Shown in pieces: positions 1 to 64,000 of a stretch of 64,000 nucleotides of DNA. This DNA comes from Cellulomonas sp. APG4 (lineage in GTDB: Bacteria; Actinomycetota; Actinomycetes; Actinomycetales; Cellulomonadaceae). Where the stretch lies: the NCBI RefSeq assembly GCF_009996735.1, contig NZ_JAACYI010000001.1, positions 194,522 through 258,521 on the forward strand, in the 5' to 3' direction. Numbering within the stretch: the first letter of the stretch is position 1; the number at the start of each line of letters is the position of its first letter. The position numbers and the translations under genes were made by a program. Under the pieces are notes generated by a model that saw only the letters and a program-made list of their open reading frames with translations, made no database searches and was not told where the DNA came from.

Positions 1-122
1 AGCTCGACGACCCGGCGGGCCAGGGCATCGAGTCCGTCCGTCCGATCCGGGACGAGATCCGCACCCGTGTGCTCACCCTCCTCGACGAGCTCGGCGTCGA
101 GCCCGCCGCGGCGACCGCCTGA
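1..122 (+). CDS. arsC: Arsenate reductase ArsC (LMW-phosphatase type), C-terminal end only
   Basis: Only the last 39 codons are inside the window, read from base 3 to the TGA at 120-122. The peptide contains DDPAGQGIESVRPIRDEIR and a helical tail. This matches the C-terminus of thioredoxin- or mycothiol-dependent arsenate reductases of the low-molecular-weight phosphatase fold, where a D-P-A-G loop is followed by a final helix. The catalytic Cys loop lies left of the window. One base separates its stop from the ATG of the oxidoreductase at 124, so it is the upstream member of the ars operon. Family assignment rests on this tail plus the arsenic context. Confidence 0.8.
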   Translation, partial: LDDPAGQGIESVRPIRDEIRTRVLTLLDELGVEPAAATA

Positions 123-123
123 C

Positions 124-1536
124 ATGCGCCTGATCGCCGTCGGCGGGAGCGACGCCGGCATCAGCGCCGCTCTGCGCGCCCGCGAGCTCGACCCCACCGC
201 CGAGGTGACGGTCGTGCTCGCCGACGAGTACCCGAACTTCTCCATCTGCGGGATCCCGTACTACGTGTCCGGCGAGGTCGGTCACTGGCGCAACCTCGCC
301 CACCGCACCCTGGACGACCTCTGTGACGCCGGTCTGGACGTCCGGGTCAACACGCGGGCCGTCGGCATCGACGTCTCGGGACGGCGCCTGCTCGTCGACG
401 CACCGGACGGTAGAAGCGAGCTGCCGTACGACGCCCTGGTGGTGGGGACAGGCGCAGTCCCCGTCCGCCCGCCCGTCACCGGGTTGGACGCCCTTGGGCC
501 CACCGACGGGGTGCACCTGCTGCACACGATCGGCGACACGCTCGCCCTGACCGCGGACCTGGACTCCCACCGCCCGTCCCGCGCGCTCATTGTCGGCGCC
601 GGCTACGTCGGCCTGGAGATGGCCGAAGGGCTGACCGCCCGCGGCATCGACGTCGTCCAGGTCGAGGCCCTGCCCGAGGTGCTCCCCACCGTCGACCCGA
701 CGCTGGGAGCGGTGGTGCGCGAGGAGCTCACCCGGCACGGCGTCGAGGTGCACACCGCCACGACCGTCACCGAGGTGACCGCCTCCGACGGTCCGACCCG
801 GCTGAGCGTGCACGCCACGGGGGCGAACGGGCAGGCGCGCTGGGACGTGGACCTGGTGCTCGTGGTGGTCGGTGTGCGGCCGGACACCGAGCTGCTCGTC
901 GCTGCCGGGGCGACCACCGGTCCGCGCGGGGCTGTCAGCGTGGAGCGCGACATGTCCACCGGGCTGCCGGGCGTGTGGGCGGCCGGGGACTGCGTGACGA
1001 CGCACCATCGCCTGCTCGGGCTGACGTATCTGCCGCTGGGCACGACCGCGCACAAGCAGGGCCGAGTCGCGGGCGAGAACGCACTCGGCGGATCGGCCGT
1101 CTACCCCGGCAGCCTCGGCACCCAGGTGGTCAAGGTCTTCGACCTGGTCATCGCCCGGACCGGCCTGCGCGACAGCGAGGCGGCCGAGGCCGGGTTCGCC
1201 CCTGCCACCGTCCAGTCCACCGGAGACGACCACAAGGCCTACTACCCGGGCGCCAAGCCGGTCACGATCCGCGTCATCGGGGACACCGCGACCGGCCGCC
1301 TGCTCGGCGCCCAGCTGGTCGGCACGCTCGGCGCGGAGATCGCCAAGCGGGTGGACGTCTACGCCACCGCCCTCACCCACGAGATGCGCGTCGCCGACGT
1401 CGACGGACTGGACCTGTCCTACACCCCACCGCTCGGCTCCCCCTGGGACGTCGTCCAGACGGCGACCATGGCCTGGGTACGGGAGCACGACCTGGACCGC
1501 CAGCGCGCGGCCCTGACCTCGAGGAGAACTGAGTGA
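124..1536 (+). CDS. FAD/NAD(P)-dependent disulfide reductase, CoA-disulfide reductase/NADH oxidase-like
   Basis: 470-residue flavoprotein of the pyridine nucleotide-disulfide oxidoreductase class. The N-terminal FAD dinucleotide fold shows VGGSDAGISAALRARE (residues 6-21). A redox Cys42 sits in FSICGIPYY, the place of the single catalytic Cys of CoA-disulfide reductases and NADH oxidases. The NAD(P) fold has IVGAGYVGLEMAEGL near residues 159-173, and GVWAAGDC near residue 290 contacts FAD; a dimerisation domain follows. I start at ATG 124, directly after the arsC stop, because the in-frame codons further upstream overlap arsC and encode no family sequence. It ends in a GTGA overlap with the next arsC-like gene. 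Such flavoproteins recur in actinobacterial ars operons; the substrate (a thiol or arsenical) is not known from sequence. Confidence 0.9.
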   Translation: MRLIAVGGSDAGISAALRARELDPTAEVTVVLADEYPNFSICGIPYYVSGEVGHWRNLAHRTLDDLCDAGLDVRVNTRAVGIDVSGRRLLVDAPDGRSELPYDALVVGTGAVPVRPPVTGLDALGPTDGVHLLHTIGDTLALTADLDSHRPSRALIVGAGYVGLEMAEGLTARGIDVVQVEALPEVLPTVDPTLGAVVREELTRHGVEVHTATTVTEVTASDGPTRLSVHATGANGQARWDVDLVLVVVGVRPDTELLVAAGATTGPRGAVSVERDMSTGLPGVWAAGDCVTTHHRLLGLTYLPLGTTAHKQGRVAGENALGGSAVYPGSLGTQVVKVFDLVIARTGLRDSEAAEAGFAPATVQSTGDDHKAYYPGAKPVTIRVIGDTATGRLLGAQLVGTLGAEIAKRVDVYATALTHEMRVADVDGLDLSYTPPLGSPWDVVQTATMAWVREHDLDRQRAALTSRRTE

Positions 1537-1943
1537 CCACCCCGCCCGAGTCCGTGCTGTTCGTGTGCGTCCACAACTCCGGCAAGTCGCAGATCGCCGC
1601 CGCCATCGCGCGCCACGACTTCCCCGACGTGCGCGTCACCTCCGCCGGCACCGCACCCAGCCCGACGGTGCACCCCGGCTCGGCCGACACCCTGGCCGAG
1701 GTGGGCATCGACATCACCGGCGAGCAGCCCAAGCCGATCACCGACGAGCTGATTACCGACGCGGACCTGGTCGTGGTCCTCGGCACCGAGGCCCAGGTCG
1801 CCACCGCCGACGGCACGCCCGTCGTCCGTTGGGACGTCGACGAGCCCTCCTCACGGGGCATCGAAGGGACCGAGCGCATGCGGCTGGTGCGCGAGGACGT
1901 CCGGCGCCGGGTGCATGAGCTGCTCGGCGCAACAGCCCCGTGA
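1533..1943 (+). CDS. ArsC-like LMW-phosphatase-fold protein with Lys in place of the P-loop Arg
   Basis: 136 residues. The start is GTG, overlapping the previous stop by 4 nt, with GAGGAG 12 nt upstream. The N-terminal loop reads CVHNSGKSQIA (Cys12 to Lys18), where LMW phosphatases and thioredoxin/mycothiol-type ArsC normally have C-x5-R. The rest follows the fold: SAGTAPSPTVHPGSADTLAEVGID in the middle and WDVDEP with the general-acid Asp near residue 107. Cys12 is the only cysteine, so disulfide exchange would need an external thiol such as mycothiol. It is the second arsC-type gene of this operon. The Arg-to-Lys change may weaken or alter anion binding. Fold assignment is firm; arsenate reductase activity is uncertain. 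Confidence 0.85.
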   Translation: MTTPPESVLFVCVHNSGKSQIAAAIARHDFPDVRVTSAGTAPSPTVHPGSADTLAEVGIDITGEQPKPITDELITDADLVVVLGTEAQVATADGTPVVRWDVDEPSSRGIEGTERMRLVREDVRRRVHELLGATAP

Positions 1944-1972
1944 CGACCGTCGGCGGTGAGCTGACGAGAGGG

Positions 1973-2326
1973 TCAGCCGACCGGCGTGGCGCACGCAGGC
2001 CGCAGACGCGCGGCGTCGGGGCCGTCGTGCGCGAAGCCGGCGAGCGCGCGCAGCGCCTGCGTGAACGCGCCCGGAGCGAGGCGGTACCAGGTGTAGCGCC
2101 CCTCGGGCTCGCTCACCACCACGCCCGCCTCGCGGAGCAGCCTCAGGTGGTTGCTGATGGTGGTCTGGCGCGCGCCGGTGATGTCAACCAAGTGGCAGGT
2201 GCACAGCTGCTCGCGGGACAGCGACTCCACGATCTTCAGGCGCAGCGGGTCGGCCAGGAGCGCGAACTGGCTCGCCACCTCCGCGCGCACCGGAACGGTG
2301 GGCGTCGGGACGCTGACGGGACTCAT
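1973..2326 (-). CDS. arsR: ArsR/SmtB-family metalloregulator
   Basis: 117 residues. Winged helix-turn-helix repressor: FALLADPLRLKIVESL is the first helix pair, then QLCTCHLVDITG carries a CxC metal-site pair (residues 41-43 region). GARQTTISNHLRLLREAGVV is the recognition helix and EGRYTWYRL the wing. CxC at the start of the recognition helix is the classic As(III)/Sb(III) site of ArsR; a further Cys near the C-terminus (RLRPAC) could add a ligand. It is transcribed opposite to arsD and faces the tail of the arsC-like gene. The intergenic region 2327-2406 holds nested palindromes that are its likely operator. Expected role: repression of the ars genes, relieved by arsenite. Confidence 0.95.
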   Translation of the reverse strand: MSPVSVPTPTVPVRAEVASQFALLADPLRLKIVESLSREQLCTCHLVDITGARQTTISNHLRLLREAGVVVSEPEGRYTWYRLAPGAFTQALRALAGFAHDGPDAARLRPACATPVG

Positions 2327-2344
2327 GTCCCCACGGTACTACCC

Positions 2345-2384
2345 ATCAGTGTGGTGTGATGTCAGCAAGCGCTGATGAATCAGC
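2345..2384. promoter_or_regulatory. Nested palindromes between arsR and arsD, probable ArsR operator
   Basis: Three overlapping inverted repeats lie in the 80-bp divergent region. They are ATCA-N8-TGAT (2345-2360), TCAGC-AAGC-GCTGA (2362-2375) and GCTGAT-GA-ATCAGC (2371-2384, perfect). ArsR-type repressors bind ATCA...TGAT-like dyads near the promoter. The arsD Shine-Dalgarno GGAGGA follows at about 2396. No unambiguous -35/-10 pair was assigned. Confidence 0.6.
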
Positions 2385-2406
2385 GGACGACTGCGGAGGA
2401 GGACCG

Positions 2407-2793
2407 ATGTCCCGCGTGGAGATCTTCGACCCGGCGATGTGCTGCTCGACCGGCGTGTGCGGGACGGACGTCGACCCGACGCTGTCGCGGTTCGCGGCCG
2501 ACGTCGCGTGGCTCGCCGACCGGGGCGTGCAGGTGGACCGCGCCACGCTCTCCCAGGAGCCGGCGAAGTTCATCGCGAGCGACGCCGTGCGCCAGGCGCT
2601 CGAGGCGGACGGCACGTCCGCGCTGCCCATGGTGCTCGTCGACGGCGCGGTGAAGGCGAAGGGGCACTACCCCAGCCGGACCGAGCTGGCGACGTGGGCC
2701 GACGTGCCGCGCCCGGCGCTCCCGCTCAGCGCCGCGGTCCAGGCCGCGACCGCGAGCACGCAGTCCTGCTGCGGCGGATCCGGAAGCTGCTGA
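2407..2793 (+). CDS. arsD: Arsenite metallochaperone ArsD
   Basis: 128 residues when started at ATG 2407, which has GGAGGA just upstream. An earlier in-frame ATG (2356) lies inside the operator palindromes and adds unrelated sequence. Cys12, Cys13 and Cys18 (FDPAMCCSTGVCG) fall exactly at the positions of the three cysteines that bind As(III) and hand it to ArsA. The thioredoxin-like core continues with SQEPAKFIAS and TSALPMVLVDG. The C-terminus adds a second cluster, SCCGGSGSC, as in other long ArsD proteins. It is followed after one base by arsA. Role: delivers arsenite to the ArsA ATPase. Confidence 0.97.
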   Translation: MSRVEIFDPAMCCSTGVCGTDVDPTLSRFAADVAWLADRGVQVDRATLSQEPAKFIASDAVRQALEADGTSALPMVLVDGAVKAKGHYPSRTELATWADVPRPALPLSAAVQAATASTQSCCGGSGSC

Positions 2794-2794
2794 C

Positions 2795-4582
2795 GTGTCC
2801 GCGCCGGCGCTCAGCGGGACCACCTTCCTGCCCGGGGTGCTCAGCTCCCCCACCCCGTTCCTCTTCTTCACGGGCAAGGGCGGGGTCGGCAAGACGTCCT
2901 GCGCAGCGGCGACCGCCGTCGCCCTCGCCGACGCCGGCCGCCGCGTCCTCATCGTCTCGACCGACCCCGCGAGCAACCTCGCCGAGGTGTTCGGCATGCC
3001 CGACCCCGGGACCTCGGGCGCCGTCCCGGTGCCCGGCGTGCCCGGCCTCGACGTGGTCAACATCGACCCGTCCGCCGCCGCCGCGGCGTACCGCGAGCGC
3101 GTCGTCGGGCCCTACCGCTCCCTCCTGCCCGCGGACGCGGTCGCCTCGATCGAGGAGGAGCTCTCCGGGTCCTGCACCGTGGAGGTCGCGGCGTTCAACG
3201 AGTTCGTCACCCTGCTGACCGACCACGAGATCGCCGACACCTACGACCACGTCGTCTTCGACACCGCCCCGACCGGGCACACGCTGCGTCTGCTCGGGCT
3301 GCCCGGCGCGTGGACCGGCTTCCTCGAGACGAACACCGCGGGCGTCACCTGCGTCGGCCCGGTCTCGGCCCTGGGTCACGCCCAGGAGGCCTACGCCGAC
3401 AGCCTCGACGCCCTGCGCGACGGCGACCGAACCACCGTCGTGCTCGTGGCCCGGGCCGAGTCCTCCTCGCTCGCGGAGGCGGGGCGCGCCAGCGCCGAGC
3501 TCGCCGACCTCGGGATGACGGCCCAGCACGTCGTCATCAACGGCGTGCTCGTCGACCCGGCAGCCGACGACGCCGTCGCCGTCGCTCGCCGCGATCGCGA
3601 GACCGCCGCGCTCGGCTCCGCTCCGGCGCTCCTCTCCCAGGCCACGACGATGGACACCGTGCCGCTCTTCGCCCGCGCGCCGATCGGCGTCGACGCGCTG
3701 CGCGCGGCCCTGTCCGGCGAGCCGGCGCCCAGCGCGGACGAAGGCGTCGAGCCGCCCGAGCTGGACACGCTCGGCGACCTCGTCGCGGAGCTCGCGGCCC
3801 GCGAGCCGTGCATCGTCATGACGATGGGTAAGGGTGGCGTCGGCAAGACGACCATCGCCGCTGCCCTCGCCCTCGCCCTAGCCGATCGCGGCCTGCCGGT
3901 CACCCTGACGACCACGGACCCCGCCGCCCACGTCGACGACGTCCTGCCCGACCCGCCGGCCAACCTCGAGGTCACGCGTATCGACCCGGTCGCGGAGACA
4001 GCGGCGTGGACCGAGCACGTGCTGGCCACGGCAGGCGCCGGCATGGGCGCCTCGGCACGCGACCTGCTGACTGAGGACCTGCGCTCCCCGTGCACCGAGG
4101 AGGTCGCCGTCTTCCAGGCGTTCGCGCGCACCGTGGCCGACGCGGCGGACCGCTTCGTCGTCATCGACACCGCACCGACCGGCCACACGCTCCTGCTGCT
4201 GGAGTCCTCGCAGAGCTTCGCCCGCCAGGCCGCTGCGCGCGAGGGCCGCGCCGACGACGCGGCGACGTCGCTCTTCGCGTCGCTCGCCGACCTCGAGCGC
4301 ACCCGCATCGTCCTGGTGGCGCTGCCCGAAGCAACGCCCGTGCACGAGGCGGCCGCACTGCAGAGCGACCTTGCTCGCGCAGGTCTGCGCCCGTGGGTCT
4401 GGGTAGCCAACGCGTCCCTCGCCGCGACGGGCACGACCGACCCCGTCCTGCGCGCCCGCGCGGCTGACGAGACCCGCTGGCTCGAGGAGATCGCTGCGGC
4501 CAGCCCGCGGCGTGCCGCTGTCGTGCCGTGGCTGCCCGACGTCCCTGCCGGGGCCCGAGCGCTGCGCCGCCTGACCAGCTGA
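2795..4582 (+). CDS. arsA: Arsenical pump ATPase ArsA
   Basis: 595 residues, two homologous halves as in classic ArsA. P-loops GKGGVGKT lie at residues 27-34 and 345-352. Each half has the DTAPTGHTL signature (about 156 and 458). The Cys residues of the metalloid site are present as [10 protein letters not shown] in half 1 and [10 protein letters not shown] in half 2. Start is GTG 2795, one base after the arsD stop, which implies translational coupling. The protein is cytoplasmic and powers the ArsB exporter with ATP after receiving As(III) from ArsD. A 70-bp gap to arsB has GGAGG before the arsB start but no obvious terminator, so arsDAB is probably one transcript. Confidence 0.97.
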
Positions 4583-4652
4583 CCCCACCCGCACGACCGT
4601 TCCGGTCCGCGGCACCGCGCCGCGGCTCACCCCCACGCCTGGAGGCCCTTCC

Positions 4653-6122
4653 GTGCTGCTCGCCGTCGTCATCTTCGTGCTCACCCTGACGCTGGTGATC
4701 TGGCAACCTCGCGGGCTCGGCATCGGGTGGAGCGCTTTGGGCGGCGCGGCGCTCGCTCTCGTCACGGGCGTCGTCCAGCTCGGCGACGTCCCGGACGTCT
4801 GGGTGATCGTCTGGAACGCGACGCTGACCTTCGTCGCGGTGATCATCATCTCGCTGGTGCTGGACGAGGCCGGGACCTTCGAGTGGGCAGCACTCCACGT
4901 CGCCCGCTGGGGCCGCGGGAACGGCCGCATGCTCTTCAACCTCATCGTCGTGCTGGGCGCCGCGATCGCCGCCGTCTTCGCCAACGACGGCGCAGCGCTG
5001 ATCCTCACCCCGATCGTCTACCAGATGCTCCTGGCCCTGCGGTTCGACCCCAAGGCCGCGTTCGCGTTCGTCATGGCCACCGGATTCGTCGCGGACACCA
5101 CCAGCCTGCCGCTGGTCGTGTCCAACCTCGTCAACATCGTCTCGGCCGACTTCTTCGGCATCGGCTTCGGCCGCTACGCCCTCGTGATGATCCCCGTGAG
5201 CCTCGCCTCGCTCGCAGCCAGCCTCCTCGTGCTGCGCCTGTTCTTCCGCAAGGCCATCCCCGCCCGGTACCACGTCGCCGACCTCGCCCGACCCGCCGAC
5301 GTCGTGCACGACCACGTGACGTTCCGTGCCGGCTGGGTCGTCCTGAGCCTGCTGCTGGTCGGCTACTTCGTCGCCGACCCGCTCGGCGTGCCCATCGCCG
5401 CCGTCGCCGGCCTCGGCGCGATCGCCATCGTCCTGACCGCCGCACGAAAGCCGGCGTGGGCCTTCACGCGGCTGGACGCCCGCCTGCCGGCAGTCGAAAC
5501 GGTCGGCGCCGTCCCCGCGGTGCACGACCACAGCCGCAGCGGGGTCGTGCACGACGACATCCACAACCACGCGCTGGGCACCGCGGTCCTCGACGAGGAC
5601 AGCACCCCGCCGCGACCGACCTCCGGCGGCCGGATCCCCATCGCACCCGTGCTCCGGTCAGCGCCGTGGCAGGTCGTGCTGTTCAGCCTCGGGATGTACC
5701 TGGTGGTCTACGGCCTGCGGAACCAGGGCCTCACCGACTCCCTCGGCGAGGTCTTCGCCTGGTTCGGCGAGCAGGGCCCCATGGCAGCAGCGGGCGGCAC
5801 CGGCTTCCTCGTCGCCGGCATGTCCTCCGTGATGAACAACATGCCCACCGTGCTCGTCGCCGCCCTCGGCATCGATGCCGCCGGCGCCACCGGCCTCACC
5901 CACGAGCTCATGGTCTACGCCAACGTCATCGGCGCCGACCTCGGCCCGAAGATCACCCCGATCGGCAGCCTCGCCACCCTCCTGTGGCTCCACGTCCTGG
6001 ACCGCAAGGGAATGCACATCGGATGGGGCACCTACTTCAAGATCGGCATCGTCCTGACGATCCCGGTGCTCGCCGTGACGCTCCTCGCCCTCGTCGCGTG
6101 GCTGACCGTCATCGGGGTGTAG
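4653..6122 (+). CDS. arsB: Arsenite efflux transporter ArsB
   Basis: 489 residues, start GTG 4653 with GGAGG upstream. It is a polytopic membrane protein of the ArsB/NhaD (ion transporter) type. Hydrophobic segments run from residue 1 to the end, with conserved [18 protein letters not shown] (near 110) and [11 protein letters not shown] (near 390), the two pseudo-symmetric loops of this fold. It is about 60 residues longer than the roughly 430 usual for ArsB. The excess is a central hydrophilic stretch around residues 285-325 with HDHSRS, VHDD and HNH. It would export As(OH)3 alone by exchange or with ArsA. The His-rich insert is unusual. Confidence 0.95.
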
Positions 6123-6135
6123 ACACCCACCGCGC

Positions 6136-6167
6136 TTGACCTTCGACCCGACTCGAAGGTCTACGGT
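6136..6167 (+). promoter_or_regulatory. MerR-type promoter with perfect operator dyad
   Basis: A -35 TTGACC (6136-6141) and a -10 TACGGT (6162-6167) are separated by 20 bp, the over-long spacer typical of MerR-activated promoters. Inside is a perfect inverted repeat, GACCTTCGA-N6-TCGAAGGTC (6138-6161). The ATG at 6175 is 7 nt after the -10, so the mRNA should be leaderless and the regulator autoregulated. Confidence 0.9.
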
Positions 6168-6174
6168 CGTGGAC

Positions 6175-6945
6175 ATGAGCTACCGGATCGCCGAAGCCGC
6201 GAAGCTGGTCGGGGTGCCGACCACGACGCTGCGGTACTACGAGGACATCGGTCTGGTCGAAGCGCCGGCGCGCGGCAGGAGCGGGTACCGGACCTACGAC
6301 GACGCCGACATCGCCCGGCTGAGGTTCATCAACGCCACCAAGAACCTCGGCATCCCGTTGTCCGACGTCGCCGAGCCGGCACGGGCATACGACGTCGAGG
6401 ACTGCTCGAGCGTCGCGCACCAGGTCGTCGAGATGGTCGCCGAGCGCCTGACCGAGACACAGGCCCGCATCGGCGAGCTGGTCGCCCTCGCCGCGCAGCT
6501 GCAGACGGTCTCCGCCCGGCTGGCCGGAGCGCCGACCGCAGGAGCGTGTGGCGCTGACTGCCCGTGCGCCACTGCGGCTCCGGCCCCCCTGGCCGACCGC
6601 CGAACGTTCGTGCCCCTCACCCGGTCCCCGGCGCTGCAGGACCAGTCGGCCACACCGATAGCGTGCTCGCTCGACGCCGGCGCCGTCACCGACCGGGTCT
6701 CGGAATGGCAGTCGCTCGTCCAGCGGGCATCCTCTCGCGAGCCCATCTCAGGCGGCATGGCCCTGACCTTCGCCGTCTCTGCAGGCCTGGCCGCGGAGAT
6801 CACCCTTCTCGCCGCCGCAGAGCAGGACTGCTGCTCCTTCTTCACCTTCACCGTTCGCCTGACCACCGGCGAGATCCGCCTGGAGGTCCAGGCACCTGCC
6901 GACGCGGCCGACGTGGTCGCCGCGATGTTCGGCACTGCCGCCTGA
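6175..6945 (+). CDS. MerR-family metal-responsive regulator with C-terminal Cys-Cys domain
   Basis: 256 residues. Residues 1-68 are a MerR winged helix (IAEAAKLVGVPTTTLRYYEDIGL, then GYRTY). A long dimerisation helix follows Cys77 (DVEDC). Cys125, Cys129 and Cys131 (CGADCPC) lie after it, matching the layout of thiol metal sites in heavy-metal MerR proteins. Unlike ordinary members of about 130-150 residues, a second domain follows with ACSLDAGAVTDRVSEW and EQDCCSFFTFTV. I recall this domain fused to or beside actinobacterial mercury/metal MerR proteins, but cannot name it. ATG 6175 is chosen because upstream codons lie inside the promoter. It probably controls itself and the small membrane protein downstream. 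The inducer could be Hg, As or another soft metal. Confidence 0.88.
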   Translation: MSYRIAEAAKLVGVPTTTLRYYEDIGLVEAPARGRSGYRTYDDADIARLRFINATKNLGIPLSDVAEPARAYDVEDCSSVAHQVVEMVAERLTETQARIGELVALAAQLQTVSARLAGAPTAGACGADCPCATAAPAPLADRRTFVPLTRSPALQDQSATPIACSLDAGAVTDRVSEWQSLVQRASSREPISGGMALTFAVSAGLAAEITLLAAAEQDCCSFFTFTVRLTTGEIRLEVQAPADAADVVAAMFGTAA

Positions 6946-7016
6946 ACCCACGCAGCTCGCTCCCCAGGCACCCTGCCTTGGGGCGCCATCACGCCTGCCT
7001 ACTTCCGGGAGAACCG

Positions 7017-7328
7017 ATGACCACCCCCACGACGGAGCACCACCAGGACCACACGACCACCGGGAGCACGGTGACCAAGAAGGGCGCGATCGCCGGGATC
7101 GGCGTCGTGCTCGCGTGCGCCATCGCGTGCTCCGTGCCGCTGATCGCGGCGGGCGGTCTGGCCGCTGGCGTCGGAGCGTTCCTGGCCGGCGGTGAGGTCG
7201 TCGGCCTCGGCGTGGTGGCCGTCGTCGGCGCGCTCGTGACCACCGCGATCTGGGTGCGCCGACGGCGCGCCGCCGCTGCTGCCGCGGCAGCAGGGACCTC
7301 CGCGTGCGGCTGCGGCGGCGGCTGCTGA
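7017..7328 (+). CDS. Small two-helix membrane protein, MerF-like candidate metal transporter
   Basis: 103 residues, ATG 7017 with GGGAGA upstream. The N-terminus is polar and His-containing (EHHQDH). Two hydrophobic helices follow (about residues 22-48 and 57-76), then RRRR, an Ala run and a CGCGGGC tail. The first helix carries ACAIACSVP, a Cys/Pro arrangement reminiscent of the membrane cysteines of MerF/MerT mercury importers. The terminal Cys cluster resembles the cytosolic cysteines that pass metal on. It lies 71 bp after the MerR-type regulator and before a rhodanese, suggesting one metal-response unit. Membrane location is clear; transport of a specific metal is inference. Confidence 0.7.
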   Translation: MTTPTTEHHQDHTTTGSTVTKKGAIAGIGVVLACAIACSVPLIAAGGLAAGVGAFLAGGEVVGLGVVAVVGALVTTAIWVRRRRAAAAAAAAGTSACGCGGGC

Positions 7329-7376
7329 GCGGCCCGGCCATGCCGCATTTCCCGGTACCTGACGCTAGGAGAACCC

Positions 7377-7738
7377 ATGCCGACGCCGATCAGCCGCGAC
7401 GAACTCGTCGCCCTGCTAGAGCACGACGAGGTCATCCTCATCGAGGCGTTGCCAGTGGCGCACTACACCGCCGACCACCTACCCGGGGCGTCAACATCCC
7501 CGGTGCCCTGACCGCTGCGTACGCGGCCCGCGTCGCGCCCGACCGCGGCCGCACCGTGGTCGTGTACTGCTCGGGCCCTGCCTGCGGCCGCTCCACGAGC
7601 ACCGCCACCGCGTTCTCGGCTCTGGGCTACACCGACGTCCGCGTGTACACCGGCGGCAAGGCCGACTGGTTCGCCGCCGGCCTGCCTCTTGAGCGTTCCC
7701 AAGCAGCGGGCGGACGACCGGCACACTGGCGCCCATGA
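7377..7738 (+). pseudogene. Rhodanese-domain protein interrupted by a -1 frameshift
   Basis: ATG 7377 (AGGAGA upstream) encodes MPTPISRDELVALLEHDEV and continues as a rhodanese N-terminal half up to HLPGA. It then leaves frame at GGGGCGTCAAC (7485-7495) and stops at 7509-7511. The continuation VNIPGALTAAYAARVAP, with the active-site loop VVYCSGPACGRS and VRVYTGGKADWFAAGL, is in the frame one base earlier and ends at 7736-7738. Restoring one G at 7490 would rejoin the family sequence HLPGAVNIPGAL. It is either a recent single-base deletion or a sequence error. The reading downstream overlaps the ynfA-like start as ATGA. An intact product would be a sulfurtransferase of about 115 residues. Confidence 0.85.
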
Positions 7739-8067
7739 CGACGCTGCGCTCTCTGCTCCTGTTCGCCGTCGCTGCGGTAGCCGAGATCGGCGGCGCCTGG
7801 CTGGTCTGGCAGGGGGTACGCGAGCACCGCGGCGTGCTGTGGATCGGCGCCGGCGTCATCGCGCTCGGCCTCTACGGATTGGTCGCGACGCTGCAGCCCG
7901 ACGCCAACTTCGGCCGCATCCTCGCCGCCTACGGCGGCATCTTCGTGGCCGGCTCGCTCGCCTGGGGCGTTGTGGTGGACAGGTTTCGACCCGACCGGTG
8001 GGACATCACGGGCGCGATCATCTGCCTGTTCGGCGTTGCCGTGATCATGTACGCCCCACGTAGCTGA
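7735..8067 (+). CDS. YnfA/UPF0060-family membrane protein
   Basis: 110 residues, four hydrophobic helices. It shows the family pattern [14 protein letters not shown] near residues 13-26, [10 protein letters not shown] in the middle, [21 protein letters not shown] and a final helix [19 protein letters not shown]. The family belongs to the small-multidrug-resistance-like fold and its substrate is unknown. Its start overlaps the rhodanese stop (ATGA), so it is translationally linked to the frameshifted rhodanese and may be poorly expressed if that shift is real. It recurs near metal-resistance genes in actinobacteria, which fits its place here. Confidence 0.93.
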
Positions 8068-8145
8068 GCTAATCCACGACAACCCGCTCAAGCGGCCGGC
8101 GAACGGGCTCTCGGCCGCGTACGCCTGGTCCCCGCCGGGCCGGCG

Positions 8146-8409
8146 TCACGGGTGATCCGCACCTGTGAGCCGAGCGACGTAGGCGTCGAGCGCCCCTACC
8201 GGAATCTTGTGCAGCCGTCCGACGTGGACCGACGTAATCTCGCCGGTGGCCAGCAGGTCGTACATGAGGGTGCGGCCGATGCCGAGCCGCCGTGCAGCCT
8301 CGACGACGGTCAAGAGCAGCCTGTCGTCGTTCTCGACCACGACGTTGAGGACGCGGTCCTCACGGACGCCGCGGTCGGTGGTGATGTGCACCTGAGCTGT
8401 CGCGGACAT
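8146..8409 (-). CDS. Excisionase-type helix-turn-helix protein
   Basis: 87 residues, start ATG 8409 preceded on the minus strand by CGGAGGTG. Longer upstream reading has no better start signal and reads through low-complexity sequence. The second half is a MerR/Xis-like winged helix: LLLTVVEAARRLGIGRTLMYDLLATGEI, then SVHVGRLHKIPVGALDAYVARL. This is the excisionase DNA-binding pattern. It points away from the unknown gene at 8620, across a region with repeated CGATGACG motifs. Such proteins act as recombination directionality factors or as small regulators of mobile elements. No integrase lies beside it, so regulation of the neighbouring unknown operon is equally plausible. Confidence 0.85.
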   Translation of the reverse strand: MSATAQVHITTDRGVREDRVLNVVVENDDRLLLTVVEAARRLGIGRTLMYDLLATGEITSVHVGRLHKIPVGALDAYVARLTGADHP

Positions 8410-8463
8410 GGCCACCTCCGAGTGGATGTTGGGCACCACTCTCCGGGCATCCACTAGTCGCAC

Positions 8464-8562
8464 CGATGACGGGGCCGAGGTCCCAGGCGTCGCGATCGAT
8501 GACGCCCCGTCCACAGCTCGCGCGTCATCGATGACGTCCACAACCCGGCCTCCGCGTCATCG
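8464..8562. repeat. Cluster of CGATGACG motifs in both orientations
   Basis: In the 210-bp divergent gap, CGATGACG occurs at 8464-8471 and 8497-8504. As two abutting inverted copies it forms the palindrome CGTCATCGATGACG (8523-8536), and the inverse occurs at 8555-8562. Spacings of about 32 bp suggest binding on one helix face. It is a candidate site for the excisionase-like protein or for the gene-8620 product. The rest of the gap holds only a GGAGG for gene 8620. Confidence 0.6.
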
Positions 8563-8619
8563 CCACGTGCATAGGCCCTGAGCAGCGTCGTCTCCGACCG
8601 GCACACGGAGGAGGCAACG

Positions 8620-9489
8620 ATGGACGACCGCCGCACGCGTACCACCGCACTCGCTCGGGGAACGGCGCCGGCTGAGATCCGGCGGGACCGCGACGGCCTC
8701 CTCGGCCACCTCGCCGTCATCGACGTCGAAGGGTGGGACAGCCCTTCCGCGACGGCCCTCCTGACCTACCTGCGCAGCCACGTCGTCCGTCCGCTCGCCG
8801 TGGACGTCGGACTCAGGGGAGCCTGCGCCGCTCACGCCGAGGCGACGGCCTGGGAGGCGGTCTGGCTACAGCTCCTCGAGCCGTCGCTGCGCAGTGCCCA
8901 CTCGCCCTGGGGCGTCCTGTGGCAGACGGCGCGCCGGGCGATGCTCGGTGAGATCCTCGCCGACCGCTGGGGCGTGTCGCCGCGGCGGGCCTGGGAGCTC
9001 GACGCCGCCGAACGGGCCGGCGGCATCCGACGACCGCTGTCCCTCGAGCCGCTCCTCACGAACGGCTGGGAACCCCCTGCCGAGGGCTCGGCTGGGATGC
9101 ACGACGGCCCACTCACCACGGCCGTCCACCTCGCCGCCCAGGCACTCGGCGAGGCTGGATGGCCCGCAGAGCTCGCGGCGCGGATCGTGCAGGAGACAGC
9201 CGAGATGGACGGCCCCGTTGGTGCAGGCACGACCGCCGTCGGCTGGCGCCCGCTGGCCATCCGTCTGGAGCTCCCACCCTGGCAGGCTCGCCGGCTGGTC
9301 CTGGTCCTCCGCGGTTCGGGCGGCACCGCGGGCCTCCTCGCCCGGCTGCTCGCCGACGGCCCGTCCGTCATCGATGACACCGAGACCCGGCGTGCTCTCC
9401 AGGCGACGCGGAGAAGGCGGCTGCGCTCGCCGATGCCGAAGGACGCAAGCGCAGTTCGCCCGGTCACCGAGGTCCGAGTGGCCTCGTGA
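8620..9489 (+). CDS. Unrecognised protein, faint sigma-70-like layout
   Basis: 289 residues, ATG 8620 with GGAGGAGG upstream. No family is recognised with confidence. An N-terminal segment ATAWEAVWLQLLEPSLRSAHSPWGVLWQTARRAMLGE (in pieces, residues 71-110) resembles the Trp-rich helices of sigma region 2. A later segment GWRPLAIRLELPPWQARRLVLVL, then GLLARLLADGPSV, could resemble a region-4-like DNA-binding part. The C-terminus is basic (RRRRLRSP). It is the first of four same-strand genes to 11832 and diverges from the excisionase-like gene. It may be a regulator of this module; this is inference from patterns only. Confidence 0.75.
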   Translation: MDDRRTRTTALARGTAPAEIRRDRDGLLGHLAVIDVEGWDSPSATALLTYLRSHVVRPLAVDVGLRGACAAHAEATAWEAVWLQLLEPSLRSAHSPWGVLWQTARRAMLGEILADRWGVSPRRAWELDAAERAGGIRRPLSLEPLLTNGWEPPAEGSAGMHDGPLTTAVHLAAQALGEAGWPAELAARIVQETAEMDGPVGAGTTAVGWRPLAIRLELPPWQARRLVLVLRGSGGTAGLLARLLADGPSVIDDTETRRALQATRRRRLRSPMPKDASAVRPVTEVRVAS

Positions 9490-9538
9490 CCGCGACGCGC
9501 AGATCGTCGGAGTGCGATGGCTTGCACAGGAGACGGTC

Positions 9539-10003
9539 ATGCACAACGTCGACACGAGGACGAGCACGCGCCTTCGGCAGTGGGCGGCAGGCCTGCTTCC
9601 CCTTGAGGCGGCGGTCGAGCTGCTGCTGCGCGCCTTCGGCGGCCGGTTCGCGGACCCGGCGCTCCCATGGGTTCGGGTGGACGGCGATGTCACCTGGCTG
9701 GACCCCGACGCCCTGCGCGAGCACGCCGCCGTCCTGTCGGGCGGTGAACGCCGCCTGCTGTTCGTGGTGGCGTCGCTGCTCGACGAGCGCCCACTCGGCG
9801 TCGTCGACGTCGTCACCGGCCTCGACAGAGAGAACCTCCACCTGGTCCTGGCGGCCTTCGCCCACGCCGGCGGGTCGCACACCGCGACCGTGCTCGAGCG
9901 CGTCGATGGCACGGTGCGCTTCTCCACCCCCGGTGCCCTTGTCCCCTGGTCTCACAGCCCGGCCGGGGGACGGTCATCTTCGGCGCCCGCCGTGCACACC
10001 TGA
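9539..10003 (+). CDS. Unrecognised protein of the 8.6-11.8 kb module
   Basis: 154 residues, ATG 9539 with AGGAGA upstream, 49 bp after the previous gene. Visible elements are a helical N-terminus (PLEAAVELLLRAFGG), WVRVDGDVTWLDPDALREH, then LSGGERRLLFVVASLLDE and a predicted mixed alpha/beta stretch ending in STPGALVPW. The SGGERRLL string recalls ABC-type signature sequences, but no Walker motifs accompany it, so this is probably coincidence. Codon use and GC match real genes. I recall similar lone proteins in actinomycete integrative elements, without a known function. Confidence 0.72.
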   Translation: MHNVDTRTSTRLRQWAAGLLPLEAAVELLLRAFGGRFADPALPWVRVDGDVTWLDPDALREHAAVLSGGERRLLFVVASLLDERPLGVVDVVTGLDRENLHLVLAAFAHAGGSHTATVLERVDGTVRFSTPGALVPWSHSPAGGRSSSAPAVHT

Positions 10004-10048
10004 GAGCGAAGGCGGCAGGACGACGTCGCCCGCGACGAGGAGGACCCG

Positions 10049-10471
10049 ATGACGACGACGTGGGGCGACCCCGCCGAGGTCCTGCTGCGCGACGCCGACA
10101 CCGGGTGGTCGGGCATCTGGGCGCTCACGCACACCGCGGCGATGGGGGCCTTGAACCTGGCCATGACCGTGCCGCTCGGCGTCGGGGTCTCGGTCTCCTA
10201 CGCCGCCATGGACTTCCGTGAGGCCCAGGACGAGCTCGAGTGGGCTCGCCCCGATGTCCGAACCACCGCCACCCCGGTGCGGCTCGGCACCGTCCGCCCC
10301 GAGGATGCCAACGAAGCCCGGGCGATCCTCGATCGCCTCGCCGCGGCAGCCCTCGACCGCGCAGCCGCCCTGGCGGAAGTCGAGACCGACCTCCTCTCGC
10401 AGGCAGCGCTCTCCCGCGTGATGGCGCGGCTGATCACCGGGCGGGCCAAGGTCACCGGACGTTGGTCATGA
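10049..10471 (+). CDS. Unrecognised protein of the 8.6-11.8 kb module
   Basis: 140 residues, ATG 10049 with GAGGAGGA upstream. It begins MTTTWGDPAEVLLRDADTGW, contains a moderately hydrophobic stretch ALTHTAAMGALNLAMTVPLGVGV (residues 24-47) that could be one membrane segment or a buried helix, and ends in Ala-rich helices (LDRLAAAALDRAAALAEVE). No catalytic motif is seen. Its stop overlaps the start of the next gene (ATGA), so the two are translationally coupled and probably act together. Confidence 0.72.
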   Translation: MTTTWGDPAEVLLRDADTGWSGIWALTHTAAMGALNLAMTVPLGVGVSVSYAAMDFREAQDELEWARPDVRTTATPVRLGTVRPEDANEARAILDRLAAAALDRAAALAEVETDLLSQAALSRVMARLITGRAKVTGRWS

Positions 10472-11832
10472 CCACCTACGCCGACCTCCTGGCCCAGACG
10501 TCGGCACACGTGCGCGACGCCGCCACCGCCCTCCGTGCGGACCGCTTCTGGACCCCGCGGGAGGCCCTCGATGCGATCGGCGACTACCACGGACTCCTCG
10601 ACGCCGTCGCTTCCCACACCCGACGCCTGCTGTGGCCGGCGCAACTCGGACGGATAGGCCTGGCCCGCCGCCGCGACGGCATACCACCGGTCGAGCGAGC
10701 CGCTATCAAGCTGGCCGCCGGTATCGAGGCCCTCACCGGCGAGGCGAGGCCTCACCCGTCGCAGATCGGCGGGGCAGGAACACCGTGGGCGCGCGCTTCG
10801 CTGTCGCTGCGCGCGGCCGCCGACCTCGTCGCGACGCACTACACAGGCGAAGGACGACCTCGAACACCAGACGCCGCCCACACCACGACGGCGACCTTCG
10901 ACGCCGGTCTCGCCGACCTCGGCTATCTTGCCCAGGCCGTTCTCGCTCACGAGATCCCCTTGGCTCTTCGCGCGATCCAAGCCGGCGTGCCTCGCGGCGT
11001 CGTCGCGCGACAGCTGCCCGGGCTTGAGCACCTCGCCGACGTCGCCCGCGAGCTCATGGCCGAGATGCCTCAACGACGCGAGGCTCCACTCGACGCTCTC
11101 GGTCAGGTCCGGACGCAGCCCCGCACGGACGACCCTGCGACCGAGTTGACGGACCGGATGGTCCGGCTCCGGCAGGCCACCTGGGAGCTCATGGGCGACC
11201 AGTCCGACGCGCTGGCCTCATTGCGGACGATGGCCGGCCTCGGCATCGCCATCCATGCCTACGCCGCCGCCTTCCACGGGGCGGACCTCTCCGCACCCGA
11301 CCCAGTGGCAGCAGATCGGGGCGTCGGCGCACTCGTCCGGCACGCGCGTGCGTGGCAGCGCCTCCACCACGCCCTCTCAGATTTCGCGATCCTCGCCCCG
11401 CCCATGACCAGCATTCGTGATGACGCCACGGCGGCTGTCCGCCTGCTGCAGGAGCTCGCTCCGATGCAACACCCACCGACACCCGCGCCGTTCGCCCCGA
11501 CCGAGCGGCACGTCGCCGCCGTTCTCAACGGGGCCGTACAGGTCATTGCCGATATCGCCGTCCACGAGGGAACGACGTTCGATCGGCTCGCACGGACCGG
11601 CCTCCTGTTCATGCCGGCTCGGTCGTTGCCTCGCGATCTGGTGAGCGAACGGCCCGACCTGGCCACAGCGCACCTGGAACGCCGCATCGTCCACGCCCCC
11701 GAGACCGTCACCGGGATCACCGCTCGGCTGTACGCCGAAGTCGCTGCTCACCCGATCGGCGTCTCGACCGCAGCCCCGGCCCGCCGCTCTGCCACCGCTT
11801 CGACAGAGGCACGCGCGATCTCAATGGCGTAG
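10468..11832 (+). CDS. Unrecognised large helical protein of the 8.6-11.8 kb module
   Basis: 454 residues, ATG 10468 overlapping the previous stop. The sequence is almost entirely helical by composition, with Ala/Arg/Leu-rich segments, no signal peptide, no clear transmembrane segment and no nucleotide-binding motif. Repeated amphipathic patterns such as RDAATALRADRFWTPREALDAI and LTDRMVRLRQATWELMGD suggest a helical bundle. It is the last gene of the four-gene set; the strand then switches to the aldo/keto reductases. Function unknown. Coupling to the 140-residue protein suggests a two-protein complex. Confidence 0.75.
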   Translation: MTTYADLLAQTSAHVRDAATALRADRFWTPREALDAIGDYHGLLDAVASHTRRLLWPAQLGRIGLARRRDGIPPVERAAIKLAAGIEALTGEARPHPSQIGGAGTPWARASLSLRAAADLVATHYTGEGRPRTPDAAHTTTATFDAGLADLGYLAQAVLAHEIPLALRAIQAGVPRGVVARQLPGLEHLADVARELMAEMPQRREAPLDALGQVRTQPRTDDPATELTDRMVRLRQATWELMGDQSDALASLRTMAGLGIAIHAYAAAFHGADLSAPDPVAADRGVGALVRHARAWQRLHHALSDFAILAPPMTSIRDDATAAVRLLQELAPMQHPPTPAPFAPTERHVAAVLNGAVQVIADIAVHEGTTFDRLARTGLLFMPARSLPRDLVSERPDLATAHLERRIVHAPETVTGITARLYAEVAAHPIGVSTAAPARRSATASTEARAISMA

Positions 11833-11868
11833 GCAACGCGGTCCTGAACGCACGGACATAGCCGATGA

Positions 11869-13723
<1,855 letters not shown>

Positions 13724-13815
13724 GGGCGGTGTCCTTCGTGGGCTCGTGAGGCTGTCGGGTGGTGTGCTCCCACCAGATCACCTAGGACCACCGCGAGGAA
13801 CGTCCTGGCTATGGG

Positions 13816-13859
13816 TGCACTGGCAGTGCATGGCTAGCCGGCACGCGCGCTCGTACCGT
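13816..13859 (+). promoter_or_regulatory. Palindrome and promoter in front of the MmyB-type regulator
   Basis: A perfect 15-bp palindrome TGCACTG-G-CAGTGCA (13816-13830) sits directly upstream of the expected -35 position. A -10 box TACCGT (13854-13859) follows, with the ATG 7 nt further at 13867. The dyad lies between two divergent transcripts and is the best candidate operator of the regulator. The minus-strand promoter is less clear (TAGGTG near 13785). Confidence 0.6.
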
Positions 13860-13866
13860 CGAGGGC

Positions 13867-14751
13867 ATGGACCAACGTGATGAGGTGCGCGACTTCCTCA
13901 GCTCCCGTCGCGCCCGGCTGAACCCGACCGACGTCGGCCTGCCCGCCGGCACCGGGCGACGGCGCGTTGCGGGCCTGCGCCGTGACGAGGTCGCCGTCCT
14001 GGCAGGTGTCTCCTCCGAGTACTACGCCCGCCTGGAGCGGGGAAACCTCGCCGGCGCCTCCGACGCCGTCCTGGACGCGATCGCTGCCGCGCTGCGACTG
14101 GATGAGGCCGAGCTGCTGCACCTGCGCAACCTTGCCCACGCCGCCAACCAGCCCGCGCGTCGGCGCCGCACCCCGACGCCGCGCAACCAGGTCCAGCCCT
14201 CGCTGCAGCGGGTCCTGGACGCGATGGCCACCGTCCCGGCCTACGTCCGCGACTCCCGCATGGACGTCGTCGCGGACAACGCGATGGCCCGTGAACTGCT
14301 CAGCCCCGTCTACCGCTTCGCACAGCACACCGGCACCCCACCGAACAGCGCGCGGTACGCCTTCCTCGACTCCTCGGCCCGCGACTACTACCCCGACTGG
14401 GAGCAGGTCACCCACGACTGCGTCGCCGCTCTGCACGGCGCCGCCGGCCACAACCCCTACGACAAGCCGCTCTCCGACCTCGTCGGCGAGCTGTCCACCC
14501 GCTCGGAGACCTTCCGCACCCTGTGGGCCACCCACGACGTCCGTCTGCACCGGACCGGCATCAAGCGACTGCGCCACCCTGAGGTCGGCGTCCTCGCGCT
14601 CGAGTACGACGTCATGGACCTCACGCAGCAGCCCGGGCTCGTCTTCATCGCCTACAGCTCCGCCCCCGGCACACCCGCCGCCGACGGACTGGCCCTCCTC
14701 GCGTCCCTGGCCGCGAGCCGCACCGACGCGCTGACCGCGCCGGACGCGTGA
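13867..14751 (+). CDS. XRE-family regulator with MmyB-like ligand-binding domain
   Basis: 294 residues. The N-terminal helix-turn-helix contains GLRRDEVAVLAGVSSEYYARLERGN (residues 37-60), and LRLDEAELLHLRNLA closes the DNA-binding part. From about residue 105 the MmyB-like PAS-type domain follows (VLDAMATVPAYVRDSRMDVVADNAMARELLSPVY), ending with HPEVGVLALEYDVM and LVFIAYSSAPGTPAADGLALL. This architecture is common in actinobacteria, where the regulator controls an adjacent oxidoreductase. Here it diverges from two aldo/keto reductases and overlaps the flavodoxin start (GTGA), so both transcripts are likely targets. Confidence 0.95.
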   Translation: MDQRDEVRDFLSSRRARLNPTDVGLPAGTGRRRVAGLRRDEVAVLAGVSSEYYARLERGNLAGASDAVLDAIAAALRLDEAELLHLRNLAHAANQPARRRRTPTPRNQVQPSLQRVLDAMATVPAYVRDSRMDVVADNAMARELLSPVYRFAQHTGTPPNSARYAFLDSSARDYYPDWEQVTHDCVAALHGAAGHNPYDKPLSDLVGELSTRSETFRTLWATHDVRLHRTGIKRLRHPEVGVLALEYDVMDLTQQPGLVFIAYSSAPGTPAADGLALLASLAASRTDALTAPDA

Positions 14752-15437
14752 CACCGCAGATCACCCGGCGAACCTTCCTGCGCGCGGTCCTCGCCGGCAG
14801 CGGCGGGGCAACCCTGCTCGCCATGGCCGGCTGCGCCGCCCCCGACACCGCACAGGGCCCCACCCAGAGCCAGGAGCCCACGTCGATGCCGCCGACAGCC
14901 TCGCCCTCACCGGGAACCAGCACGCTGCTCGTGTACTTCTCCCGGCCCGGGGAGAACTACTGGTACGGCGAACGGCGGACCCTCGAGGTGGGCAACACCG
15001 AGGTCCTGGCGGCCATGATCGCTGACCGCGTCGAGCTCGACACCTACCGGATCGAGGCAGCCGAGCCCTACCCGGCCGACTACGAGGAGACCGTCGCGCG
15101 CAACGTCCGCGAGCAGGACCAGGACGCCAGGCCCGCAATCGCCTCACCCCTTCCCGACCTCACCGGGTACGACACGGTGATCCTCGCCAGTCCGATCTGG
15201 AACGTGCGGCCCCCGATGATCATGTCCACCTTCGTCGAGTCCGTCTCCTTCGAAGGCAAGCGCGTGCTGCCCGTCACGACTCACGCGATGAGCGGTCTCG
15301 GGCGCTCCGTCGCCGTGTACACCGAGCTCGCCGCAGGCGCCACGATCGGCGCCGGCCTCGCCATCCAGGGCGAGGAAGTCACCGATGCCGGCCCGGACGT
15401 CGAGCGGTGGCTGCGCGAGGTCGCGCTGGTGGCGTGA
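14748..15437 (+). CDS. Tat-exported lipoprotein flavodoxin
   Basis: 229 residues, GTG start overlapping the regulator stop. The signal region has a twin-arginine motif RRTFLRA (residues 7-13) and a lipobox LAMAGC with Cys29, so the protein should fold with cofactor in the cytoplasm and be anchored outside. After a Pro/Ser/Thr linker comes a flavodoxin fold: LLVYFSRPGENYWYG (FMN phosphate loop), NTEVLAAMIADRV, YDTVILASPIWNVRPP and LPVTTHAMSGLGRS. It would serve as an extracytoplasmic FMN electron carrier or quinone/aldehyde-linked reductase partner. Its placement with the two aldo/keto reductases and their regulator supports a redox role. Confidence 0.92.
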   Translation: MTPQITRRTFLRAVLAGSGGATLLAMAGCAAPDTAQGPTQSQEPTSMPPTASPSPGTSTLLVYFSRPGENYWYGERRTLEVGNTEVLAAMIADRVELDTYRIEAAEPYPADYEETVARNVREQDQDARPAIASPLPDLTGYDTVILASPIWNVRPPMIMSTFVESVSFEGKRVLPVTTHAMSGLGRSVAVYTELAAGATIGAGLAIQGEEVTDAGPDVERWLREVALVA

Positions 15438-15672
15438 GCTGATCGCCCGGTCATGCCGCTGCACGCGCGTGCGGACCCGGCGTGTTGAAGATCGCGGGAC
15501 GGCAACGGACTTCCGCGCTGCTTTGCCCGCTAACGAAGCCGTGGCGTGGGCCTCGGGGGCATCGCGCGGGGGGTCCAGAGTCGGCGAGCAAGGACTTGAG
15601 TCCCGCTGCGGGCGCACACGTCCGCGAGTATCCGGGGGCGTCCGCCGCTGACCAAGTGCTTACCAGAACGCC
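15438..15672. other. Non-coding stretch at the island edge
   Basis: I see no gene here on either strand. Possible frames have no start signal or family resemblance, and no integrase remnant is readable. It separates the flavodoxin gene from the hairpin behind the initiator tRNA and is the likely scar or edge of the left-hand island. Confidence 0.5.
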
Positions 15673-15708
15673 AGAGGCCTTCTCGATCCTGAGATCGAGA
15701 AGGCCTCT
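15673..15708 (-). terminator. Perfect hairpin behind the initiator tRNA gene
   Basis: A 16-bp perfect stem (15673-15688 with 15693-15708) closes a 4-nt loop CTGA, 19 bp beyond the tRNA 3' end on the minus strand. There is no T-run after it, as is usual in high-GC actinobacteria. It probably terminates tRNA transcription, though the symmetry would also permit terminating traffic from the island. Confidence 0.7.
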
Positions 15709-15726
15709 GACGTGCCACTTCACAAG

Positions 15727-15800
15727 TAGCGGGGGCAGGATTTGAACCTGCGACCTCTGGGTTATGAGCCCAGCGAGCTACCGAGCTGCTCCACCCCGCG
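15727..15800 (-). tRNA. Initiator tRNA-Met (CAT)
   Basis: 74 nt on the minus strand, 5' CGCGGGG and 3' CCCCGCT plus discriminator A; CCA is not encoded. The anticodon loop is CTCATAA, flanked by the three consecutive G:C pairs GGG/CCC that mark initiator tRNAs. The 1-72 pair is C-T(U), unpaired as in actinobacterial initiators. The T-arm is GCAGG-TTCAAAT-CCTGC. The 3' end faces the ars island on the left, a classic position for integration of mobile elements. Confidence 0.97.
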
Positions 15801-15930
15801 TCGGCTCTGCAACCATACGTGCCCGGTGAACGCGGGGCAAATCCGTTCCGACGGGGACCCGCGCCCGTCCACCGGCTCCCGCGCCGCCGGCTCCCGCGCT
15901 TCCGGCGCCGACGGCGCCCCGACGCACGAG

Positions 15931-15975
15931 AACGGGGAAGGTCCGTGCCGGTGGGGGGCACGGACCTTCCCCGTT
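15931..15975 (-). terminator. Strong hairpin terminator of the UPF0182 gene
   Basis: A 19-bp perfect stem (15931-15949 with 15957-15975) with a 7-nt loop lies 38 bp downstream of the UPF0182 stop. It sits between that gene and the tRNA, both on the minus strand. It is GC-rich and lacks a U-tract. Confidence 0.8.
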
Positions 15976-16012
15976 CGCTCGTGGCCGCCGGGGCACCACC
16001 TCCGGCGGCGGG

Positions 16013-19000
16013 TCAGCCGCCCAGCTCGGCCTCGGCTGCGATGGCGTCCTCGATGGCTGCCTCGAGCCTCGCCTGCGCCTCGCCGTACGCCGCGAAGTCG
16101 TTCTCCGCGAGCGCCGCCTGACCGTCCAGGAGCGCGTCACGCGCCTCGGTCAGGGCCGCGTCGAGCCGGGCCTGCGCGTCGCCCGTGGGAGCCGCCGGCG
16201 TGGTCGGCTCCGTCGTGGGCTCGGTGGTCGGCTCGGTCGTGGGTTCGGTGGTGGGCTCCTCGGTCCCCGGGTCCACGGGCTCGCCGTCGACCGGGGCATC
16301 GGGCACGTCCTCGACGTCCTCGCCCGGCTGGACGCCCTCGACCCCCGCATCGCCCTCGAACACCTGGTCCAGGGCCTCGTCGAGGGTCTCGGCGAAGCCG
16401 ATCTCCTCACCGAAGGACACGAGCACGCGCTGGAGCAGCGGGAACTGCGTGCCCGACGACGACTGCACGTAGACCGGCTGCACGTACAGCAGACCGCCGG
16501 CCACGGGCAGGGTCAGCAGGTTGCCGCTGCGCACGGTCGAGTTGCCGAGCTGGAGCACGTTGAGGCTCTGCGACACCTCGGGGTTCGAGCGGAAGTTGTT
16601 CTGCACCTGCCCGGGGCCGGGCACGGTCGTGTTGCGTGGCAGCTCGAGCAGCCTCAGCTGTCCGTAGCCCTCCCGCGGTTGCCCTGCCTGGTCCCCGGGC
16701 TCGGCGTCGACCGCGAGGAACCCGGTGAGCACGTTGCGGTCCGTGTTTCCGCCCGGGATGAACGTCGACGTGAGCGAGAACGTGGGCTCGTCCTGCGTCG
16801 GCATCTGCAGCGTCAGGTAGTACGGCGGCTGCTTGACGTTGCCGTTGTCACCGACCGGGTCGTTCGGGTTGGCCCAGAAGTCCTGACCCGAGTAGAACTC
16901 CGACGCCGTGTCCACGTGGTACGTCGCGAGCAGGTCGCGCTGCACCTTGAACATGTCCTCGGGGTAGCGCAGGTGGCTCATCAGGTCACCGCTGATCTCG
17001 GACATCGGCTCGAGCGACGTCGGGAAGATCCCGCTCCAGGCCTTGAGCACCGGGTCCTCGTCGTCCCACGCGTAGAGGGTGACCTCACCCGAGTACGCGT
17101 CCACGGTCGCCTTGACCGAGTTGCGCAGGTAGTTGACCTCCTGCGGCGGCACGGCCGCGATCGTGTCCGAGCGCAGCGTGAGCGTGTCCTGCGTGACGTC
17201 CTCGAGCGGACGCGACGCCGAGTACGGGTACTGGTCGGACGTGGTGTACCCGTCGACGATCCACACGACCTTCTCGTCGACGACGGCCGGGTAGGCCTTG
17301 GAGTCGAGGGTCAGGTACGGCGCGACCTTGCCGATCCGCACGTGCGGGTCGCGGTCGTAGAGGATCTGCGACTCCGAGGTCACGCGGTCGGAGAACAGGA
17401 TCTGCTCGGAACCGAACTTGAGTGCGTACAGCGTCTTGTTGAGCAGGCTGTCGATCGGCACGCCCGCCGAGACCTCGTCGGTCGGGAAGGTCGTGTTGAC
17501 CTGGCCGCCCGCCGAGTCGTCCGGGTAGTCGAGCTCCCACGGGTCGGTGCCCTCGGGCGCGCCGACGATCGAGTAGGCCGGCAGGCTCTGGCCGAAGTAG
17601 ATGCGCGGCTCGTAGTCGCCGAGCGACCCCTCCGACGGGATCCCGCCCTGGTAGAACGCGGGTCGGCCGTCGGGCTGCGTCGTGTTGCCGTACGCGGCCA
17701 CCACCCCGAAGCCGTGCGTGAACACGGTGTGGTCGTTGACCCAGGTGCGCTGGTCGGCGCCCAGACCCTGGAGGTTGAGCTCGCGTACCGCGATGACGGT
17801 GTCGCGGCTCTCGCCGTCGATGTTGTAGCGGTCCACCGCGAGGGTGTTCGGGAAGTTGTAGTACTGCTTGTTCTGCTGGAGCTGGCGGAACGAAGGGCTC
17901 ACGATCGCCGGGTCGAGCAGGCGGATGCTCGCGGCGGTCTCGGCGTCCTCGCGCAGCCCGCCCTCCTCGGCGACCAGGCGCGCGTTGTACGGCGTGACCT
18001 CGACGTCCTCGAGGTCGAACGCCCTCTTGGTCGCGTCGATGTTGCGCTGGATGTACTCGGCCTCGGCCGTCTGCTCGTTCGGCGCCACCTGGAAGCGCTG
18101 CACGACGGCCGGGTAGATGCCGCCGATCGCGACGGCCGAGAGCACCATGAGCCCGACGCCGATCGCGGGAAGCCGCCACGTGCCGCGCCACGCGGCCACG
18201 AGGAACAGGATCGCGACGAGCACCGCGACGCCCGTGAGGATGGCCTTGGACGGCAGCACCGCGTTGACGTCGGAGAACGACGCGCCCTGGAACCGGTCAC
18301 CCGACTTCATCAGGAGCGAGTACCTGTCGAGCCAGTAGTTGGCCGCGATGAGCAGCATCACGAGCGCGGCGACCACGCCCAGCTGCACGCGTGCGGCACG
18401 CGTGGTGCGCTCGCCCTGCCCGCCGATGCGCAGCCCGCCGTAGAGGTACTGCGTCGCCACGCCCGCGATCCCCGCGATCACGACGACGGCCATGAGGAAG
18501 CTCACGAGGAACCGGATGGCGGGCAGCGTGAAGATGAAGAACGACAGGTCGAGCCCGTACTGCGGGTCGACCTCGCCGAACGGCGTCCGGTTGAAGAACA
18601 GCAGCACGGTCTCCCACTGCGCCGAGGCGGCGGCCCCCGCGAAGAAGCCGAGCACCGCGGGTGCCGCGTACATGACCAGGCGCCGCAGGGGCTCGATCAT
18701 CTCGCGGTACTGGTCGAGCGACGCCTGCTCCGGGGTCGACGGCGCGTAGACGGGCCTCGTCCGGTACCCGATCGACAGGCTCGCGAACACGGCGCCGGCC
18801 ATGACGAGGAACCCGAGCACGAAGAGCAGCCCGCGGGCGAGCCACTCGGTGCGCAGCACCTCGATGAACCCGACCTGCTGGAACCACAGCACCTCGGTCC
18901 AGACGTTCGCGAAGATCATGAGCAGCACGCCCAGGACCACGAGGACGACGACCGTGGGGCCCAGGGCTCCGCGGCGTCGTCGGGCCGGGGGCCGGGGCCC

Positions 19001-19027
19001 GGGGCGGGGGGTGGAGGCGAACGTCAC
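16013..19027 (-). CDS. UPF0182-family large membrane protein
   Basis: 1004 residues from GTG 19027, which has GAGGG at good spacing; reading 63 nt further upstream to an ATG adds sequence outside the family. The N-terminal third has about seven hydrophobic helices, beginning after a basic stretch (PPARRRRGALGPTVVVLVVLGVLLMIF). A large, mostly extracytoplasmic part follows, with conserved strings such as FQVAPNEQTAEAEYIQRNIDATKRAF and YRYGQLRLLELP-like segments. The C-terminus is low-complexity: Asp/Glu-rich, then PTTE repeats, then an Ala-rich helix pair. It is the homologue of mycobacterial Rv3193c by context. Function unknown. Confidence 0.95.
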   Translation of the reverse strand: MTFASTPRPGPRPPARRRRGALGPTVVVLVVLGVLLMIFANVWTEVLWFQQVGFIEVLRTEWLARGLLFVLGFLVMAGAVFASLSIGYRTRPVYAPSTPEQASLDQYREMIEPLRRLVMYAAPAVLGFFAGAAASAQWETVLLFFNRTPFGEVDPQYGLDLSFFIFTLPAIRFLVSFLMAVVVIAGIAGVATQYLYGGLRIGGQGERTTRAARVQLGVVAALVMLLIAANYWLDRYSLLMKSGDRFQGASFSDVNAVLPSKAILTGVAVLVAILFLVAAWRGTWRLPAIGVGLMVLSAVAIGGIYPAVVQRFQVAPNEQTAEAEYIQRNIDATKRAFDLEDVEVTPYNARLVAEEGGLREDAETAASIRLLDPAIVSPSFRQLQQNKQYYNFPNTLAVDRYNIDGESRDTVIAVRELNLQGLGADQRTWVNDHTVFTHGFGVVAAYGNTTQPDGRPAFYQGGIPSEGSLGDYEPRIYFGQSLPAYSIVGAPEGTDPWELDYPDDSAGGQVNTTFPTDEVSAGVPIDSLLNKTLYALKFGSEQILFSDRVTSESQILYDRDPHVRIGKVAPYLTLDSKAYPAVVDEKVVWIVDGYTTSDQYPYSASRPLEDVTQDTLTLRSDTIAAVPPQEVNYLRNSVKATVDAYSGEVTLYAWDDEDPVLKAWSGIFPTSLEPMSEISGDLMSHLRYPEDMFKVQRDLLATYHVDTASEFYSGQDFWANPNDPVGDNGNVKQPPYYLTLQMPTQDEPTFSLTSTFIPGGNTDRNVLTGFLAVDAEPGDQAGQPREGYGQLRLLELPRNTTVPGPGQVQNNFRSNPEVSQSLNVLQLGNSTVRSGNLLTLPVAGGLLYVQPVYVQSSSGTQFPLLQRVLVSFGEEIGFAETLDEALDQVFEGDAGVEGVQPGEDVEDVPDAPVDGEPVDPGTEEPTTEPTTEPTTEPTTEPTTPAAPTGDAQARLDAALTEARDALLDGQAALAENDFAAYGEAQARLEAAIEDAIAAEAELGG
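16200..16259 (-). repeat. 12-nt tandem repeat encoding PTTE units
   Basis: About five copies of a degenerate 12-bp unit encode the PTTE repeats of the UPF0182 tail. It is translated in frame and probably forms a flexible extracytoplasmic linker. Copy number is likely to vary between strains. Confidence 0.85.
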
Positions 19028-19173
19028 AGGTTGTCCCTCGTCGGAATCGGCATGCGGTGGTCCGGGTGCCCGCAGGGGTTGCCCGGTCACCGTGGCAACG
19101 CCCGCGCGGGGCCCCAGGTTCCCACACCCGATCGACGCGCGTGCCCGTCGGGGTCACCTGACACGATGGGCGC

Positions 19174-19746
19174 ATGGACGACAAGCCCGCCGAGCCCGCC
19201 CGCCCCGCCCTCACCCCGGCCGAGGTCTCCCTCGCGACGGCGGTCCAGGAGGTCGAGCGGCACGTCGCGACGGGCGGCTGGGACGGACCCGTCCGCGTCT
19301 TCGCGCTCGTCGCGACGGCGCGTGCGCTCGCCACCGAGCCCGGGCTCGAGCGCCAGCTGCCGCCCGCCGTCGTCGCCGCGGCGGGGCAGGACCCGACGCA
19401 CCTCACCTCGATCGAGCAGGAGGACCTCCCACCGGCGGAGTCGCTCGAGGAGCTCCTCGCGGTGCTCTCGTGGCCCGACACCGTGGACGGCGCGGCGGTG
19501 GTCGTCGAGCGCGTGGTACTCCCGCCCGAGGCCGAGGACGCGATGCCGGCCGAGCCCGACGAGGCGATGGCCTACCTCATGGCCCACCCGGACCGGCAGG
19601 ACGTCCGGCTCGCCGTCGGCGTCCTGCGCTCGGGGCATGCGTGGTGCGCGGTGCGCACGCGCGCGGCCGACGACGACGCGGCCGTCGCCGGCGGGCCCGA
19701 CGTCGTGCCGGGCCTCGTGGAGGCCGTGCGCGCGACCCTCGCCTGA
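19174..19746 (+). CDS. PPA1309-family protein
   Basis: 190 residues, ATG 19174 shortly after a -10-like GACACGAT, so probably leaderless. It matches the actinobacterial PPA1309 family: LATAVQEVERHVATGGWDGPVRVFALV near the start, LTSIEQEDLPPAESLEELLAVLSWPDTVDGAAVVVER in the middle, and DVRLAVGVLRSGHAWCAVRTR near the end. It is a small soluble cytoplasmic protein of unknown role. It sits between the UPF0182 gene and the YlbL-like protease, a position it keeps in many relatives as far as I recall. Confidence 0.93.
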   Translation: MDDKPAEPARPALTPAEVSLATAVQEVERHVATGGWDGPVRVFALVATARALATEPGLERQLPPAVVAAAGQDPTHLTSIEQEDLPPAESLEELLAVLSWPDTVDGAAVVVERVVLPPEAEDAMPAEPDEAMAYLMAHPDRQDVRLAVGVLRSGHAWCAVRTRAADDDAAVAGGPDVVPGLVEAVRATLA

Positions 19747-19780
19747 CCACCGCGCCCCGCCTCGTCGGCGCCGCGGCACG

Positions 19781-20959
19781 TCAGCAGGTGGGCAGGCCCT
19801 CGGTCTCGCCGCGACCGATCGCCTCGACGGCCGCGCGCGCCTGCGCGAGCGTCCCGACCGACGTCACGCTCAGGCCGTCCGGCACGTGACCCACGACCTC
19901 CCCGCAGTTGTCCTCGGGCGCGAGGAACCACGTCGCGCCGTCCTCGCGCGCGCCGTAGAGCTTCTGCCGGATCCCACCGATCGGCCCCACCGCACCCGTG
20001 AGGTCCATGGTCCCGGTGCCTGCGATCGTGACGCCGCCGGTCTCGTCCGCCTCGGTCAGCACGTCGACGATGCCGAGCGCGAACATCAGGCCGGCGCTCG
20101 GCCCGCCCACGTTCTCGATCTGGATCCGCACGTCCACCGGGAGCTCGAACTCGGGGTCGATGAACACCCCGAGCAGCGCCTTGCCGTCCTGCTCGGTCGT
20201 CGTGACCTCGAGCTCGACGGGCTCGCCTTCGCGCTCGACCGCGAGCTCGACCTCTGCCCCGGGGCTCACCTCGTCGAGCACGGCGCTGAGGTCCGAGAAG
20301 CTCGTCACGTCCTCGCCGTCGACCGCGGTGATCACATCACCCTCCTCGACCACCCCGGCGGAGCCCGTGCCCTCGATCGCGCTCTCGACCAGCAGCGTGG
20401 TGGGGACCTCGTAGCCGAGCTCCTCGAGCGCGGCGACGGTCGCGTGCTCCTGCGACGAGATCATCGCCGCCTGGTTGCGCTCCTCGATCACCTCACGGTC
20501 CTCGTCGGGCGAGAACACCGTCTCGACCGGCGCGACCGACCGCTGCGGGTCCACCCAGGCCGCGATCGCCGAGGCCAGGCTCACCGGGTAGCCGGGGCCG
20601 CCGCCCACCTCCACGGTGGTCAGCCGCAGCTCACCGGTCGGCTCGAAGGTCGGGGCACCCTCGACGCGGATCAGCGGGACGCCGTCGTCCTCGCCGAGCG
20701 TGTCCCAGGTGGGACCGGGCGAGTGCACCGCGTACGGCACGGGAAGCACACCCGCGACCGCGACGAGGAGGGCCGTGGCGACGGTCGCGACCGAGAGCGT
20801 CACGGCACGTGCGGTCACGGGCGGGGCGTCCGGCTCCTGAGGATCGGGCGCACCGATCCCTCCGGGCACGCCCGGGGCGGCACCGCCGCCCACCGGCTCG
20901 TGCGCACCCGGCCCGGGGGCCGACGGGGCGGTCGGGGGCTGAGGGTCCGCTGACGTCAC
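19781..20959 (-). CDS. YlbL-like PDZ and Lon-type serine protease
   Basis: 392 residues, GTG 20959. One N-terminal membrane helix (about residues 48-75) anchors the protein after a Pro-rich cytoplasmic tail. The PDZ part includes SAIEGTGSAGVVEEGDVITAVDGEDVTSFSDL. The C-terminal Lon-type domain has the catalytic Ser in GGPSAGLMFALG and the catalytic Lys in GPIGGIRQKLYGA, giving a Ser-Lys dyad facing outward. Family members are thought to process or degrade membrane-associated proteins. It is convergent with PPA1309, and divergent from the DUF2342 gene across a 111-bp gap. The order is conserved with Rv3194c-Rv3195. Confidence 0.95.
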   Translation of the reverse strand: MTSADPQPPTAPSAPGPGAHEPVGGGAAPGVPGGIGAPDPQEPDAPPVTARAVTLSVATVATALLVAVAGVLPVPYAVHSPGPTWDTLGEDDGVPLIRVEGAPTFEPTGELRLTTVEVGGGPGYPVSLASAIAAWVDPQRSVAPVETVFSPDEDREVIEERNQAAMISSQEHATVAALEELGYEVPTTLLVESAIEGTGSAGVVEEGDVITAVDGEDVTSFSDLSAVLDEVSPGAEVELAVEREGEPVELEVTTTEQDGKALLGVFIDPEFELPVDVRIQIENVGGPSAGLMFALGIVDVLTEADETGGVTIAGTGTMDLTGAVGPIGGIRQKLYGAREDGATWFLAPEDNCGEVVGHVPDGLSVTSVGTLAQARAAVEAIGRGETEGLPTC

Positions 20960-21070
20960 CGGGCCATTCTGCGCCCACAGCGAACGAGAGCGCGCACGCG
21001 TCCGCCCCCGGGCACGTCGTGACGGGTCCCGCCGTTACCGTGAGGAACCCGGCACCAGCGAGGAGCACCC

Positions 21071-22528
21071 ATGACCACCGGTGACGACCGACCCGACCTG
21101 CCGCCCGAGTGGGAGCAGCTGCTGCGCTCGGTGCTGGGCGACGACGCCGACGCCGTGCTGCGCGAGCTCCGTGAGCGCGGCGAGCTGGGCAGCCTCGGGC
21201 TGACCGACGCCGAGGGGCGCCCCGTGGACCTCCAGGCGATGGCGGCCGCCGCCGGGCTGCCGTCCGACCCCGCGGCGCTCGGCCAGGTCCTCGACCAGGT
21301 GCGACGCATGCTGACGGCCACGGGCGACGGGCCCGTGAACTGGGATCTCGCGCACGACCTCGCACGCCAGGTCGCCGTCGCGGAGGGCGACCCGTCGGTC
21401 AACGCGGTGCAGCGCCGCGAGAGCACCGAGGCGTTCTCGGTGGCCGAGCTGTGGCTCGACACCGCGACGGACCTGCCGCCCTCCTCGGGGCCGGTGCGGG
21501 TGTGGAGCCGTTCGGAGTGGGTCGAGAGCACCCTCGGCACGTGGCGTGCGCTCGCCGAGCCCGTGGCGGGCTCGGTGGCCGACGCGCTCGCCCAGGCGCT
21601 GTCCAGCCAGCTGCCCGAGTCGTTCGACCCGGCCGAGGCCATCCCCGGGCTGCCGGCCGCCGACCTCGCCGGCGGCGTCGCCCCGATGCTGCGCCAGCTC
21701 GGCGGCGCGGTGTTCGGCATGCAGGTGGGCCAGGCCGCGGGCACGCTCTCGCGCGAGGTCTTCGGCGCGACCGACATCGGCATCCCCCTGCTCGACGGCC
21801 CGGGCGTGGCCCTCGTCCCGCGGAACGTGGCCGGCTTCGCCGAGGGCCTCGACGTGCCCGCCGAGGAGGTGCGCATCTTCCTCGCGCTGCGCGAGGCGGC
21901 GCACGCCCGGCTGTTCACGCACGTCACCTGGTTGCGCGGGCACCTGCTCGCGGCGGTCGACGCCTACGCCCGCGGCATCGCGATCGACACCGACAGCCTC
22001 GAGGAGGCCGTGCGCTCGGTCGACCCGACCGATCCGCAGGCCCTCCAGCAGGCGCTGTCGGGCGGGGTCTTCGCACTCGGCACCACGCCCGCGCAGGAGG
22101 CCGCGCTGATGCGGCTCGAGACCGCCCTCGCGCTCGTCGAGGGATGGGTCGACGAGGTCACCGCGGCCGCCGCGCTCGCGCACCTGCCGCACACGGTGGC
22201 CCTGCGGGAGATGCTGCGCCGACGCCGCGCCGCGGGCGGCCCGGCCGAGGACACCTTCAAGACCCTCGTGGGCCTCGAGCTGCGGCCGCGCCGCTCCCGC
22301 GAGGCCGCGCGGCTGTGGGCCCTCATCGCGCAGGAGTCCGGCACCGCGGCGCGTGACGCGGTGTGGGACCACCCCGACCTCATGCCGACCGCCGAGGACC
22401 TCGACGACCCGGCCGGCTACGCGGCCCGGCGCGCCGCGGCGGGCGCCGAGCACGCCGACGTGGACCGCGCCCTCGCCGAGCTCTTCGCGGACGGACCGGA
22501 GGACGAGGCGCCGGGCCCCCAGGGCTGA
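21071..22528 (+). CDS. DUF2342 zinc-dependent metalloprotease-like protein
   Basis: 485 residues, ATG 21071 with AGGAG upstream. The HExxH-type site appears as LREAAHARLFTHVTWLR (around residue 275), where Glu, His and a later His would be ligands or catalytic. The surroundings (GGAVFGMQVGQAAGTLSREVFGATDIGIPL and VPRNVAGFAEGL) are typical of the DUF2342/F420-biosynthesis-associated hydrolase family. There is no signal peptide. The substrate is unknown. It corresponds by position to Rv3195. Confidence 0.93.
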   Translation: MTTGDDRPDLPPEWEQLLRSVLGDDADAVLRELRERGELGSLGLTDAEGRPVDLQAMAAAAGLPSDPAALGQVLDQVRRMLTATGDGPVNWDLAHDLARQVAVAEGDPSVNAVQRRESTEAFSVAELWLDTATDLPPSSGPVRVWSRSEWVESTLGTWRALAEPVAGSVADALAQALSSQLPESFDPAEAIPGLPAADLAGGVAPMLRQLGGAVFGMQVGQAAGTLSREVFGATDIGIPLLDGPGVALVPRNVAGFAEGLDVPAEEVRIFLALREAAHARLFTHVTWLRGHLLAAVDAYARGIAIDTDSLEEAVRSVDPTDPQALQQALSGGVFALGTTPAQEAALMRLETALALVEGWVDEVTAAAALAHLPHTVALREMLRRRRAAGGPAEDTFKTLVGLELRPRRSREAARLWALIAQESGTAARDAVWDHPDLMPTAEDLDDPAGYAARRAAAGAEHADVDRALAELFADGPEDEAPGPQG

Positions 22529-22538
22529 TCCCGCGCGC

Positions 22539-23198
22539 TCAGGCGTCCGCGTCGGTCGTCGACGTGACCGGGGTGGCGGCCTCGACGCCGCGCGACCCTC
22601 CCCCGGCGTCCTCGGTACGCGGCCCGACGTCGTCCTCGTCGTCCTCGTCCGGCGCGGGCGCGTCCGTCGCGTGCGCGACGCCCTCGAGGAAGCCGCGCGC
22701 CCGCTCGGTACGGGGGTAGGCGCCCAGCGCGGCCCAGAACTCAGGGCCGTGGCCCGCGTGGAGCAGGTGCGTGAGCTCGTGCAGCAGCACGTAGTCGAGC
22801 ACCCACGTCGGCATGCCCTGCACACGGGTGGAGATGCGGATCGTCCCGTCCGCAGGGGTGCACGAGCCCCAACGACGACCCTGGTTGGAGACCCAGGCGA
22901 CGGACGTGGGCCTGGCGCGCCCGTCCAGGTAGCGCTCGGACAGGGTCTGCGCCCGGGCGGCGAGCTTCTCGTCCGAGGGCCGACGACGGCGCTCCTGGGC
23001 CACGAGCTTGGTGACCATGCGCACCACCCACTCGCGCTCCTGCGTGCGCGTGAACCGGGCCGGGATCGCGACCACCGTGCGGCCGTCCTCGCGGAACGCC
23101 GTCACGGTGCGGACCCGTCGACGGCTGCGCCGCACGACGACCTCGTCGAGAGCGCGCGCGACCGCGGCGTCGACGTGCTCGGCTCCCTGCGGGGACAC
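22539..23198 (-). CDS. YgjP/DUF45-like M48-type metallopeptidase
   Basis: 219 residues from GTG 23198 (reading VSPQGAEHVDA); longer reading upstream is low-quality sequence. The core has RWGSCTPADGTIRISTRVQGMPTWVLDYVLLHELTHLLHAGHGPEFW in pieces: the WGSC strand, then HELTH with the third ligand His in the GHGPEFW segment. This is the SprT/YgjP-like Zn peptidase fold. The C-terminal 55 residues are acidic and disordered. It is cytoplasmic, convergent with DUF2342 and divergent from the DUF5679 gene. Confidence 0.93.
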   Translation of the reverse strand: MSPQGAEHVDAAVARALDEVVVRRSRRRVRTVTAFREDGRTVVAIPARFTRTQEREWVVRMVTKLVAQERRRRPSDEKLAARAQTLSERYLDGRARPTSVAWVSNQGRRWGSCTPADGTIRISTRVQGMPTWVLDYVLLHELTHLLHAGHGPEFWAALGAYPRTERARGFLEGVAHATDAPAPDEDDEDDVGPRTEDAGGGSRGVEAATPVTSTTDADA

Positions 23199-23429
23199 GT
23201 GAGCACCGTAGCCCGCCCTCCCCACCCGGTGAGGGCGACGCGCACGGGTCGGTGCTGCACGCGAGCTCCGGCCGCGGTCACGGCGCGCCGTGGCGCGCCC
23301 GTGCGGCGCCCACGCGCACGCACCACTACTGTGTGGGTGCACGGTGACGCCTGGCCCCACGGCCCGGGCGCACGAAGCCGGCCGGGTCGAACGCGTCCGG
23401 TGCGCAAGCCTTCTGAACGGAGATACCTC

Positions 23430-23585
23430 ATGGCCGAGACCTACAAGGGTGAGTTCTACTGCGTGAAGTGCAAGGAGAAGCGCGAGGCCGAGGGTGACGT
23501 CGTCGTCGCCAACGGTCGCAAGATGGCGAAGGGCACCTGCCCCGTCTGCGGTACCAAGCTGAACCGGATCCTCGGCAAGGCCTGA
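23430..23585 (+). CDS. DUF5679 small zinc-ribbon protein
   Basis: 51 residues, ATG 23430 with ACGGAGA upstream. Two CxxC pairs (YCVKCK near 11-14 and CPVCG near 37-40) form a rubredoxin-like zinc ribbon around a basic middle (NGRKMAKGT). The family is tiny, widespread in actinobacteria and of unknown function. It is followed 20 bp later by a strong hairpin terminator, so it is a monocistronic gene. Corresponds by position to Rv3196A or a neighbour. Confidence 0.95.
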   Translation: MAETYKGEFYCVKCKEKREAEGDVVVANGRKMAKGTCPVCGTKLNRILGKA

Positions 23586-23604
23586 GTCTCCCCCTGCTCG
23601 ACCA

Positions 23605-23639
23605 CGAGAGGGCGGTCCCCGGTGGGGACCGCCCTCTCG
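23605..23639 (+). terminator. Hairpin terminator after DUF5679
   Basis: A 16-bp perfect stem (23605-23620 with 23624-23639) and a 3-nt loop GGT begin 19 bp after the stop codon at 23585. GC-rich, no T-run. Confidence 0.88.
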
Positions 23640-23734
23640 CGTCGTCCGGCCTGTGCACAACCCCCTTCACGTGACGCCGGTGCGGCAGGCTGGCTCCGCG
23701 ATGACCACATCCGCGGAGGGGCGGTGCAGGACGG

Positions 23735-24850
23735 ATGCGAGCCACACCGGCCACCGAGCCGGGCACGACGAGCCGGTCGCGGGCGCGGACGGCGGGACGA
23801 TCCCGCACGCGCGACGACGCACGGCGGCTGCGTCCGGGCCTCGCGGTGCTCTGGCGGTCCCTCACGGAGGTGCAGATCGGGACGGACCCGCGGTGGGCGA
23901 CCGCGTTCACCGACCTGTCCCCCTCGGCGACCCGCGCGTTGCACTCCCTGTCCCCCGGCGCCGACGTGCGGACGGTGCGTGCCGCCCTCGCGGCCGAGCG
24001 CGTCGCAGCCGACGAGGCCGAGGAGCTGGTCACCGGGTTCGGCCGTGCAGGCCTCCTGACGGACCCGCCGACGACGTCGGTCACGGGGGCCCTCGTCGCC
24101 GACGCGACGGCGTGGGGCCTGGCCTCCACGCCACGTGTGGTGCTGGACCGCCGACGCCACGCCGTCGTCGTCCGCGGCCTGGGCAGGACCGGCGCGGTGG
24201 TCGCGACCACGCTCGCGTCGGCAGGCGTGCGCCGCATCGCGCTCGAGGACGACGCCCTCGTCGCTGCGCACGACACAGGGGTGGGTGGGCTCACGGCTCG
24301 CGACGTCGGCACGGACCGCAGCGGCGCCGTCGCGCGCCTGCTGCACGACGCCGCCCCGGGCGTGCGCACCTCGCCGCTGGGTGACGGCCGCGCAGACCTC
24401 GTCGTGCTGGTCGAGGCCGGGACCCCGGACCCGGTCCTCTACCGCACCCTGCTCACCGACGGGGTTCCCCACCTGTCGGTCGTGCTCCGCGAGGCGTCGG
24501 TGCTCGTGGGTCCGCTCGTGGTGCCGGGGCGGACGGCGTGCCTGGGCTGCGCCGACCTCCACCGGAGCGACGAGGACCCGGCATGGCCCGCCGTCGCGGC
24601 CCAGCTGGTCGCCCGGGGCGCGCGTACGGGTGACGCCGTCGAGAGCACGCTCGCGGCCGTCGCTGGTGGGCTCGCGACCGCTCAGGCGCTCGCGCACCTC
24701 GACGGACGGGCCGCATCGACCGAGGACGCAGCGCTCGAGGTCCGCCTTCCCGACGCCGTCCCGCGGCTCGTGCGGCTGCCGCCCCACCCGGAGTGCGGCT
24801 GCCTGGACCTGCGCGACCCGACCGCGGCGGACCCGTCCGGGCACGACTGA
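23735..24850 (+). CDS. ThiF/E1-like TOMM cyclodehydratase-type protein
   Basis: 371 residues from ATG 23735; the true start may be somewhat later since the first 35 residues are Arg/Thr-rich. Residues 40-120 form a winged, leader-peptide-binding-like region. An E1-type Rossmann fold follows: VVVRGLGRTGAVVATTLASAGVRRIALED, then GVGGLTARDVG. Paired cysteines TACLGCADLH and HPECGCLDL near the end are the structural Zn site of TOMM E1-like (cyclodehydratase C) proteins. No YcaO partner or precursor peptide is adjacent. It corresponds in position to Rv3196, a conserved orphan beside whiB7. Role unknown. Confidence 0.85.
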   Translation: MRATPATEPGTTSRSRARTAGRSRTRDDARRLRPGLAVLWRSLTEVQIGTDPRWATAFTDLSPSATRALHSLSPGADVRTVRAALAAERVAADEAEELVTGFGRAGLLTDPPTTSVTGALVADATAWGLASTPRVVLDRRRHAVVVRGLGRTGAVVATTLASAGVRRIALEDDALVAAHDTGVGGLTARDVGTDRSGAVARLLHDAAPGVRTSPLGDGRADLVVLVEAGTPDPVLYRTLLTDGVPHLSVVLREASVLVGPLVVPGRTACLGCADLHRSDEDPAWPAVAAQLVARGARTGDAVESTLAAVAGGLATAQALAHLDGRAASTEDAALEVRLPDAVPRLVRLPPHPECGCLDLRDPTAADPSGHD

Positions 24851-24897
24851 GGGCGGGGGTGCGCCGGTGCCCTCAGGCACGGCACACCCCCGCCCTC
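24849..24897. terminator. Bidirectional terminator between thiF-like gene and whiB7
   Basis: A long GC-rich inverted repeat (about 22 bp with one bulge and one mismatch) spans the convergent ends of the two genes, overlapping the TGA at 24848-24850. It can terminate both transcripts. Confidence 0.78.
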
Positions 24898-24942
24898 GGA
24901 CGGGTCAGGACGTCGTGCGGCCACCGCGGCCGCCCGGCCACC

Positions 24943-25296
24943 TCAGGCGGCCGTCTCGTCCTTGCGCGGACGGCCGCGGCCCCGCTTGCGCGGGACCACG
25001 ACACCGTCCACGAACACTTCTCCGCCCCACACGCCCCATGGCTCGTTGCGTGCGACCGCCCCGGCGAGGCAGCCCTCGCGGATCGGGCACTCGCGGCACA
25101 ACGACTTGGCGCGTTCGACCTCGGCGGTGCGTTCGGCGAACCACAGCTCCGAGTCGTGCTCGCGGCACGGGATGAGCGTCGCGACCAGCTGGTCGAAGGT
25201 CTCCGCCTCGGTGGTGGGGTGGGTGGGTGCGGACGGCGTGGGCCAGGGGCCGGATCCGCCCTGGTTCAGCGTGTCGAGCAGCGTCGTGAGCCGCAC
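24943..25296 (-). CDS. whiB7: Transcriptional regulator WhiB7
   Basis: 117 residues, GTG 25296 with AGGAGG at ideal spacing. The WhiB [4Fe-4S] cysteines are in LIPCREHD and SLCRECPIREGC. The WhiB signature EPWGVWGGEVF follows, and the C-terminus has the AT-hook RKRGRGRPRKDE, which distinguishes WhiB7 from other Wbl proteins. WhiB7 partners with the primary sigma factor at promoters with AT-rich sequence upstream of -35. It activates intrinsic antibiotic resistance genes after ribosome-targeting drugs. It is preceded by a long leader with a small ORF and an attenuator, matching known regulation in mycobacteria and Streptomyces. Confidence 0.96.
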   Translation of the reverse strand: MRLTTLLDTLNQGGSGPWPTPSAPTHPTTEAETFDQLVATLIPCREHDSELWFAERTAEVERAKSLCRECPIREGCLAGAVARNEPWGVWGGEVFVDGVVVPRKRGRGRPRKDETAA

Positions 25297-25386
25297 GATG
25301 TCCTCCTGGTGTCCGGATGATCAGCTGGTCGTTCTGTGCCGGGATCGGCAGACCTTCGCTGGACGTCCGGGAGGACGAGAAGACGA

Positions 25387-25419
25387 AGGCCGCGGGTCCC
25401 GAGGTGGACTCCGCGGCCT
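25387..25419 (-). promoter_or_regulatory. whiB7 leader attenuator hairpin
   Basis: A 13-bp stem built from AGGCCGCGG+GTCC (25387-25399) and GGAC-T-CCGCGGCCT (25406-25419) closes a 6-nt loop. On the minus strand it is followed by the pyrimidine tract TCGTCTTCTCGTCC. It starts 16 nt after the uORF stop and about 90 nt before whiB7, the arrangement of a transcription attenuator relieved when ribosomes stall on the uORF. Confidence 0.85.
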
Positions 25420-25434
25420 GAGGATCAGGGTCGG

Positions 25435-25611
25435 TCAGACCCGAGGAGTCCTTGGTACGGAGTCGAGCTCGAAGGGGAGTGCGCGTCCACGCCGATCGCG
25501 GACGGCGATCCCGGTGGCGACGGACACACCGGTCCCCTGGGACGGGGCGCCGATGGGCGCGACGGGGCGCAGCGCGAAGCCGGCGACGAGTGCCGTGAGG
25601 TTCTTCTTCAT
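25435..25611 (-). CDS. whiB7 leader peptide (upstream ORF)
   Basis: 58 codons from ATG 25611 (preceded by GGAGAGGGGG) to TGA 25435. The peptide starts MKKNLTALVAGFALRPVAPI and is basic at both ends, with no family. It lies between the whiB7 promoter and the attenuator hairpin. By analogy with whiB7/wblC leaders, translation of this ORF is the sensor: normal translation lets the terminator fold, and inhibited ribosomes let transcription reach whiB7. Start signal and placement support it; the peptide itself may be unimportant. Confidence 0.75.
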   Translation of the reverse strand: MKKNLTALVAGFALRPVAPIGAPSQGTGVSVATGIAVRDRRGRALPFELDSVPRTPRV

Positions 25612-25678
25612 CGAGCTCGCACCCCCTCTCCGTTCAGGCCCTGCCTCTTCGGCACGACCTCCTACAAGGACGGGAAGA

Positions 25679-25734
25679 ACCCTAGGACGGCCCGCGGAGG
25701 CGGCACAACGGAATTAGCGAAGTTCTTCGAACTT
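25679..25734 (-). promoter_or_regulatory. whiB7: whiB7 promoter with upstream AT-rich palindrome
   Basis: Minus strand -35 TTGTGC (25708-25703), 18-bp spacer and -10 TAGGGT (25684-25679). Upstream lies unusually AT-rich DNA for this genome, including AATT (25712-25715 area) and the perfect palindrome AAGTTC-TTC-GAACTT (25720-25734). WhiB7 autoregulation uses AT-rich DNA just upstream of -35. The uORF ATG is 68 nt after the -10. Confidence 0.75.
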
Positions 25735-25818
25735 TTCTTCGGGGTCTCCTCGCCAGGGCGTTCCGGGCGCCCTCCGCCGCCGTCGCGCGTTCCGTCGTGA
25801 GGGGCTCGGCCCGGACGC

Positions 25819-27786
25819 TCAGACCCGGCCGGCGACGACGGCGAGGACCGACGCGGCGTAGCGGTCGATCTTCGCGGGCCCCATGCCGCGCACCCGCGCG
25901 AGCTCGGCCACCGTACGCGGCCGCTGCGTCGCGATCCCGGTGAGGGCAGCGTCGCTCAGCACGGTCCAGACCGGCCGGTCCACCTCGGCCGCGACGCCCT
26001 CGCGCCAGGTCCGCAGCCGCTCGAGGAGCTCCGGGTCGGCGTCACCACCGGGCGCGGCACCCCGCCGCTCCACGACGTCGGTGGGCCACAGGCGCTCGAG
26101 GAACCGGCTGCGGCGTCGGCTCGCACGGCCCCCGGGGTTGCGCGAGCGTGCCCAGCTCAGCTCGAGGTGCTCGCGCGCACGGGTGATGCCGACGTAGAGC
26201 AGGCGCCGCTCCTCGGCCACCGCGGCGTCCGTCTCGGCGAGGGAGATCGGCATGAGTCCCTCGCTCAGCCCGACGAGGAAGACGGCGTCCCACTCGAGGC
26301 CCTTGGCCGCGTGGAGCGAGGCCAGGGTCACGCCGTCGACCGCCGGGGCGTGCTGCGCGGCGGCACGCTCGTCGAGCTCGGCCACGAGGTCCACCAGCGT
26401 CGCGGACGGGCTCACCGCTGCCAGGTCGTCGGCGAGGCCGACGAGCGCCCGCAGCGAGTCCCAGCGCTCACGGGTCGCGCCGCGCGCCGCGGGCGGTTCC
26501 TCGCTCCAGCCCACCGACGAGAGCACCCCCCGCACCGCCTCGGGCATCGGGGCGTCGGCGACCGCGCGCGCCGCGCCGCGCAGCAGCACGAGGGCGTCGC
26601 GCACCTCTGCACGCGCGAAGAAGCGCTCGCCGCCGCGCACCTGGTAGCCGACGCCGGCCTCGGCGAACGCCTGCTCGAAAGCCTCGGACTGCGCGTTGGT
26701 CCGGTAGAGCACCGCGATCTCGCGCGCCGGGGTCCCCCCGGCCACGAGCCGTGCGGCGCGCACGGCGACGGCCGCCGCCTCGGACTCGTCGTCGTCGTGC
26801 ACGGACCAGCGGACGGCGGGCCCCGAAGGGCGCTGCGCGACGAGCTCGAGCGCGGGGGTGCGACCCTGCCGCGGCGCGGTGGTGAGCAGGCGGTTCGCGA
26901 GGTCGACCACCTGGGGTGTCGAGCGGTAGTCACGCACGAGCCGGATCACCTGGGCGCCCGGGTGCTTCTGCGCGAACGAGAGCAGGTGGTACGGCGTGGC
27001 GCCGGTGAACGAGTAGATCGTCTGGCTCGGGTCGCCCACGACGCACAGCTCGTGGCGACCGCCGAGCCACTGGTCGAGCAGGAACTGCTGCGCCGGGGAG
27101 ACGTCCTGGTACTCGTCGACGACGAGGTGGCGGTACTGGCGTCGCACGGTCTCGGCGACGTCGGACCGGCTCTCGAGCATGTGGCCGAGCATCACCAGCA
27201 CGTCCTCGAAGTCGACGACGCCACGCGCGTCCTTGGCCTCCTCGTAGGCCGTGATGAGCCGCGCGACGCCGGCGCGGTCGTACCCCGCGGGCGGGGGGCG
27301 GTCGGTCGCCGTCGCCGCACGCACGTAGTCGTCGGCCGTCACCAGGCTCACCTTCGACCACTCGATCTCGGAGGCGAGGTCCCGGATGCCCAGGCGGTCG
27401 ACCTCGAGGCCGAGCCGGTGGGCCGCCTCGGCGACGACGGGTGCCTTGTGGCCGAGCACGCGCGGCGGCGGGCCACCCACCACCTTCGGCCAGAAGAAGC
27501 TCAGCTGACGCAGGGCCGCAGCGTGGAAGGTGCGTGCCTGCACCCCCGTCACGCCGAGCTCGCGCAGACGGGTGCGCATCTCCCCCGCGGCACGCGCCGT
27601 GAACGTCACCGCGAGGACGTTCGTGGGCGCGTACGTCCCGGTGCTCACGCCGTAGGCGATGCGGTGCGTGATCGCGCGCGTCTTGCCCGTGCCCGCGCCC
27701 GCGAGGACGCAGACGGGGCCTGTGAGCGCGCGGGCGACCTCACGCTGGTCGGGGTCGAGGGCCTCGAGGAGCTGGTCGGCGGACAT
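25819..27786 (-). CDS. uvrD2: Superfamily 1 DNA helicase UvrD2
   Basis: 655 residues from ATG 27786 (MSADQLLEALDPDQREVA). Helicase motifs in order: Q motif LDPDQREVA, motif I LAGAGTGKTRAI, motif Ia TFTARAAGEM, motif II VDEYQDVSPAQQ, motif III VVGDPSQTIYSF, motif IV RDYRSTP, motif V TLASLHAAKGLEWDAVFLVGL, motif VI EERRLLYVGITRA. The C-terminus from about residue 580 is an HRDC domain (LLERLRTWREGVAAEVDRP, VRGMGPAKIDRYAASVLAVV). The HRDC tail distinguishes UvrD2 from UvrD1. The tetracysteine linker of mycobacterial UvrD2 is not seen. Expected 3'-5' unwinding in DNA repair. Confidence 0.95.
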   Translation of the reverse strand: MSADQLLEALDPDQREVARALTGPVCVLAGAGTGKTRAITHRIAYGVSTGTYAPTNVLAVTFTARAAGEMRTRLRELGVTGVQARTFHAAALRQLSFFWPKVVGGPPPRVLGHKAPVVAEAAHRLGLEVDRLGIRDLASEIEWSKVSLVTADDYVRAATATDRPPPAGYDRAGVARLITAYEEAKDARGVVDFEDVLVMLGHMLESRSDVAETVRRQYRHLVVDEYQDVSPAQQFLLDQWLGGRHELCVVGDPSQTIYSFTGATPYHLLSFAQKHPGAQVIRLVRDYRSTPQVVDLANRLLTTAPRQGRTPALELVAQRPSGPAVRWSVHDDDESEAAAVAVRAARLVAGGTPAREIAVLYRTNAQSEAFEQAFAEAGVGYQVRGGERFFARAEVRDALVLLRGAARAVADAPMPEAVRGVLSSVGWSEEPPAARGATRERWDSLRALVGLADDLAAVSPSATLVDLVAELDERAAAQHAPAVDGVTLASLHAAKGLEWDAVFLVGLSEGLMPISLAETDAAVAEERRLLYVGITRAREHLELSWARSRNPGGRASRRRSRFLERLWPTDVVERRGAAPGGDADPELLERLRTWREGVAAEVDRPVWTVLSDAALTGIATQRPRTVAELARVRGMGPAKIDRYAASVLAVVAGRV

Positions 27787-27941
27787 CACCCGGAAGTCTC
27801 GCACCGGTCGGCGACAGCCGAGCCATCGCGACCGTCCCAGGGCCGGTCCGGGAAGCGATCGGGCACGTGCGTGGTTACCGTGCTCGACACGCCCCGCGCA
27901 CGACGAGCCCGGGCGCAGCTGCCGACGACCCGGAGGACCGC

Positions 27942-28205
27942 ATGACCACGCCGACACTGCCCGCCGCCGGAACCGTGACCATGTTCACCACCACGTGGTG
28001 CGGGTACTGCCGTCGCCTCAAGTCGCAGATGGAGTCGGCCGGCGTGTCGTACACCGAGGTCGACGTCGAGCAGGTGCCCGAGGCCGCGGCCCTCGTCGAG
28101 CAGGTCAACGGCGGCAACCGCACGGTGCCCACGCTGCTCTTCCCGGACGGCAGCGCGGCGACCAACCCCTCCCTCGCCGAGGTCCAGCGGCGCCTCGGCG
28201 CCTGA
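27942..28205 (+). CDS. Mycoredoxin (glutaredoxin-like) Mrx1
   Basis: 87 residues, ATG 27942 with GGAGGA upstream. Thioredoxin fold with the active site TTWCGYCRRLK (Cys near 21 and 24), cis-Pro loop RTVPTLLFPDG and LAEVQRRLG at the end. CGYC and the position between uvrD2 and nudC match mycoredoxin-1 (Rv3198A), which reduces protein-mycothiol mixed disulfides. This enzyme type also serves mycothiol-dependent arsenate reductases, which links it functionally to the ars genes 25 kb away. It is divergent from uvrD2 and convergent with nudC. Confidence 0.95.
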   Translation: MTTPTLPAAGTVTMFTTTWCGYCRRLKSQMESAGVSYTEVDVEQVPEAAALVEQVNGGNRTVPTLLFPDGSAATNPSLAEVQRRLGA

Positions 28206-28211
28206 CGCCGG

Positions 28212-29141
28212 TCACGCCCCCGGCAGCGAGCCTCCGAACCAGTCCTCGATCAGGGCGCGGGCGACCGAGGAGCGCATCGGCAGGAGCACCTCGCCGTCGG
28301 CGACCGCCCGCTCGAGCCCGGCGCGCGTGAACCAGCGCGCATCGGTCACCTCGACTCCGTCCACGCGCACGGCCGTGGTGAGCGCGCGTGCGGTGAAGGC
28401 GAGCATGAGCGAGGCCGGGAACGGCCACGGCTGGCTGCCGCGGTAGACCACCTCACCCACGACGACGGCGGTCTCCTCGACCACCTCGCGGCGCACCGCC
28501 GCCTCGAGCGACTCCCCCGGCTCGACGTAGCCCGCGAGCGTCGAGAAGCGGCGCTCGGGCCAGTGGGCGGCGTGGCCGAGCAGCAGGCGGTCCTCGTCGT
28601 CGGTCACGGCCATGATCACGGCCGGGTCCGTCCGCGGGTAGTGGTCGGACCCGTCGAGCGTGCAGCGTCGCACCCACCCGCCCTGGGTCGGCTCGGTGGG
28701 GCCGCCGCAGCGTGGGCAGCGCGGATGGCGCTCGTGCCACGCCGCCAGGCCGACGGCAGCCGTGGCGAGCCCGGCGTCCCGGTCCCCGAGCCGGTGACCC
28801 ACCTCGCGCAGCGTGGCCCAGTCGAGTGCGGCCGGGTCGAGCGGACCGGCCGCGACACCCTCGATGTCGACCTCGACCGCCGCGTCGTCGAGCACCAGGG
28901 CGAGGAGGCGCTCGCCGTCCTCCCCGAGGAACAGCCGCAGACCGTCGACGTCCGCGAGCTCGACGGCCGGGCGCAGGTCGAGCCGGACCTCGTCGTCGTC
29001 CCGGAGCACCGCGAGCTCGGAGCCGCGCACCAGCACCACGCGGGCCGGGCCTGCGGCCGGGTCCAGCACGTCGTGCTCGGCGCGACGGTGCGCGGCACGG
29101 TCGACGGCTGCGCGGGCGAGCGGGAGCTGCTCGGTGTGCAC
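28212..29141 (-). CDS. nudC: NAD(+)/NADH diphosphatase NudC
   Basis: 309 residues from GTG 29141 with GGAGG 4 nt upstream; reading further upstream is Arg-rich and unsupported. The zinc ribbon is CPRCGGPTEP...RRCTLDGSDHYPRTDPAVI, with three visible Cys. The fourth position is Asp/Ser-like, as in other actinobacterial NudC proteins I recall. The Nudix box is GYVEPGESLEAAVRREVVEETAVVVG, followed by the NudC-specific SQPWPFPASLML. It hydrolyses NADH to NMNH and AMP and can remove NAD caps from RNA. It converges with mycoredoxin with a 6-bp gap. Confidence 0.96.
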   Translation of the reverse strand: MHTEQLPLARAAVDRAAHRRAEHDVLDPAAGPARVVLVRGSELAVLRDDDEVRLDLRPAVELADVDGLRLFLGEDGERLLALVLDDAAVEVDIEGVAAGPLDPAALDWATLREVGHRLGDRDAGLATAAVGLAAWHERHPRCPRCGGPTEPTQGGWVRRCTLDGSDHYPRTDPAVIMAVTDDEDRLLLGHAAHWPERRFSTLAGYVEPGESLEAAVRREVVEETAVVVGEVVYRGSQPWPFPASLMLAFTARALTTAVRVDGVEVTDARWFTRAGLERAVADGEVLLPMRSSVARALIEDWFGGSLPGA

Positions 29142-29283
29142 GGGGCCTCCAGGGACGCGCGGGTCGGGGCGCGGCCCCACGCTACGGCCGGCCGCGCGCC
29201 GGCGCTCCCGCGCGGCCGGCCGCGGACGCAACACGCCCGTCCGCTCGGGTGCCGCGACGCCCTTGTGCGCCTACGGTGAGCGA

Positions 29284-30480
29284 GTGGCACGTTCCCCCCT
29301 GGCCCTCGCCGCACTCGCGACCGTCGCGGTGCCGGGTCTCGACGCGTACGACGTGCACCGGGGACCGTCGTCGGGCGGCAGCCTCGACACCGCCGTCGTG
29401 ATCGACGCGCAGCACCACCGCTGGGTGGTGCGTGCGCCCCGGACGGCCGCCGCCGGCGCGGCGCTCGAGGCCGAGGTCGCCCTGCTGGCGCGCCTCGCCG
29501 AGCACGTGGATGGCGGTCGACTGCCGTTCGAGGTGCCTCGACCCGCGGGGTTCGCCCCGTTGCCCGAGGGCGGGCGCGCCGTGGTGCACCCCGATCTCGC
29601 CGGCCACCCGCTCCAGCTCGAGCTGCTCGGCCCGGGCCCCGGCCTGGCCGCAGGCCTCGGGCGCGCGATCGCCGCGCTGCACGAGCTGCCGCCGTCGACC
29701 GTCGAGGACGCGGGCTTCCCGGTCTACGAGGCGGACGCCTACCGGCGCCGCCGCCTGGCGGAGGTCGACGAGGCCGCGCGCACCGGCAAGGTCCCGGCCG
29801 CCCTGCTGCGGCGGTGGGAGCGCGCGCTCGAGGACGTCGCGATGTGGCGCTTCCGTCCCACCGTGGTGCACGGAGACCTGTCGGCGGACCACGTGCTGTG
29901 CACCGGCGACGAGCCGACGGCCCTGCTCGAGTGGACCGAGGCCAAGGTCGCCGATCCCGCCGACGACCTCGCGTGGCTGCTCGTCGCGGCGCCGCAGGAG
30001 GCCGTGGACCCGATCCTCGAGGCCTACGCGCTGCGTCGCACCGAGCTCACCGACCACCACCTCGCCGAGCGCGCCCTGCTGGCGGGGGAGCTCGCACTGG
30101 CCCGCTGGCTGCTGCACGGAGTCCGCAACGACGACGCCGAGGTGGTCGACGACGCGACCGCGATGCTGGTCGAGCTCGACGAGCACACCGCCGACGACGA
30201 GCCGCCACCCGCGTACGTGGGCGGGTACGAGCCCGCGGGCACCACCCGGTACGACGACGACCGCTGGCACGAGGACGACGTGGACGACGACGCCGTGACG
30301 CAGGACGTGCCGGTGCGCGAGGACGGCGCAGAGGGCACGGCGCCCGACGAGGCCACGACGCCTGACGAGGGCTCGACGACCGACCAGGTCGTCGAGCCGG
30401 GCGAGGACGCGGCGCTCGACGACGAGCGGGACCAGGGCACGCCGAGGGAGGACCACGGCTCCTCGGCCGTCAGGGGCTGA
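29284..30480 (+). CDS. APH-family phosphotransferase, macrolide-phosphotransferase-like, with acidic tail
   Basis: 398 residues, GTG 29284. Residues 1-300 have the aminoglycoside/macrolide phosphotransferase kinase-like fold: WVVRAPRTAAAGAALEAEVALLARL (Lys/Arg region of the nucleotide pocket), TVVHGDLSADHVLC (catalytic Asp loop HGDLxxxHxL) and EAKVADPADDLAWLL (metal-binding Asp). The arrangement resembles Mph-type macrolide 2'-phosphotransferases, but the substrate is not proven. Residues 300-398 are strongly acidic and disordered. It occupies the place held in M. tuberculosis by an ion-channel gene between nudC and adnB. Its stop overlaps that of adnB (convergent) by 11 bp. Confidence 0.88.
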   Translation: MARSPLALAALATVAVPGLDAYDVHRGPSSGGSLDTAVVIDAQHHRWVVRAPRTAAAGAALEAEVALLARLAEHVDGGRLPFEVPRPAGFAPLPEGGRAVVHPDLAGHPLQLELLGPGPGLAAGLGRAIAALHELPPSTVEDAGFPVYEADAYRRRRLAEVDEAARTGKVPAALLRRWERALEDVAMWRFRPTVVHGDLSADHVLCTGDEPTALLEWTEAKVADPADDLAWLLVAAPQEAVDPILEAYALRRTELTDHHLAERALLAGELALARWLLHGVRNDDAEVVDDATAMLVELDEHTADDEPPPAYVGGYEPAGTTRYDDDRWHEDDVDDDAVTQDVPVREDGAEGTAPDEATTPDEGSTTDQVVEPGEDAALDDERDQGTPREDHGSSAVRG

Positions 30481-33400
30481 GCAGCTCCTCGAGCTCGGCC
30501 ACGCCGGGAAGGGAGCGCGGGCGGACCGTGACGTCGTCGGCCACGTAGACGAAGGCTGCGGCGACGTCGTCGAGGTCGACGCCGGCCCAGCGTGACCACG
30601 CGATGCGGTAGACCGCGAGCTGGAGCTCACGCGACCGCTCGGTCTCGTCGTCGACCGGCCGCCGCCCCGTCTTCCAGTCGACGACCACGACGGCGCGCGG
30701 GTCGGCCGGGCGCTCCGGGTCGGGGAAGACCGCGTCGATGCGCGAGCGCACGACCACGCCACCGATCGGCGTCTCCACGTCGACCTCGACGGCCACCGGG
30801 GTGCGGTGGGCCCACGGCGAGGCGAGGAACCGGGCCCTGAGCTCGTCGAGGTCGCCGTCCGCCTCGACCGAGTCGTCGTCCGCACCCGGCAGCAGGTCGA
30901 CGTCGAGCAGGGCGGCCCTGCCGTACCACTGCTCGACCCAGGTGTGGAAGGCGGTGCCGCGCCGCGCGTGCGCCGAGGGCTCGAGCGGGACGGGCCGGCG
31001 GAGCTGACGGGCGAACCCCTCCGCGTCCTGGCCGAGCCGCACCAGACCCGAGGCCGACACGTGCGCGGGGAGCTCACGGCCGTACGTGCCCGAGCGCCGC
31101 TCGCGTTCGTCGAGCAGGAGCGCGGTGACCGCCAGGAGGTCCTCGTGGTCGGCCTCACGGGCCGACGACCCGTCGACGTCGGGCCCGACGTGCTCCTGAC
31201 CCGGTTCGCGCACCGGGAGGGAGCCTTGCCCGGCGACCCGGTCGAGCTCGACGGGCACCGCGGCGCGGACGGCCTCGGCGGCGGCCGTCACCACGCGCTG
31301 CCGCTCACCCAGCGGCGCAGCCGGTGGCCATGACGGGTCCGGACGCTCCGGACCCTCGGGCCGCCGCGGCGTGGTCCCGGCCGCCTCTGCCTCGACCGCC
31401 GGGTCGGGGCTCCACCCGAGGACGTGCACGTCACCGGTGCGGACGAGGTCGCTCGTCGCGACCTCGGTGAGGAAGAGCGAGGGCGAGCGCGGGCGCGTGC
31501 CCTCGCGCCACCACGAACCCGTGAGGAGCAGGTCGCGGCGCGCACGCGTGACGGCGACGTAGGCGAGCCTTCGCTCCTCGGCGATCTGGTGGGCCCCCGC
31601 GGCGCGCCGGTAGGCACCGACCCGGTCGGAGAGCTCGGTCGCGTCGCGCGCCCCGGTCAGGTCGAGCGCGGGCAGGCTCTCGCGGTCGCCCCGCAAGGAC
31701 GCCGGGAGCTTGCCGCGGTCGGTGAGCCAGCCCTGGTCGACGACCACCCCGTCCGCCGGCGTGCGCAGCGACGGGAAGCCCCCGTCCACGAGCCCGGGCA
31801 CGGCGACGACGTCCCATTCGAGCCCCTTGGCCGCGTGCACCGTGAGCAGCTGGACCGCCTCCGGGTCGACGTCGGCCACCGGTGCCTCGAGGCCCCGCTC
31901 CTCGCGCTCGGCCGCCTCGAGCCAGGCGAGGAAGGCGCCGAGGGTGGCCTGCTCGGCCGCGTCGAACGCGGCGGCCACGGAACGGAACGCGTCCAGGTTG
32001 GCCCGGGCGGCCCCGGGTGACGTGCCGGCGACGGCCGCGACCTCGATGTCGAGGCCCAGGAGGCGCTCTGCCTCCGCGACCACCTCGACCACCGGCAGGT
32101 GCGTGTGCGCGCGCAGGGCTCGGAGCACCTCCCCGAGCTCGGTGAGACGCCCGTGACCGGCGGACGACAGGCCGCGGCCGTTCCGGCTCGTCCAGCCGGG
32201 GGCGGGAAGGGCGTCGATCGCGTCGACGATGCTGCGCTCGTCCACCACATCGGCCACCTGGTCGGCACCGCGTGCGCCGCGCGGTCCGGCGAGCTCGCCC
32301 GACCAGTCGGCGAGCGCGTGCAGGTCGGCCAGGCCGAGCCGGGCGCGCGGCCCCGTGAGCAGGCGCATGAGAGCGTCGCCGCGCGAGGGGTCGTGGGCGG
32401 CCTGGAGGGCCGCGACCAGGTCGACCACCTCGGGTGTCCCCAGCAGGCCCCCGAGACCGACCACCTCGACCGGGAGCCCGCGGGCCACGAGCGCGGCCTG
32501 GAGCAGCGGGAACTGCGCGCGCTTGCGGCACAGCACCGCGGCGGTCACGCCGGCCGTGCGACCGTCGGTCCATGCCCGGGCGATCCACTCCGCGACACGC
32601 GTGGCCTCGGCCTCGGCGGTCTCGAGCATCTCGGCCTCGACGCACCCCTCGCCCGCATCCGGCCGAGCACCGAGCACCGGCAGCTCGACGGCCGCGGTCT
32701 CACGCAGCGGCGCGGCGAGGAGGTTCGCGACGTCGAGCACCCTGTGGTCGTTGCGCCACGAGGTCGCGAGCGCGGCCTGGTGCGCCGGGCGGCCGTCGGT
32801 GCGCGGGAACTGCGTCGGGAACCTGGCGAGCCCGCCCGCGCTCGCACCCCGCCAGCCGTAGATGGACTGGTGCGGGTCGCCGACGGCGGTCACCGGGTGA
32901 CCTGCGCCGGGTCCCTCGCGCTCTCCCGCGCCGAAGAGGTGCCGGAGCAGCTCCATCTGCGCCACGGAGGTGTCCTGGTACTCGTCGAGCAGCACCACGC
33001 GGAAGCGCGCCCGCTCGCCCGCACCGACCTCGGGGACCTCGCGTGCGAGCCTCGCCGCGAGGGCGACCTGATCGGCGAAGTCGATCACGTCGGCGGCGCG
33101 CTTACGCTCGGTCAGCTCCGCGACGAGGTCCGCGAGGACCGACCGCAGACGCAGCGAGCGCGCCACGTCCCGCAGCAGCGTGCGTCGGGCTGCGGGCAAC
33201 GCCCCGAGCGTCTCCTCGTGCCGCTCGACGGCCTCGGCGAGCCGCTCGGCCTCGCTGCGCAGGTCCGCGACGTCCCGCAGGTGCTCGGCGAGCTCCCCCG
33301 CGAGATCGAGGACGGCCTCGGTCACCGTGCTCGACGCGAGGTCGGTGCCCAGGTCCGCCGCCCAGTGCTCCACCACGTCGTTCGCGAGCTGCCACCGCGC

Positions 33401-33841
33401 GGCCTCGCCCAGCAGGCGCGACGTGGGCTCGACGCCCAGTCGCAGGGCGTGCTCGCCCACCAGCCCGGCCGCGTAGGAGTTGTACGTCGCGACGGTCGGC
33501 GCGACCAACGCATCGGTGCGGGCTGGTCCGGCAACGCCACCGGCGCCCGCGCGCGTGTCGGGGGGCAGCACGCGCCGGAGGGTCCGGAGCCGCTGGCGCA
33601 CCCGGTCGGACAGCTCACCGGCCGCCTTGCGGGTGAACGTGAGGCCCAGCACGGCGTCCGGCTCCACGAGCCCGTTCGCGATCAGGTGGACCACGCGGGC
33701 GGACATGGTCTCGGTCTTCCCCGACCCTGCTCCGGCGACCACGAGGAGAGGTTCGAGGGGCGCCTCGATCACGGCGACCTGCTCGGCCGTGGGCCGGGGA
33801 CGTCCGAGGAGCTCGGCGATCTCGACGGCGCTGAACCTCAT
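30470..33841 (-). CDS. adnB: AdnB subunit of the AdnAB helicase-nuclease
   Basis: 1123 residues. UvrD-like motor: motif I LLVVAGAGSGKTETMSARV (about residue 37), LTFTRKAAGELSDRV, VVLLDEYQDTSVAQMELL, AVGDPHQSIYGWRGA, then LLTVHAAKGLEWDVVAVPG and EERRLAYVAVTRARRDL. A RecB-type nuclease closes the protein with RGTAFHTWVEQW and AVVVVDWKTGRRPVDD; no Fe-S cysteines are present in this subunit. AdnB is the lead motor of the double-strand-break-resecting AdnAB heterodimer that replaces RecBCD in many actinobacteria. Its ATG overlaps the adnA stop (ATGA). Confidence 0.95.
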   Translation of the reverse strand: MRFSAVEIAELLGRPRPTAEQVAVIEAPLEPLLVVAGAGSGKTETMSARVVHLIANGLVEPDAVLGLTFTRKAAGELSDRVRQRLRTLRRVLPPDTRAGAGGVAGPARTDALVAPTVATYNSYAAGLVGEHALRLGVEPTSRLLGEAARWQLANDVVEHWAADLGTDLASSTVTEAVLDLAGELAEHLRDVADLRSEAERLAEAVERHEETLGALPAARRTLLRDVARSLRLRSVLADLVAELTERKRAADVIDFADQVALAARLAREVPEVGAGERARFRVVLLDEYQDTSVAQMELLRHLFGAGEREGPGAGHPVTAVGDPHQSIYGWRGASAGGLARFPTQFPRTDGRPAHQAALATSWRNDHRVLDVANLLAAPLRETAAVELPVLGARPDAGEGCVEAEMLETAEAEATRVAEWIARAWTDGRTAGVTAAVLCRKRAQFPLLQAALVARGLPVEVVGLGGLLGTPEVVDLVAALQAAHDPSRGDALMRLLTGPRARLGLADLHALADWSGELAGPRGARGADQVADVVDERSIVDAIDALPAPGWTSRNGRGLSSAGHGRLTELGEVLRALRAHTHLPVVEVVAEAERLLGLDIEVAAVAGTSPGAARANLDAFRSVAAAFDAAEQATLGAFLAWLEAAEREERGLEAPVADVDPEAVQLLTVHAAKGLEWDVVAVPGLVDGGFPSLRTPADGVVVDQGWLTDRGKLPASLRGDRESLPALDLTGARDATELSDRVGAYRRAAGAHQIAEERRLAYVAVTRARRDLLLTGSWWREGTRPRSPSLFLTEVATSDLVRTGDVHVLGWSPDPAVEAEAAGTTPRRPEGPERPDPSWPPAAPLGERQRVVTAAAEAVRAAVPVELDRVAGQGSLPVREPGQEHVGPDVDGSSAREADHEDLLAVTALLLDERERRSGTYGRELPAHVSASGLVRLGQDAEGFARQLRRPVPLEPSAHARRGTAFHTWVEQWYGRAALLDVDLLPGADDDSVEADGDLDELRARFLASPWAHRTPVAVEVDVETPIGGVVVRSRIDAVFPDPERPADPRAVVVVDWKTGRRPVDDETERSRELQLAVYRIAWSRWAGVDLDDVAAAFVYVADDVTVRPRSLPGVAELEELLSP

Positions 33842-36800
33842 GCCTCACCGTCCGCACGTGCCCCGGCGTCGTCGCCGGATCGGTTCTCCCACGCCCCGAC
33901 CACCCCGCCCTCGGGCTGCGCGGGGCACGACCTGCGCACCGGGCAACGTCGGCACAGGTCGTTGCGGGTCGCACGCAGGACCGCGTCGCTCACGGTGCGT
34001 GCGACACCGTCGACCAGGTCCTCGGCCCAGCGCGGGTCGGCGTCGGAGCTCAGCGCGGGCTGGTCGCGCGTGGTCGGTGTGCGGGTGCCCGTCCCCACGT
34101 AGACGAGGGCCGCCCCCGCGGACGCCACAGATGACGCGCCTTCGGGGGCGTCCGGGGCGAACGCGCCCGCCTCGACCGCGAGCTGGTACGCGCCGAGCTG
34201 CGGGTGGCGCTCGGCCTGCACCTTGCTCACGGCTGAACGACCCGTCTTGAGGTCGACCACACGCAGGAGCGTGCGCCCCTCGGGGTCGGTCGTCGCCTCG
34301 AGCCGGTCGACGGTCCCCCGCAGGCGCACGCGGCCCACGTCGACCGTGAACGGCGCCTCGACCGCGACGGCGCCGTCCGCGCGGCGGAGATAGGCCGCGA
34401 GCAGGTCGATCATCGCGTCCGCGCGACGGCGCCGGGACTCGGCGACCCAGCCCGTGCCGAGCCCGAGCCGGGGCCAGCGCTCCTCGAGGGCCGCGGCGAG
34501 CTCGTCACGGGTGCCGTCGGGCAGGGCCGCCGCGATCTCGTGCACGAGCGTGCCGAGGCTCTGCTCCCCCGTGTCGGCGGGCGTGCCGCCGGCGGCCTCG
34601 AGCGCCCACCTCAGCGCGCAGGTGGAGGCGAGCTCGAGCTTCGACGGCGAGAGCGGGACCACCTCGTCCGGCGCCCACAGCGGGGCGTCCGTCGAGGTGG
34701 GTCGCATGCCGTACCACTCGTCCGGGGACGCCCCGGACACGCCCTCCGCGGCGAGCCGCGCGAGGAGCCGGGCCGCCGGGTGGTCGGCGCCTCCGCCGTC
34801 CCGCTCGAGCTCGGCGCGGCACCGCGCGACCACGCCGCGCAGGTCGAGGCTCGCGGGTACGTGCAGCACCCGGGGGTCGGGGCCGTCGTCGGCCGGGCCG
34901 GGCTCGACGAGGTCGACGAAGGGCGACGGACGCTGCTCGGTGTCGCTCACCGCGGTCACCACGAGCGATCGCCGGGCACGAGAGACGGCGACCGCGAACG
35001 CGCGGAGCTCGTCGTCGAGCACGGCGACGCGGGCCTCCACCACGTCGGCGGCGTCCCGGCCCGCGCGCGGGACGGGACGCCCCGCGAGCGCGTCCACGAG
35101 CGCCTGGGCGCCCAGCACCGAGTCGCGGAGCCGCAGGTCGGGCCACGTACCCTCCTGCACGCCGGCGACCACGACGACGTCCCACTCGCCCCCGGCGGCG
35201 CCTGCGGCCGTCACGAGCGTCACGGCCTCGCCGTGCCCGTGCGCCGCCAGCGAGTCCCCGGGAAGGTCCTGCGCGTCGAGGTGATCGGCGAAGGCGAGCA
35301 CCGAGGCCTGGGGAAGCCGGTCGACGAACTGCTCGGCGGCCGTGAACAGCGCGAGCACCGCGTCGAGGTCCCTGTCCGCGCGCGCGCCGCCGGGGCCTCC
35401 GGCGAGGGCCGAGCGACGCCACGTCTCGGCGAGCCCTGCCGTCGACCAGAGCGCCCACAGCGCGTCGAGCGTCGTGGCGCCGGGCCGCTCGAGGGCGGCG
35501 CGCCCCGACTCGAGCACACGGGCCACGCGGGCCACCGGCCCACGTACGGCTGCCGGGAGCGTCTGCGCACGCTCGGGCGCGGCCAGCACCTCGGCCAGGA
35601 GGTCGTCGCTGGCCCGCCCGCCGCCGCCCGCGAGCTCCTCGGCGCGCAGCGCCCTGCGCAGACGCCGCAGCCCGACCGCGTCGAGACCCCCGAGCGGCGA
35701 GGTCAGGAGCGCAGCCGCGGCCTCGGCGTCGAGCGCGGTGGGCTCGACGGAGCAGCGCAGCGCGACGAGCATCGGACGCACCGCCGGCTCGGCCCGCAAC
35801 GGCAGGTCGCGCCCGACGACCTCGACCGGCACCTGCGCGCCCAGCAGGGCGCGGCGCAGCTCGACCAGGCGCGAGCCGGAGCGCACCACGACCGCCATGC
35901 GTCCCCACGGGACGCCGTCGCGCAGGTGCGCCGAGCGCAGCCGGTACGCCACGTAGGCGGCCTCCTGCGCGCTCGAGCGGAGCAGCGCGACCTCGGCCGG
36001 TGCGCCCGCCCGTGCACGCCCTGGCACATCGGCGCCCGCGCCCGCCGCCTCGGCCTCGGCGGTGCGGTGTCCGCGCACCGGACCGCGGATCTCGGCCGTG
36101 ACCGCGCGCACCACACGGCGCAGCCCCGCACCGTGCCGCCGCACCGCCGCGAGCGTGCGTTCGTCGGCGCCGAACGCACCGAGCTCGCTGCCCGCGGGGG
36201 CGGTCGCCCGCTCGACCAGTGCCGGGCTCGCACCGCGAAAGGTCTGCACGGCGGCGTCCGGGTCCGCGAGCAGCACCAGGCGCGTGCCCGCACCGGCGAG
36301 CACGTGCAGCAGGCGTGCAGTCGCGGCCGTCGCCTCCTGGTAGTCGTCGACCACCACCAGGTCCCACGCAGGCTCCTGCGTGCCCGGGAGCTCCGTCCGC
36401 CACGCCGCGAGGGCCTCAGCGGCCTCGTCCACCACCGCGGCAGGGTCGAACCGCCGGCCCGCGTCGGGCGTGGCGCTGCGCAGCCGGGTGACGTCGAGGT
36501 ACTCGCGGTAGACCGCCGCGGCCGCCGCCCAGACCGGACGGTGGTGACGCGCGCCCAGCGCGGCGAGCTCGTCCGGCCCCAGCCCGCGCTCCGCGGCCCG
36601 CATGAGCAGGTCGCGCAGCTCGTCCCGGAACGCGCGGAGCCGGAGGGCCGGCACCACGTCGGCCGGCCAGGCCACGTGAGCGCCGTCACCCTCCGCGTGC
36701 CCCGCGAGGAGCTCGGCGAGCACGTGGTCCTGCTCCGGGCCGGTGATGAGCACCGGTGCGGGCTCGCCGAGCTGTGCCGCCCGGGCGCGCAGCACGGAGA

Positions 36801-37113
36801 ACGCGAGCGAGGACGCCGTCCGCACGAGCGGGCCGCCCGTCGTACGGACCACGCCCGTCGCGAGCTCGTCGCGCAGGCGGGCCGCCGCGCGTCGGGTCGG
36901 CGCGAGCAGGAGGACCCGGCCCGGGTCGCGGCCCGCATCGAGGTGGTCGCGGACGAGCGCGAGCGCGACGGTCGTCTTGCCGCTCCCGGGCGCACCGCGG
37001 ACGAGCAGCGTGGGAGTGCGCAGCGTCAGCACCTCGCGCTGGTCGGCCCCCAGGACGGACGACGACGCCGTCGGGCGTGCGGTCGTGAGGGCGGGAGCAG
37101 GCAGCACGCGCAC
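33838..37113 (-). CDS. adnA: AdnA subunit of the AdnAB helicase-nuclease
   Basis: 1091 residues, GTG 37113. N-terminal helicase-like part with TLLVRGAPGSGKTTVALALVR (about residue 40), LLLAPTRRAAARLRDEL, DLVVVDDYQEATAATARLL and LVLLADPDAAVQTFRG. The PDZ-like spacing of later motifs is weaker than in AdnB. The C-terminal nuclease has LRVVDLKTGRSAVSKVQAERHPQLGAYQLAV. It also has a probable [4Fe-4S] site: Cys in LELASTCALRW and three in NDLCRRCPVRRSC. AdnA is the auxiliary subunit that carries the Fe-S nuclease. Operon order adnA-adnB equals Rv3202c-Rv3201c. Confidence 0.95.
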   Translation of the reverse strand: MRVLPAPALTTARPTASSSVLGADQREVLTLRTPTLLVRGAPGSGKTTVALALVRDHLDAGRDPGRVLLLAPTRRAAARLRDELATGVVRTTGGPLVRTASSLAFSVLRARAAQLGEPAPVLITGPEQDHVLAELLAGHAEGDGAHVAWPADVVPALRLRAFRDELRDLLMRAAERGLGPDELAALGARHHRPVWAAAAAVYREYLDVTRLRSATPDAGRRFDPAAVVDEAAEALAAWRTELPGTQEPAWDLVVVDDYQEATAATARLLHVLAGAGTRLVLLADPDAAVQTFRGASPALVERATAPAGSELGAFGADERTLAAVRRHGAGLRRVVRAVTAEIRGPVRGHRTAEAEAAGAGADVPGRARAGAPAEVALLRSSAQEAAYVAYRLRSAHLRDGVPWGRMAVVVRSGSRLVELRRALLGAQVPVEVVGRDLPLRAEPAVRPMLVALRCSVEPTALDAEAAAALLTSPLGGLDAVGLRRLRRALRAEELAGGGGRASDDLLAEVLAAPERAQTLPAAVRGPVARVARVLESGRAALERPGATTLDALWALWSTAGLAETWRRSALAGGPGGARADRDLDAVLALFTAAEQFVDRLPQASVLAFADHLDAQDLPGDSLAAHGHGEAVTLVTAAGAAGGEWDVVVVAGVQEGTWPDLRLRDSVLGAQALVDALAGRPVPRAGRDAADVVEARVAVLDDELRAFAVAVSRARRSLVVTAVSDTEQRPSPFVDLVEPGPADDGPDPRVLHVPASLDLRGVVARCRAELERDGGGADHPAARLLARLAAEGVSGASPDEWYGMRPTSTDAPLWAPDEVVPLSPSKLELASTCALRWALEAAGGTPADTGEQSLGTLVHEIAAALPDGTRDELAAALEERWPRLGLGTGWVAESRRRRADAMIDLLAAYLRRADGAVAVEAPFTVDVGRVRLRGTVDRLEATTDPEGRTLLRVVDLKTGRSAVSKVQAERHPQLGAYQLAVEAGAFAPDAPEGASSVASAGAALVYVGTGTRTPTTRDQPALSSDADPRWAEDLVDGVARTVSDAVLRATRNDLCRRCPVRRSCPAQPEGGVVGAWENRSGDDAGARADGEA

Positions 37114-37167
37114 ACCCCATCACACCGGACCGACACGCACCGTCCCCGTGCGGCCGCGCGGCCCGAC

Positions 37168-38160
37168 TCAGCCCGCGTCGGGGAACGGCCACCCGTTCGG
37201 GACGCACGGGGCGACGACGACGGTCTGCTGCTGCATGAGCGGCGCGACCTCGCCCTCGCCCGGACAGTCCTCGTGACCGTGGCCCAGCAGGTGACCCACC
37301 TCGTGGTTCACGAGGTACTCGCGGTACTGCGTGCGGTCGGCGAACTCCTCGGTCGCGGTCGACCACCGCAGGAAGTTGAGCACCGCGTACCCGTACGCCC
37401 CGCACGAGTACAGGCCCACGGTCTCGAGCGGGGCGCACATCTGGTCCGTGAGCGCGGGGCTCGCGAGCGCGACGCGCAGGTCGGCGTCCTCGGCGTCGGT
37501 CCGGGCGAAGCTCACGGAACCGTCCGCACCCCAGCCGCGCGGGTCGTTGAGGATCTCCAGGACGGTCCGGGCGAACACCTCACCGTCGACGGGCAGCCCT
37601 TCCTCGACCTCGACGCGGACGGTCTGCACGGGGCGTTCGGGCACGGGGGCCTCACTCGCGCCCGGGACGACCACGAGCGTCCCCGTCGCGGACGCGGGGA
37701 CCTCGGCCGAGAGCAGACCGGCAGCCCTGTCCGAGGCCATCAGGCCGTCGTCCACCGGGGGTGTGACCGGCTCGAGCGGCGCCGGCAACCGGGGCAGGTC
37801 CTCCCCCTCGGGCAGCCGCAGCGCGCCGGGAGCGGTCGACGCCGTGTCGCTCGACGGGCTCAGCCCTGCGCCGTCCACGACGTCGGGGGACGACGACGAG
37901 GTGGGACGAGGGTCGGCGGCCGCCGAGACCGGCGACTCGACCGTCTCGCTCGTGCGCACCGCGGCGACCGGTCCCGCAGCGGGCAGCCCTCCGGGCCCGA
38001 GCGCGACCGCGGTGCCCATCCCGGCCCCTGTCCCCACCACCGAGGCCAGCACGAGCGCGAAGGGCCCGAAGCGCAGGGCAGCGAGCCCGCCGCGGCGCAC
38101 GGGGCGGCCGTGACGCGGGACGACGGCGGCGCTGCGGCGCGCGCTCCGGGGCTCGGGCAC
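37168..38160 (-). CDS. DUF3152 membrane-anchored metallopeptidase-like protein
   Basis: 330 residues, GTG 38160. An N-terminal basic stretch is followed by one hydrophobic helix (about 29-58). A Ser/Pro/Asp-rich linker leads to a compact C-terminal domain. That domain carries YLVNHEVGHLLGHGHEDCPG, the HExxHxxGxxH zinc signature of metzincin-like peptidases, and two Cys pairs (MCAPLETVGLYSCG, DCPG/APCVPNG). It is probably exported and tethered outside. Homologue of Rv3207c by position. The start codon lies 70 bp from the divergent TetR gene. Confidence 0.93.
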   Translation of the reverse strand: MPEPRSARRSAAVVPRHGRPVRRGGLAALRFGPFALVLASVVGTGAGMGTAVALGPGGLPAAGPVAAVRTSETVESPVSAAADPRPTSSSSPDVVDGAGLSPSSDTASTAPGALRLPEGEDLPRLPAPLEPVTPPVDDGLMASDRAAGLLSAEVPASATGTLVVVPGASEAPVPERPVQTVRVEVEEGLPVDGEVFARTVLEILNDPRGWGADGSVSFARTDAEDADLRVALASPALTDQMCAPLETVGLYSCGAYGYAVLNFLRWSTATEEFADRTQYREYLVNHEVGHLLGHGHEDCPGEGEVAPLMQQQTVVVAPCVPNGWPFPDAG

Positions 38161-38230
38161 CGAGCCATGGTGTCATCCCCGCGGGGGTCACCGCAGCCCA
38201 CGCCCGGCCCACGTGGCTAGCATCGACGGC

Positions 38231-38884
38231 GTGACGCCTCCTTCGCCCAGGGCACGCGCGGCGCGGATGCCCCGCGACGCGCGCCGGGCCCAGGTGCTGC
38301 AGATCGCCCAGGAGCTGTTCGCGCGAGAAGGCTTCCACCACGTCTCCATGGACGACATCGCCGACCGGGCACAGGTCAGCAAGCCCGTCCTCTACCGCCA
38401 CTTCCCGTCGAAGCTCGACCTCTACCTCGCCGTCGTCGACCACCGGGGGCGTGCGCTCGTCGAGGCGGTCGACGAGGCGCTCGCAGCCGTGGCCGAGCGG
38501 GACGCGGGCGCGCAGGGCAAGGACGCCCCGCACGGCAAGGCCGTGGTGCGCGCGATCGTGCGGGCCTACGTCGAGTTCGTCGAGGACGCGGGCGACTCGT
38601 TCTCGCTGCTCTTCGAGTCGGACGTGACGCGCGACCAGGAGGTGCGCGCCCACGTCGAGCAGGCCTCGGCCGACGCCGCCGCCGCGATCTGCCGGGGCCT
38701 GCACGAGCTCACGGGCCTCGCGACGGAGCACGCCCGGCTGCTGAGCACCGCTCTCGTCGGGATGGCCACGACCGCCGCGACGTCGCGCTACCGGTCGCGC
38801 GAGGTCTCGGTCGAGGACGCCGTCGAGCTGGTCACAGGCCTCGCGTGGCGCGGCGTCGCGGGCCTCGTCCCCGCCCAGCCATGA
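38231..38884 (+). CDS. TetR-family transcriptional regulator
   Basis: 217 residues from GTG 38231, 7 nt after a -10 box TAGCAT (38218-38223), thus leaderless. The earlier in-frame GTG at 38213 would precede the transcription start. The helix-turn-helix is ILQIAQELFAREGFHHVSMDDIADRAQVSKPVLYRHFPSKLDLYLAV (in pieces, residues 22-68 region), followed by a helical ligand domain. Homologue by position of Rv3208. The target is likely itself and its conserved neighbours; ligand unknown. Confidence 0.94.
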   Translation: MTPPSPRARAARMPRDARRAQVLQIAQELFAREGFHHVSMDDIADRAQVSKPVLYRHFPSKLDLYLAVVDHRGRALVEAVDEALAAVAERDAGAQGKDAPHGKAVVRAIVRAYVEFVEDAGDSFSLLFESDVTRDQEVRAHVEQASADAAAAICRGLHELTGLATEHARLLSTALVGMATTAATSRYRSREVSVEDAVELVTGLAWRGVAGLVPAQP

Positions 38885-38987
38885 CGCCCTGAGCGGAATC
38901 GGGCCCCGTCGGCCGCCGCGCGTGCGCCCAGCCCCGCGCGGCCTGCCTAGGATGACGGCGCAAGCACCGCAGACGGAGGGGATGGAC

Positions 38988-39212
38988 GTGGAGATCACGA
39001 TCGGCGTGCAGAACGTCGCACGGGAGCTGGTCGTCGAGACCGACCAGCCCGCCGACAAGGTCGCCAAGGACGTCCTCGCGGCCGTCGAGAAGGGCGCACC
39101 GCTCGACCTGACCGACGCACGCGGACGGCGCGTCATCGTGCCGGCGGGGACGCTCGGCTACGTCGAGTTCGGCGGCGACGAGACGCGCCGGGTGGGCTTC
39201 CACAACATCTGA
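38988..39212 (+). CDS. DUF3107 small protein
   Basis: 74 residues when started at GTG 38988, which has GGAGGGG 8 nt upstream; the ATG at 38982 is too close to that ribosome site. The sequence VEITIGVQNVARELVVETDQ...GAPLDLTDARGRRVIVPAGTLGYVEFG matches the TB9.4-type DUF3107 family, and a -10 TAGGAT lies at 38948-38953. It is a small alpha/beta cytoplasmic protein of unknown function, always near the TetR and RhlE genes in actinobacteria as far as I recall. Confidence 0.93.
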   Translation: MEITIGVQNVARELVVETDQPADKVAKDVLAAVEKGAPLDLTDARGRRVIVPAGTLGYVEFGGDETRRVGFHNI

Positions 39213-39256
39213 GTCCCGGCGCACGACAAACCCGGGGCCGGGGAGGGCGGGCGCGC

Positions 39257-39985
39257 TCAGGGCGTGAGGCCCAGGCGCTCCATGCGCCGCGTGTGCTCGG
39301 CCGTCAGGAGCGCGAACAGGCGCTGCTGGGCCTCCCCCGCGGCGTCGTCGCCGAGGGCCTGCACCAGCAGGTCACGCATGCGCGGGTTGTCGGCCAGCAC
39401 CTGCTGGACCACCGACAGGGCCTCGCCGACGAGGCGGCGCCCCCACAGCGCGAGCCGCGAGTCCAGCGTCGCGTCCTCGGCACCGGCCGCAGCGAGCGTG
39501 CCGATCACGTGCCCCGCCTGGCCCTCGTCGCTGAGGACCTCCTCGACGAGGGCGCGCGTGGTCGCGTCCAGGGGCTGGGCCAGCAGCCGGCAGAAGTCGT
39601 CCGCGACGCCGTACCCCACGTAGGCCTTGAGCATGCGCTCCCACCACGTGCTCGGCTCCGTGCGCAGGTCGAACTCCTTGAGCACGCCCGCGAACGGGTC
39701 CATGACCTCGGCGAGGGCAGCGTCGCCCGCGTCGCCCCGCAGCTCGGCGACCCGGCCCGCGACGCGGTCGAGGCGCGCGAGGGCGACGCCCGCGGTCCGG
39801 CTGAGCTCGAGCCGCTCCGGCAGGCCCGGGGCGAGCGCGGCGTCGGCCGCCAGGCGCGAGAAGGCACCGAGCTCGCTGTAGGCGATCATCCCGAGGACCG
39901 CGAGGGCGTTGTCGACATCGTGCTCCCCCGGCTGGTCCGCGGACGTGCCGTCGGTGGTGGGCCGGAGCGGTTCGGTCGTCGCCAT
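39257..39985 (-). CDS. Ferritin-like-fold domain protein
   Basis: 242 residues. Helical four-helix-bundle pattern with scattered Glu/Asp/His: VLGMIAYSELGAFSRLAADAALAPG, AGVALARLDRVAGRVAELRGD, PSTWWERMLKAYVGYGVADDFCRLLA, LVEEVLSDEGQAGHVIG and LFALLTAEHTRRMERLG. This is the actinobacterial tRNA-hydroxylase/ferritin-like family adjoining rhlE (Rv3210c position). Metal ligands cannot be confirmed without a structural model, so iron binding is not assured. Its promoter region is shared with the divergent rhlE gene. Confidence 0.88.
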   Translation of the reverse strand: MATTEPLRPTTDGTSADQPGEHDVDNALAVLGMIAYSELGAFSRLAADAALAPGLPERLELSRTAGVALARLDRVAGRVAELRGDAGDAALAEVMDPFAGVLKEFDLRTEPSTWWERMLKAYVGYGVADDFCRLLAQPLDATTRALVEEVLSDEGQAGHVIGTLAAAGAEDATLDSRLALWGRRLVGEALSVVQQVLADNPRMRDLLVQALGDDAAGEAQQRLFALLTAEHTRRMERLGLTP

Positions 39986-40024
39986 CCGGCCAGGCTAACG
40001 CCGGTGGGCGGGGACCCGTCCGCT

Positions 40025-40208
40025 ACCCTGGGCACGTACATCGGTTGACCGGTCGTCCCGACATCCGCCGTCCGACCCGCTGCGCGCAGCGGGGCCCGGA
40101 GCACGGCACCCTCCACGATCGGCTGCCGGCCCCGCGCGCGGCGCGGCCCGTCCCCGGTCCTGAGGCCGGCCCGGCGTGTGGCCCCGCGCACCGACCACCG
40201 AGGACGAC
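40025..40208 (+). promoter_or_regulatory. Promoter and long structured leader of the DEAD-box helicase gene
   Basis: A -10 box TACCCT (40024-40029) implies a 5' leader of about 170 nt, in contrast to the leaderless neighbours. It contains the perfect 18-bp palindrome CCCGCTGCGCGCAGCGGG (40076-40093) and other GC-rich inverted pieces. The ribosome site is weak (GAGGAC). This may be a cold- or helicase-responsive leader; no known riboswitch pattern was recognised. Confidence 0.55.
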
Positions 40209-41975
40209 ATGAGCACCACCACCGGTTCCAGCCCCGCGCCCGAGACCGCCTCCGGCCTGCCGACCATCACCGACGACGCCGCGCACGCGGCGGGCGACCC
40301 CCGCGCGACGAGCGTCCAGCTCACCGACGCGTCGTTCGCCGACTTCGACGTGCGCCCCGAGATCGTCGGCGCGCTCGCCGACGCCGGCATCACCCATCCG
40401 TTCCCCATCCAGGCGATGACCCTGCCCGTCGCGCTCTCGGGCCACGACATCATCGGCCAGGCGAAGACGGGCACCGGCAAGACCCTCGGCTTCGGCATCC
40501 CGCTGCTGCAGCGGGTCGTCGCACCGGACGAGGACGGGTTCGACGCACTGCCCGCACCGGGCAAGCCGCAGGCGCTCGTCGTCGTGCCGACGCGTGAGCT
40601 CGCCGTCCAGGTGGCGGGTGACCTCGAGACCGCGTCGCGGCGACGCTCGGTGCGCATCGTCCAGGTCTACGGCGGTCGGGCCTACGAGCCCCAGATCGAG
40701 ACCCTCGGCCGTGGCGTCGAGGTGGTCGTGGGCACGCCCGGGCGCATGATCGACCTGATGAACCAGGGTCACCTGGACCTGTCACGCGCACGCACGGTGG
40801 TGCTCGACGAGGCCGACGAGATGCTCGACCTCGGGTTCCTTCCGGACGTCGAGAAGCTGCTCTCCCGCACACCGGCCTCGCGGCACACCATGCTCTTCTC
40901 GGCCACCATGCCCGGCGCCGTCGTCGCGATGGCACGCCGCTACATGACCCAGCCCACGCACATCCGCGCGAGCGACCCGAACGACGAGGGCCACACGCTC
41001 AAGGCGATCAAGCAGGTCGTCTACCGCGCCCACGCACTCGACAAGGTCGAGGTCCTCGCGCGTCTGCTCCAGGCTCGCGGCCGCGGCCTCACGATCGTCT
41101 TCGCACGCACCAAGCGCACGGCCGCCAAGGTCGCCGACGAGCTCACCGACCGCGGGTTCGCCGCGGGTGCGATCCACGGAGACCTGGGCCAGGGCGCCCG
41201 CGAGCAGGCGCTCCGCGCGTTCCGCTCGGGCAAGATCGACGTGCTCGTCGCGACGGACGTCGCGGCGCGAGGCATCGACGTCGACGACGTGACGCACGTG
41301 GTCAACTACCAGTGCCCCGAGGACGAGAAGACCTACCTGCACCGCACGGGCCGGACGGGCCGTGCCGGTCGTACGGGCACCGCGGTCACGTTCGTCGACT
41401 GGGACGACCTGCCGCGCTGGGGTCTGATCGACCGCGCGCTGGACCTCGGCTTCCCGGACCCGGTGGAGACCTACTCGAGCTCGCCGCACCTGTACACCGA
41501 GCTCGACATCCCCGAGGGCACCAAGGGCCGCCTGCCGCGTGAGGCGCGCACGCGCGCCGGCCTCGAGGCCGAGGAGCTCGAGGACCTGGGTGAGACGGGC
41601 AAGCGCCACACGCCCGCGGGCGGCCAGGGCCGCGGTCGCGGGCAGGGCGGGGCCCGCCGCGACGACCGGGGTGGACGCGGCAGCCGACGTGACGAGGGCC
41701 GCGAGGCCGGCGAGGGCGGTCGGTCCCGCCGCCGCACCAGGGGCGGGGCAGGCCAGGGTGCCTCGGACCAGCCCGAGGGTCGCACCGGTCCCGCCGACGG
41801 CGGCGCGTCCGGCGAGCAGGGCGGGGAGGCGACGCCGCGACGCCGCCGCAACCGTCGTCGCACGCGCCGCGGTGGTGCGGGCCAGGACGGCAGCGCTGGT
41901 CAGAACGGCAACGCTGGTCAGAACAGCAGTGCCGGGCAGAACAGCAGCGCCGGCGGGGCGGACGCGGGCGCCTGA
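40209..41975 (+). CDS. rhlE: DEAD-box RNA helicase, RhlE-like
   Basis: 588 residues, ATG 40209. Motifs: Q motif with PFPIQAMTLPVAL, I AKTGTGKT, Ia PTRELAVQ, Ib TPGRMID, II VLDEADEML, III FSATM, IV IVFARTKRTA, V DVAARGIDVDDV, VI HRTGRTGRAGRTG. After residue 450 the protein has a long Gly/Arg/Gln-rich tail with RGRGQGGARRDDRGGRG and RRRRNRRRTRRGG, typical RNA-annealing tails. An 18-nt repeat encodes AGQN(G/S)-type units at the end. It acts in RNA remodelling, ribosome assembly or degradosome work. Homologue by position of Rv3211. Confidence 0.95.
   Translation: MSTTTGSSPAPETASGLPTITDDAAHAAGDPRATSVQLTDASFADFDVRPEIVGALADAGITHPFPIQAMTLPVALSGHDIIGQAKTGTGKTLGFGIPLLQRVVAPDEDGFDALPAPGKPQALVVVPTRELAVQVAGDLETASRRRSVRIVQVYGGRAYEPQIETLGRGVEVVVGTPGRMIDLMNQGHLDLSRARTVVLDEADEMLDLGFLPDVEKLLSRTPASRHTMLFSATMPGAVVAMARRYMTQPTHIRASDPNDEGHTLKAIKQVVYRAHALDKVEVLARLLQARGRGLTIVFARTKRTAAKVADELTDRGFAAGAIHGDLGQGAREQALRAFRSGKIDVLVATDVAARGIDVDDVTHVVNYQCPEDEKTYLHRTGRTGRAGRTGTAVTFVDWDDLPRWGLIDRALDLGFPDPVETYSSSPHLYTELDIPEGTKGRLPREARTRAGLEAEELEDLGETGKRHTPAGGQGRGRGQGGARRDDRGGRGSRRDEGREAGEGGRSRRRTRGGAGQGASDQPEGRTGPADGGASGEQGGEATPRRRRNRRRTRRGGAGQDGSAGQNGNAGQNSSAGQNSSAGGADAGA
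41892..41957 (+). repeat. 18-nt tandem repeat in the helicase tail
   Basis: Three full copies plus a partial copy of an 18-bp unit encode SAGQNG, NAGQNS, SAGQNS and SAGG. The repeat is in frame and extends the disordered C-terminus. Confidence 0.88.
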
Positions 41976-42015
41976 CCCGTTCCGCGCGCAGACGGCGGCA
42001 CGGCAGGATGCCGGG

Positions 42016-42633
42016 ATGAAGCTCTACGCGGACCACCCCGCCCGCCGTGCACGCCAGCTCGTCGGAGACCTGGGGGTGGTCGCGTGGGTCGTGGCCTGGG
42101 TCCTCGTGGGTCGGGCCGTCCACGCCGCCATCAGCCGGCTCGCGGCACCGGGTCGCACGCTCGAGGACGCGGGGGCGTCGCTCGAGGCGGGCCTCGGCGA
42201 CGCCGCCGGCGGCGTGGCCGACGTCCCCCTGGTGGGCGAACGCCTCCGCAGCCCGCTCGATGCCGCAGGCGGCGCCGCCGGCACGATCACCCGCGCCGGT
42301 CAGGGCCTGCAGGACGGCGTCGCGCAGCTGGCCGACGTGGTCGCGCTGACGGTCGCGGCGTGGCCCGTGCTCGCGGTGCTCGCGGTGTGGCTCGTGGTCC
42401 GCGTGCGCTTCGCGCGTCGCGCGGGCGTCGCGAGCGCGCTCGTCGCCGCGGGCACGGCCGAGGAGCTCTTCGCGCTGCGCGCCCTCGCCCGCGCACCGCT
42501 GCCGGTGCTGCTGCGGGTGACCGACGACCCCGCGGGCGCATGGCGACGCCGTGATCCCGACGTGGTGCCCGCGCTCGCCGCCCTCGAGCTCCGGCGGGTC
42601 GGGGTCGACGCGCGTCCGGCACGGACCGTCTGA
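42016..42633 (+). CDS. Conserved membrane protein of unknown function
   Basis: 205 residues, ATG 42016. Two membrane segments are visible: LGVVAWVVAWVLVGRAVHAAI (residues 19-39) and VVALTVAAWPVLAVLAVWLVV (about 108-128). Between them lies an Ala/Gly-rich extracytoplasmic part with a repeat-like amphipathic helix (DAAGGAAGTITRAGQGLQDGVAQL). A cytoplasmic Ala/Arg/Leu-rich tail follows. No known motif. It is followed convergently by marC. Confidence 0.85.
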   Translation: MKLYADHPARRARQLVGDLGVVAWVVAWVLVGRAVHAAISRLAAPGRTLEDAGASLEAGLGDAAGGVADVPLVGERLRSPLDAAGGAAGTITRAGQGLQDGVAQLADVVALTVAAWPVLAVLAVWLVVRVRFARRAGVASALVAAGTAEELFALRALARAPLPVLLRVTDDPAGAWRRRDPDVVPALAALELRRVGVDARPARTV

Positions 42634-42706
42634 CGAGCGTCGCCGACCCATGGTGCGGTGCGCATCTCGCGGCGCGTCCGTCGCTCGGTGCGCGCGTCGC
42701 GGCGCC

Positions 42707-43327
42707 TCAGCCGCCCTCGACGAACGCGCGTACGGCATCCGCCACGAGCTGCACCGCGATCGCGGCGAGCAGCAGACCCGCGATCCGCGACACCAGGATG
42801 GTCCCGGACTCCTTGAGCACGCGGTGGATGACGTTGGCGAAGCGCATCGACAGGAACAGGCACACGTGCACCGCGAGCACGCCGACGGCGATCGACACCC
42901 AGTGCGCGGGCTCCTCGGCGCGCTGCACGAAGACCATCGTCGCGACGATCGCGCCGGGCCCCGCGAGCAGCGGCGTGCCGAGCGGCACGAGCGCGACGTT
43001 GACGCCACGCGAGCCGCCCATGTCAGGCTCCTCCATCTTGCCCGTGAGCAGCTCCATCGCGACGAGCAGCAGGAGCAGACCACCCGAGGCCTGGAGCGCG
43101 GGCAGCGAGACGTGCATGTAGGCGAGCAGCTGCTGACCGAACAGCGCGAACGTCACGATCACGCCGAACGCCACCAGGATCGCCTGCCGCGCCGCTCGCG
43201 CGCGCTGACGCCCGGTCATCGCGCCCGTGAGGCCGAGGAAGATCGGGACCGTCCCCGGCGGGTCCATGATCACGAAGAGGGTCACGAAGACCTCCGCGAG
43301 CATCCGCCCGTCGATCACGCCCTCCAC
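42707..43327 (-). CDS. MarC-family membrane protein
   Basis: 206 residues, GTG 43327. Six hydrophobic helices with family motifs VTLFVIMDPPGTVPIFLGLT near the start and NVALVPLGTPLLAGPGAIVATMVF in the second half. The MarC/UPF0056 family consists of inner-membrane proteins of unknown transport role, once wrongly linked to multiple antibiotic resistance. The gene starts 13 bp inside the end of the upstream PHP gene, so both are translationally coupled. Confidence 0.95.
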   Translation of the reverse strand: MEGVIDGRMLAEVFVTLFVIMDPPGTVPIFLGLTGAMTGRQRARAARQAILVAFGVIVTFALFGQQLLAYMHVSLPALQASGGLLLLLVAMELLTGKMEEPDMGGSRGVNVALVPLGTPLLAGPGAIVATMVFVQRAEEPAHWVSIAVGVLAVHVCLFLSMRFANVIHRVLKESGTILVSRIAGLLLAAIAVQLVADAVRAFVEGG

Positions 43328-44166
43328 GGCCGCACCACCTCGATCGCTCCCGCGTCCTCGATGGCCGCGAGCGCCTCGCGGCTGGTCGTGCCCTCACCCA
43401 GCAGGTTGGGCTTGCCCTCGCCGTGGTAGTCGCTCGCGCCCGTCACGAGGAGCCCCAGCTCGGCGGCGAGCGCACCGAGCCGCGCGCGCTGCTCGGCGTC
43501 GTGGTCGCGGTGGTCCACCTCGATCCCCGCGAGGCCCGCGGCCGCGAGCTCGCGCACCACGTCGTCGGGCAGGATCCGACCGCGCGTGAGCGCGCCCGGG
43601 TGCGCGAGCACGGGCACGCCGCCAGCCGCGCGGACCAGCCCGACGGCGCGCAGGACGTCGGGTGCGTGGTGGGGCACGTAGTAGGGGGACCGCGCCGACA
43701 GGATGCTGGTGAACGCCGCGGAGCGATCGGCCACCACGCCCTTCGCGACGAGCGCATCGGCCACGTGCGGTCGCCCCACGGTGGTGCCCGGCTCGGTCTG
43801 CGCGAGCACGTCGTCCCAGGTGAGCGGGTGGTCGGCAGCGATCAGATCCACCATGTGGCGCGCGCGGGAGAGGCGCGCCTCCCGGATCGCGTCGGTCTCG
43901 GCGCGCAGCGCGGGCTCGTGCGGGTCGTGCAGGTAGGAGAGCAGGTGGACGCTCATCGGCCCCCAGCGGCACGACAGCTCGAGGCCCCGCACCAGCGCGA
44001 CGCCCGTCGTGGGGACGGCCGCCGTCGCCTCGTCCCAGCCACGGGTCGTGTCGTGGTCGGTGAGCGCGACGACGTCGAGCCCCGCCCGTGCCGCCGCGGC
44101 CATGAGCTCCGCGGGTGCGTCGGTCCCGTCCGACGCGTGGCTGTGGGTGTGGAGGTCGATGCGCAC
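43315..44166 (-). CDS. PHP-domain phosphoesterase
   Basis: 283 residues from GTG 44166; a -10 TACCCT (44178-44173) stands 6 nt upstream, so the mRNA is leaderless. Metal-binding motifs of the PHP fold are RIDLHTHSHASDGT (motif I), VVALTDHDTTRGW (II), VHLLSYLHD (III), GVPVLAHPG and VTGASDYHGEGKP (IV). The family includes RNase AM/YciV-type 3',5'-nucleotide phosphatases acting on pAp or 5' RNA ends. Cytoplasmic. Operon with marC. Confidence 0.95.
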   Translation of the reverse strand: MRIDLHTHSHASDGTDAPAELMAAAARAGLDVVALTDHDTTRGWDEATAAVPTTGVALVRGLELSCRWGPMSVHLLSYLHDPHEPALRAETDAIREARLSRARHMVDLIAADHPLTWDDVLAQTEPGTTVGRPHVADALVAKGVVADRSAAFTSILSARSPYYVPHHAPDVLRAVGLVRAAGGVPVLAHPGALTRGRILPDDVVRELAAAGLAGIEVDHRDHDAEQRARLGALAAELGLLVTGASDYHGEGKPNLLGEGTTSREALAAIEDAGAIEVVRPWRA

Positions 44167-44231
44167 GTGCACAGGGTAGGGCTGCACGACCTGGGACCTC
44201 GCACGCCGGCAGGGGTGCGACGATGGACGCC

Positions 44232-45797
44232 ATGAGCGAGCAGAGCACCGGGGCGAACGCGCCCACGCCGCCCACCGCGACCGCCCCCGACGCACCCGGC
44301 ACGACGCCGTCCGCGCAGGCCCTGACCGAGCGCGGCTCGAACCGCTCGCAACGACCGTCGTCGGCCGCGTTCCGGCGGTTCATCTCGGAGGGCTGGGCCG
44401 AGCGCACGAGTACCGCCCCCGGTGCCGGTCCGGCGGCGCCCTACACCGCCGTGCGGCGCGCGCGCCTGTCGGCACTGTTCCCGGGCGAGCGCCTCGTGGT
44501 GCCCGCGGGCCCGCTCGTGACCCGGTCCAACGACACCGACTACCGGTTCCGCCCGCACTCGGCGTTCGCGCACCTCACGGGCCTCGGCACGGACCAGGAG
44601 CCCGACGCCGTGCTGGTGCTGCACCCCGCAGACGACGGCCATGACGCCGTGCTCTACTTCCGGCCCCTCGCCGGCCGCGACAGCGAGGAGTTCTTCGCCG
44701 ACGCGCGCTACGGCGAGTTCTGGGTGGGTGCGCGGCCGTCGCTCGACGACCTCGCCGCCGTCACCGGCATCCCGACGGCGCCCCTCGACGGCCTCGCGGA
44801 CGCGCTCGCGAAGGACGTGGGCCCGGACGGCGTGCGTGTGCGCGTGGTGCCCGCGGCCGACGACGACGTCGCGGACCTCGTGGACCGGGCGCGCGCCGCC
44901 TCAGGACGCTCCGAGGACGAGCTCGCCGACGACGACGCCGAGCTCGCCGAGGCGCTGAGCGAGCTGCGGCTCGTCAAGGACGAGCACGAGGTCGCCCAGA
45001 TGCGTGCCGCCGTCGCCGCCACGATCACCGGCTTCGAGCGGGTCGTGACGAACCTGGGCCGGGCCGTGGCCCACCCGCGCGGCGAGCGCGTGATCGAGGC
45101 GAGCTTCGACGGCGTCGCGCGCGAGGAGGGCAACACGGTGGGCTACGAGACCATCGCGGCCTCGGGCGACCACGCGACGACGCTCCACTGGATCCGCAAC
45201 GACGGCGTGGTGCGGCGCGGCGACCTCGTGCTGATCGACGCCGGGGTCGAGGTCGAGACCCTGTACACGGCTGACATCACCCGCACGCTCCCGGTCGACG
45301 GGACCTTCACCGAGGTCCAGCGCCGTGTCTACACCGCGGTGCTCGAGGCCGCCGACGCCGCGTTCGCCGTGGTGCGCCCCGGGACCCGCTTCCGCGACGT
45401 GCACGCGGCCGCGATGGAGGTGGTCGCGGCACGTCTCGAGGAGTGGGGCCTGCTGCCGTGCAGCGCGGCCGAGTCGCTCGCCCCGGAGGGGCAGTTCCAC
45501 CGGCGCTGGATGGTGCACGGCACGAGCCACCACCTGGGCCTCGACGTGCACGACTGCGCCCAGGCGCGCCGCGAGCTGTACCTCGACGCCGAGCTCGAGC
45601 CCGGCATGGTCTTCACGATCGAGCCCGGCCTGTACTTCAAGGCCGACGACCTGACGGTCCCCGAGGAGTACCGGGGCATCGGCGTGCGCATCGAGGACGA
45701 CGTGCTCGTCACGGCCGACGGCTACGAGAACCTCTCGGCCGCGCTCCCGCGCCGTCCGGACGACGTCGAGGCGTGGATGCGCGGCCTGCGCGGCTGA
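44232..45797 (+). CDS. Aminopeptidase P family protein (Xaa-Pro aminopeptidase)
   Basis: 521 residues from ATG 44232 (an ATG 9 nt earlier is also possible). The N-terminal 60 residues are a disordered Ala/Pro/Thr extension. Then comes the aminopeptidase P N-domain (FPGERLVVPAGPLVTRSNDTDYRFRPHSAFAHLTGL). The C-terminal pita-bread domain has metal ligands in VLIDAGVEVETLYTADITRTLPV (two Asp), HGTSHHLGLDVHD (His), FTIEPGLY (Glu) and GIGVRIEDDVLVT (Glu). It hydrolyses N-terminal residues before proline with two Mn ions. The gene is divergent from the PHP gene. Confidence 0.95.
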   Translation: MSEQSTGANAPTPPTATAPDAPGTTPSAQALTERGSNRSQRPSSAAFRRFISEGWAERTSTAPGAGPAAPYTAVRRARLSALFPGERLVVPAGPLVTRSNDTDYRFRPHSAFAHLTGLGTDQEPDAVLVLHPADDGHDAVLYFRPLAGRDSEEFFADARYGEFWVGARPSLDDLAAVTGIPTAPLDGLADALAKDVGPDGVRVRVVPAADDDVADLVDRARAASGRSEDELADDDAELAEALSELRLVKDEHEVAQMRAAVAATITGFERVVTNLGRAVAHPRGERVIEASFDGVAREEGNTVGYETIAASGDHATTLHWIRNDGVVRRGDLVLIDAGVEVETLYTADITRTLPVDGTFTEVQRRVYTAVLEAADAAFAVVRPGTRFRDVHAAAMEVVAARLEEWGLLPCSAAESLAPEGQFHRRWMVHGTSHHLGLDVHDCAQARRELYLDAELEPGMVFTIEPGLYFKADDLTVPEEYRGIGVRIEDDVLVTADGYENLSAALPRRPDDVEAWMRGLRG

Positions 45798-45806
45798 CCT
45801 CGCGCG

Positions 45807-46454
45807 TCAGGGCGCGGGAGGGGTGGGACCGTCGGGCCCGCCCGCGTCCGGGCGCGTGCCGGAGGACGGGTCCGTGCCCGACGACGGCCCCTGGGTGGGC
45901 TGGGTGGGAGCGGCGGGCTGGGTGGGAGCGGCGGGCTGGGCGGGCGTCTGCGCCCCGCGCCCGAGTCCCGGCGCGCCCGGCTCGAGCAGGAGGTTGCGCG
46001 CGGCGTGGGCGTGCTCGCTCGCGCACAGCACCGCGTAGGACGACGCGACGATCTGGCTCGACGAGGTGAAGTCGCGCTTGCCGCCCGTGAGCGCGTACGA
46101 GATCACCGAGAAGAGGATCCCGAACGCCGCACCGATCGCGATCGCCGGGAAGATCGGCAGCAGCGCGCCGTCGGCGTCCGCGAACAGCGAGAGCAGCAGC
46201 CCCACGAACAGACCGAACCACGCACCGGTCGCGAGGCCCGCAAGGGCGACGCGCGAGTAGGTGAGTCGCCCCGTGACGCGCTCGACCATGCGCAGGTCGG
46301 CACCCACGATCGTGACGTGCTGCACCGGGAACGCCTTGTCCGAGAGGTGGTCGACCGCCTTCTGCGCCTCGAGGTACGTCTCGTAGGCCGCGATCTGCTC
46401 ACCCCGCGGCAGGGTGGGCACGGCGGGGACGCGGGTCGAGCGGTTCATCGTCAT
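45807..46454 (-). CDS. General stress protein 17M-like membrane protein
   Basis: 215 residues from ATG 46454, 6-7 nt after a likely -10 (AAGAATC). The N-terminal part AAYETYLEAQKAVDHLSDKAFPVQHVTIVGADLRMVERVTGRL is the GsiB/YflT-like general stress domain. Two membrane helices follow (LAGLATGAWFGLFVGLLLSLF; IFPAIAIGAAFGILFSVISYAL). The C-terminal 55 residues are Pro/Thr/Gln/Gly-rich with an AAPTQP repeat. Function unknown. Convergent with the aminopeptidase gene, divergent from the MgtE_N/CBS gene. Confidence 0.88.
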   Translation of the reverse strand: MTMNRSTRVPAVPTLPRGEQIAAYETYLEAQKAVDHLSDKAFPVQHVTIVGADLRMVERVTGRLTYSRVALAGLATGAWFGLFVGLLLSLFADADGALLPIFPAIAIGAAFGILFSVISYALTGGKRDFTSSSQIVASSYAVLCASEHAHAARNLLLEPGAPGLGRGAQTPAQPAAPTQPAAPTQPTQGPSSGTDPSSGTRPDAGGPDGPTPPAP

Positions 46455-46596
46455 GTGTCCGATTCTTGCCCACACGGGCCGTGAGGGCCACGGGGGTGCC
46501 GGCGCGGATGCCCGCGTGGGCCGGCGGGCACCACCTTCTCGTCGCGACCGGGCCCGCCACCCCGCCGCCGACGCGTCCCGCCACTACGCTGACGGC

Positions 46597-47886
46597 GTGA
46601 GCAGCCCCGGGACCCGCGTCTTCGCCGCGCGCCTGGCCGGGACCGCGGTCTTCGACCCGATCGGGGACCAGGTCGGCCGTGTGCGCGACGTCGTCGTGCT
46701 GCTGCGCGTCAAGGCCGCGCCGCGCGCCGTCGGGCTCGTGGTCGAGGTGCCCGGGCGGCGGCGCGTGTTCCTGCCGCTCACGCGCGTCACGAGCATCGAC
46801 GCGGGCCAGGTCATCTCGACGGGCCTGGTCAACATGCGGCGCTTCGAGCAGCGGGCCTCCGAGACCCTCGTGGTGGGCGAGCTGCTGGACCGTCGCGTCG
46901 ACCTGGTGGACGGCTCGGGCGGTGCCACGATCGTCGACGTCGCGATCGAGCAGCAGCGCACGCGCGACTGGCTGCTCACCCAGCTCTACGTACGCCGTCA
47001 AGCGGGCAAGGGGCTCGGCCTGCGCCGGCGCGGCGAGACGCTGCTCGTCGAGGTGGACCAGGTGCGCAGCCTCGCGGCGGGGGCGGACCTGCAGGGCGCC
47101 GAGCTGCTGCTGGCGTCCTACGACGACCTCAAGCCGGCCGACCTGGCCGACGTGCTGCACGACCTGGGCACCATCCGCCGCCTCGAGGTCGCGGCCGCCC
47201 TCAACAACGACCGCTTGGCCGACGTGCTCGAGGAGCTGCCCGAGGACGACCAGGTGGCGATCCTCTCGGGCCTGAGCGTCAACCGGGCGGCCGACGTGCT
47301 CGAGGCCATGCAGCCCGACGACGCCGCAGATCTGCTGAGCGAGCTGCCCGTCGAGCAGGCGAGCGAGCTCCTCGAGCTCATGGAGCCCGAGGAGGCGCGC
47401 GACGTGCGCCGCCTGCTCGCGTACGAGGACGACACCGCCGGCGGTCTCATGACCACCGAGCCGGTGGTGCTCGGGCCCGAGACGCCGATCGCCGCCGCGC
47501 TCGCGCACGTGCGCCGCCAGGACCTGACGCCCGCGCTCGCGTCGATGGTGTTCGTCTGCCGGCCACCGCTCGAGACCCCGACGGGGCGGTTCCTCGGCGT
47601 GGTCCACCTCCAGCGCCTGCTGCGCGAGCCCCCGCACGAGCCGATCGGCGGGCTCATCGACGCCGAGATCGAGCGCGTCACCCCTGACGCCCCGCTCGGG
47701 ATGGTCACGCGGCTGCTCGCGACGTACAACCTGCTGGCTCTGCCGGTGGTCGACGAGGAGCGCCGTCTGCTCGGCGCGGTGAGCGTCGACGACGTGCTCG
47801 ACCACCTGCTCCCGGACGACTGGCGCGAGGCCGACACCGAGGAGACCGACCGGGCGATGACCGAGCAGGAGGTGCCGCGTGGCTGA
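46597..47886 (+). CDS. MgtE_N/CBS-domain protein with N-terminal PRC-barrel, no membrane domain
   Basis: 429 residues, leaderless: -10 TACGCT (46585-46590), then GTG 46597. Residues 1-160 form a PRC-barrel-like beta region (FDPIGDQVGRVRDVVVLLRV). Residues 170-280 form the MgtE superhelical N-domain (LADVLEELPEDDQVAILSGLSVNRAADVLEAMQPDDAADLLSELP in pieces). Two CBS motifs follow, up to LLGAVSVDDVLDHLLPDDW. The magnesium channel helices of true MgtE are absent. It probably senses Mg or nucleotides for a partner membrane protein, most likely the DUF1003 product whose start overlaps its end. Equivalent to Rv1232c-Rv1231c by order. Confidence 0.94.
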   Translation: MSSPGTRVFAARLAGTAVFDPIGDQVGRVRDVVVLLRVKAAPRAVGLVVEVPGRRRVFLPLTRVTSIDAGQVISTGLVNMRRFEQRASETLVVGELLDRRVDLVDGSGGATIVDVAIEQQRTRDWLLTQLYVRRQAGKGLGLRRRGETLLVEVDQVRSLAAGADLQGAELLLASYDDLKPADLADVLHDLGTIRRLEVAAALNNDRLADVLEELPEDDQVAILSGLSVNRAADVLEAMQPDDAADLLSELPVEQASELLELMEPEEARDVRRLLAYEDDTAGGLMTTEPVVLGPETPIAAALAHVRRQDLTPALASMVFVCRPPLETPTGRFLGVVHLQRLLREPPHEPIGGLIDAEIERVTPDAPLGMVTRLLATYNLLALPVVDEERRLLGAVSVDDVLDHLLPDDWREADTEETDRAMTEQEVPRG

Positions 47887-48382
47887 CCGCCTCGACCAGC
47901 CGCGCGAGTCCCGCCGGTCGCTGCCGCGCCCGCACTTCGGGCCGGACACGTTCGGCAAGCTGTCGGAGTCGATCGCGCGGTTCCTGGGCACCCCACGGTT
48001 CCTCGTGTACCTCACGGTGTTCTGCGCCGCCTGGCTCGCGTGGAACAGCTGGGGGCCCGAGCACCTGAGGTTCGACAGCGCCGAGTACTACTTCACCGCG
48101 CTCACGCTCATGCTGTCGCTCCAGGCCAGCTACTCCGCGCCGCTGATCCTGCTCGCCCAGAACAGGCAGACGGACCGGGACCGCGTGGCCGCCGAGCAGG
48201 ACAGGCAGCGGGCCGAGCGCTCGCTCGCGGACACCGAGTTCCTCGCGCGCGAGATCGCGGCGCTGCGCATCGCGCTGAGCGAGGTCGCGACGCGCGACTT
48301 CGTGCGCTCCGAGCTGCGCAACCTGCTCGAGGAGATGCAGGCGGCCGACGACGACACCCCGACGCGCGACGACCGCGCCTGA
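47879..48382 (+). CDS. DUF1003 membrane protein
   Basis: 167 residues, GTG 47879 overlapping the previous gene by 8 nt. Two membrane helices (RFLVYLTVFCAAWLAWNSW; YFTALTLMLSLQASYSAPLILL) carry the family pattern with the AQNRQTDRDR sequence right after the second. The C-terminal region is a long charged helix (EQDRQRAERSLADTEFLAREIAALRIALSEV) that could form a coiled coil with the upstream MgtE_N/CBS protein. It may act as the membrane partner in a divalent-cation system. Function unproven. Confidence 0.94.
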   Translation: MADRLDQPRESRRSLPRPHFGPDTFGKLSESIARFLGTPRFLVYLTVFCAAWLAWNSWGPEHLRFDSAEYYFTALTLMLSLQASYSAPLILLAQNRQTDRDRVAAEQDRQRAERSLADTEFLAREIAALRIALSEVATRDFVRSELRNLLEEMQAADDDTPTRDDRA

Positions 48383-48418
48383 CGCCTCTCTCCGCTGCCG
48401 ACCCACGTCGGCGACGTG

Positions 48419-49213
48419 CTACTGAGTCGCCTCGGCCAGCAGGCTCCGGAGACGCTCGAGCACGGCGCCGTCCCCCTCGACGGTGAGGGCCGTCGAGCCC
48501 CCGCGACCCCACAGCCACAGGTCGAGGTCCCACGCGTGACCGGTGACCACGAGGTCGTCGGTCCCGCCGTCGTCCTCGACGAGCACGGCCGCCGCATCGA
48601 GGTCGTACGCGGTGCCCGAGGCAGGGCTCGTGCCGGTGAAGCGGCCCAGGCCCAGCACCCAGGACGCGCCCGCGTTCTCCGCGACGAGGCGCACGGTCAC
48701 GCCGTCGGGGGTGAACGCACCCCAGGCCGGGACCCCGTCGACCATGACCCGCAGCACCTCGTCGACGCCGTCGGCCGCGAGGTCGACCGCAGGCGGGGTC
48801 ACCTCGTGGCCCGCCGTCAGCTGGGCGTCCACGCGGTGCACCAGGGCCTCGTGCGCCTGCCTGCGCGCGACCCAGCCCACCGAGCCGCCGTCCTCGTGCC
48901 ACGACCAGCAGGGCTCGCCCGGCTCGCGGCGGCTCAGCGCCGCGAGCAGCGCGGTGCCCGCGGTCGCGGCGAACGTCGCGAGGTCGGCCTCGTCGGGACG
49001 CGCGACCGCGGGCGGCTCGCCACCCTCGGGTCCGCGCGCGGCCACCTCGGCCCAGGACTGCTGCACCTCGCCCAGGTGCCAGAGCAGGTCGGCAGCGGTC
49101 CACCCGTCGCACGTGGGCACCGGCGTGGTGGGATCGACACCCGCGAGGGCCTCGAGGAAGCGCTCGGACTCCTCGCGCAGGGCTGCCAGGTAGACCTCGT
49201 GCCGGAGCGTCAT
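48419..49213 (-). CDS. MDMPI-fold (maleylpyruvate isomerase-like) mycothiol-associated protein
   Basis: 264 residues, ATG 49213. The N-terminal DinB/MDMPI four-helix domain shows VPTCDGWTAADLLWHLGEVQQSWAEV (first His ligand) and ARRQAHEALVHRVDAQLTAG (second His region, EALVHRxDA). A C-terminal SCP-like beta domain follows (GVTVRLVAENAGASWVLGLG; TGHAWDLDLWLWGR). The family includes mycothiol-dependent maleylpyruvate isomerase and many paralogues of unknown reaction. Convergent with DUF1003 and divergent from mrp. Confidence 0.92.
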   Translation of the reverse strand: MTLRHEVYLAALREESERFLEALAGVDPTTPVPTCDGWTAADLLWHLGEVQQSWAEVAARGPEGGEPPAVARPDEADLATFAATAGTALLAALSRREPGEPCWSWHEDGGSVGWVARRQAHEALVHRVDAQLTAGHEVTPPAVDLAADGVDEVLRVMVDGVPAWGAFTPDGVTVRLVAENAGASWVLGLGRFTGTSPASGTAYDLDAAAVLVEDDGGTDDLVVTGHAWDLDLWLWGRGGSTALTVEGDGAVLERLRSLLAEATQ

Positions 49214-49279
49214 GGGCCGAGCCTACGCATCGGAGGGGGTGGGTCGAGAGGCCCGCGCGGGGCGACCTACGATGGCTGC

Positions 49280-50422
49280 ATGTCCTCCCCCACCGTCGAG
49301 TCCGTGACCGCCGCCCTCGCGGGCGTGATCGACCCGGAGATCCGCCGCCCCATCACCGAGCTCAAGATGGTGCGCTCGGTCGACGTGACGCCCGGGGCCG
49401 ACGGCGCGCAGGTGGTCGTGGGCGTCGACCTGACGACGGCGGGCTGCCCGCTCAAGGACACGATCACCAAGGACGTCACGTCCACCGTGCAGGCACTCGA
49501 CGGCGTGGCCTCGGTGCGCGTCGAGCTGGGCGTCATGAGCGACGAGCAGCGCACCGAGCTGCGCACCCAGCTGCGCGGCGGTGCGGCCGAGCCGGTGATC
49601 CCGTTCGCCCAGCCCGACAACCTCACGCGCGTGTACGCGATCGCCTCGGGCAAGGGCGGCGTCGGCAAGTCGTCGGTCACGGCGAACCTCGCGGTGGCCA
49701 TGGCGGCCGAGGGCCTCAAGGTGGGGGTGGTCGACGCCGACGTCTACGGCTTCTCGATCCCGCGCATGCTGGGCGTGACTCACCAGCCCACCAAGGTCGA
49801 CGACATGATCCTGCCGCCCGTCGCGCACGGCGTGAAGGTGATCTCGATCGGCATGTTCGTGCCCGCCGGGCGCCCGGTCGTGTGGCGCGGACCGATGCTC
49901 CACCGCGCGCTCCAGCAGTTCCTCGCCGACGTCTTCTGGGGCGACCTCGACGTGCTGCTGCTCGACCTTCCGCCCGGGACGGGCGACATCGCGATCTCGG
50001 TCGCGCAGCTGCTGCCCTCGAGCGAGCTCGTGGTGGTGACGACCCCGCAGGTCGCGGCGGCCGAGGTGGCCGAGCGCGCGGGTTCGATCGCGCTCCAGAC
50101 GCGTCAGCAGCTGGTCGGCGTGGTCGAGAACATGTCGTGGCTCGAGCAGCCCGACGGCAGCCGGCTCGAGATCTTCGGCAGCGGCGGCGGCCAGCAGGTC
50201 GCCGACAACCTCGCGACCGCCTCGGGCGCACCGGTGCCCCTGCTGGGTCAGGTCCCGCTCGACGTCGCGCTGCGCGAGGCGGGCGACGGCGGGACCCCCG
50301 TGACGCTCGCACGCCCGGACTCCCCCGCCGCTGTCGCCCTGCTCGAGGTCGCGCGCTCGCTCGCGCACCGGTCGCGCGGGCTCGCCGGCAGGCGCCTCAA
50401 CCTCTCGCCCGTCTCGGGCTGA
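49280..50422 (+). CDS. mrp: Mrp/NBP35-type P-loop iron-sulfur carrier
   Basis: 380 residues, ATG 49280 with -10 TACGAT (49269-49274) 5 nt upstream, leaderless. An N-terminal DUF59/MIP18-like domain (SVTAALAGVIDPEIRRPITELKMV; TTAGCPLKDTI) precedes the ATPase: deviant Walker A IASGKGGVGKSSVTANLA, VDADVYGFSIPRMLG and LLDLPPGTGDIAIS. The usual CxxC Fe-S motif near the C-terminus is not visible in the window (VENMSWLEQPDGSRLEIFG stands there), as in other actinobacterial Mrp proteins. Role: Fe-S cluster assembly or delivery. Order with the MgtE_N protein matches Rv1229c. Confidence 0.95.
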   Translation: MSSPTVESVTAALAGVIDPEIRRPITELKMVRSVDVTPGADGAQVVVGVDLTTAGCPLKDTITKDVTSTVQALDGVASVRVELGVMSDEQRTELRTQLRGGAAEPVIPFAQPDNLTRVYAIASGKGGVGKSSVTANLAVAMAAEGLKVGVVDADVYGFSIPRMLGVTHQPTKVDDMILPPVAHGVKVISIGMFVPAGRPVVWRGPMLHRALQQFLADVFWGDLDVLLLDLPPGTGDIAISVAQLLPSSELVVVTTPQVAAAEVAERAGSIALQTRQQLVGVVENMSWLEQPDGSRLEIFGSGGGQQVADNLATASGAPVPLLGQVPLDVALREAGDGGTPVTLARPDSPAAVALLEVARSLAHRSRGLAGRRLNLSPVSG

Positions 50423-50446
50423 CGGCGGGGCGCCCGCGGCGCCCCA

Positions 50447-50527
50447 TTCGATCCATCTCCCGCACCGCACACCCATGTGCGCTCGTGTTCGATCGTGGTG
50501 GATCACGGTCGGTTCATGGGGGATACT
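50447..50527 (+). promoter_or_regulatory. Control region of the deoR-galT-galK operon
   Basis: Two TTCGATC copies (50447-50453 and 50488-50494), 41 bp apart, precede a GTG-GAT-CAC near-palindrome (50498-50506) and a -10 GATACT (50522-50527). The spacing of about four helical turns suits a repressor dimer pair. The GTG at 50534 is 6 nt after the -10, again leaderless. Confidence 0.55.
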
Positions 50528-50533
50528 GTGCGA

Positions 50534-51358
50534 GTGCTCGCACAGCAACGCCAGGAGCTGATCCTGGCCCAGGTCCGGAGCCGTGGCGCCGTGCGCGTCG
50601 CGGACCTCGTCACGAGCCTCGACGTCTCCGACATGACGGTGCGCCGCGACATCGCCGAGCTCGCACGTCGCGGCCTGGTGGAGCGCGTGCACGGGGGCGC
50701 CGTCGACGCACGCCACGCCGCGCACGAGCCGGGCTTCGCCGCCAAGTCGTCCCTCGCGGAGGCCGAGAAGCGCGCGATCGCGCGCACCGCGCTCGATCTC
50801 GTCGAACCCGGCAGTGCGATCGCGCTCTCGGCCGGCACCACGACCCACCTGCTCGCGGCCCTCGTCGCCGCCGACCCGGCGCTGCGACCCCTCACCGTGG
50901 TGACCAACTCGCTGCCGGCCGCCGCCGCGCTGCACGACCCGGGCGACCACGCCCTGTCCGTCGTGCTCACGGGCGGCACGCGCACCCCGTCGGACGCCCT
51001 CGTGGGACCGGTCGCGACCCGCGGCCTCGAGGCCCTCCGGGTCGACGTCGCGTTCCTCGGCGTCCACGGGTTCGACGTCGACGCCGGGCTCACCACGCCG
51101 AACCTGCTCGAGGCCGAGACCGACCGGGCCCTGGTCGCGTGCGCGAGCCGCACCGTCGTCGTCGCCGACCACACCAAGTGGGGCCGGGTGGGACTCAGCC
51201 GCATCGTCCCGCTCGCCGAGGTCGACGTGCTGGTCACCGACGGCGCGTTGCCGGCCGAGGCGGTCGAGCGCCTCGGCGCGGTCGACACCCTGGACCTCGT
51301 GCTGACCCGCCCCGGCACCGCCGACCGCACCCCGCAGCCCACCCGAGGAGACCTGTGA
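50534..51358 (+). CDS. DeoR-family sugar-phosphate-responsive repressor
   Basis: 274 residues from GTG 50534 (MLAQQRQELILAQV); earlier starts lie in the promoter. The N-terminal helix-turn-helix is VRVADLVTSLDVSDMTVRRDIAELARRGLVERVHGGAV, the DeoR signature. The sugar-phosphate-binding domain continues with EPGSAIALSAGTTTHLLAA, VVLTGGTRTPSDALVGP and CASRTVVVADHTKWGR. The stop overlaps the galT start, so it is the first gene of a galactose operon and probably represses it, with a galactose or tagatose phosphate as effector. Confidence 0.95.
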   Translation: MLAQQRQELILAQVRSRGAVRVADLVTSLDVSDMTVRRDIAELARRGLVERVHGGAVDARHAAHEPGFAAKSSLAEAEKRAIARTALDLVEPGSAIALSAGTTTHLLAALVAADPALRPLTVVTNSLPAAAALHDPGDHALSVVLTGGTRTPSDALVGPVATRGLEALRVDVAFLGVHGFDVDAGLTTPNLLEAETDRALVACASRTVVVADHTKWGRVGLSRIVPLAEVDVLVTDGALPAEAVERLGAVDTLDLVLTRPGTADRTPQPTRGDL

Positions 51359-52575
51359 ACGCCCTCCCGCAGGCGCATGCGCGCCGCACCGCGACCCGGC
51401 TCGCCGACGGTCGCGAGCTCATCTACTTCGACGACTCCGAGCCGTACGTCTCGGGCGGCGCGACCCGCAGGCTCGAGGACCCCCGGCCCCTCGCCGACCG
51501 CTTCGCACCCCTGCCCGGGCCCGACGGCACGACGACCCCCGTCACGGGCCCCGAGATGCGTCGCGACCCGCTGACCGGCGAGTGGATCCCGATGGCCTCG
51601 CACCGCATGCACCGGACCCACCTCCCGGCCGCGGACGCGTGCCCGCTGTGCCCGGCCCGTCCCGAGACCACCGGCACCCGCTACTCCGACGGCGAGGTCC
51701 CCGCGACCGACTACGACGTCGTGGTGTTCGAGAACCGGTTCCCCGCCCTGATGGCGGTGCCCGGGGTCACCGACGAGCCGTGGCAGGTGGACGACGAGCC
51801 GTTGCACGTCGCTCGTCCCGCGGCAGGCCGGTGCGAGGTGGTGTGCTTCAGCTCCGACCACACGAGCTCGTTCGCCGACCTGACACCCCACCGGGTCCGC
51901 ACGATCGTCGAGGCGTGGGCCGACCGCACCACGCGGCTCTCGGCCCTGCCGGGTGTCGAGCAGGTGTTCTGCTTCGAGAACCGCGGACGCGAGATCGGCG
52001 TGACCCTCCCCCACCCGCACGGCCAGATCTACGCCTTCCCGTTCGTGACGCCGCGCACGCAGGCGATGCTGCGCGAGGCGCGCGACTACGGCGAGCGCAC
52101 CGGTCGGCACCTGCTGAGCGACGTCGTCGCCGCCGAGCGACGGGCCGGCACCCGCGTGGTGCTCGACTCCGAGCACTGGGTCGCCTACGTCCCGGCCGCC
52201 GCGCGCTGGCCGGTCGAGGTGCACCTCGCACCCAAGCGGGACGTGCTCGACCTGCCCGCGCTCACGGGACCCGAGCGCGACGACCTGGCGCGGACCTACC
52301 TCGAGCTGCTGCGCCGCCTGGACCGGTTCTTCGTCGAGCCCGAGGGCACCGAGGACGCGGGCACACCCATCCCGCTGCCCTACATCGCGGGCTGGCACCA
52401 GGCCGTGGTGGGCGAGGGGCGCGAGCTGGGCCGCCTGCACCTGCAGGTGTTCTCGGTGCTGCGGGCCCCCGGGCGGCTCAAGTACCTCGCGGGCGTCGAG
52501 TCCGGCATGGCCGCCTGGATCAGCGACACCACGCCCGAGCGCATCGCCGCACGCCTCCAGGAGGTGGCGCCGTGA
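51355..52575 (+). CDS. galT: Galactose-1-phosphate uridylyltransferase
   Basis: 406 residues, GTG 51355 with GAGGAGA upstream and a GTGA overlap with deoR. HIT-like transferase: RRDPLTGEWIPMASHRMHR, zinc Cys pair ADACPLCPAR, FENRFPAL, and the active site GVTLPHPHGQIYAFPFV with the nucleotidylated His of HPHGQ. The second zinc/iron-type site EVHLAPKRDVLDLP and the C-terminal GWHQAVVGEGRELGRLHLQVF complete the family pattern. It is the UDP-glucose to UDP-galactose step of the Leloir pathway. galK begins 4 nt before its stop. Confidence 0.97.
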   Translation: MNALPQAHARRTATRLADGRELIYFDDSEPYVSGGATRRLEDPRPLADRFAPLPGPDGTTTPVTGPEMRRDPLTGEWIPMASHRMHRTHLPAADACPLCPARPETTGTRYSDGEVPATDYDVVVFENRFPALMAVPGVTDEPWQVDDEPLHVARPAAGRCEVVCFSSDHTSSFADLTPHRVRTIVEAWADRTTRLSALPGVEQVFCFENRGREIGVTLPHPHGQIYAFPFVTPRTQAMLREARDYGERTGRHLLSDVVAAERRAGTRVVLDSEHWVAYVPAAARWPVEVHLAPKRDVLDLPALTGPERDDLARTYLELLRRLDRFFVEPEGTEDAGTPIPLPYIAGWHQAVVGEGRELGRLHLQVFSVLRAPGRLKYLAGVESGMAAWISDTTPERIAARLQEVAP

Positions 52576-53801
52576 CGGACCCGCAGGCCGCGCTCGCCGC
52601 GCACGACGGCCTGGACGTGCTGACGGCGTGGGCGCCCGAGGAGGGGGCCGCGCGCGTCGTCGCGGCGTTCCGCTCGACGTTCGACGGCGAGCCCGACGGC
52701 GTGTGGTCGGCTCCGGGGCGCGTCAACGTCATCGGGGAGCACACGGACTACAACGGCGGGCTCTGCCTGCCGATGGCGCTCCCGCACCGCACCTACGTGG
52801 CCGTGCGCGCCCGGGCCGACGACGAGGTGCGGCTCACGTCGGCGCAGGAGCCGGCCGGCGGGACGTGGCACGGACAGCTCGCGGACGTGGGCCCGGGACG
52901 CGTCGAGGGCTGGGCCGGGTACGCCGTCGGCGTCGCGTGGGCGCTGCGCGAGGCCGGCCACGACGTGCGGGGTTTCGACGCCGTGGTCGACGCGTGCGTG
53001 CCCTACGGGGCGGGCCTGTCGTCGTCGGCGTCGCTCGAGTGCGCCTTCGCCGTGGCCCTCGACGAGCTGTTCGCCCTCGGCCTCGGCGGCGACGACCCGG
53101 GTCGCGCGAGGCTCGCGGCCGCGTGCGAGCGGGCCGAGAACGACATCGCCGGGGCCCCGACGGGTGGGATGGACCAGGCCGCGTCGTTGCGCTGCACCGC
53201 GGGGCACGCCCTGCTGCTCGACGCGCGCGACGGCAGCGTGCGCCAGATCCCGTTCGACCTCGCGGCCCACGGGCTGGCCCTGCTCGTGGTCGACACGCGC
53301 GCCGAGCACCAGCTCGTGGACGGGCAGTACGGCGCGCGCCGCGCGACGTGCGAGGCCGCGTGCCGCACGCTGGGCCTCACGACGCTGCGCGAGGTACGTG
53401 ACCTGGGCGCAGCCCTCGACGCCCTGCCCGACGACGTGTCGCGGCGCCGCGTGCGTCACGTCGTGACCGAGATCGCGAGGGTCGAGGAGGTCGTGGCGCT
53501 GCTCGACGCGGGTCACGTGGCACAGGTGGGACCCGTGCTCTCGGCCGCGCACGCGTCGCTGCGCGACGACTACGAGGTGAGCTGCGCCGAGCTCGACGTC
53601 GCCGTCGAGGCCGCGCTCGAGGCCGGCGCGCTGGGCGCGCGGATGGTCGGCGGCGGCTTCGGCGGCTCCGCGGTCGCGCTCGTGCGCGTCGACGACGTCG
53701 GCGACGTCGCCCGCGCCGTCACCTCGGCGTTCGACGCGAAGGGCTGGCGCCGCCCGGGCGTGCTCGTCGCGACACCCGCCGCCCCCGCCGCACGCACCTG
53801 A
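52572..53801 (+). CDS. galK: Galactokinase
   Basis: 409 residues, GTG 52572, overlapping galT by 4 nt. GHMP kinase motifs: GRVNVIGEHTDYNGGLCLPMAL (sugar-binding signature), GAGLSSSASLECAFA (P-loop-like motif 2), AGAPTGGMDQAASLRC (catalytic Asp region) and GARMVGGGFGGSAVALV (motif 3). It phosphorylates galactose at C1 with ATP. With galT it gives the first two Leloir steps; galE is not in this operon. A bidirectional hairpin terminator follows. Confidence 0.97.
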   Translation: MTDPQAALAAHDGLDVLTAWAPEEGAARVVAAFRSTFDGEPDGVWSAPGRVNVIGEHTDYNGGLCLPMALPHRTYVAVRARADDEVRLTSAQEPAGGTWHGQLADVGPGRVEGWAGYAVGVAWALREAGHDVRGFDAVVDACVPYGAGLSSSASLECAFAVALDELFALGLGGDDPGRARLAAACERAENDIAGAPTGGMDQAASLRCTAGHALLLDARDGSVRQIPFDLAAHGLALLVVDTRAEHQLVDGQYGARRATCEAACRTLGLTTLREVRDLGAALDALPDDVSRRRVRHVVTEIARVEEVVALLDAGHVAQVGPVLSAAHASLRDDYEVSCAELDVAVEAALEAGALGARMVGGGFGGSAVALVRVDDVGDVARAVTSAFDAKGWRRPGVLVATPAAPAART

Positions 53802-53848
53802 CGTCCGTCGCGGCGGTCACACCGTCGCGCGGCTGCCCGCACGCGCCA

Positions 53849-53888
53849 CCGGCGGGGTGGGGAGCTCGAACCTCCACCACCCCGCCGG
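53849..53888. terminator. Bidirectional terminator between galK and the symporter
   Basis: A 12-bp perfect stem CCGGCGGGGTGG (53849-53860) with its complement (53877-53888) and a partly paired 16-nt loop lie between the two convergent genes. Confidence 0.85.
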
Positions 53889-53939
53889 GGTCGTCGTGCG
53901 TCGTGCCGGGCGCCCGGGGTCACCTGGCACGAGGTCGTG

Positions 53940-55666
53940 CTACCGGGCCTCGTGCTCCCCGTGGTGCGTCTCGCCGTGGAGCTCCTCCTCGGCGAGCTCG
54001 CCCGACGCGTGCGCCGCGACCAGCTCGGTCTTGCCGGGGTAGCGCACGTCCTCGACCAGCTGCTGCATCACCGGCGTCGGCTTCTCCGTGAACTGCGAGA
54101 CGACGATCGTGACGGCGAAGTTGATCAGCATGCCGATCGTGCCGAACCCGGTCTCCTGGATGCCGAAGATCCCGTCGCTGTTGCCGTAGATGTCGATCGT
54201 CCACAGCTGGTAGGCGAGGGTCGTGGCGAGGCCGGCCGCCATGCCCGCGGTCGCGCCCTTGGCCGTGCACTTCTTCCAGAAGATCCCGAGGACGAGGATC
54301 GGGAAGAAGCTCGCGGCCGCGAGCCCGAAGGCCAGCGCGACCACCTGCGCCACGAACCCTGGCGGGTTGATGCCGAGGTAGCCGGCGACGACGATCGCAC
54401 CCGCCATCGCGATACGACCGACGAGCAGCTGACGCTTCTCGTCCGCCCGCGGGTTGATCTTCTTGTAGTAGACGTCGTTGGCCACCGACGAGCTGATGAC
54501 CAGCAGCAGACCCGACGCCGTCGAGAGGGCGGCTGCAAGACCGCCCGCCGCGACCAGGCCGACGATCGGCGCCGGGAGGCCCGCGATCTCCGGCGTGGCG
54601 AGCACCACGATGTCGTTGTTGATCGCGAGCTCGGTCACGTCGGCCGCGCCCATGTTGATCACGCCGTCGCCGTTGGTGTCGGTGTGCGTGATCAGGCCGA
54701 CGCTGCTCCACGACTCGAACCAGCTCGGTGCGTCAGCGACGGGGGTGCCGTTGAGCTGCTCGATCACGTTGAACTTGCTGAACGCACCGATCGCCGGGGC
54801 CGTGGTGTAGAGCAGCGAGATGAAGAACAGCGCCCACAGCGCCGAGTAGCGCGCGGCACGCACCGACCTGGCGGTGTAGAACCGCACGATCACGTGGGGA
54901 AGACCGGCGGTGCCGAACATGAGCGCCCCGGTGATGAGGATCATGTTGAGCATGTTCGTCTGGGTGAACGCCTCGGTGTACGCGGCGATGCCCAGGTCCT
55001 CCTGCAGCCCGTTGAGCTCCTCGAGGATCTGGCCGAACCCGATCTGCGGCACCGGGATCCCCGTGAGCTGCACCGAGATCGCGACCGCCGGGATCAGGTA
55101 GGCGATGATCAGCACGGTGTACTGGGCCACCTGGGTCCAGGTGATGCCCTTCATGCCGCCGAGCACGGCGTAGAAGAAGACGATCACCATGCCGATGATC
55201 ACGCCGACCGTCGTGTCGACGCCCAAAAAGCGCTGGAAGACGACGCCGACGCCGGACATCTGGCCCGCGACGTACACGAACGACACGACGATCGCGCAGA
55301 CGACGGCGACCATGCGTGCCGACTCCGAGTACCGGTCACCCACGAAGTCCGGGACCGTGTACTTGCCGAACTTGCGCAGGTACGGCGCGAGGAGCAGGGC
55401 GAGCAGCACGTAGCCGCCGGTCCATCCCATCAGGTAGACCGACCCCGCGTAGCCGTTCTGCGAGAACGCCACGATGCCGGCCATCGAGATGAACGACGCA
55501 GCGCTCATCCAGTCGGCCGCGACGGCCGCGCCGTTGGCCGGCGCTGGGATGCCACCACCCGCCACGTAGAAGCCCGACGTCGTGCTCACGCGGCTGCGGT
55601 AGGCGATGTAGATGTAGAGCGAGAAGGTGATCGCGACGAAGACGAGGGTCCACAGCTGGAGGTCAC

Positions 55667-55670
<4 letters not shown>
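53940..55670 (-). CDS. Sodium/solute symporter, VC_2705-like large subunit
   Basis: 576 residues, ATG 55670. SSS-family membrane protein with about 13 helices: GFYVAGGGIPAPANGAAVAADWMSAASFISMAGIVA (Na-binding helix 1), GKYTVPDFVGDRY, VLGGMKGITWTQVAQY, GTAGLPHVIVRFYTARS, and AALSTASGLLLVISSSVANDVY (the second Na-site Ser/Thr). The C-terminus is a His/Glu-rich cytoplasmic tail (EELHGETHHGEHEAR). With the adjoining DUF4212 small subunit it matches the two-component acetate/organic-acid-type symporters. Substrate likely a small carboxylate such as acetate, but not shown. Confidence 0.95.
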
Positions 55671-55945
<275 letters not shown>

Positions 55946-56006
55946 AAGCCCACCTCTGGATCGTTTTCGGCCGATCGCCCCGTTGCGCCCGGCCCGTTGG
56001 TGGCTC

Positions 56007-56035
56007 ATGCAAGCAGCCAGCCAGGATGTGGTCAA
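56007..56035 (-). promoter_or_regulatory. Promoter of the symporter operon
   Basis: Minus-strand -35 TTGACC (56035-56030), 17-bp spacer and -10 TTGCAT (56012-56007). The 5' leader to GTG 55945 is about 55 nt with a good ribosome site. Confidence 0.6.
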
Positions 56036-56134
56036 GGTCTCATCTCGCGGACATACCGGCCCACCACGCGGCCGGACGGCGATCGTTTGCACCCCTGGCG
56101 GACCCGCCCGGACCGGGGTCTACAGTGGCCCACC

Positions 56135-56563
56135 ATGACCCCTCCTCCCGCACGCGGTGGGCGCGTCCGGCGGCGGCGGATGCCCGGTCAGGGCCGCCTC
56201 CTGGGTGCCGCCGCCCTGGTCGTCGTCGGCGCTCTCCTGCCCTGGGTGTACTCCCCGGCGGGCCCCGTCACGGGCATGCGGGGGCCCGGGCTGTGGACGT
56301 TCTACGCGGCGATGCTCGCGCTGGCCGGAGGGCTGACCCCGCCGCGGTGGCGCGTGCTCGCAGCGGTGCAGGGCGCCGTCGTCGGGCTCGTCGCGATCGG
56401 CCTGCCGGTGTGGCAGGTCGTCCACCTGCTCCAGCTCGTCGGGACCCAGGGCTGGGCGCCCGGTCCCGGCCTGGTCATGACGTTCGCGGGCGGGGTGCTC
56501 AGCCTCGTGGCGGGCTGGCAGCTGTGGAACTTGCGTGGCGGTGAGGCACCCGCCACGACCTGA
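56135..56563 (+). CDS. Conserved membrane protein of unknown function
   Basis: 142 residues, ATG 56135, 8 nt after a -10 TACAGT (56121-56126). After a basic N-terminus (RGGRVRRRR) come four hydrophobic helices (LLGAAALVVVGALLPWVYS; LWTFYAAMLALAGGLT; VLAAVQGAVVGLVAIGLPVW; VMTFAGGVLSLVAGWQLW). The GALLPWVYSPAG loop resembles small actinobacterial four-helix proteins with an extracellular LPW loop. No function can be assigned. Convergent with the polymerase gene. Confidence 0.88.
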   Translation: MTPPPARGGRVRRRRMPGQGRLLGAAALVVVGALLPWVYSPAGPVTGMRGPGLWTFYAAMLALAGGLTPPRWRVLAAVQGAVVGLVAIGLPVWQVVHLLQLVGTQGWAPGPGLVMTFAGGVLSLVAGWQLWNLRGGEAPATT

Positions 56564-56596
56564 CGCCCGGAGGTCCACCCGATCGAGTGACGCGGC

Positions 56597-58372
56597 TCAG
56601 GCGGCCTCGTCGTACGACTCGACCACCGCGACGTCCAGGGGGAACTCGACCGGCGAGCTGCCGAACAGGAGCCGACCGGCCTCGGTGGCCGCCTCGACCA
56701 CGGCCTCGGCCACCCGCGACGCGATCCCGGTGGGCGTGTGCACGAGCACCTCGTCGTGGAGGAAGAAGACGAGGCGTGGCTCGCCGGGCAGGGCGCGCAG
56801 CCGTCGCCGCAGCGCGGCCATCCAGCACAACGCCCACTCCGCGGCCGTGCCCTGGACCACGAAGTTGCGGGTGAATCGCCCGTGGTCCTGCGCGCGGCGC
56901 CGCGCGAGCCGCACCTGCTCGGCGTCCGCCCCCTCGGCCCGCGCGGCGTGGCGCAGCGCCGCGGTCACCTCGTCCGCGGGCGAGGTGCGCCCCAGCCACG
57001 TCGCCACGACCTCGCCACGCTCGCCGGCACGCGCGGCCCGCTCGACGACGTCCATGGCGGCCGGGAACGCCTGGCGCAGACGCGGGAGGAGGGCCCCACC
57101 CGCACCCGTGGTGGCGCCATAGATGGCACCGAGCATCGCGTACTTGGCCTCCGTGCGGGTCGCGACGACGCCCGCGTCGACCAGCCCCTGGTAGAGGTCT
57201 GCGCTGCGGCCCGCCGCGGCCATCGCGGCGTCACCCGACATGGCGGCGAGCACCCGCGGCTCGAGCTGGGCCGCGTCGGCCACCACGAGCCTGTGACCGG
57301 GCTCCGCGCGCACCGCGGCCCGCACCGCCGCGGGAAGCTGGAGCGCGCCTCCCCCGCTGCTCGCCCACCGGCCCGTGACCACTCTGCCGGGCACGTACTC
57401 GGGCCGGAAGCGACCCTCGCGCACCCAGGCCTGCGCCCAGTGCCAGCCGTTGGCCGAGTACAGGCGGGCGAGCTTCTTGTACGCGAGCAGGGGTGCGCTC
57501 ACGGGGTGGCCGGCCGCGCGGATCTCGGCCGTGCGGGTGCTCGTGACGGGGACGCCCGCGGCGCGCAGCGCGCGCAGCAGCTCGGGCTGGGAGTCCGGGT
57601 TGAGGTCCGGCCGGTCGAGGACGGTACGCACCTGCGCCGCGAGCTCCTCGAGGCGGGCCGGGCGGCGACCACCCGAGGGTCGTGGCCCCAGCGCCTCGGT
57701 CAGCAGGCGGTCGTGCTCCTCGACGTCCCACGGCAAGCCGTCGTGGTGCATCTCCGCGGCGATCAGGGCGCCGGCGGACTCGGCCGCGAGCAGCAGCCTG
57801 AGGCGCCCGGGCTCCGCGGACCCGTCGACAGCGGCGAGCTGGCGGCGCAGCTCGCTGAGCGCGTCGCCGGCCGCCCCCGGGGCGTCCCCCGCCCACGCGC
57901 CACCGTGCGGATCCGGGTCGATCCCGAGGTCGAGCGGCACGACGCCCTGCGTGACCGCGGGCGTGCCGGGCGACTCGTCCCACGGTCCGCGTGGGGCGCG
58001 CGCCAGCTCCGACGTCGCGCTGAGCACGCTCGCACGCAGGATCCGGTGGCACAGCCGCAGGTCGTGGCAGCGCTCGACCCGGACACCGGCGGCGATCAGG
58101 TCCGGCGCCCAGCGGGACGTGTCCGCCCAGACCCAGCGCGGAGGACGACCTTCCTCCGCGCCCGTCCGCTCACGGCGACCGACCTCGGCTGCGAGCTCCG
58201 CGCGCGTCACCACCCGTCGCATCCGTTGCGCTCCGTCCGGACCCGTCTCCACGAGCACGACGGCGCGCTCGTCGTCGTGCTCCGGTGCGCCGATGCCGGC
58301 CTCCATGACGAGCACGAGCGCCTCGCCGTCGTCCCGCGCGGGGAGCCCCTCCGTCACGGGCGTGCTCGACAC
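56597..58372 (-). CDS. DNA polymerase I-like protein (3'-5' exonuclease/polymerase type, no 5' nuclease)
   Basis: 591 residues, GTG 58372. The C-terminal A-family polymerase has motif A VVADAAQLEPRVLAAMSGD, motif B region RTEAKYAMLGAIYGATTGAGG, and motif C FFLHDEVLVHTP. The N-terminal 170 residues correspond to the 3'-5' exonuclease position but lack clearly readable DxE, D and D metal motifs, so proofreading may be lost. A canonical PolI would be about 870 residues, so this is the second, short actinobacterial PolA-like protein. It is co-transcribed with exonuclease III (13-bp gap), suggesting a base-excision repair role. Confidence 0.9.
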   Translation of the reverse strand: MSSTPVTEGLPARDDGEALVLVMEAGIGAPEHDDERAVVLVETGPDGAQRMRRVVTRAELAAEVGRRERTGAEEGRPPRWVWADTSRWAPDLIAAGVRVERCHDLRLCHRILRASVLSATSELARAPRGPWDESPGTPAVTQGVVPLDLGIDPDPHGGAWAGDAPGAAGDALSELRRQLAAVDGSAEPGRLRLLLAAESAGALIAAEMHHDGLPWDVEEHDRLLTEALGPRPSGGRRPARLEELAAQVRTVLDRPDLNPDSQPELLRALRAAGVPVTSTRTAEIRAAGHPVSAPLLAYKKLARLYSANGWHWAQAWVREGRFRPEYVPGRVVTGRWASSGGGALQLPAAVRAAVRAEPGHRLVVADAAQLEPRVLAAMSGDAAMAAAGRSADLYQGLVDAGVVATRTEAKYAMLGAIYGATTGAGGALLPRLRQAFPAAMDVVERAARAGERGEVVATWLGRTSPADEVTAALRHAARAEGADAEQVRLARRRAQDHGRFTRNFVVQGTAAEWALCWMAALRRRLRALPGEPRLVFFLHDEVLVHTPTGIASRVAEAVVEAATEAGRLLFGSSPVEFPLDVAVVESYDEAA

Positions 58373-58385
58373 CGGGCCCGGACGC

Positions 58386-59189
58386 TCAGGCGCCGGGGAG
58401 CTCGTAGTCCACGACGAGCGGAGCGTGGTCGCTCCAGCGGGTGTCGTAGCTCGGCGCCCGGTCGACCTCGGCCTTCACCGCGCGCTCGGCGAGGGCCTCG
58501 GTCGCGATCTGGTAGTCGATGCGCCAGCCGGCGTCGTTGTCGAAGGACTTCCCGCGCCACGACCACCAGGTGTAGGGACCCGGGCCGTCGCCACCGAGCC
58601 GGCGGCCCAGGTCCACCCAGCCCGCCTCGAACCACCGGTCGAGGTAGGCACGCTCCTCCGGGAGGAACCCCGCGGCCTTGAGGTTGCCCTTCCAGTTCTT
58701 GAGGTCCACGTTCCGGTGGGCGATGTTCACGTCACCCGCGACCACCGCGAGCCGCCCGTCGGCACGCAGCTCGGCGAGGCGTGCCGTCACGAGGTCGAGG
58801 AAGGCGTACTTCTCGTCCATCGACGGGGTGCCGACCGTTCCCGAGTGGATGTACGTGGAGACCACGGTGAGCTCGCCGCCGCCGGGCAGCTCGAGGTCCG
58901 CCTCGACCCAGCGGCCGCTGTTCGTGACCACGTCGTGGTCCAGGCCGATGCGGACCGCGCGCATGGGCAGCCGCGATGCGATCGCGACGCCCGCGCGCCC
59001 CTTCGTCATGCACTCGTGGTGCGCGAGGTCCCACTCGCCGACCGGCAGGAACTCCCCGAGCATCTCGTCGGGTGCGCGCACCTCCTGGAGCAGCAGCACG
59101 TCCGGGCGGCGCGCCGTGAGCCACTCCCCCATGCCGCGGCGGAAGGCCGCCCTGATCCCGTTGACGTTGGCGGTCGCGATGGTGAGCAC
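58386..59189 (-). CDS. xth: Exodeoxyribonuclease III
   Basis: 267 residues from GTG 59189 (MLTIATANVNGIRAAF). Endonuclease/exonuclease/phosphatase fold: LLLQEVRAP (Glu metal ligand), YIHSGTVGTPSMDEKY, VVAGDVNIAHRNVDLKNWKGN (catalytic Asp/Asn), WRIDYQIAT and SDHAPLVVDYEL (His base). The AP endonuclease/3'-repair enzyme acts on abasic sites and 3' blocked ends. It lies upstream of the PolA-like gene in one operon, a neat cut-and-fill pair. Confidence 0.96.
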   Translation of the reverse strand: MLTIATANVNGIRAAFRRGMGEWLTARRPDVLLLQEVRAPDEMLGEFLPVGEWDLAHHECMTKGRAGVAIASRLPMRAVRIGLDHDVVTNSGRWVEADLELPGGGELTVVSTYIHSGTVGTPSMDEKYAFLDLVTARLAELRADGRLAVVAGDVNIAHRNVDLKNWKGNLKAAGFLPEERAYLDRWFEAGWVDLGRRLGGDGPGPYTWWSWRGKSFDNDAGWRIDYQIATEALAERAVKAEVDRAPSYDTRWSDHAPLVVDYELPGA

Positions 59190-59300
59190 CGGACGATTCA
59201 ACAGCACCCCTCCGACACGCCGGGGCACCGCCCGCGAGGCGCGAGACCTACGTCACGGCCGGGCCCACCTCGTGCGGTGCGCCCGGCCGGTCGTCGGCAC

Positions 59301-60299
59301 TCAGGCGAGGGCGCGCTCGGCGGCCTCGACCACGTTCGCCAGCAGCATCGCCCGGGTCATGGGGCCCACGCCGCCGGGGTTGGGCGAGACCCACCCCGCC
59401 ACGGCGCGCACGCCCGGGTCCACGTCCCCCACGAGCCGCGAGCGGCCCGTGGCCTCGTCGACCGCACGCGAGACGCCCACGTCGAGCACGACGGCACCGG
59501 GCTTGACGTCCTCGGCGCGCACGATCCCGGGCACACCGGCCGCCGCGACCACGACGTCGGCCGTGCGCAGGTGCGCGACGAGGTCACGGGTCCCGGTGTG
59601 CGTCAGGGTCACGGTCGCGTTGTGCTCGCGCCGCGTGAGCAGCAGCCCGATCGAGCGACCGACCGTCGTGCCACGGCCCAGGACGACGACGTGCGCCCCG
59701 TTGACGCCGATGCCGTACCGGGCGAGCAGCTCGAGGATCCCGCGCGGCGTGCACGGCAGCGGCGAGGTCACGGGCTCGTTCACGCGAAGCACGAGCCGAC
59801 CGAGGTTGGTCGGGTGCAGGCCGTCGGCGTCCTTCGCGGGGTCGATGCGCTCGAGCACGGCGTTGACGTCGACCCCCCGCGGCAGGGGGAGCTGGACGAT
59901 GTAGCCCGTGCAGGCCGGGTCGGCGTTGAGCCGGTCGATCGCGGCCACGACGTCGGCCTCGCTCGCGTCGGCCGGCAGGTCCTCGCGGATCGAGGCGATC
60001 CCCACCTCGGCGCAGTCGCGGTGCTTGCCCGCGACGTACGCGTGCGACCCGGGGTCGTCACCCACGAGCACCGTCCCGAGGCCGGGTGCCACACCCCGTG
60101 CCTTGAGCGCGGCGACGCGCTCGGCGAGCTCGGCCTTGATCGCGGCGGCCGTGGCCTTGCCGTCGAGCAGGCGCGCCTCGCCCGACGGGCTCGCGGTCTC
60201 GGCCGCGCCGACGGCACCCTCGGGGAGCGCCTCGTCCGTCGCGACCCGCACGTCGCCGTCGGCCAGGCCCGCGCCCTCGTTGCCCGTGGCGCCGCTCAC
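59301..60299 (-). CDS. folD: Methylenetetrahydrofolate dehydrogenase/cyclohydrolase FolD
   Basis: 332 residues from GTG 60299, overlapping the glyA stop (GTGA). Motifs: [14 protein letters not shown] (catalytic Lys), [52 protein letters not shown] (NADP) and [29 protein letters not shown]. The family core starts near residue 42; the first 41 residues are an acidic Ala/Glu/Gly extension, and GTG 60251 is a possible later start. It interconverts 5,10-methylene- and 10-formyl-THF. Expression follows the glyA riboswitch. Confidence 0.96.
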
Positions 60300-61573
60300 G
60301 CGTCCAGGCCCGGGTAGAGCGGGAACGCGTCGGTGAGGACCTTGACGCGCGCGCGCAGCGCGGCGACGTCGGCACCCCGACCGTCGACCAGGGCGGTCGC
60401 GATGACGTCGGCGACCTCGCGGAACTCGGTCTCGCCGAAACCGCGGGTCGCGAGCGCGGGGGTGCCGATGCGCAGGCCCGAGGTGACACGCGGCGGGCGC
60501 GGGTCGAAGGGCACGGCGTTGCGGTTCACGGTGATGCCGGCCTCGTGCAGCAGGTCCTCGGCCTGCTGGCCGTCGAGCTCGGACCGGCGCAGGTCGACCA
60601 GTGCCAGGTGCACGTCGGTGCCGCCCGTGAGCACCGAGGCCCCGGCGGCCGCGACGTCGGGGGCGGAGAGCCGCTCGGCCAGGATGCGCGCACCGTCGAG
60701 CGTGCGCTGCTGACGCTCGCGGAAGCCTTCGCTCGCGGCGATGCGGAACGCGACCGCCTTGGCGGCGACCACGTGCATGAGGGGCCCACCCTGCTGGCCC
60801 GGGAAGACGGCCGAGTCGATCTTCTTCGCGTGCTCCTCGCGGGTCAGGATGAAGCCCGAGCGAGGGCCGCCGATCGTCTTGTGCACGGTGGACGAGACGA
60901 CGTCGGCGTGGGGCACGGGGCTGGGGTGCAGGCCCGCGGCGACCAGACCGGCGAAGTGCGCCATGTCGACCCAGAGGGCGGCGCCCACCTCGTCGGCGAT
61001 CGCGCGGAACGCGGCGAAGTCCAGCTGCCGCGGGTAGGCCGACCACCCCGCGATGATCACGCGCGGCCGGGCCTCGAGGGCCTTCGCGCGCACCACGTCC
61101 ATGTCGACCAGGTAGGTCTCGGGGTCCACCCCGTAGGCCGCGACGTCGTAGAGCTTGCCCGAGAAGTTGAGCTTCATGCCGTGCGTCAGGTGACCGCCGT
61201 GCGCGAGCTCGAGGCCGAGGATCGTGTCCCCGGGGCTCGCGAGCGCGTGCAGGACGGCGGCGTTGGCCTGGGCACCCGAGTGCGGCTGGACGTTGGCGTG
61301 CTCGGCGCCGAACAGCTCGCGGGCCCGCCCGCGGGCGAGCTCCTCGGCGATGTCGACCTGCTCGCAGCCGCCGTAGTACCGCTTGCCCGGGTAGCCCTCG
61401 GCGTACTTGTTGGTCAGCACGGAGCCCTGGGCCTCGAGGACCGAGCGCGGCACGAAGTTCTCGCTCGCGATCATCTCGAGCGTCTCGCGCTGGCGCGTCA
61501 GCTCGCCGTCGAGGACGGCCGCGATCTCGGGGTCGACCTCGGCCAGGGACTGGTTCATGACGTCGGAGCTCAT
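60296..61573 (-). CDS. glyA: Serine hydroxymethyltransferase
   Basis: 425 residues from ATG 61573, which has GAGGAG upstream; the ATG at 61588 lies before that ribosome site. PLP fold type [41 protein letters not shown] at the start, [10 protein letters not shown], and the Schiff-base Lys in [40 protein letters not shown] and [15 protein letters not shown] complete it. It converts serine and THF to glycine and 5,10-methylene-THF. A ZTP riboswitch in its leader ties it to purine/folate status, and folD is next in the operon. Confidence 0.97.
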
Positions 61574-61626
61574 GGCTTCTCCTCGCATCAGCAGTGCGTG
61601 CGCTCACCCCGGGGTCTGTCCGGGCA

Positions 61627-61640
61627 CACACACGTGTGTG
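61627..61640 (-). other. Palindrome in the glyA expression platform
   Basis: A perfect 14-bp palindrome CACACACGTGTGTG lies between the riboswitch aptamer and the glyA ribosome site. It can form part of the switching hairpins together with the adjoining CCCCGGGG. The switch mechanism (termination or occlusion) cannot be settled by eye. Confidence 0.5.
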
Positions 61641-61647
61641 GTGACCG

Positions 61648-61730
61648 AAGGGCCCAGGCGTACGACCCGAAGTCTGCTGCTGCGTCGCTCCCTGGTGGTG
61701 CCCCACCTGTTCGCCAGTCGCGACCGGGCC
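61648..61730 (-). promoter_or_regulatory. ZTP riboswitch (pfl motif) in the glyA leader
   Basis: Minus-strand landmarks of the ZTP/ZMP aptamer appear in order: GACTGGCGAACAGG (61719-61706), ACCACCAGGGAGC (61699-61687), a variable linker, and GCCTGGGC (61659-61652). These are the conserved P1/J1-2 and P3/pseudoknot strands of the pfl RNA. It starts at the transcription start and is followed by glyA-folD, the usual ZTP-controlled one-carbon genes. Confidence 0.93.
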
Positions 61731-61736
61731 AGCGTA
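61731..61736 (-). promoter_or_regulatory. -10 box of the glyA operon
   Basis: TACGCT on the minus strand. Transcription should begin near 61725, exactly where the ZTP aptamer starts. A clear -35 was not identified. Confidence 0.6.
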
Positions 61737-61777
61737 GCAACCCGCCGCCGACCACCGCGCGCCGCTCCTTCGAGGTA

Positions 61778-61805
61778 GATAACGGGAATGATTATCGTTT
61801 ATGGT
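61778..61805 (+). promoter_or_regulatory. Zur-box-like operator and -10 of the AztD-like gene
   Basis: An AT-rich 15-mer CGGGAATGATTATCG (61783-61797) keeps 10 of 15 positions of the actinobacterial Zur consensus with the AATGATT core, and GATAA/TTATC form an inverted repeat (61778-61796). The -10 TATGGT (61800-61805) follows, 6 nt from the ATG at 61812. The box covers the space between -35 and -10, as expected for zinc repression. Confidence 0.7.
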
Positions 61806-61811
61806 CCTGCC

Positions 61812-63092
61812 ATGACCCAAAGACTCCGCACCCGACCACCCCTGCCCCTGCTCGCCGCGCTCGCCGTGCCGGTGCTCGCCCTCGCCGCGTGCTCAACACC
61901 CGCCGAGACCGAGGAGGCCGGCGGCGCCGCGACCGTCGACGAGCACGAGGACGACGGCGGCCACGGCGAGGAGGCCGCCGAGCGCACACCGCGTCTCGCG
62001 GCCGCCTACGACGGCGGCCTGCTGGTGCTCGACGGCCTGACCCTCGAGCTCGTGGCCGACCTCGAGCTGCCCGGCTTCAACCGGCTCAACCCCGCGGGCG
62101 ACGGCCGGCACGTGCTCGTCTCGACGACCGCGGGCGACGAGCCCGGCTTCCAGGTGCTCGACCTGGGCACGTGGGCCGAGGCGCACGGCGACCACTCGCA
62201 CTACTTCACCGCCGAGCCCGAGCTCACCGACGTCGTGTTCCCCGCGGCCACCCCGGGCCACGCGATCCCGCACGGCGGCGTCACGACGCTCTTCGACGAC
62301 GCGACGGGTGAGATCACGTTCGTCGACCCGACCGAGCTGGGTGACGGGATGCCCGAGGTCGAGACCGCGAGCACGCCCGAGGCGCACCACGGCTTCGCGT
62401 TCCGGCTCGACGACGGCGGCCTCGTCACCACCGTGGGCGACGACGATTCGCGCACCGGCATCGTCGTGACGGACGCCGCGGGCACCGAGGTCGCCCGCAG
62501 CGAGGACTGCCCGGGCGTGCACGGCGAGGCCGTCGCCGCCGACGAGGTGGTCATCGCGGGCTGCGAGGACGGCGTGCTGATCTACGCCGAGGGCGAGATC
62601 ACCAAGGTCGCGAGCCCCGACGCCTACGGACGCATCGGCAACCAGTTCACGACGCACGACTCCCCGGTCGCGCTCGGCGACTACAAGCACGACCCCGACG
62701 GCGGCCTCGGCCTGCACGAGATCTCGCTGATCGACACCGCCGCCACGACCCTCGAGGTCGTCCACCTGCCCGAGGGCGTCGAGTACACCTACCGCGACCT
62801 CGGACGCGGGCCGGAGGGTGAGGCCCTCGTCCTCGGGACCGACGGCGCGCTGCACGTGCTCGACGAGGTGACCGGTGAGGTCGTCGCGAGCCACCCGGTG
62901 ATCGACGCGTGGGAGGTGCCCGCGGAGTGGCAGACCGCGCACCCGACCCTCAAGGTGCTCGGCGAGACGGCGTACGTGACCGACCCGGCCAACCAGCGCA
63001 TCCACGCCGTCGACATCCCGACCGGCGAGGTCTACCTGACGGGCGAGCTCCCGGCCGTGCCGAACGAGATCGCCGTCGTCAGCGGCGGATGA
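61812..63092 (+). CDS. AztD-like zinc metallochaperone lipoprotein
   Basis: 426 residues from ATG 61812. The lipobox is LALAACSTP (Cys near 28), so it is a lipoprotein. An acidic, His-containing strand ([13 protein letters not shown], residues 44-56) precedes a seven-bladed-type beta propeller with repeated patterns ([71 protein letters not shown]). The propeller ends in [35 protein letters not shown]. This fits AztD-type periplasmic zinc chaperones, which pass zinc to an AztC-type binding protein. The Zur-like box supports zinc regulation. No zinc ABC transporter is next to it. The divergent partner is glyA. Confidence 0.9.
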
Positions 63093-63096
63093 GACG

Positions 63097-63132
63097 CCGG
63101 TGGGCGCGCCACTCGGCCGGCGCGCCCACCGG
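63097..63132 (+). terminator. Terminator of the AztD-like gene
   Basis: A 14-bp perfect stem CCGGTGGGCGCGCC (63097-63110) with its complement (63119-63132) and an 8-nt loop, 5 bp after the stop. Confidence 0.85.
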
Positions 63133-63249
63133 ACCAGCCCGCTGCGGCGACCGGGTGACGTCCTCTCGAAGACCCCCCGGAGCCCTGGCGCGAGCGCTAG
63201 CGTGCCGTCGAGCGCGGCATCGGGGTCGCGCCGGACACAGGGGGATCTC

Positions 63250-63648
63250 ATGCTGCACGCACGACGACGGCTCACGGCCGCGACGCTCGGCGCCGTCCTT
63301 GCTCTCGGGCTCACCACGCTCGCCACGCCGGCGTCGGCGGCCTCGGCCGCAGCGACCGCCTTCAGCAACTGCATGGCGCCCTACACGGCCGGGATGCAGA
63401 AGGCCTACAAGGCACCCGGGATCAAGAGCCGGGACAACATCGCCCAGGCCATCCACGAGACCGGCTTCACCCGGTGCTACTACGCGCTGTCACAGCGGAC
63501 CGACATCACCGCGAACCAGGAGATCAGCGCGCTGCAGAACTACCGCACGCACCACGCGCTCGCGAGCAAGTACATCATCAGGGCCGGGGTCGACTACTAC
63601 AACGAGATCATGCGGAAGTTCGCCCTCAAGGGGCTCACCCTCCGGTGA
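63250..63648 (+). CDS. Small secreted protein of unknown function
   Basis: 132 residues, ATG 63250 with AGGGGGA upstream and a -10 TAGCGT at 63198-63203. A Sec signal peptide (RRRLTAATLGAVLALGLTTLATPASA) ends near residue 31. The mature part of about 100 residues is helical, with two cysteines (SNCMAPY; TRCYYAL) likely to form a disulfide. It has Tyr/Lys-rich segments (AGMQKAYKAPGIKSRDNIAQAIHE) and ends in YYNEIMRKFALKGLTLR. No family recognised. A strong terminator follows at 63661. Confidence 0.85.
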   Translation: MLHARRRLTAATLGAVLALGLTTLATPASAASAAATAFSNCMAPYTAGMQKAYKAPGIKSRDNIAQAIHETGFTRCYYALSQRTDITANQEISALQNYRTHHALASKYIIRAGVDYYNEIMRKFALKGLTLR

Positions 63649-63660
63649 ACGGTCGCTGAG

Positions 63661-63706
63661 CGCGACGAGGGGCTCCGCACCCGACGGTGCGGAGCCCCTC
63701 GTCGCG
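63661..63706. terminator. Bidirectional hairpin terminator
   Basis: A perfect 21-bp stem (63661-63681 with 63686-63706) with loop CGAC lies between the secreted-protein gene and the convergent acetyltransferase gene. Confidence 0.9.
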
Positions 63707-63712
63707 TCAGCT

Positions 63713-64000
63713 TCAGCCGGCGGCGGGTTCGCCGTCGCCGAGGATCTTGCGCAGGTAGGCATACGTGAGGTCGCCCACCGTCTCGTCGTGCTCGTGCTCG
63801 TACCCGTGCTTGGAGTACATCGCGATGTTCTGCACCGAGTCGCGGCCCGTGAACACCCAGACCTCGGAGGTGTCCTGGCGCAGGTGGGGCGGCACGGCGA
63901 GCAGCAGCTGGGTGCCGACGCCCCGGCCCTGCAGGTCGGGGGCGACCGCGAGCCGCCCGAGGGTCGCCTTGCCGGGCTCGAGCGCGACCCGGATCGAGCC
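63713..64000 (-). CDS. GNAT-family N-acetyltransferase, C-terminal part
   Basis: The reading runs from the window edge to a TGA at 63713-63715, giving 95 residues of the C-terminal half. Acetyl-CoA-binding motif A is readable as GRLAVAPDLQGRGVGTQLLLAV, followed by EVWVFTGRDSVQNIAMYSKHGYEHEHDE, the typical beta6-alpha4 part of GNAT folds where the enzyme captures its amine. The N-terminus and start are outside the window. Substrate unknown. Confidence 0.9.
   Translation of the reverse strand, partial: GSIRVALEPGKATLGRLAVAPDLQGRGVGTQLLLAVPPHLRQDTSEVWVFTGRDSVQNIAMYSKHGYEHEHDETVGDLTYAYLRKILGDGEPAAG

Follow-up and report, generated by a model that had tools for sequence, protein, structure and literature searches.

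The five open reading frames

The window analysed here is a 64,000-nt stretch of the Cellulomonas sp. APG4 genome (G000:C11:194522-258521). Between positions 8146 and 11832 it exhibits five open reading frames, and the sequence confirms them at the places given by a first-pass annotation made from the letters alone. The first, xis (8146-8409, minus strand), encodes an 87-aa excisionase-family HTH protein and is the left core gene of the element described below. Its start is placed at the first ATG (8409); the 8541 previously proposed is an upstream GTG. The other four are on the plus strand: g2 (8620-9489), encoding a basic protein of 289 aa (pI 9.9), g3 (9539-10003; 154 aa), g4 (10049-10471; 140 aa) and g5 (10468-11832; 454 aa). 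The last two overlap by ATGA at 10468-10471, as already noticed in the first pass. This 4-bp start/stop overlap is found in 34 of the 37 loci examined (out of 40 with a full-length g5; L054 and L064 exhibit no adjacent g4, and L058 was left out). Homologues exist for all five ORFs, and pairwise dN/dS values, computed between near relatives, range from 0.07 to 0.37. Taken with the g4/g5 overlap, these indicate that the five ORFs are genes and not chance ORFs.

We searched xis, g2, g4 and g5 against Pfam, NCBIfam, PHROGs and PADLOC, and g3 against Pfam, NCBIfam and PADLOC. The xis product was rightly called excisionase-like, with 42.8 bits against TIGR01764 (cut-off 28.8) and 34.5 bits against PF12728 (HTH_17; cut-off 27). 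In these searches no relaxase, ATPase or integrase family scored above cut-off with any of the five, in agreement with the first reading. The description of the remaining four as unassignable holds insofar as g2-g5 exceed no family cut-off in the libraries searched. No named family matches them, and the idea that all four might be known conjugative accessory families is thus not borne out.

An island at a tRNA-Met gene

The five genes lie in an island of 51.6 kb, extending from a tRNA-Met (CAT) gene that serves as integration site (15726-15800, minus strand) to a 44-bp sequence identical to the 3' end of that gene. The right att repeat consists of the last 44 nt of the tRNA gene (15726-15769, minus strand); the extent of the island follows from the exact recurrence of these 44 nt at G000:C11:158694-158737, 36 kb left of the window. 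Beside this left repeat, also 36 kb to the left and beyond the window edge, is an open frame for a 370-aa tyrosine integrase (C11:158888-160000; PF00589, 86.8 bits). The att repeat, the integrase and the tRNA-Met site establish that the genes are part of an integrative element, as had been supposed.

The in-window part of the left cargo (1-8067, left of xis) consists of metal-type genes, whose names come mostly from reading. It comprises arsenic-type genes (1-6122, named by reading of the sequences) and, from family searches, a MerR regulator (6136-6945) and YnfA (7735-8067). Positions 6130-8068 are 95% identical to an Actinotalea solisilvae locus (L115, genome G403), relative to which a rhodanese-like cargo gene (by eye; 7378-7735) exhibits a broken frame. 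The right cargo, from g5 to attR (11833-15725), contains two aldo/keto reductases, an HTH gene and a flavodoxin-like gene; the first reductase (11892-12878) was identified with Pfam and the others by reading. A large membrane-protein gene at 16013-19090, which we take to be UPF0182, is a marker of this tRNA-Met site in several genomes, and it also adjoins a Tad/g4/g5/g2 locus (L194, by eye).

Across the APG4 genome, the single TraG query used (from A. solisilvae, run with no positive control in that genome) found no match. A relaxase was seen only as a distant interrupted copy on another contig (G000:C44:104096-106842); this MobF relaxase (49% identity), broken by a stop or frame change, is a remnant of another element. 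Because the assembly consists of 48 contigs, with another g4-g5 copy close to one contig end, missing genes could sit in gaps.

A fuller element in C. carbonis

A fuller relative of the island is found in C. carbonis, with TrbL/VirB6, TraG/VirD4 and MobF relaxase genes present. Its attL (C5:115032-115075, 43/44 bases) is followed by the integrase (C5:115226-116338), cargo, and then xis and g2, the latter ending at 158677. After g2 comes the transfer region, in which we recognized SAF/CpaB-like, CpaE-like, TadA/VirB11-like ATPase, T2SSF, TrbL, DnaB-N, TraG, SLT and relaxase genes; the Tad names of several small proteins rest on reading or on sub-cut-off matches. The g3-g5 genes (187636-189929) and the tRNA-Met tail (191704-191747) complete the element. 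Genes for a T2SSE/TadA-like ATPase, TrbL, TraG-D_C, SLT and a MobF relaxase thus lie between xis-g2 and g3-g5. The relaxase, which points left, scores 275.8 bits against Pfam TrwC and 236.8 bits against NCBIfam MobF (cut-off 100). The fuller order is attL, integrase, cargo, xis/g2, Tad-like and T4SS genes with TraG/VirD4 and a lysozyme-like gene, relaxase, candidate oriT, g3-g4-g5, cargo, and tRNA-Met (attR). The xis homologue adjoins g2 in one C. carbonis locus (L113) and an integrase gene (by reading) in another (L118).

The APG4 island matches the C. carbonis sequence over 39.5 kb at 97.2% identity, and its attL region, integrase included, is 99.9% identical over 2.8 kb. Identity is 89% in the right part and 97% in the cargo, so that the two elements are mosaics, not direct ancestor and derivative.

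Inside the C. carbonis element, L114:420-9688 exhibits a Tad-like pilus operon (CpaB, CpaE, TadA/VirB11-like, TadB/C, Flp, TadE, LysM; several names by reading). Left of attL, C. carbonis (L118) and genome G464 (L165) have MFS and MarR-like genes (by eye) in common, which suggests an older tandem element at the site. The main text of the C. carbonis genome paper (PMC4652355) contains none of six mobile-element or metal terms.

Gene order across related genomes

A g5 protein search led to five named genomes: C. carbonis, Actinotalea ferrariae, A. solisilvae, C. fimi SB and A. subterranea. In the first four a divergent MobF relaxase of about 1,195 aa lies directly left of g3/g4-g5, and in all five a tRNA-Met or tRNA-Pro gene lies to the right; both tRNAs contain GGTCGCAGGTTCAAATCCTG. 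Among 221 genomes of the family, g2 homologues are present in 37 and g5 in 35, with both in 32 (hand count; about 6 expected at random). Fifteen g2/g5 pairs are 30-41 kb apart on the same contig and strand, and 5 further such pairs are 61-76 kb apart (hand counts). The genes do co-occur alongside conjugation genes, as flanks of the transfer region and not as a block. The notion of one five-gene module consequently fails, since relatives carry xis-g2 and g3-g4-g5 on opposite sides of the transfer region, and the nearness of g2 and g3 in the window (49 bp) is secondary.

Of 43 g5 loci, 27 have the relaxase gene divergently upstream and a further 3 are cut off. In the other 13, the window among them, no relaxase was seen in the fetched stretch, so that g4-g5 is not tied to the relaxase alone. 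G681:C7, G844:C29 and G777:C14 have g2 and g5 around or next to a Tad-like operon, and no relaxase occurs in the fetched 20 kb; another contig of the first genome, G681:C1, carries a relaxase. Loci from other actinobacterial families (L194-L196) also exhibit a Tad-like operon with g2 and g5 and no relaxase in the fetched stretch. Our literature searches found nothing on an ICE with a relaxase in Cellulomonas, nor on an actinobacterial conjugative Tad pilus with a relaxase.

A probable deletion junction between g2 and g3

Identity to the left portion of the C. carbonis element is 98.6% over window positions 1-4580, 92% over 4654-6118 and 95% over 8144-9530; positions 9528-11832 correspond to its right end at 89%. 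The left and right matches overlap only by AGG (9528-9530), common to both parental sequences. These matches, together with a probe search, define the junction. The intervening C. carbonis segment (C5:158719-187624; 28,906 bases, 28.9 kb) is absent from the window. A 301-bp probe spanning the junction finds a full-length match only in the APG4 genome itself, one of 220 family genomes searched at the DNA level (scoring covered the 3 best candidates in each genome, and a diverged copy could be missed); the two probe halves are 28.9 kb apart in C. carbonis. The first gene right of the junction, g3, kept its ribosome-binding-site-like AGGAG. The relaxase and ATPases are missing from the block because the transfer region present in relatives is gone here.

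The gene order, the att repeat and the junction are direct observations, and a relaxase, a coupling protein and the candidate oriT were not found here. We consider it very probable that the five genes are the two ends of a transferable element, brought together by the loss of about 29 kb of DNA-transfer genes. The block would then be the remaining core of a MobF/T4SS integrative and conjugative element. The loss most likely occurred via illegitimate recombination at the 3-bp microhomology, which would have set g2 beside g3. The integrase and xis, both open frames, could still excise the island, which is probably unable to spread by itself. The proteins encoded here would be without their former neighbours, and are probably leftovers.

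Could the short order be the ancestral one, a small int-xis-g2-g3-g4-g5 element into which the transfer region was later inserted between g2 and g3? Such a history would accommodate G681:C7 and G844:C29, where g5 adjoins g2 beside a Tad-like operon, and L073, where g2, xis, g4 and g5 are clustered in about 5 kb and the 19 kb examined contain no relaxase. However, the order in these three loci is another one, since g5 precedes g2 or g2 is reversed, and Tad-like genes are retained in the first two. The separated order is also common (the 20 same-strand pairs above), and the window junction is flush with both parental sequences with 3 bp shared, as expected from a deletion. We therefore regard an ancestral short order as unlikely.

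It is very unlikely that the five genes form a self-contained cargo module with a regulatory, defence or stress role, close to what the first-pass annotation had offered, even though all five frames are open and conserved and varied cargo lies beside g4-g5 in several elements. Among the 220 family genomes probed at the DNA level the g2-g3 junction occurs only here, and by a hand check of the protein match lists a complete g2 and g5 are same-strand neighbours in no other genome: in G566 the two are 2.5 kb apart on opposite strands, and in G404 a g2 fragment follows g5. As noted, g2 and g5 are often some 30 kb apart around transfer genes. A defence role receives no support from PADLOC, with no match up to E 1 for g2, g4 and g5, only a chance-level match of g3 to mad3 (E-value = 0.062), and a weak AbiEi match of xis (E-value = 0.0028) over a 43-residue HTH-like stretch. 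We give hardly any chance to an assembly artefact joining two distant places, since the 3 bp shared at the junction are too little for a usual mis-join and the lost TraG is unmatched in the genome, although this is a draft with two g4-g5 copies.

Comparison with known elements

Under the deletion reading, the island is a decayed ICE, ordinary in kind and well resolved. Seventeen putative ICEs of Actinobacteria have been defined by an integrase, a coupling protein, VirB4/TraC and a MOBF relaxase (PMC3218068, whose main text contains no mention of Cellulomonas). The C. carbonis relative resembles these T4SS-based MobF ICEs, as described there, in its tyrosine integrase, TraG/VirD4, TrbL/VirB6-like protein, MobF relaxase and tRNA-gene site; the window copy has the integrase and att repeats, whereas coupling protein and relaxase were not found. 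Like the CIMEs described in PMC5704250, the island is a decayed ICE that kept both att sites and lost its transfer genes; unlike them, it exhibits open integrase and xis frames, CIMEs having no integration genes. The IMEs of the same article include relaxase-less types with only an oriT. The island is similar: it carries an integrase and an excisionase-type gene of its own, and a conjugation apparatus was not found. It differs in that the candidate oriT motif of its relatives is absent; an unrelated oriT is possible.

An apparent gene module can thus be a deletion scar. The island provides a clean natural example, an ICE with arsenic-type genes that is minus its transfer region and has kept att sites, integrase and excisionase-type gene. 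Its relatives offer a candidate oriT and four conserved families, nameless in the libraries searched, that are testable in the fuller elements.

The g2-g5 families and a candidate oriT

No family was found for g2 up to E 1 in Pfam, NCBIfam, PHROGs and PADLOC, and the members of its alignment match one Pfam family up to E 0.5, in 1 of 19 members. The profile search against PDB gave no credible relative (best, a designed helical protein, E-value = 0.015), a pattern scan of IMG/VR no relative, and tblastn no match among plasmids. Sigma-like helices had been hinted at for this protein, and both Pfam and profile-profile comparisons failed to support them. There is no Pfam sigma model for g2 up to E 1 or for its 19 homologues up to E 0.5. 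Against 18 sigma-like proteins of its own genome the g2 profile reached an hhalign probability of 0.2 over a 16-column HTH-like stretch, compared with 99.7 for a sigma-versus-sigma positive control. A sigma-factor role for g2 is thus without support, although a very distant kinship may exist. In C. carbonis, g2 precedes the Tad-like/T4SS genes; its product is predicted to bind DNA, as a regulator encoded at the head of this region.

For g3 nothing is above cut-off in Pfam (best, DUF6907, 14.1 bits; cut-off 26). Its NCBIfam matches to ABC transporters are far under cut-off (best 13.7 bits versus 630) and probably come from its LSGGE stretch; the PDB profile search gave no credible relative, with ABC-type ATPases at E 0.016 or worse.

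The g4 product scores 17.1 bits against Pfam DinB_2, under the 24.8 cut-off. Its alignment members match 12 Pfam families up to E 0.5, DinB_2 in 4 of 28 (best E-value = 0.0075). The structure model predicts a ferritin-like four-helix bundle without di-iron ligands. Only positions 55 and 62, which both fall in helix B, carry aspartate, glutamate or histidine in 27 of 28 members; the pattern of carboxylate/histidine ligands on the helices expected of a di-iron site is not seen. A PDB profile search and a pattern scan of IMG/VR gave no relative of g4.

No family was found for g5 up to E 1 in the four libraries, and its alignment members match 4 Pfam families up to E 0.5, each in at most 2 of 31. 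The low-confidence structure model (mean pLDDT 47.1) suggests a mostly helical protein and is too poor for a structure search. The PDB profile search found no credible relative (best, a designed helical protein, E-value = 0.005), the IMG/VR pattern scan no relative, and tblastn no match among plasmids.

The motif GCCAGANGNGTC is present in 21/21 intergenic regions between relaxase and g4 (first 420 nt), taken from loci with the g4 start within 1.2 kb of the relaxase, some of them close relatives; it was picked by inspection and then relaxed until all 21 were covered. It occurs 22 times overall in those loci and 0 times in the island. A stricter form is found in 11/21 regions and in none of the shuffled regions, and an intermediate form in 18/21. 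On this sequence evidence we propose GCCAGANGNGTC as a candidate oriT of the relatives.

The g3-g5 proteins would be cytosolic accessory proteins, made divergently from the relaxase and serving transfer or element upkeep. A more specific proposal, which we consider possible but doubtful, is that g2-g5 are new accessory families of actinobacterial ICEs joining a Tad-like pilus operon with a T4SS. There, g4-g5 would be a translationally coupled pair, divergent from the relaxase across the candidate oriT, that helps to assemble the relaxosome or to maintain the element, and g4 would form a ferritin-like (Dps-like) bundle free of metal.

The second g4-g5 copy of the APG4 genome (G000:C22:721-2501, L008) lies near a tRNA-Pro gene. 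A relaxase was not found beside it, the contig beginning 720 bases before the copy; a TIR-like frame precedes g4-g5 and an IS21-like gene pair lies between g5 and the tRNA (both by eye). In L054 (G404:C1:2406263-2425579), some 8.5 kb separate the g4-like and g5 frames, and a transposase-like gene (by eye) directly precedes g5.
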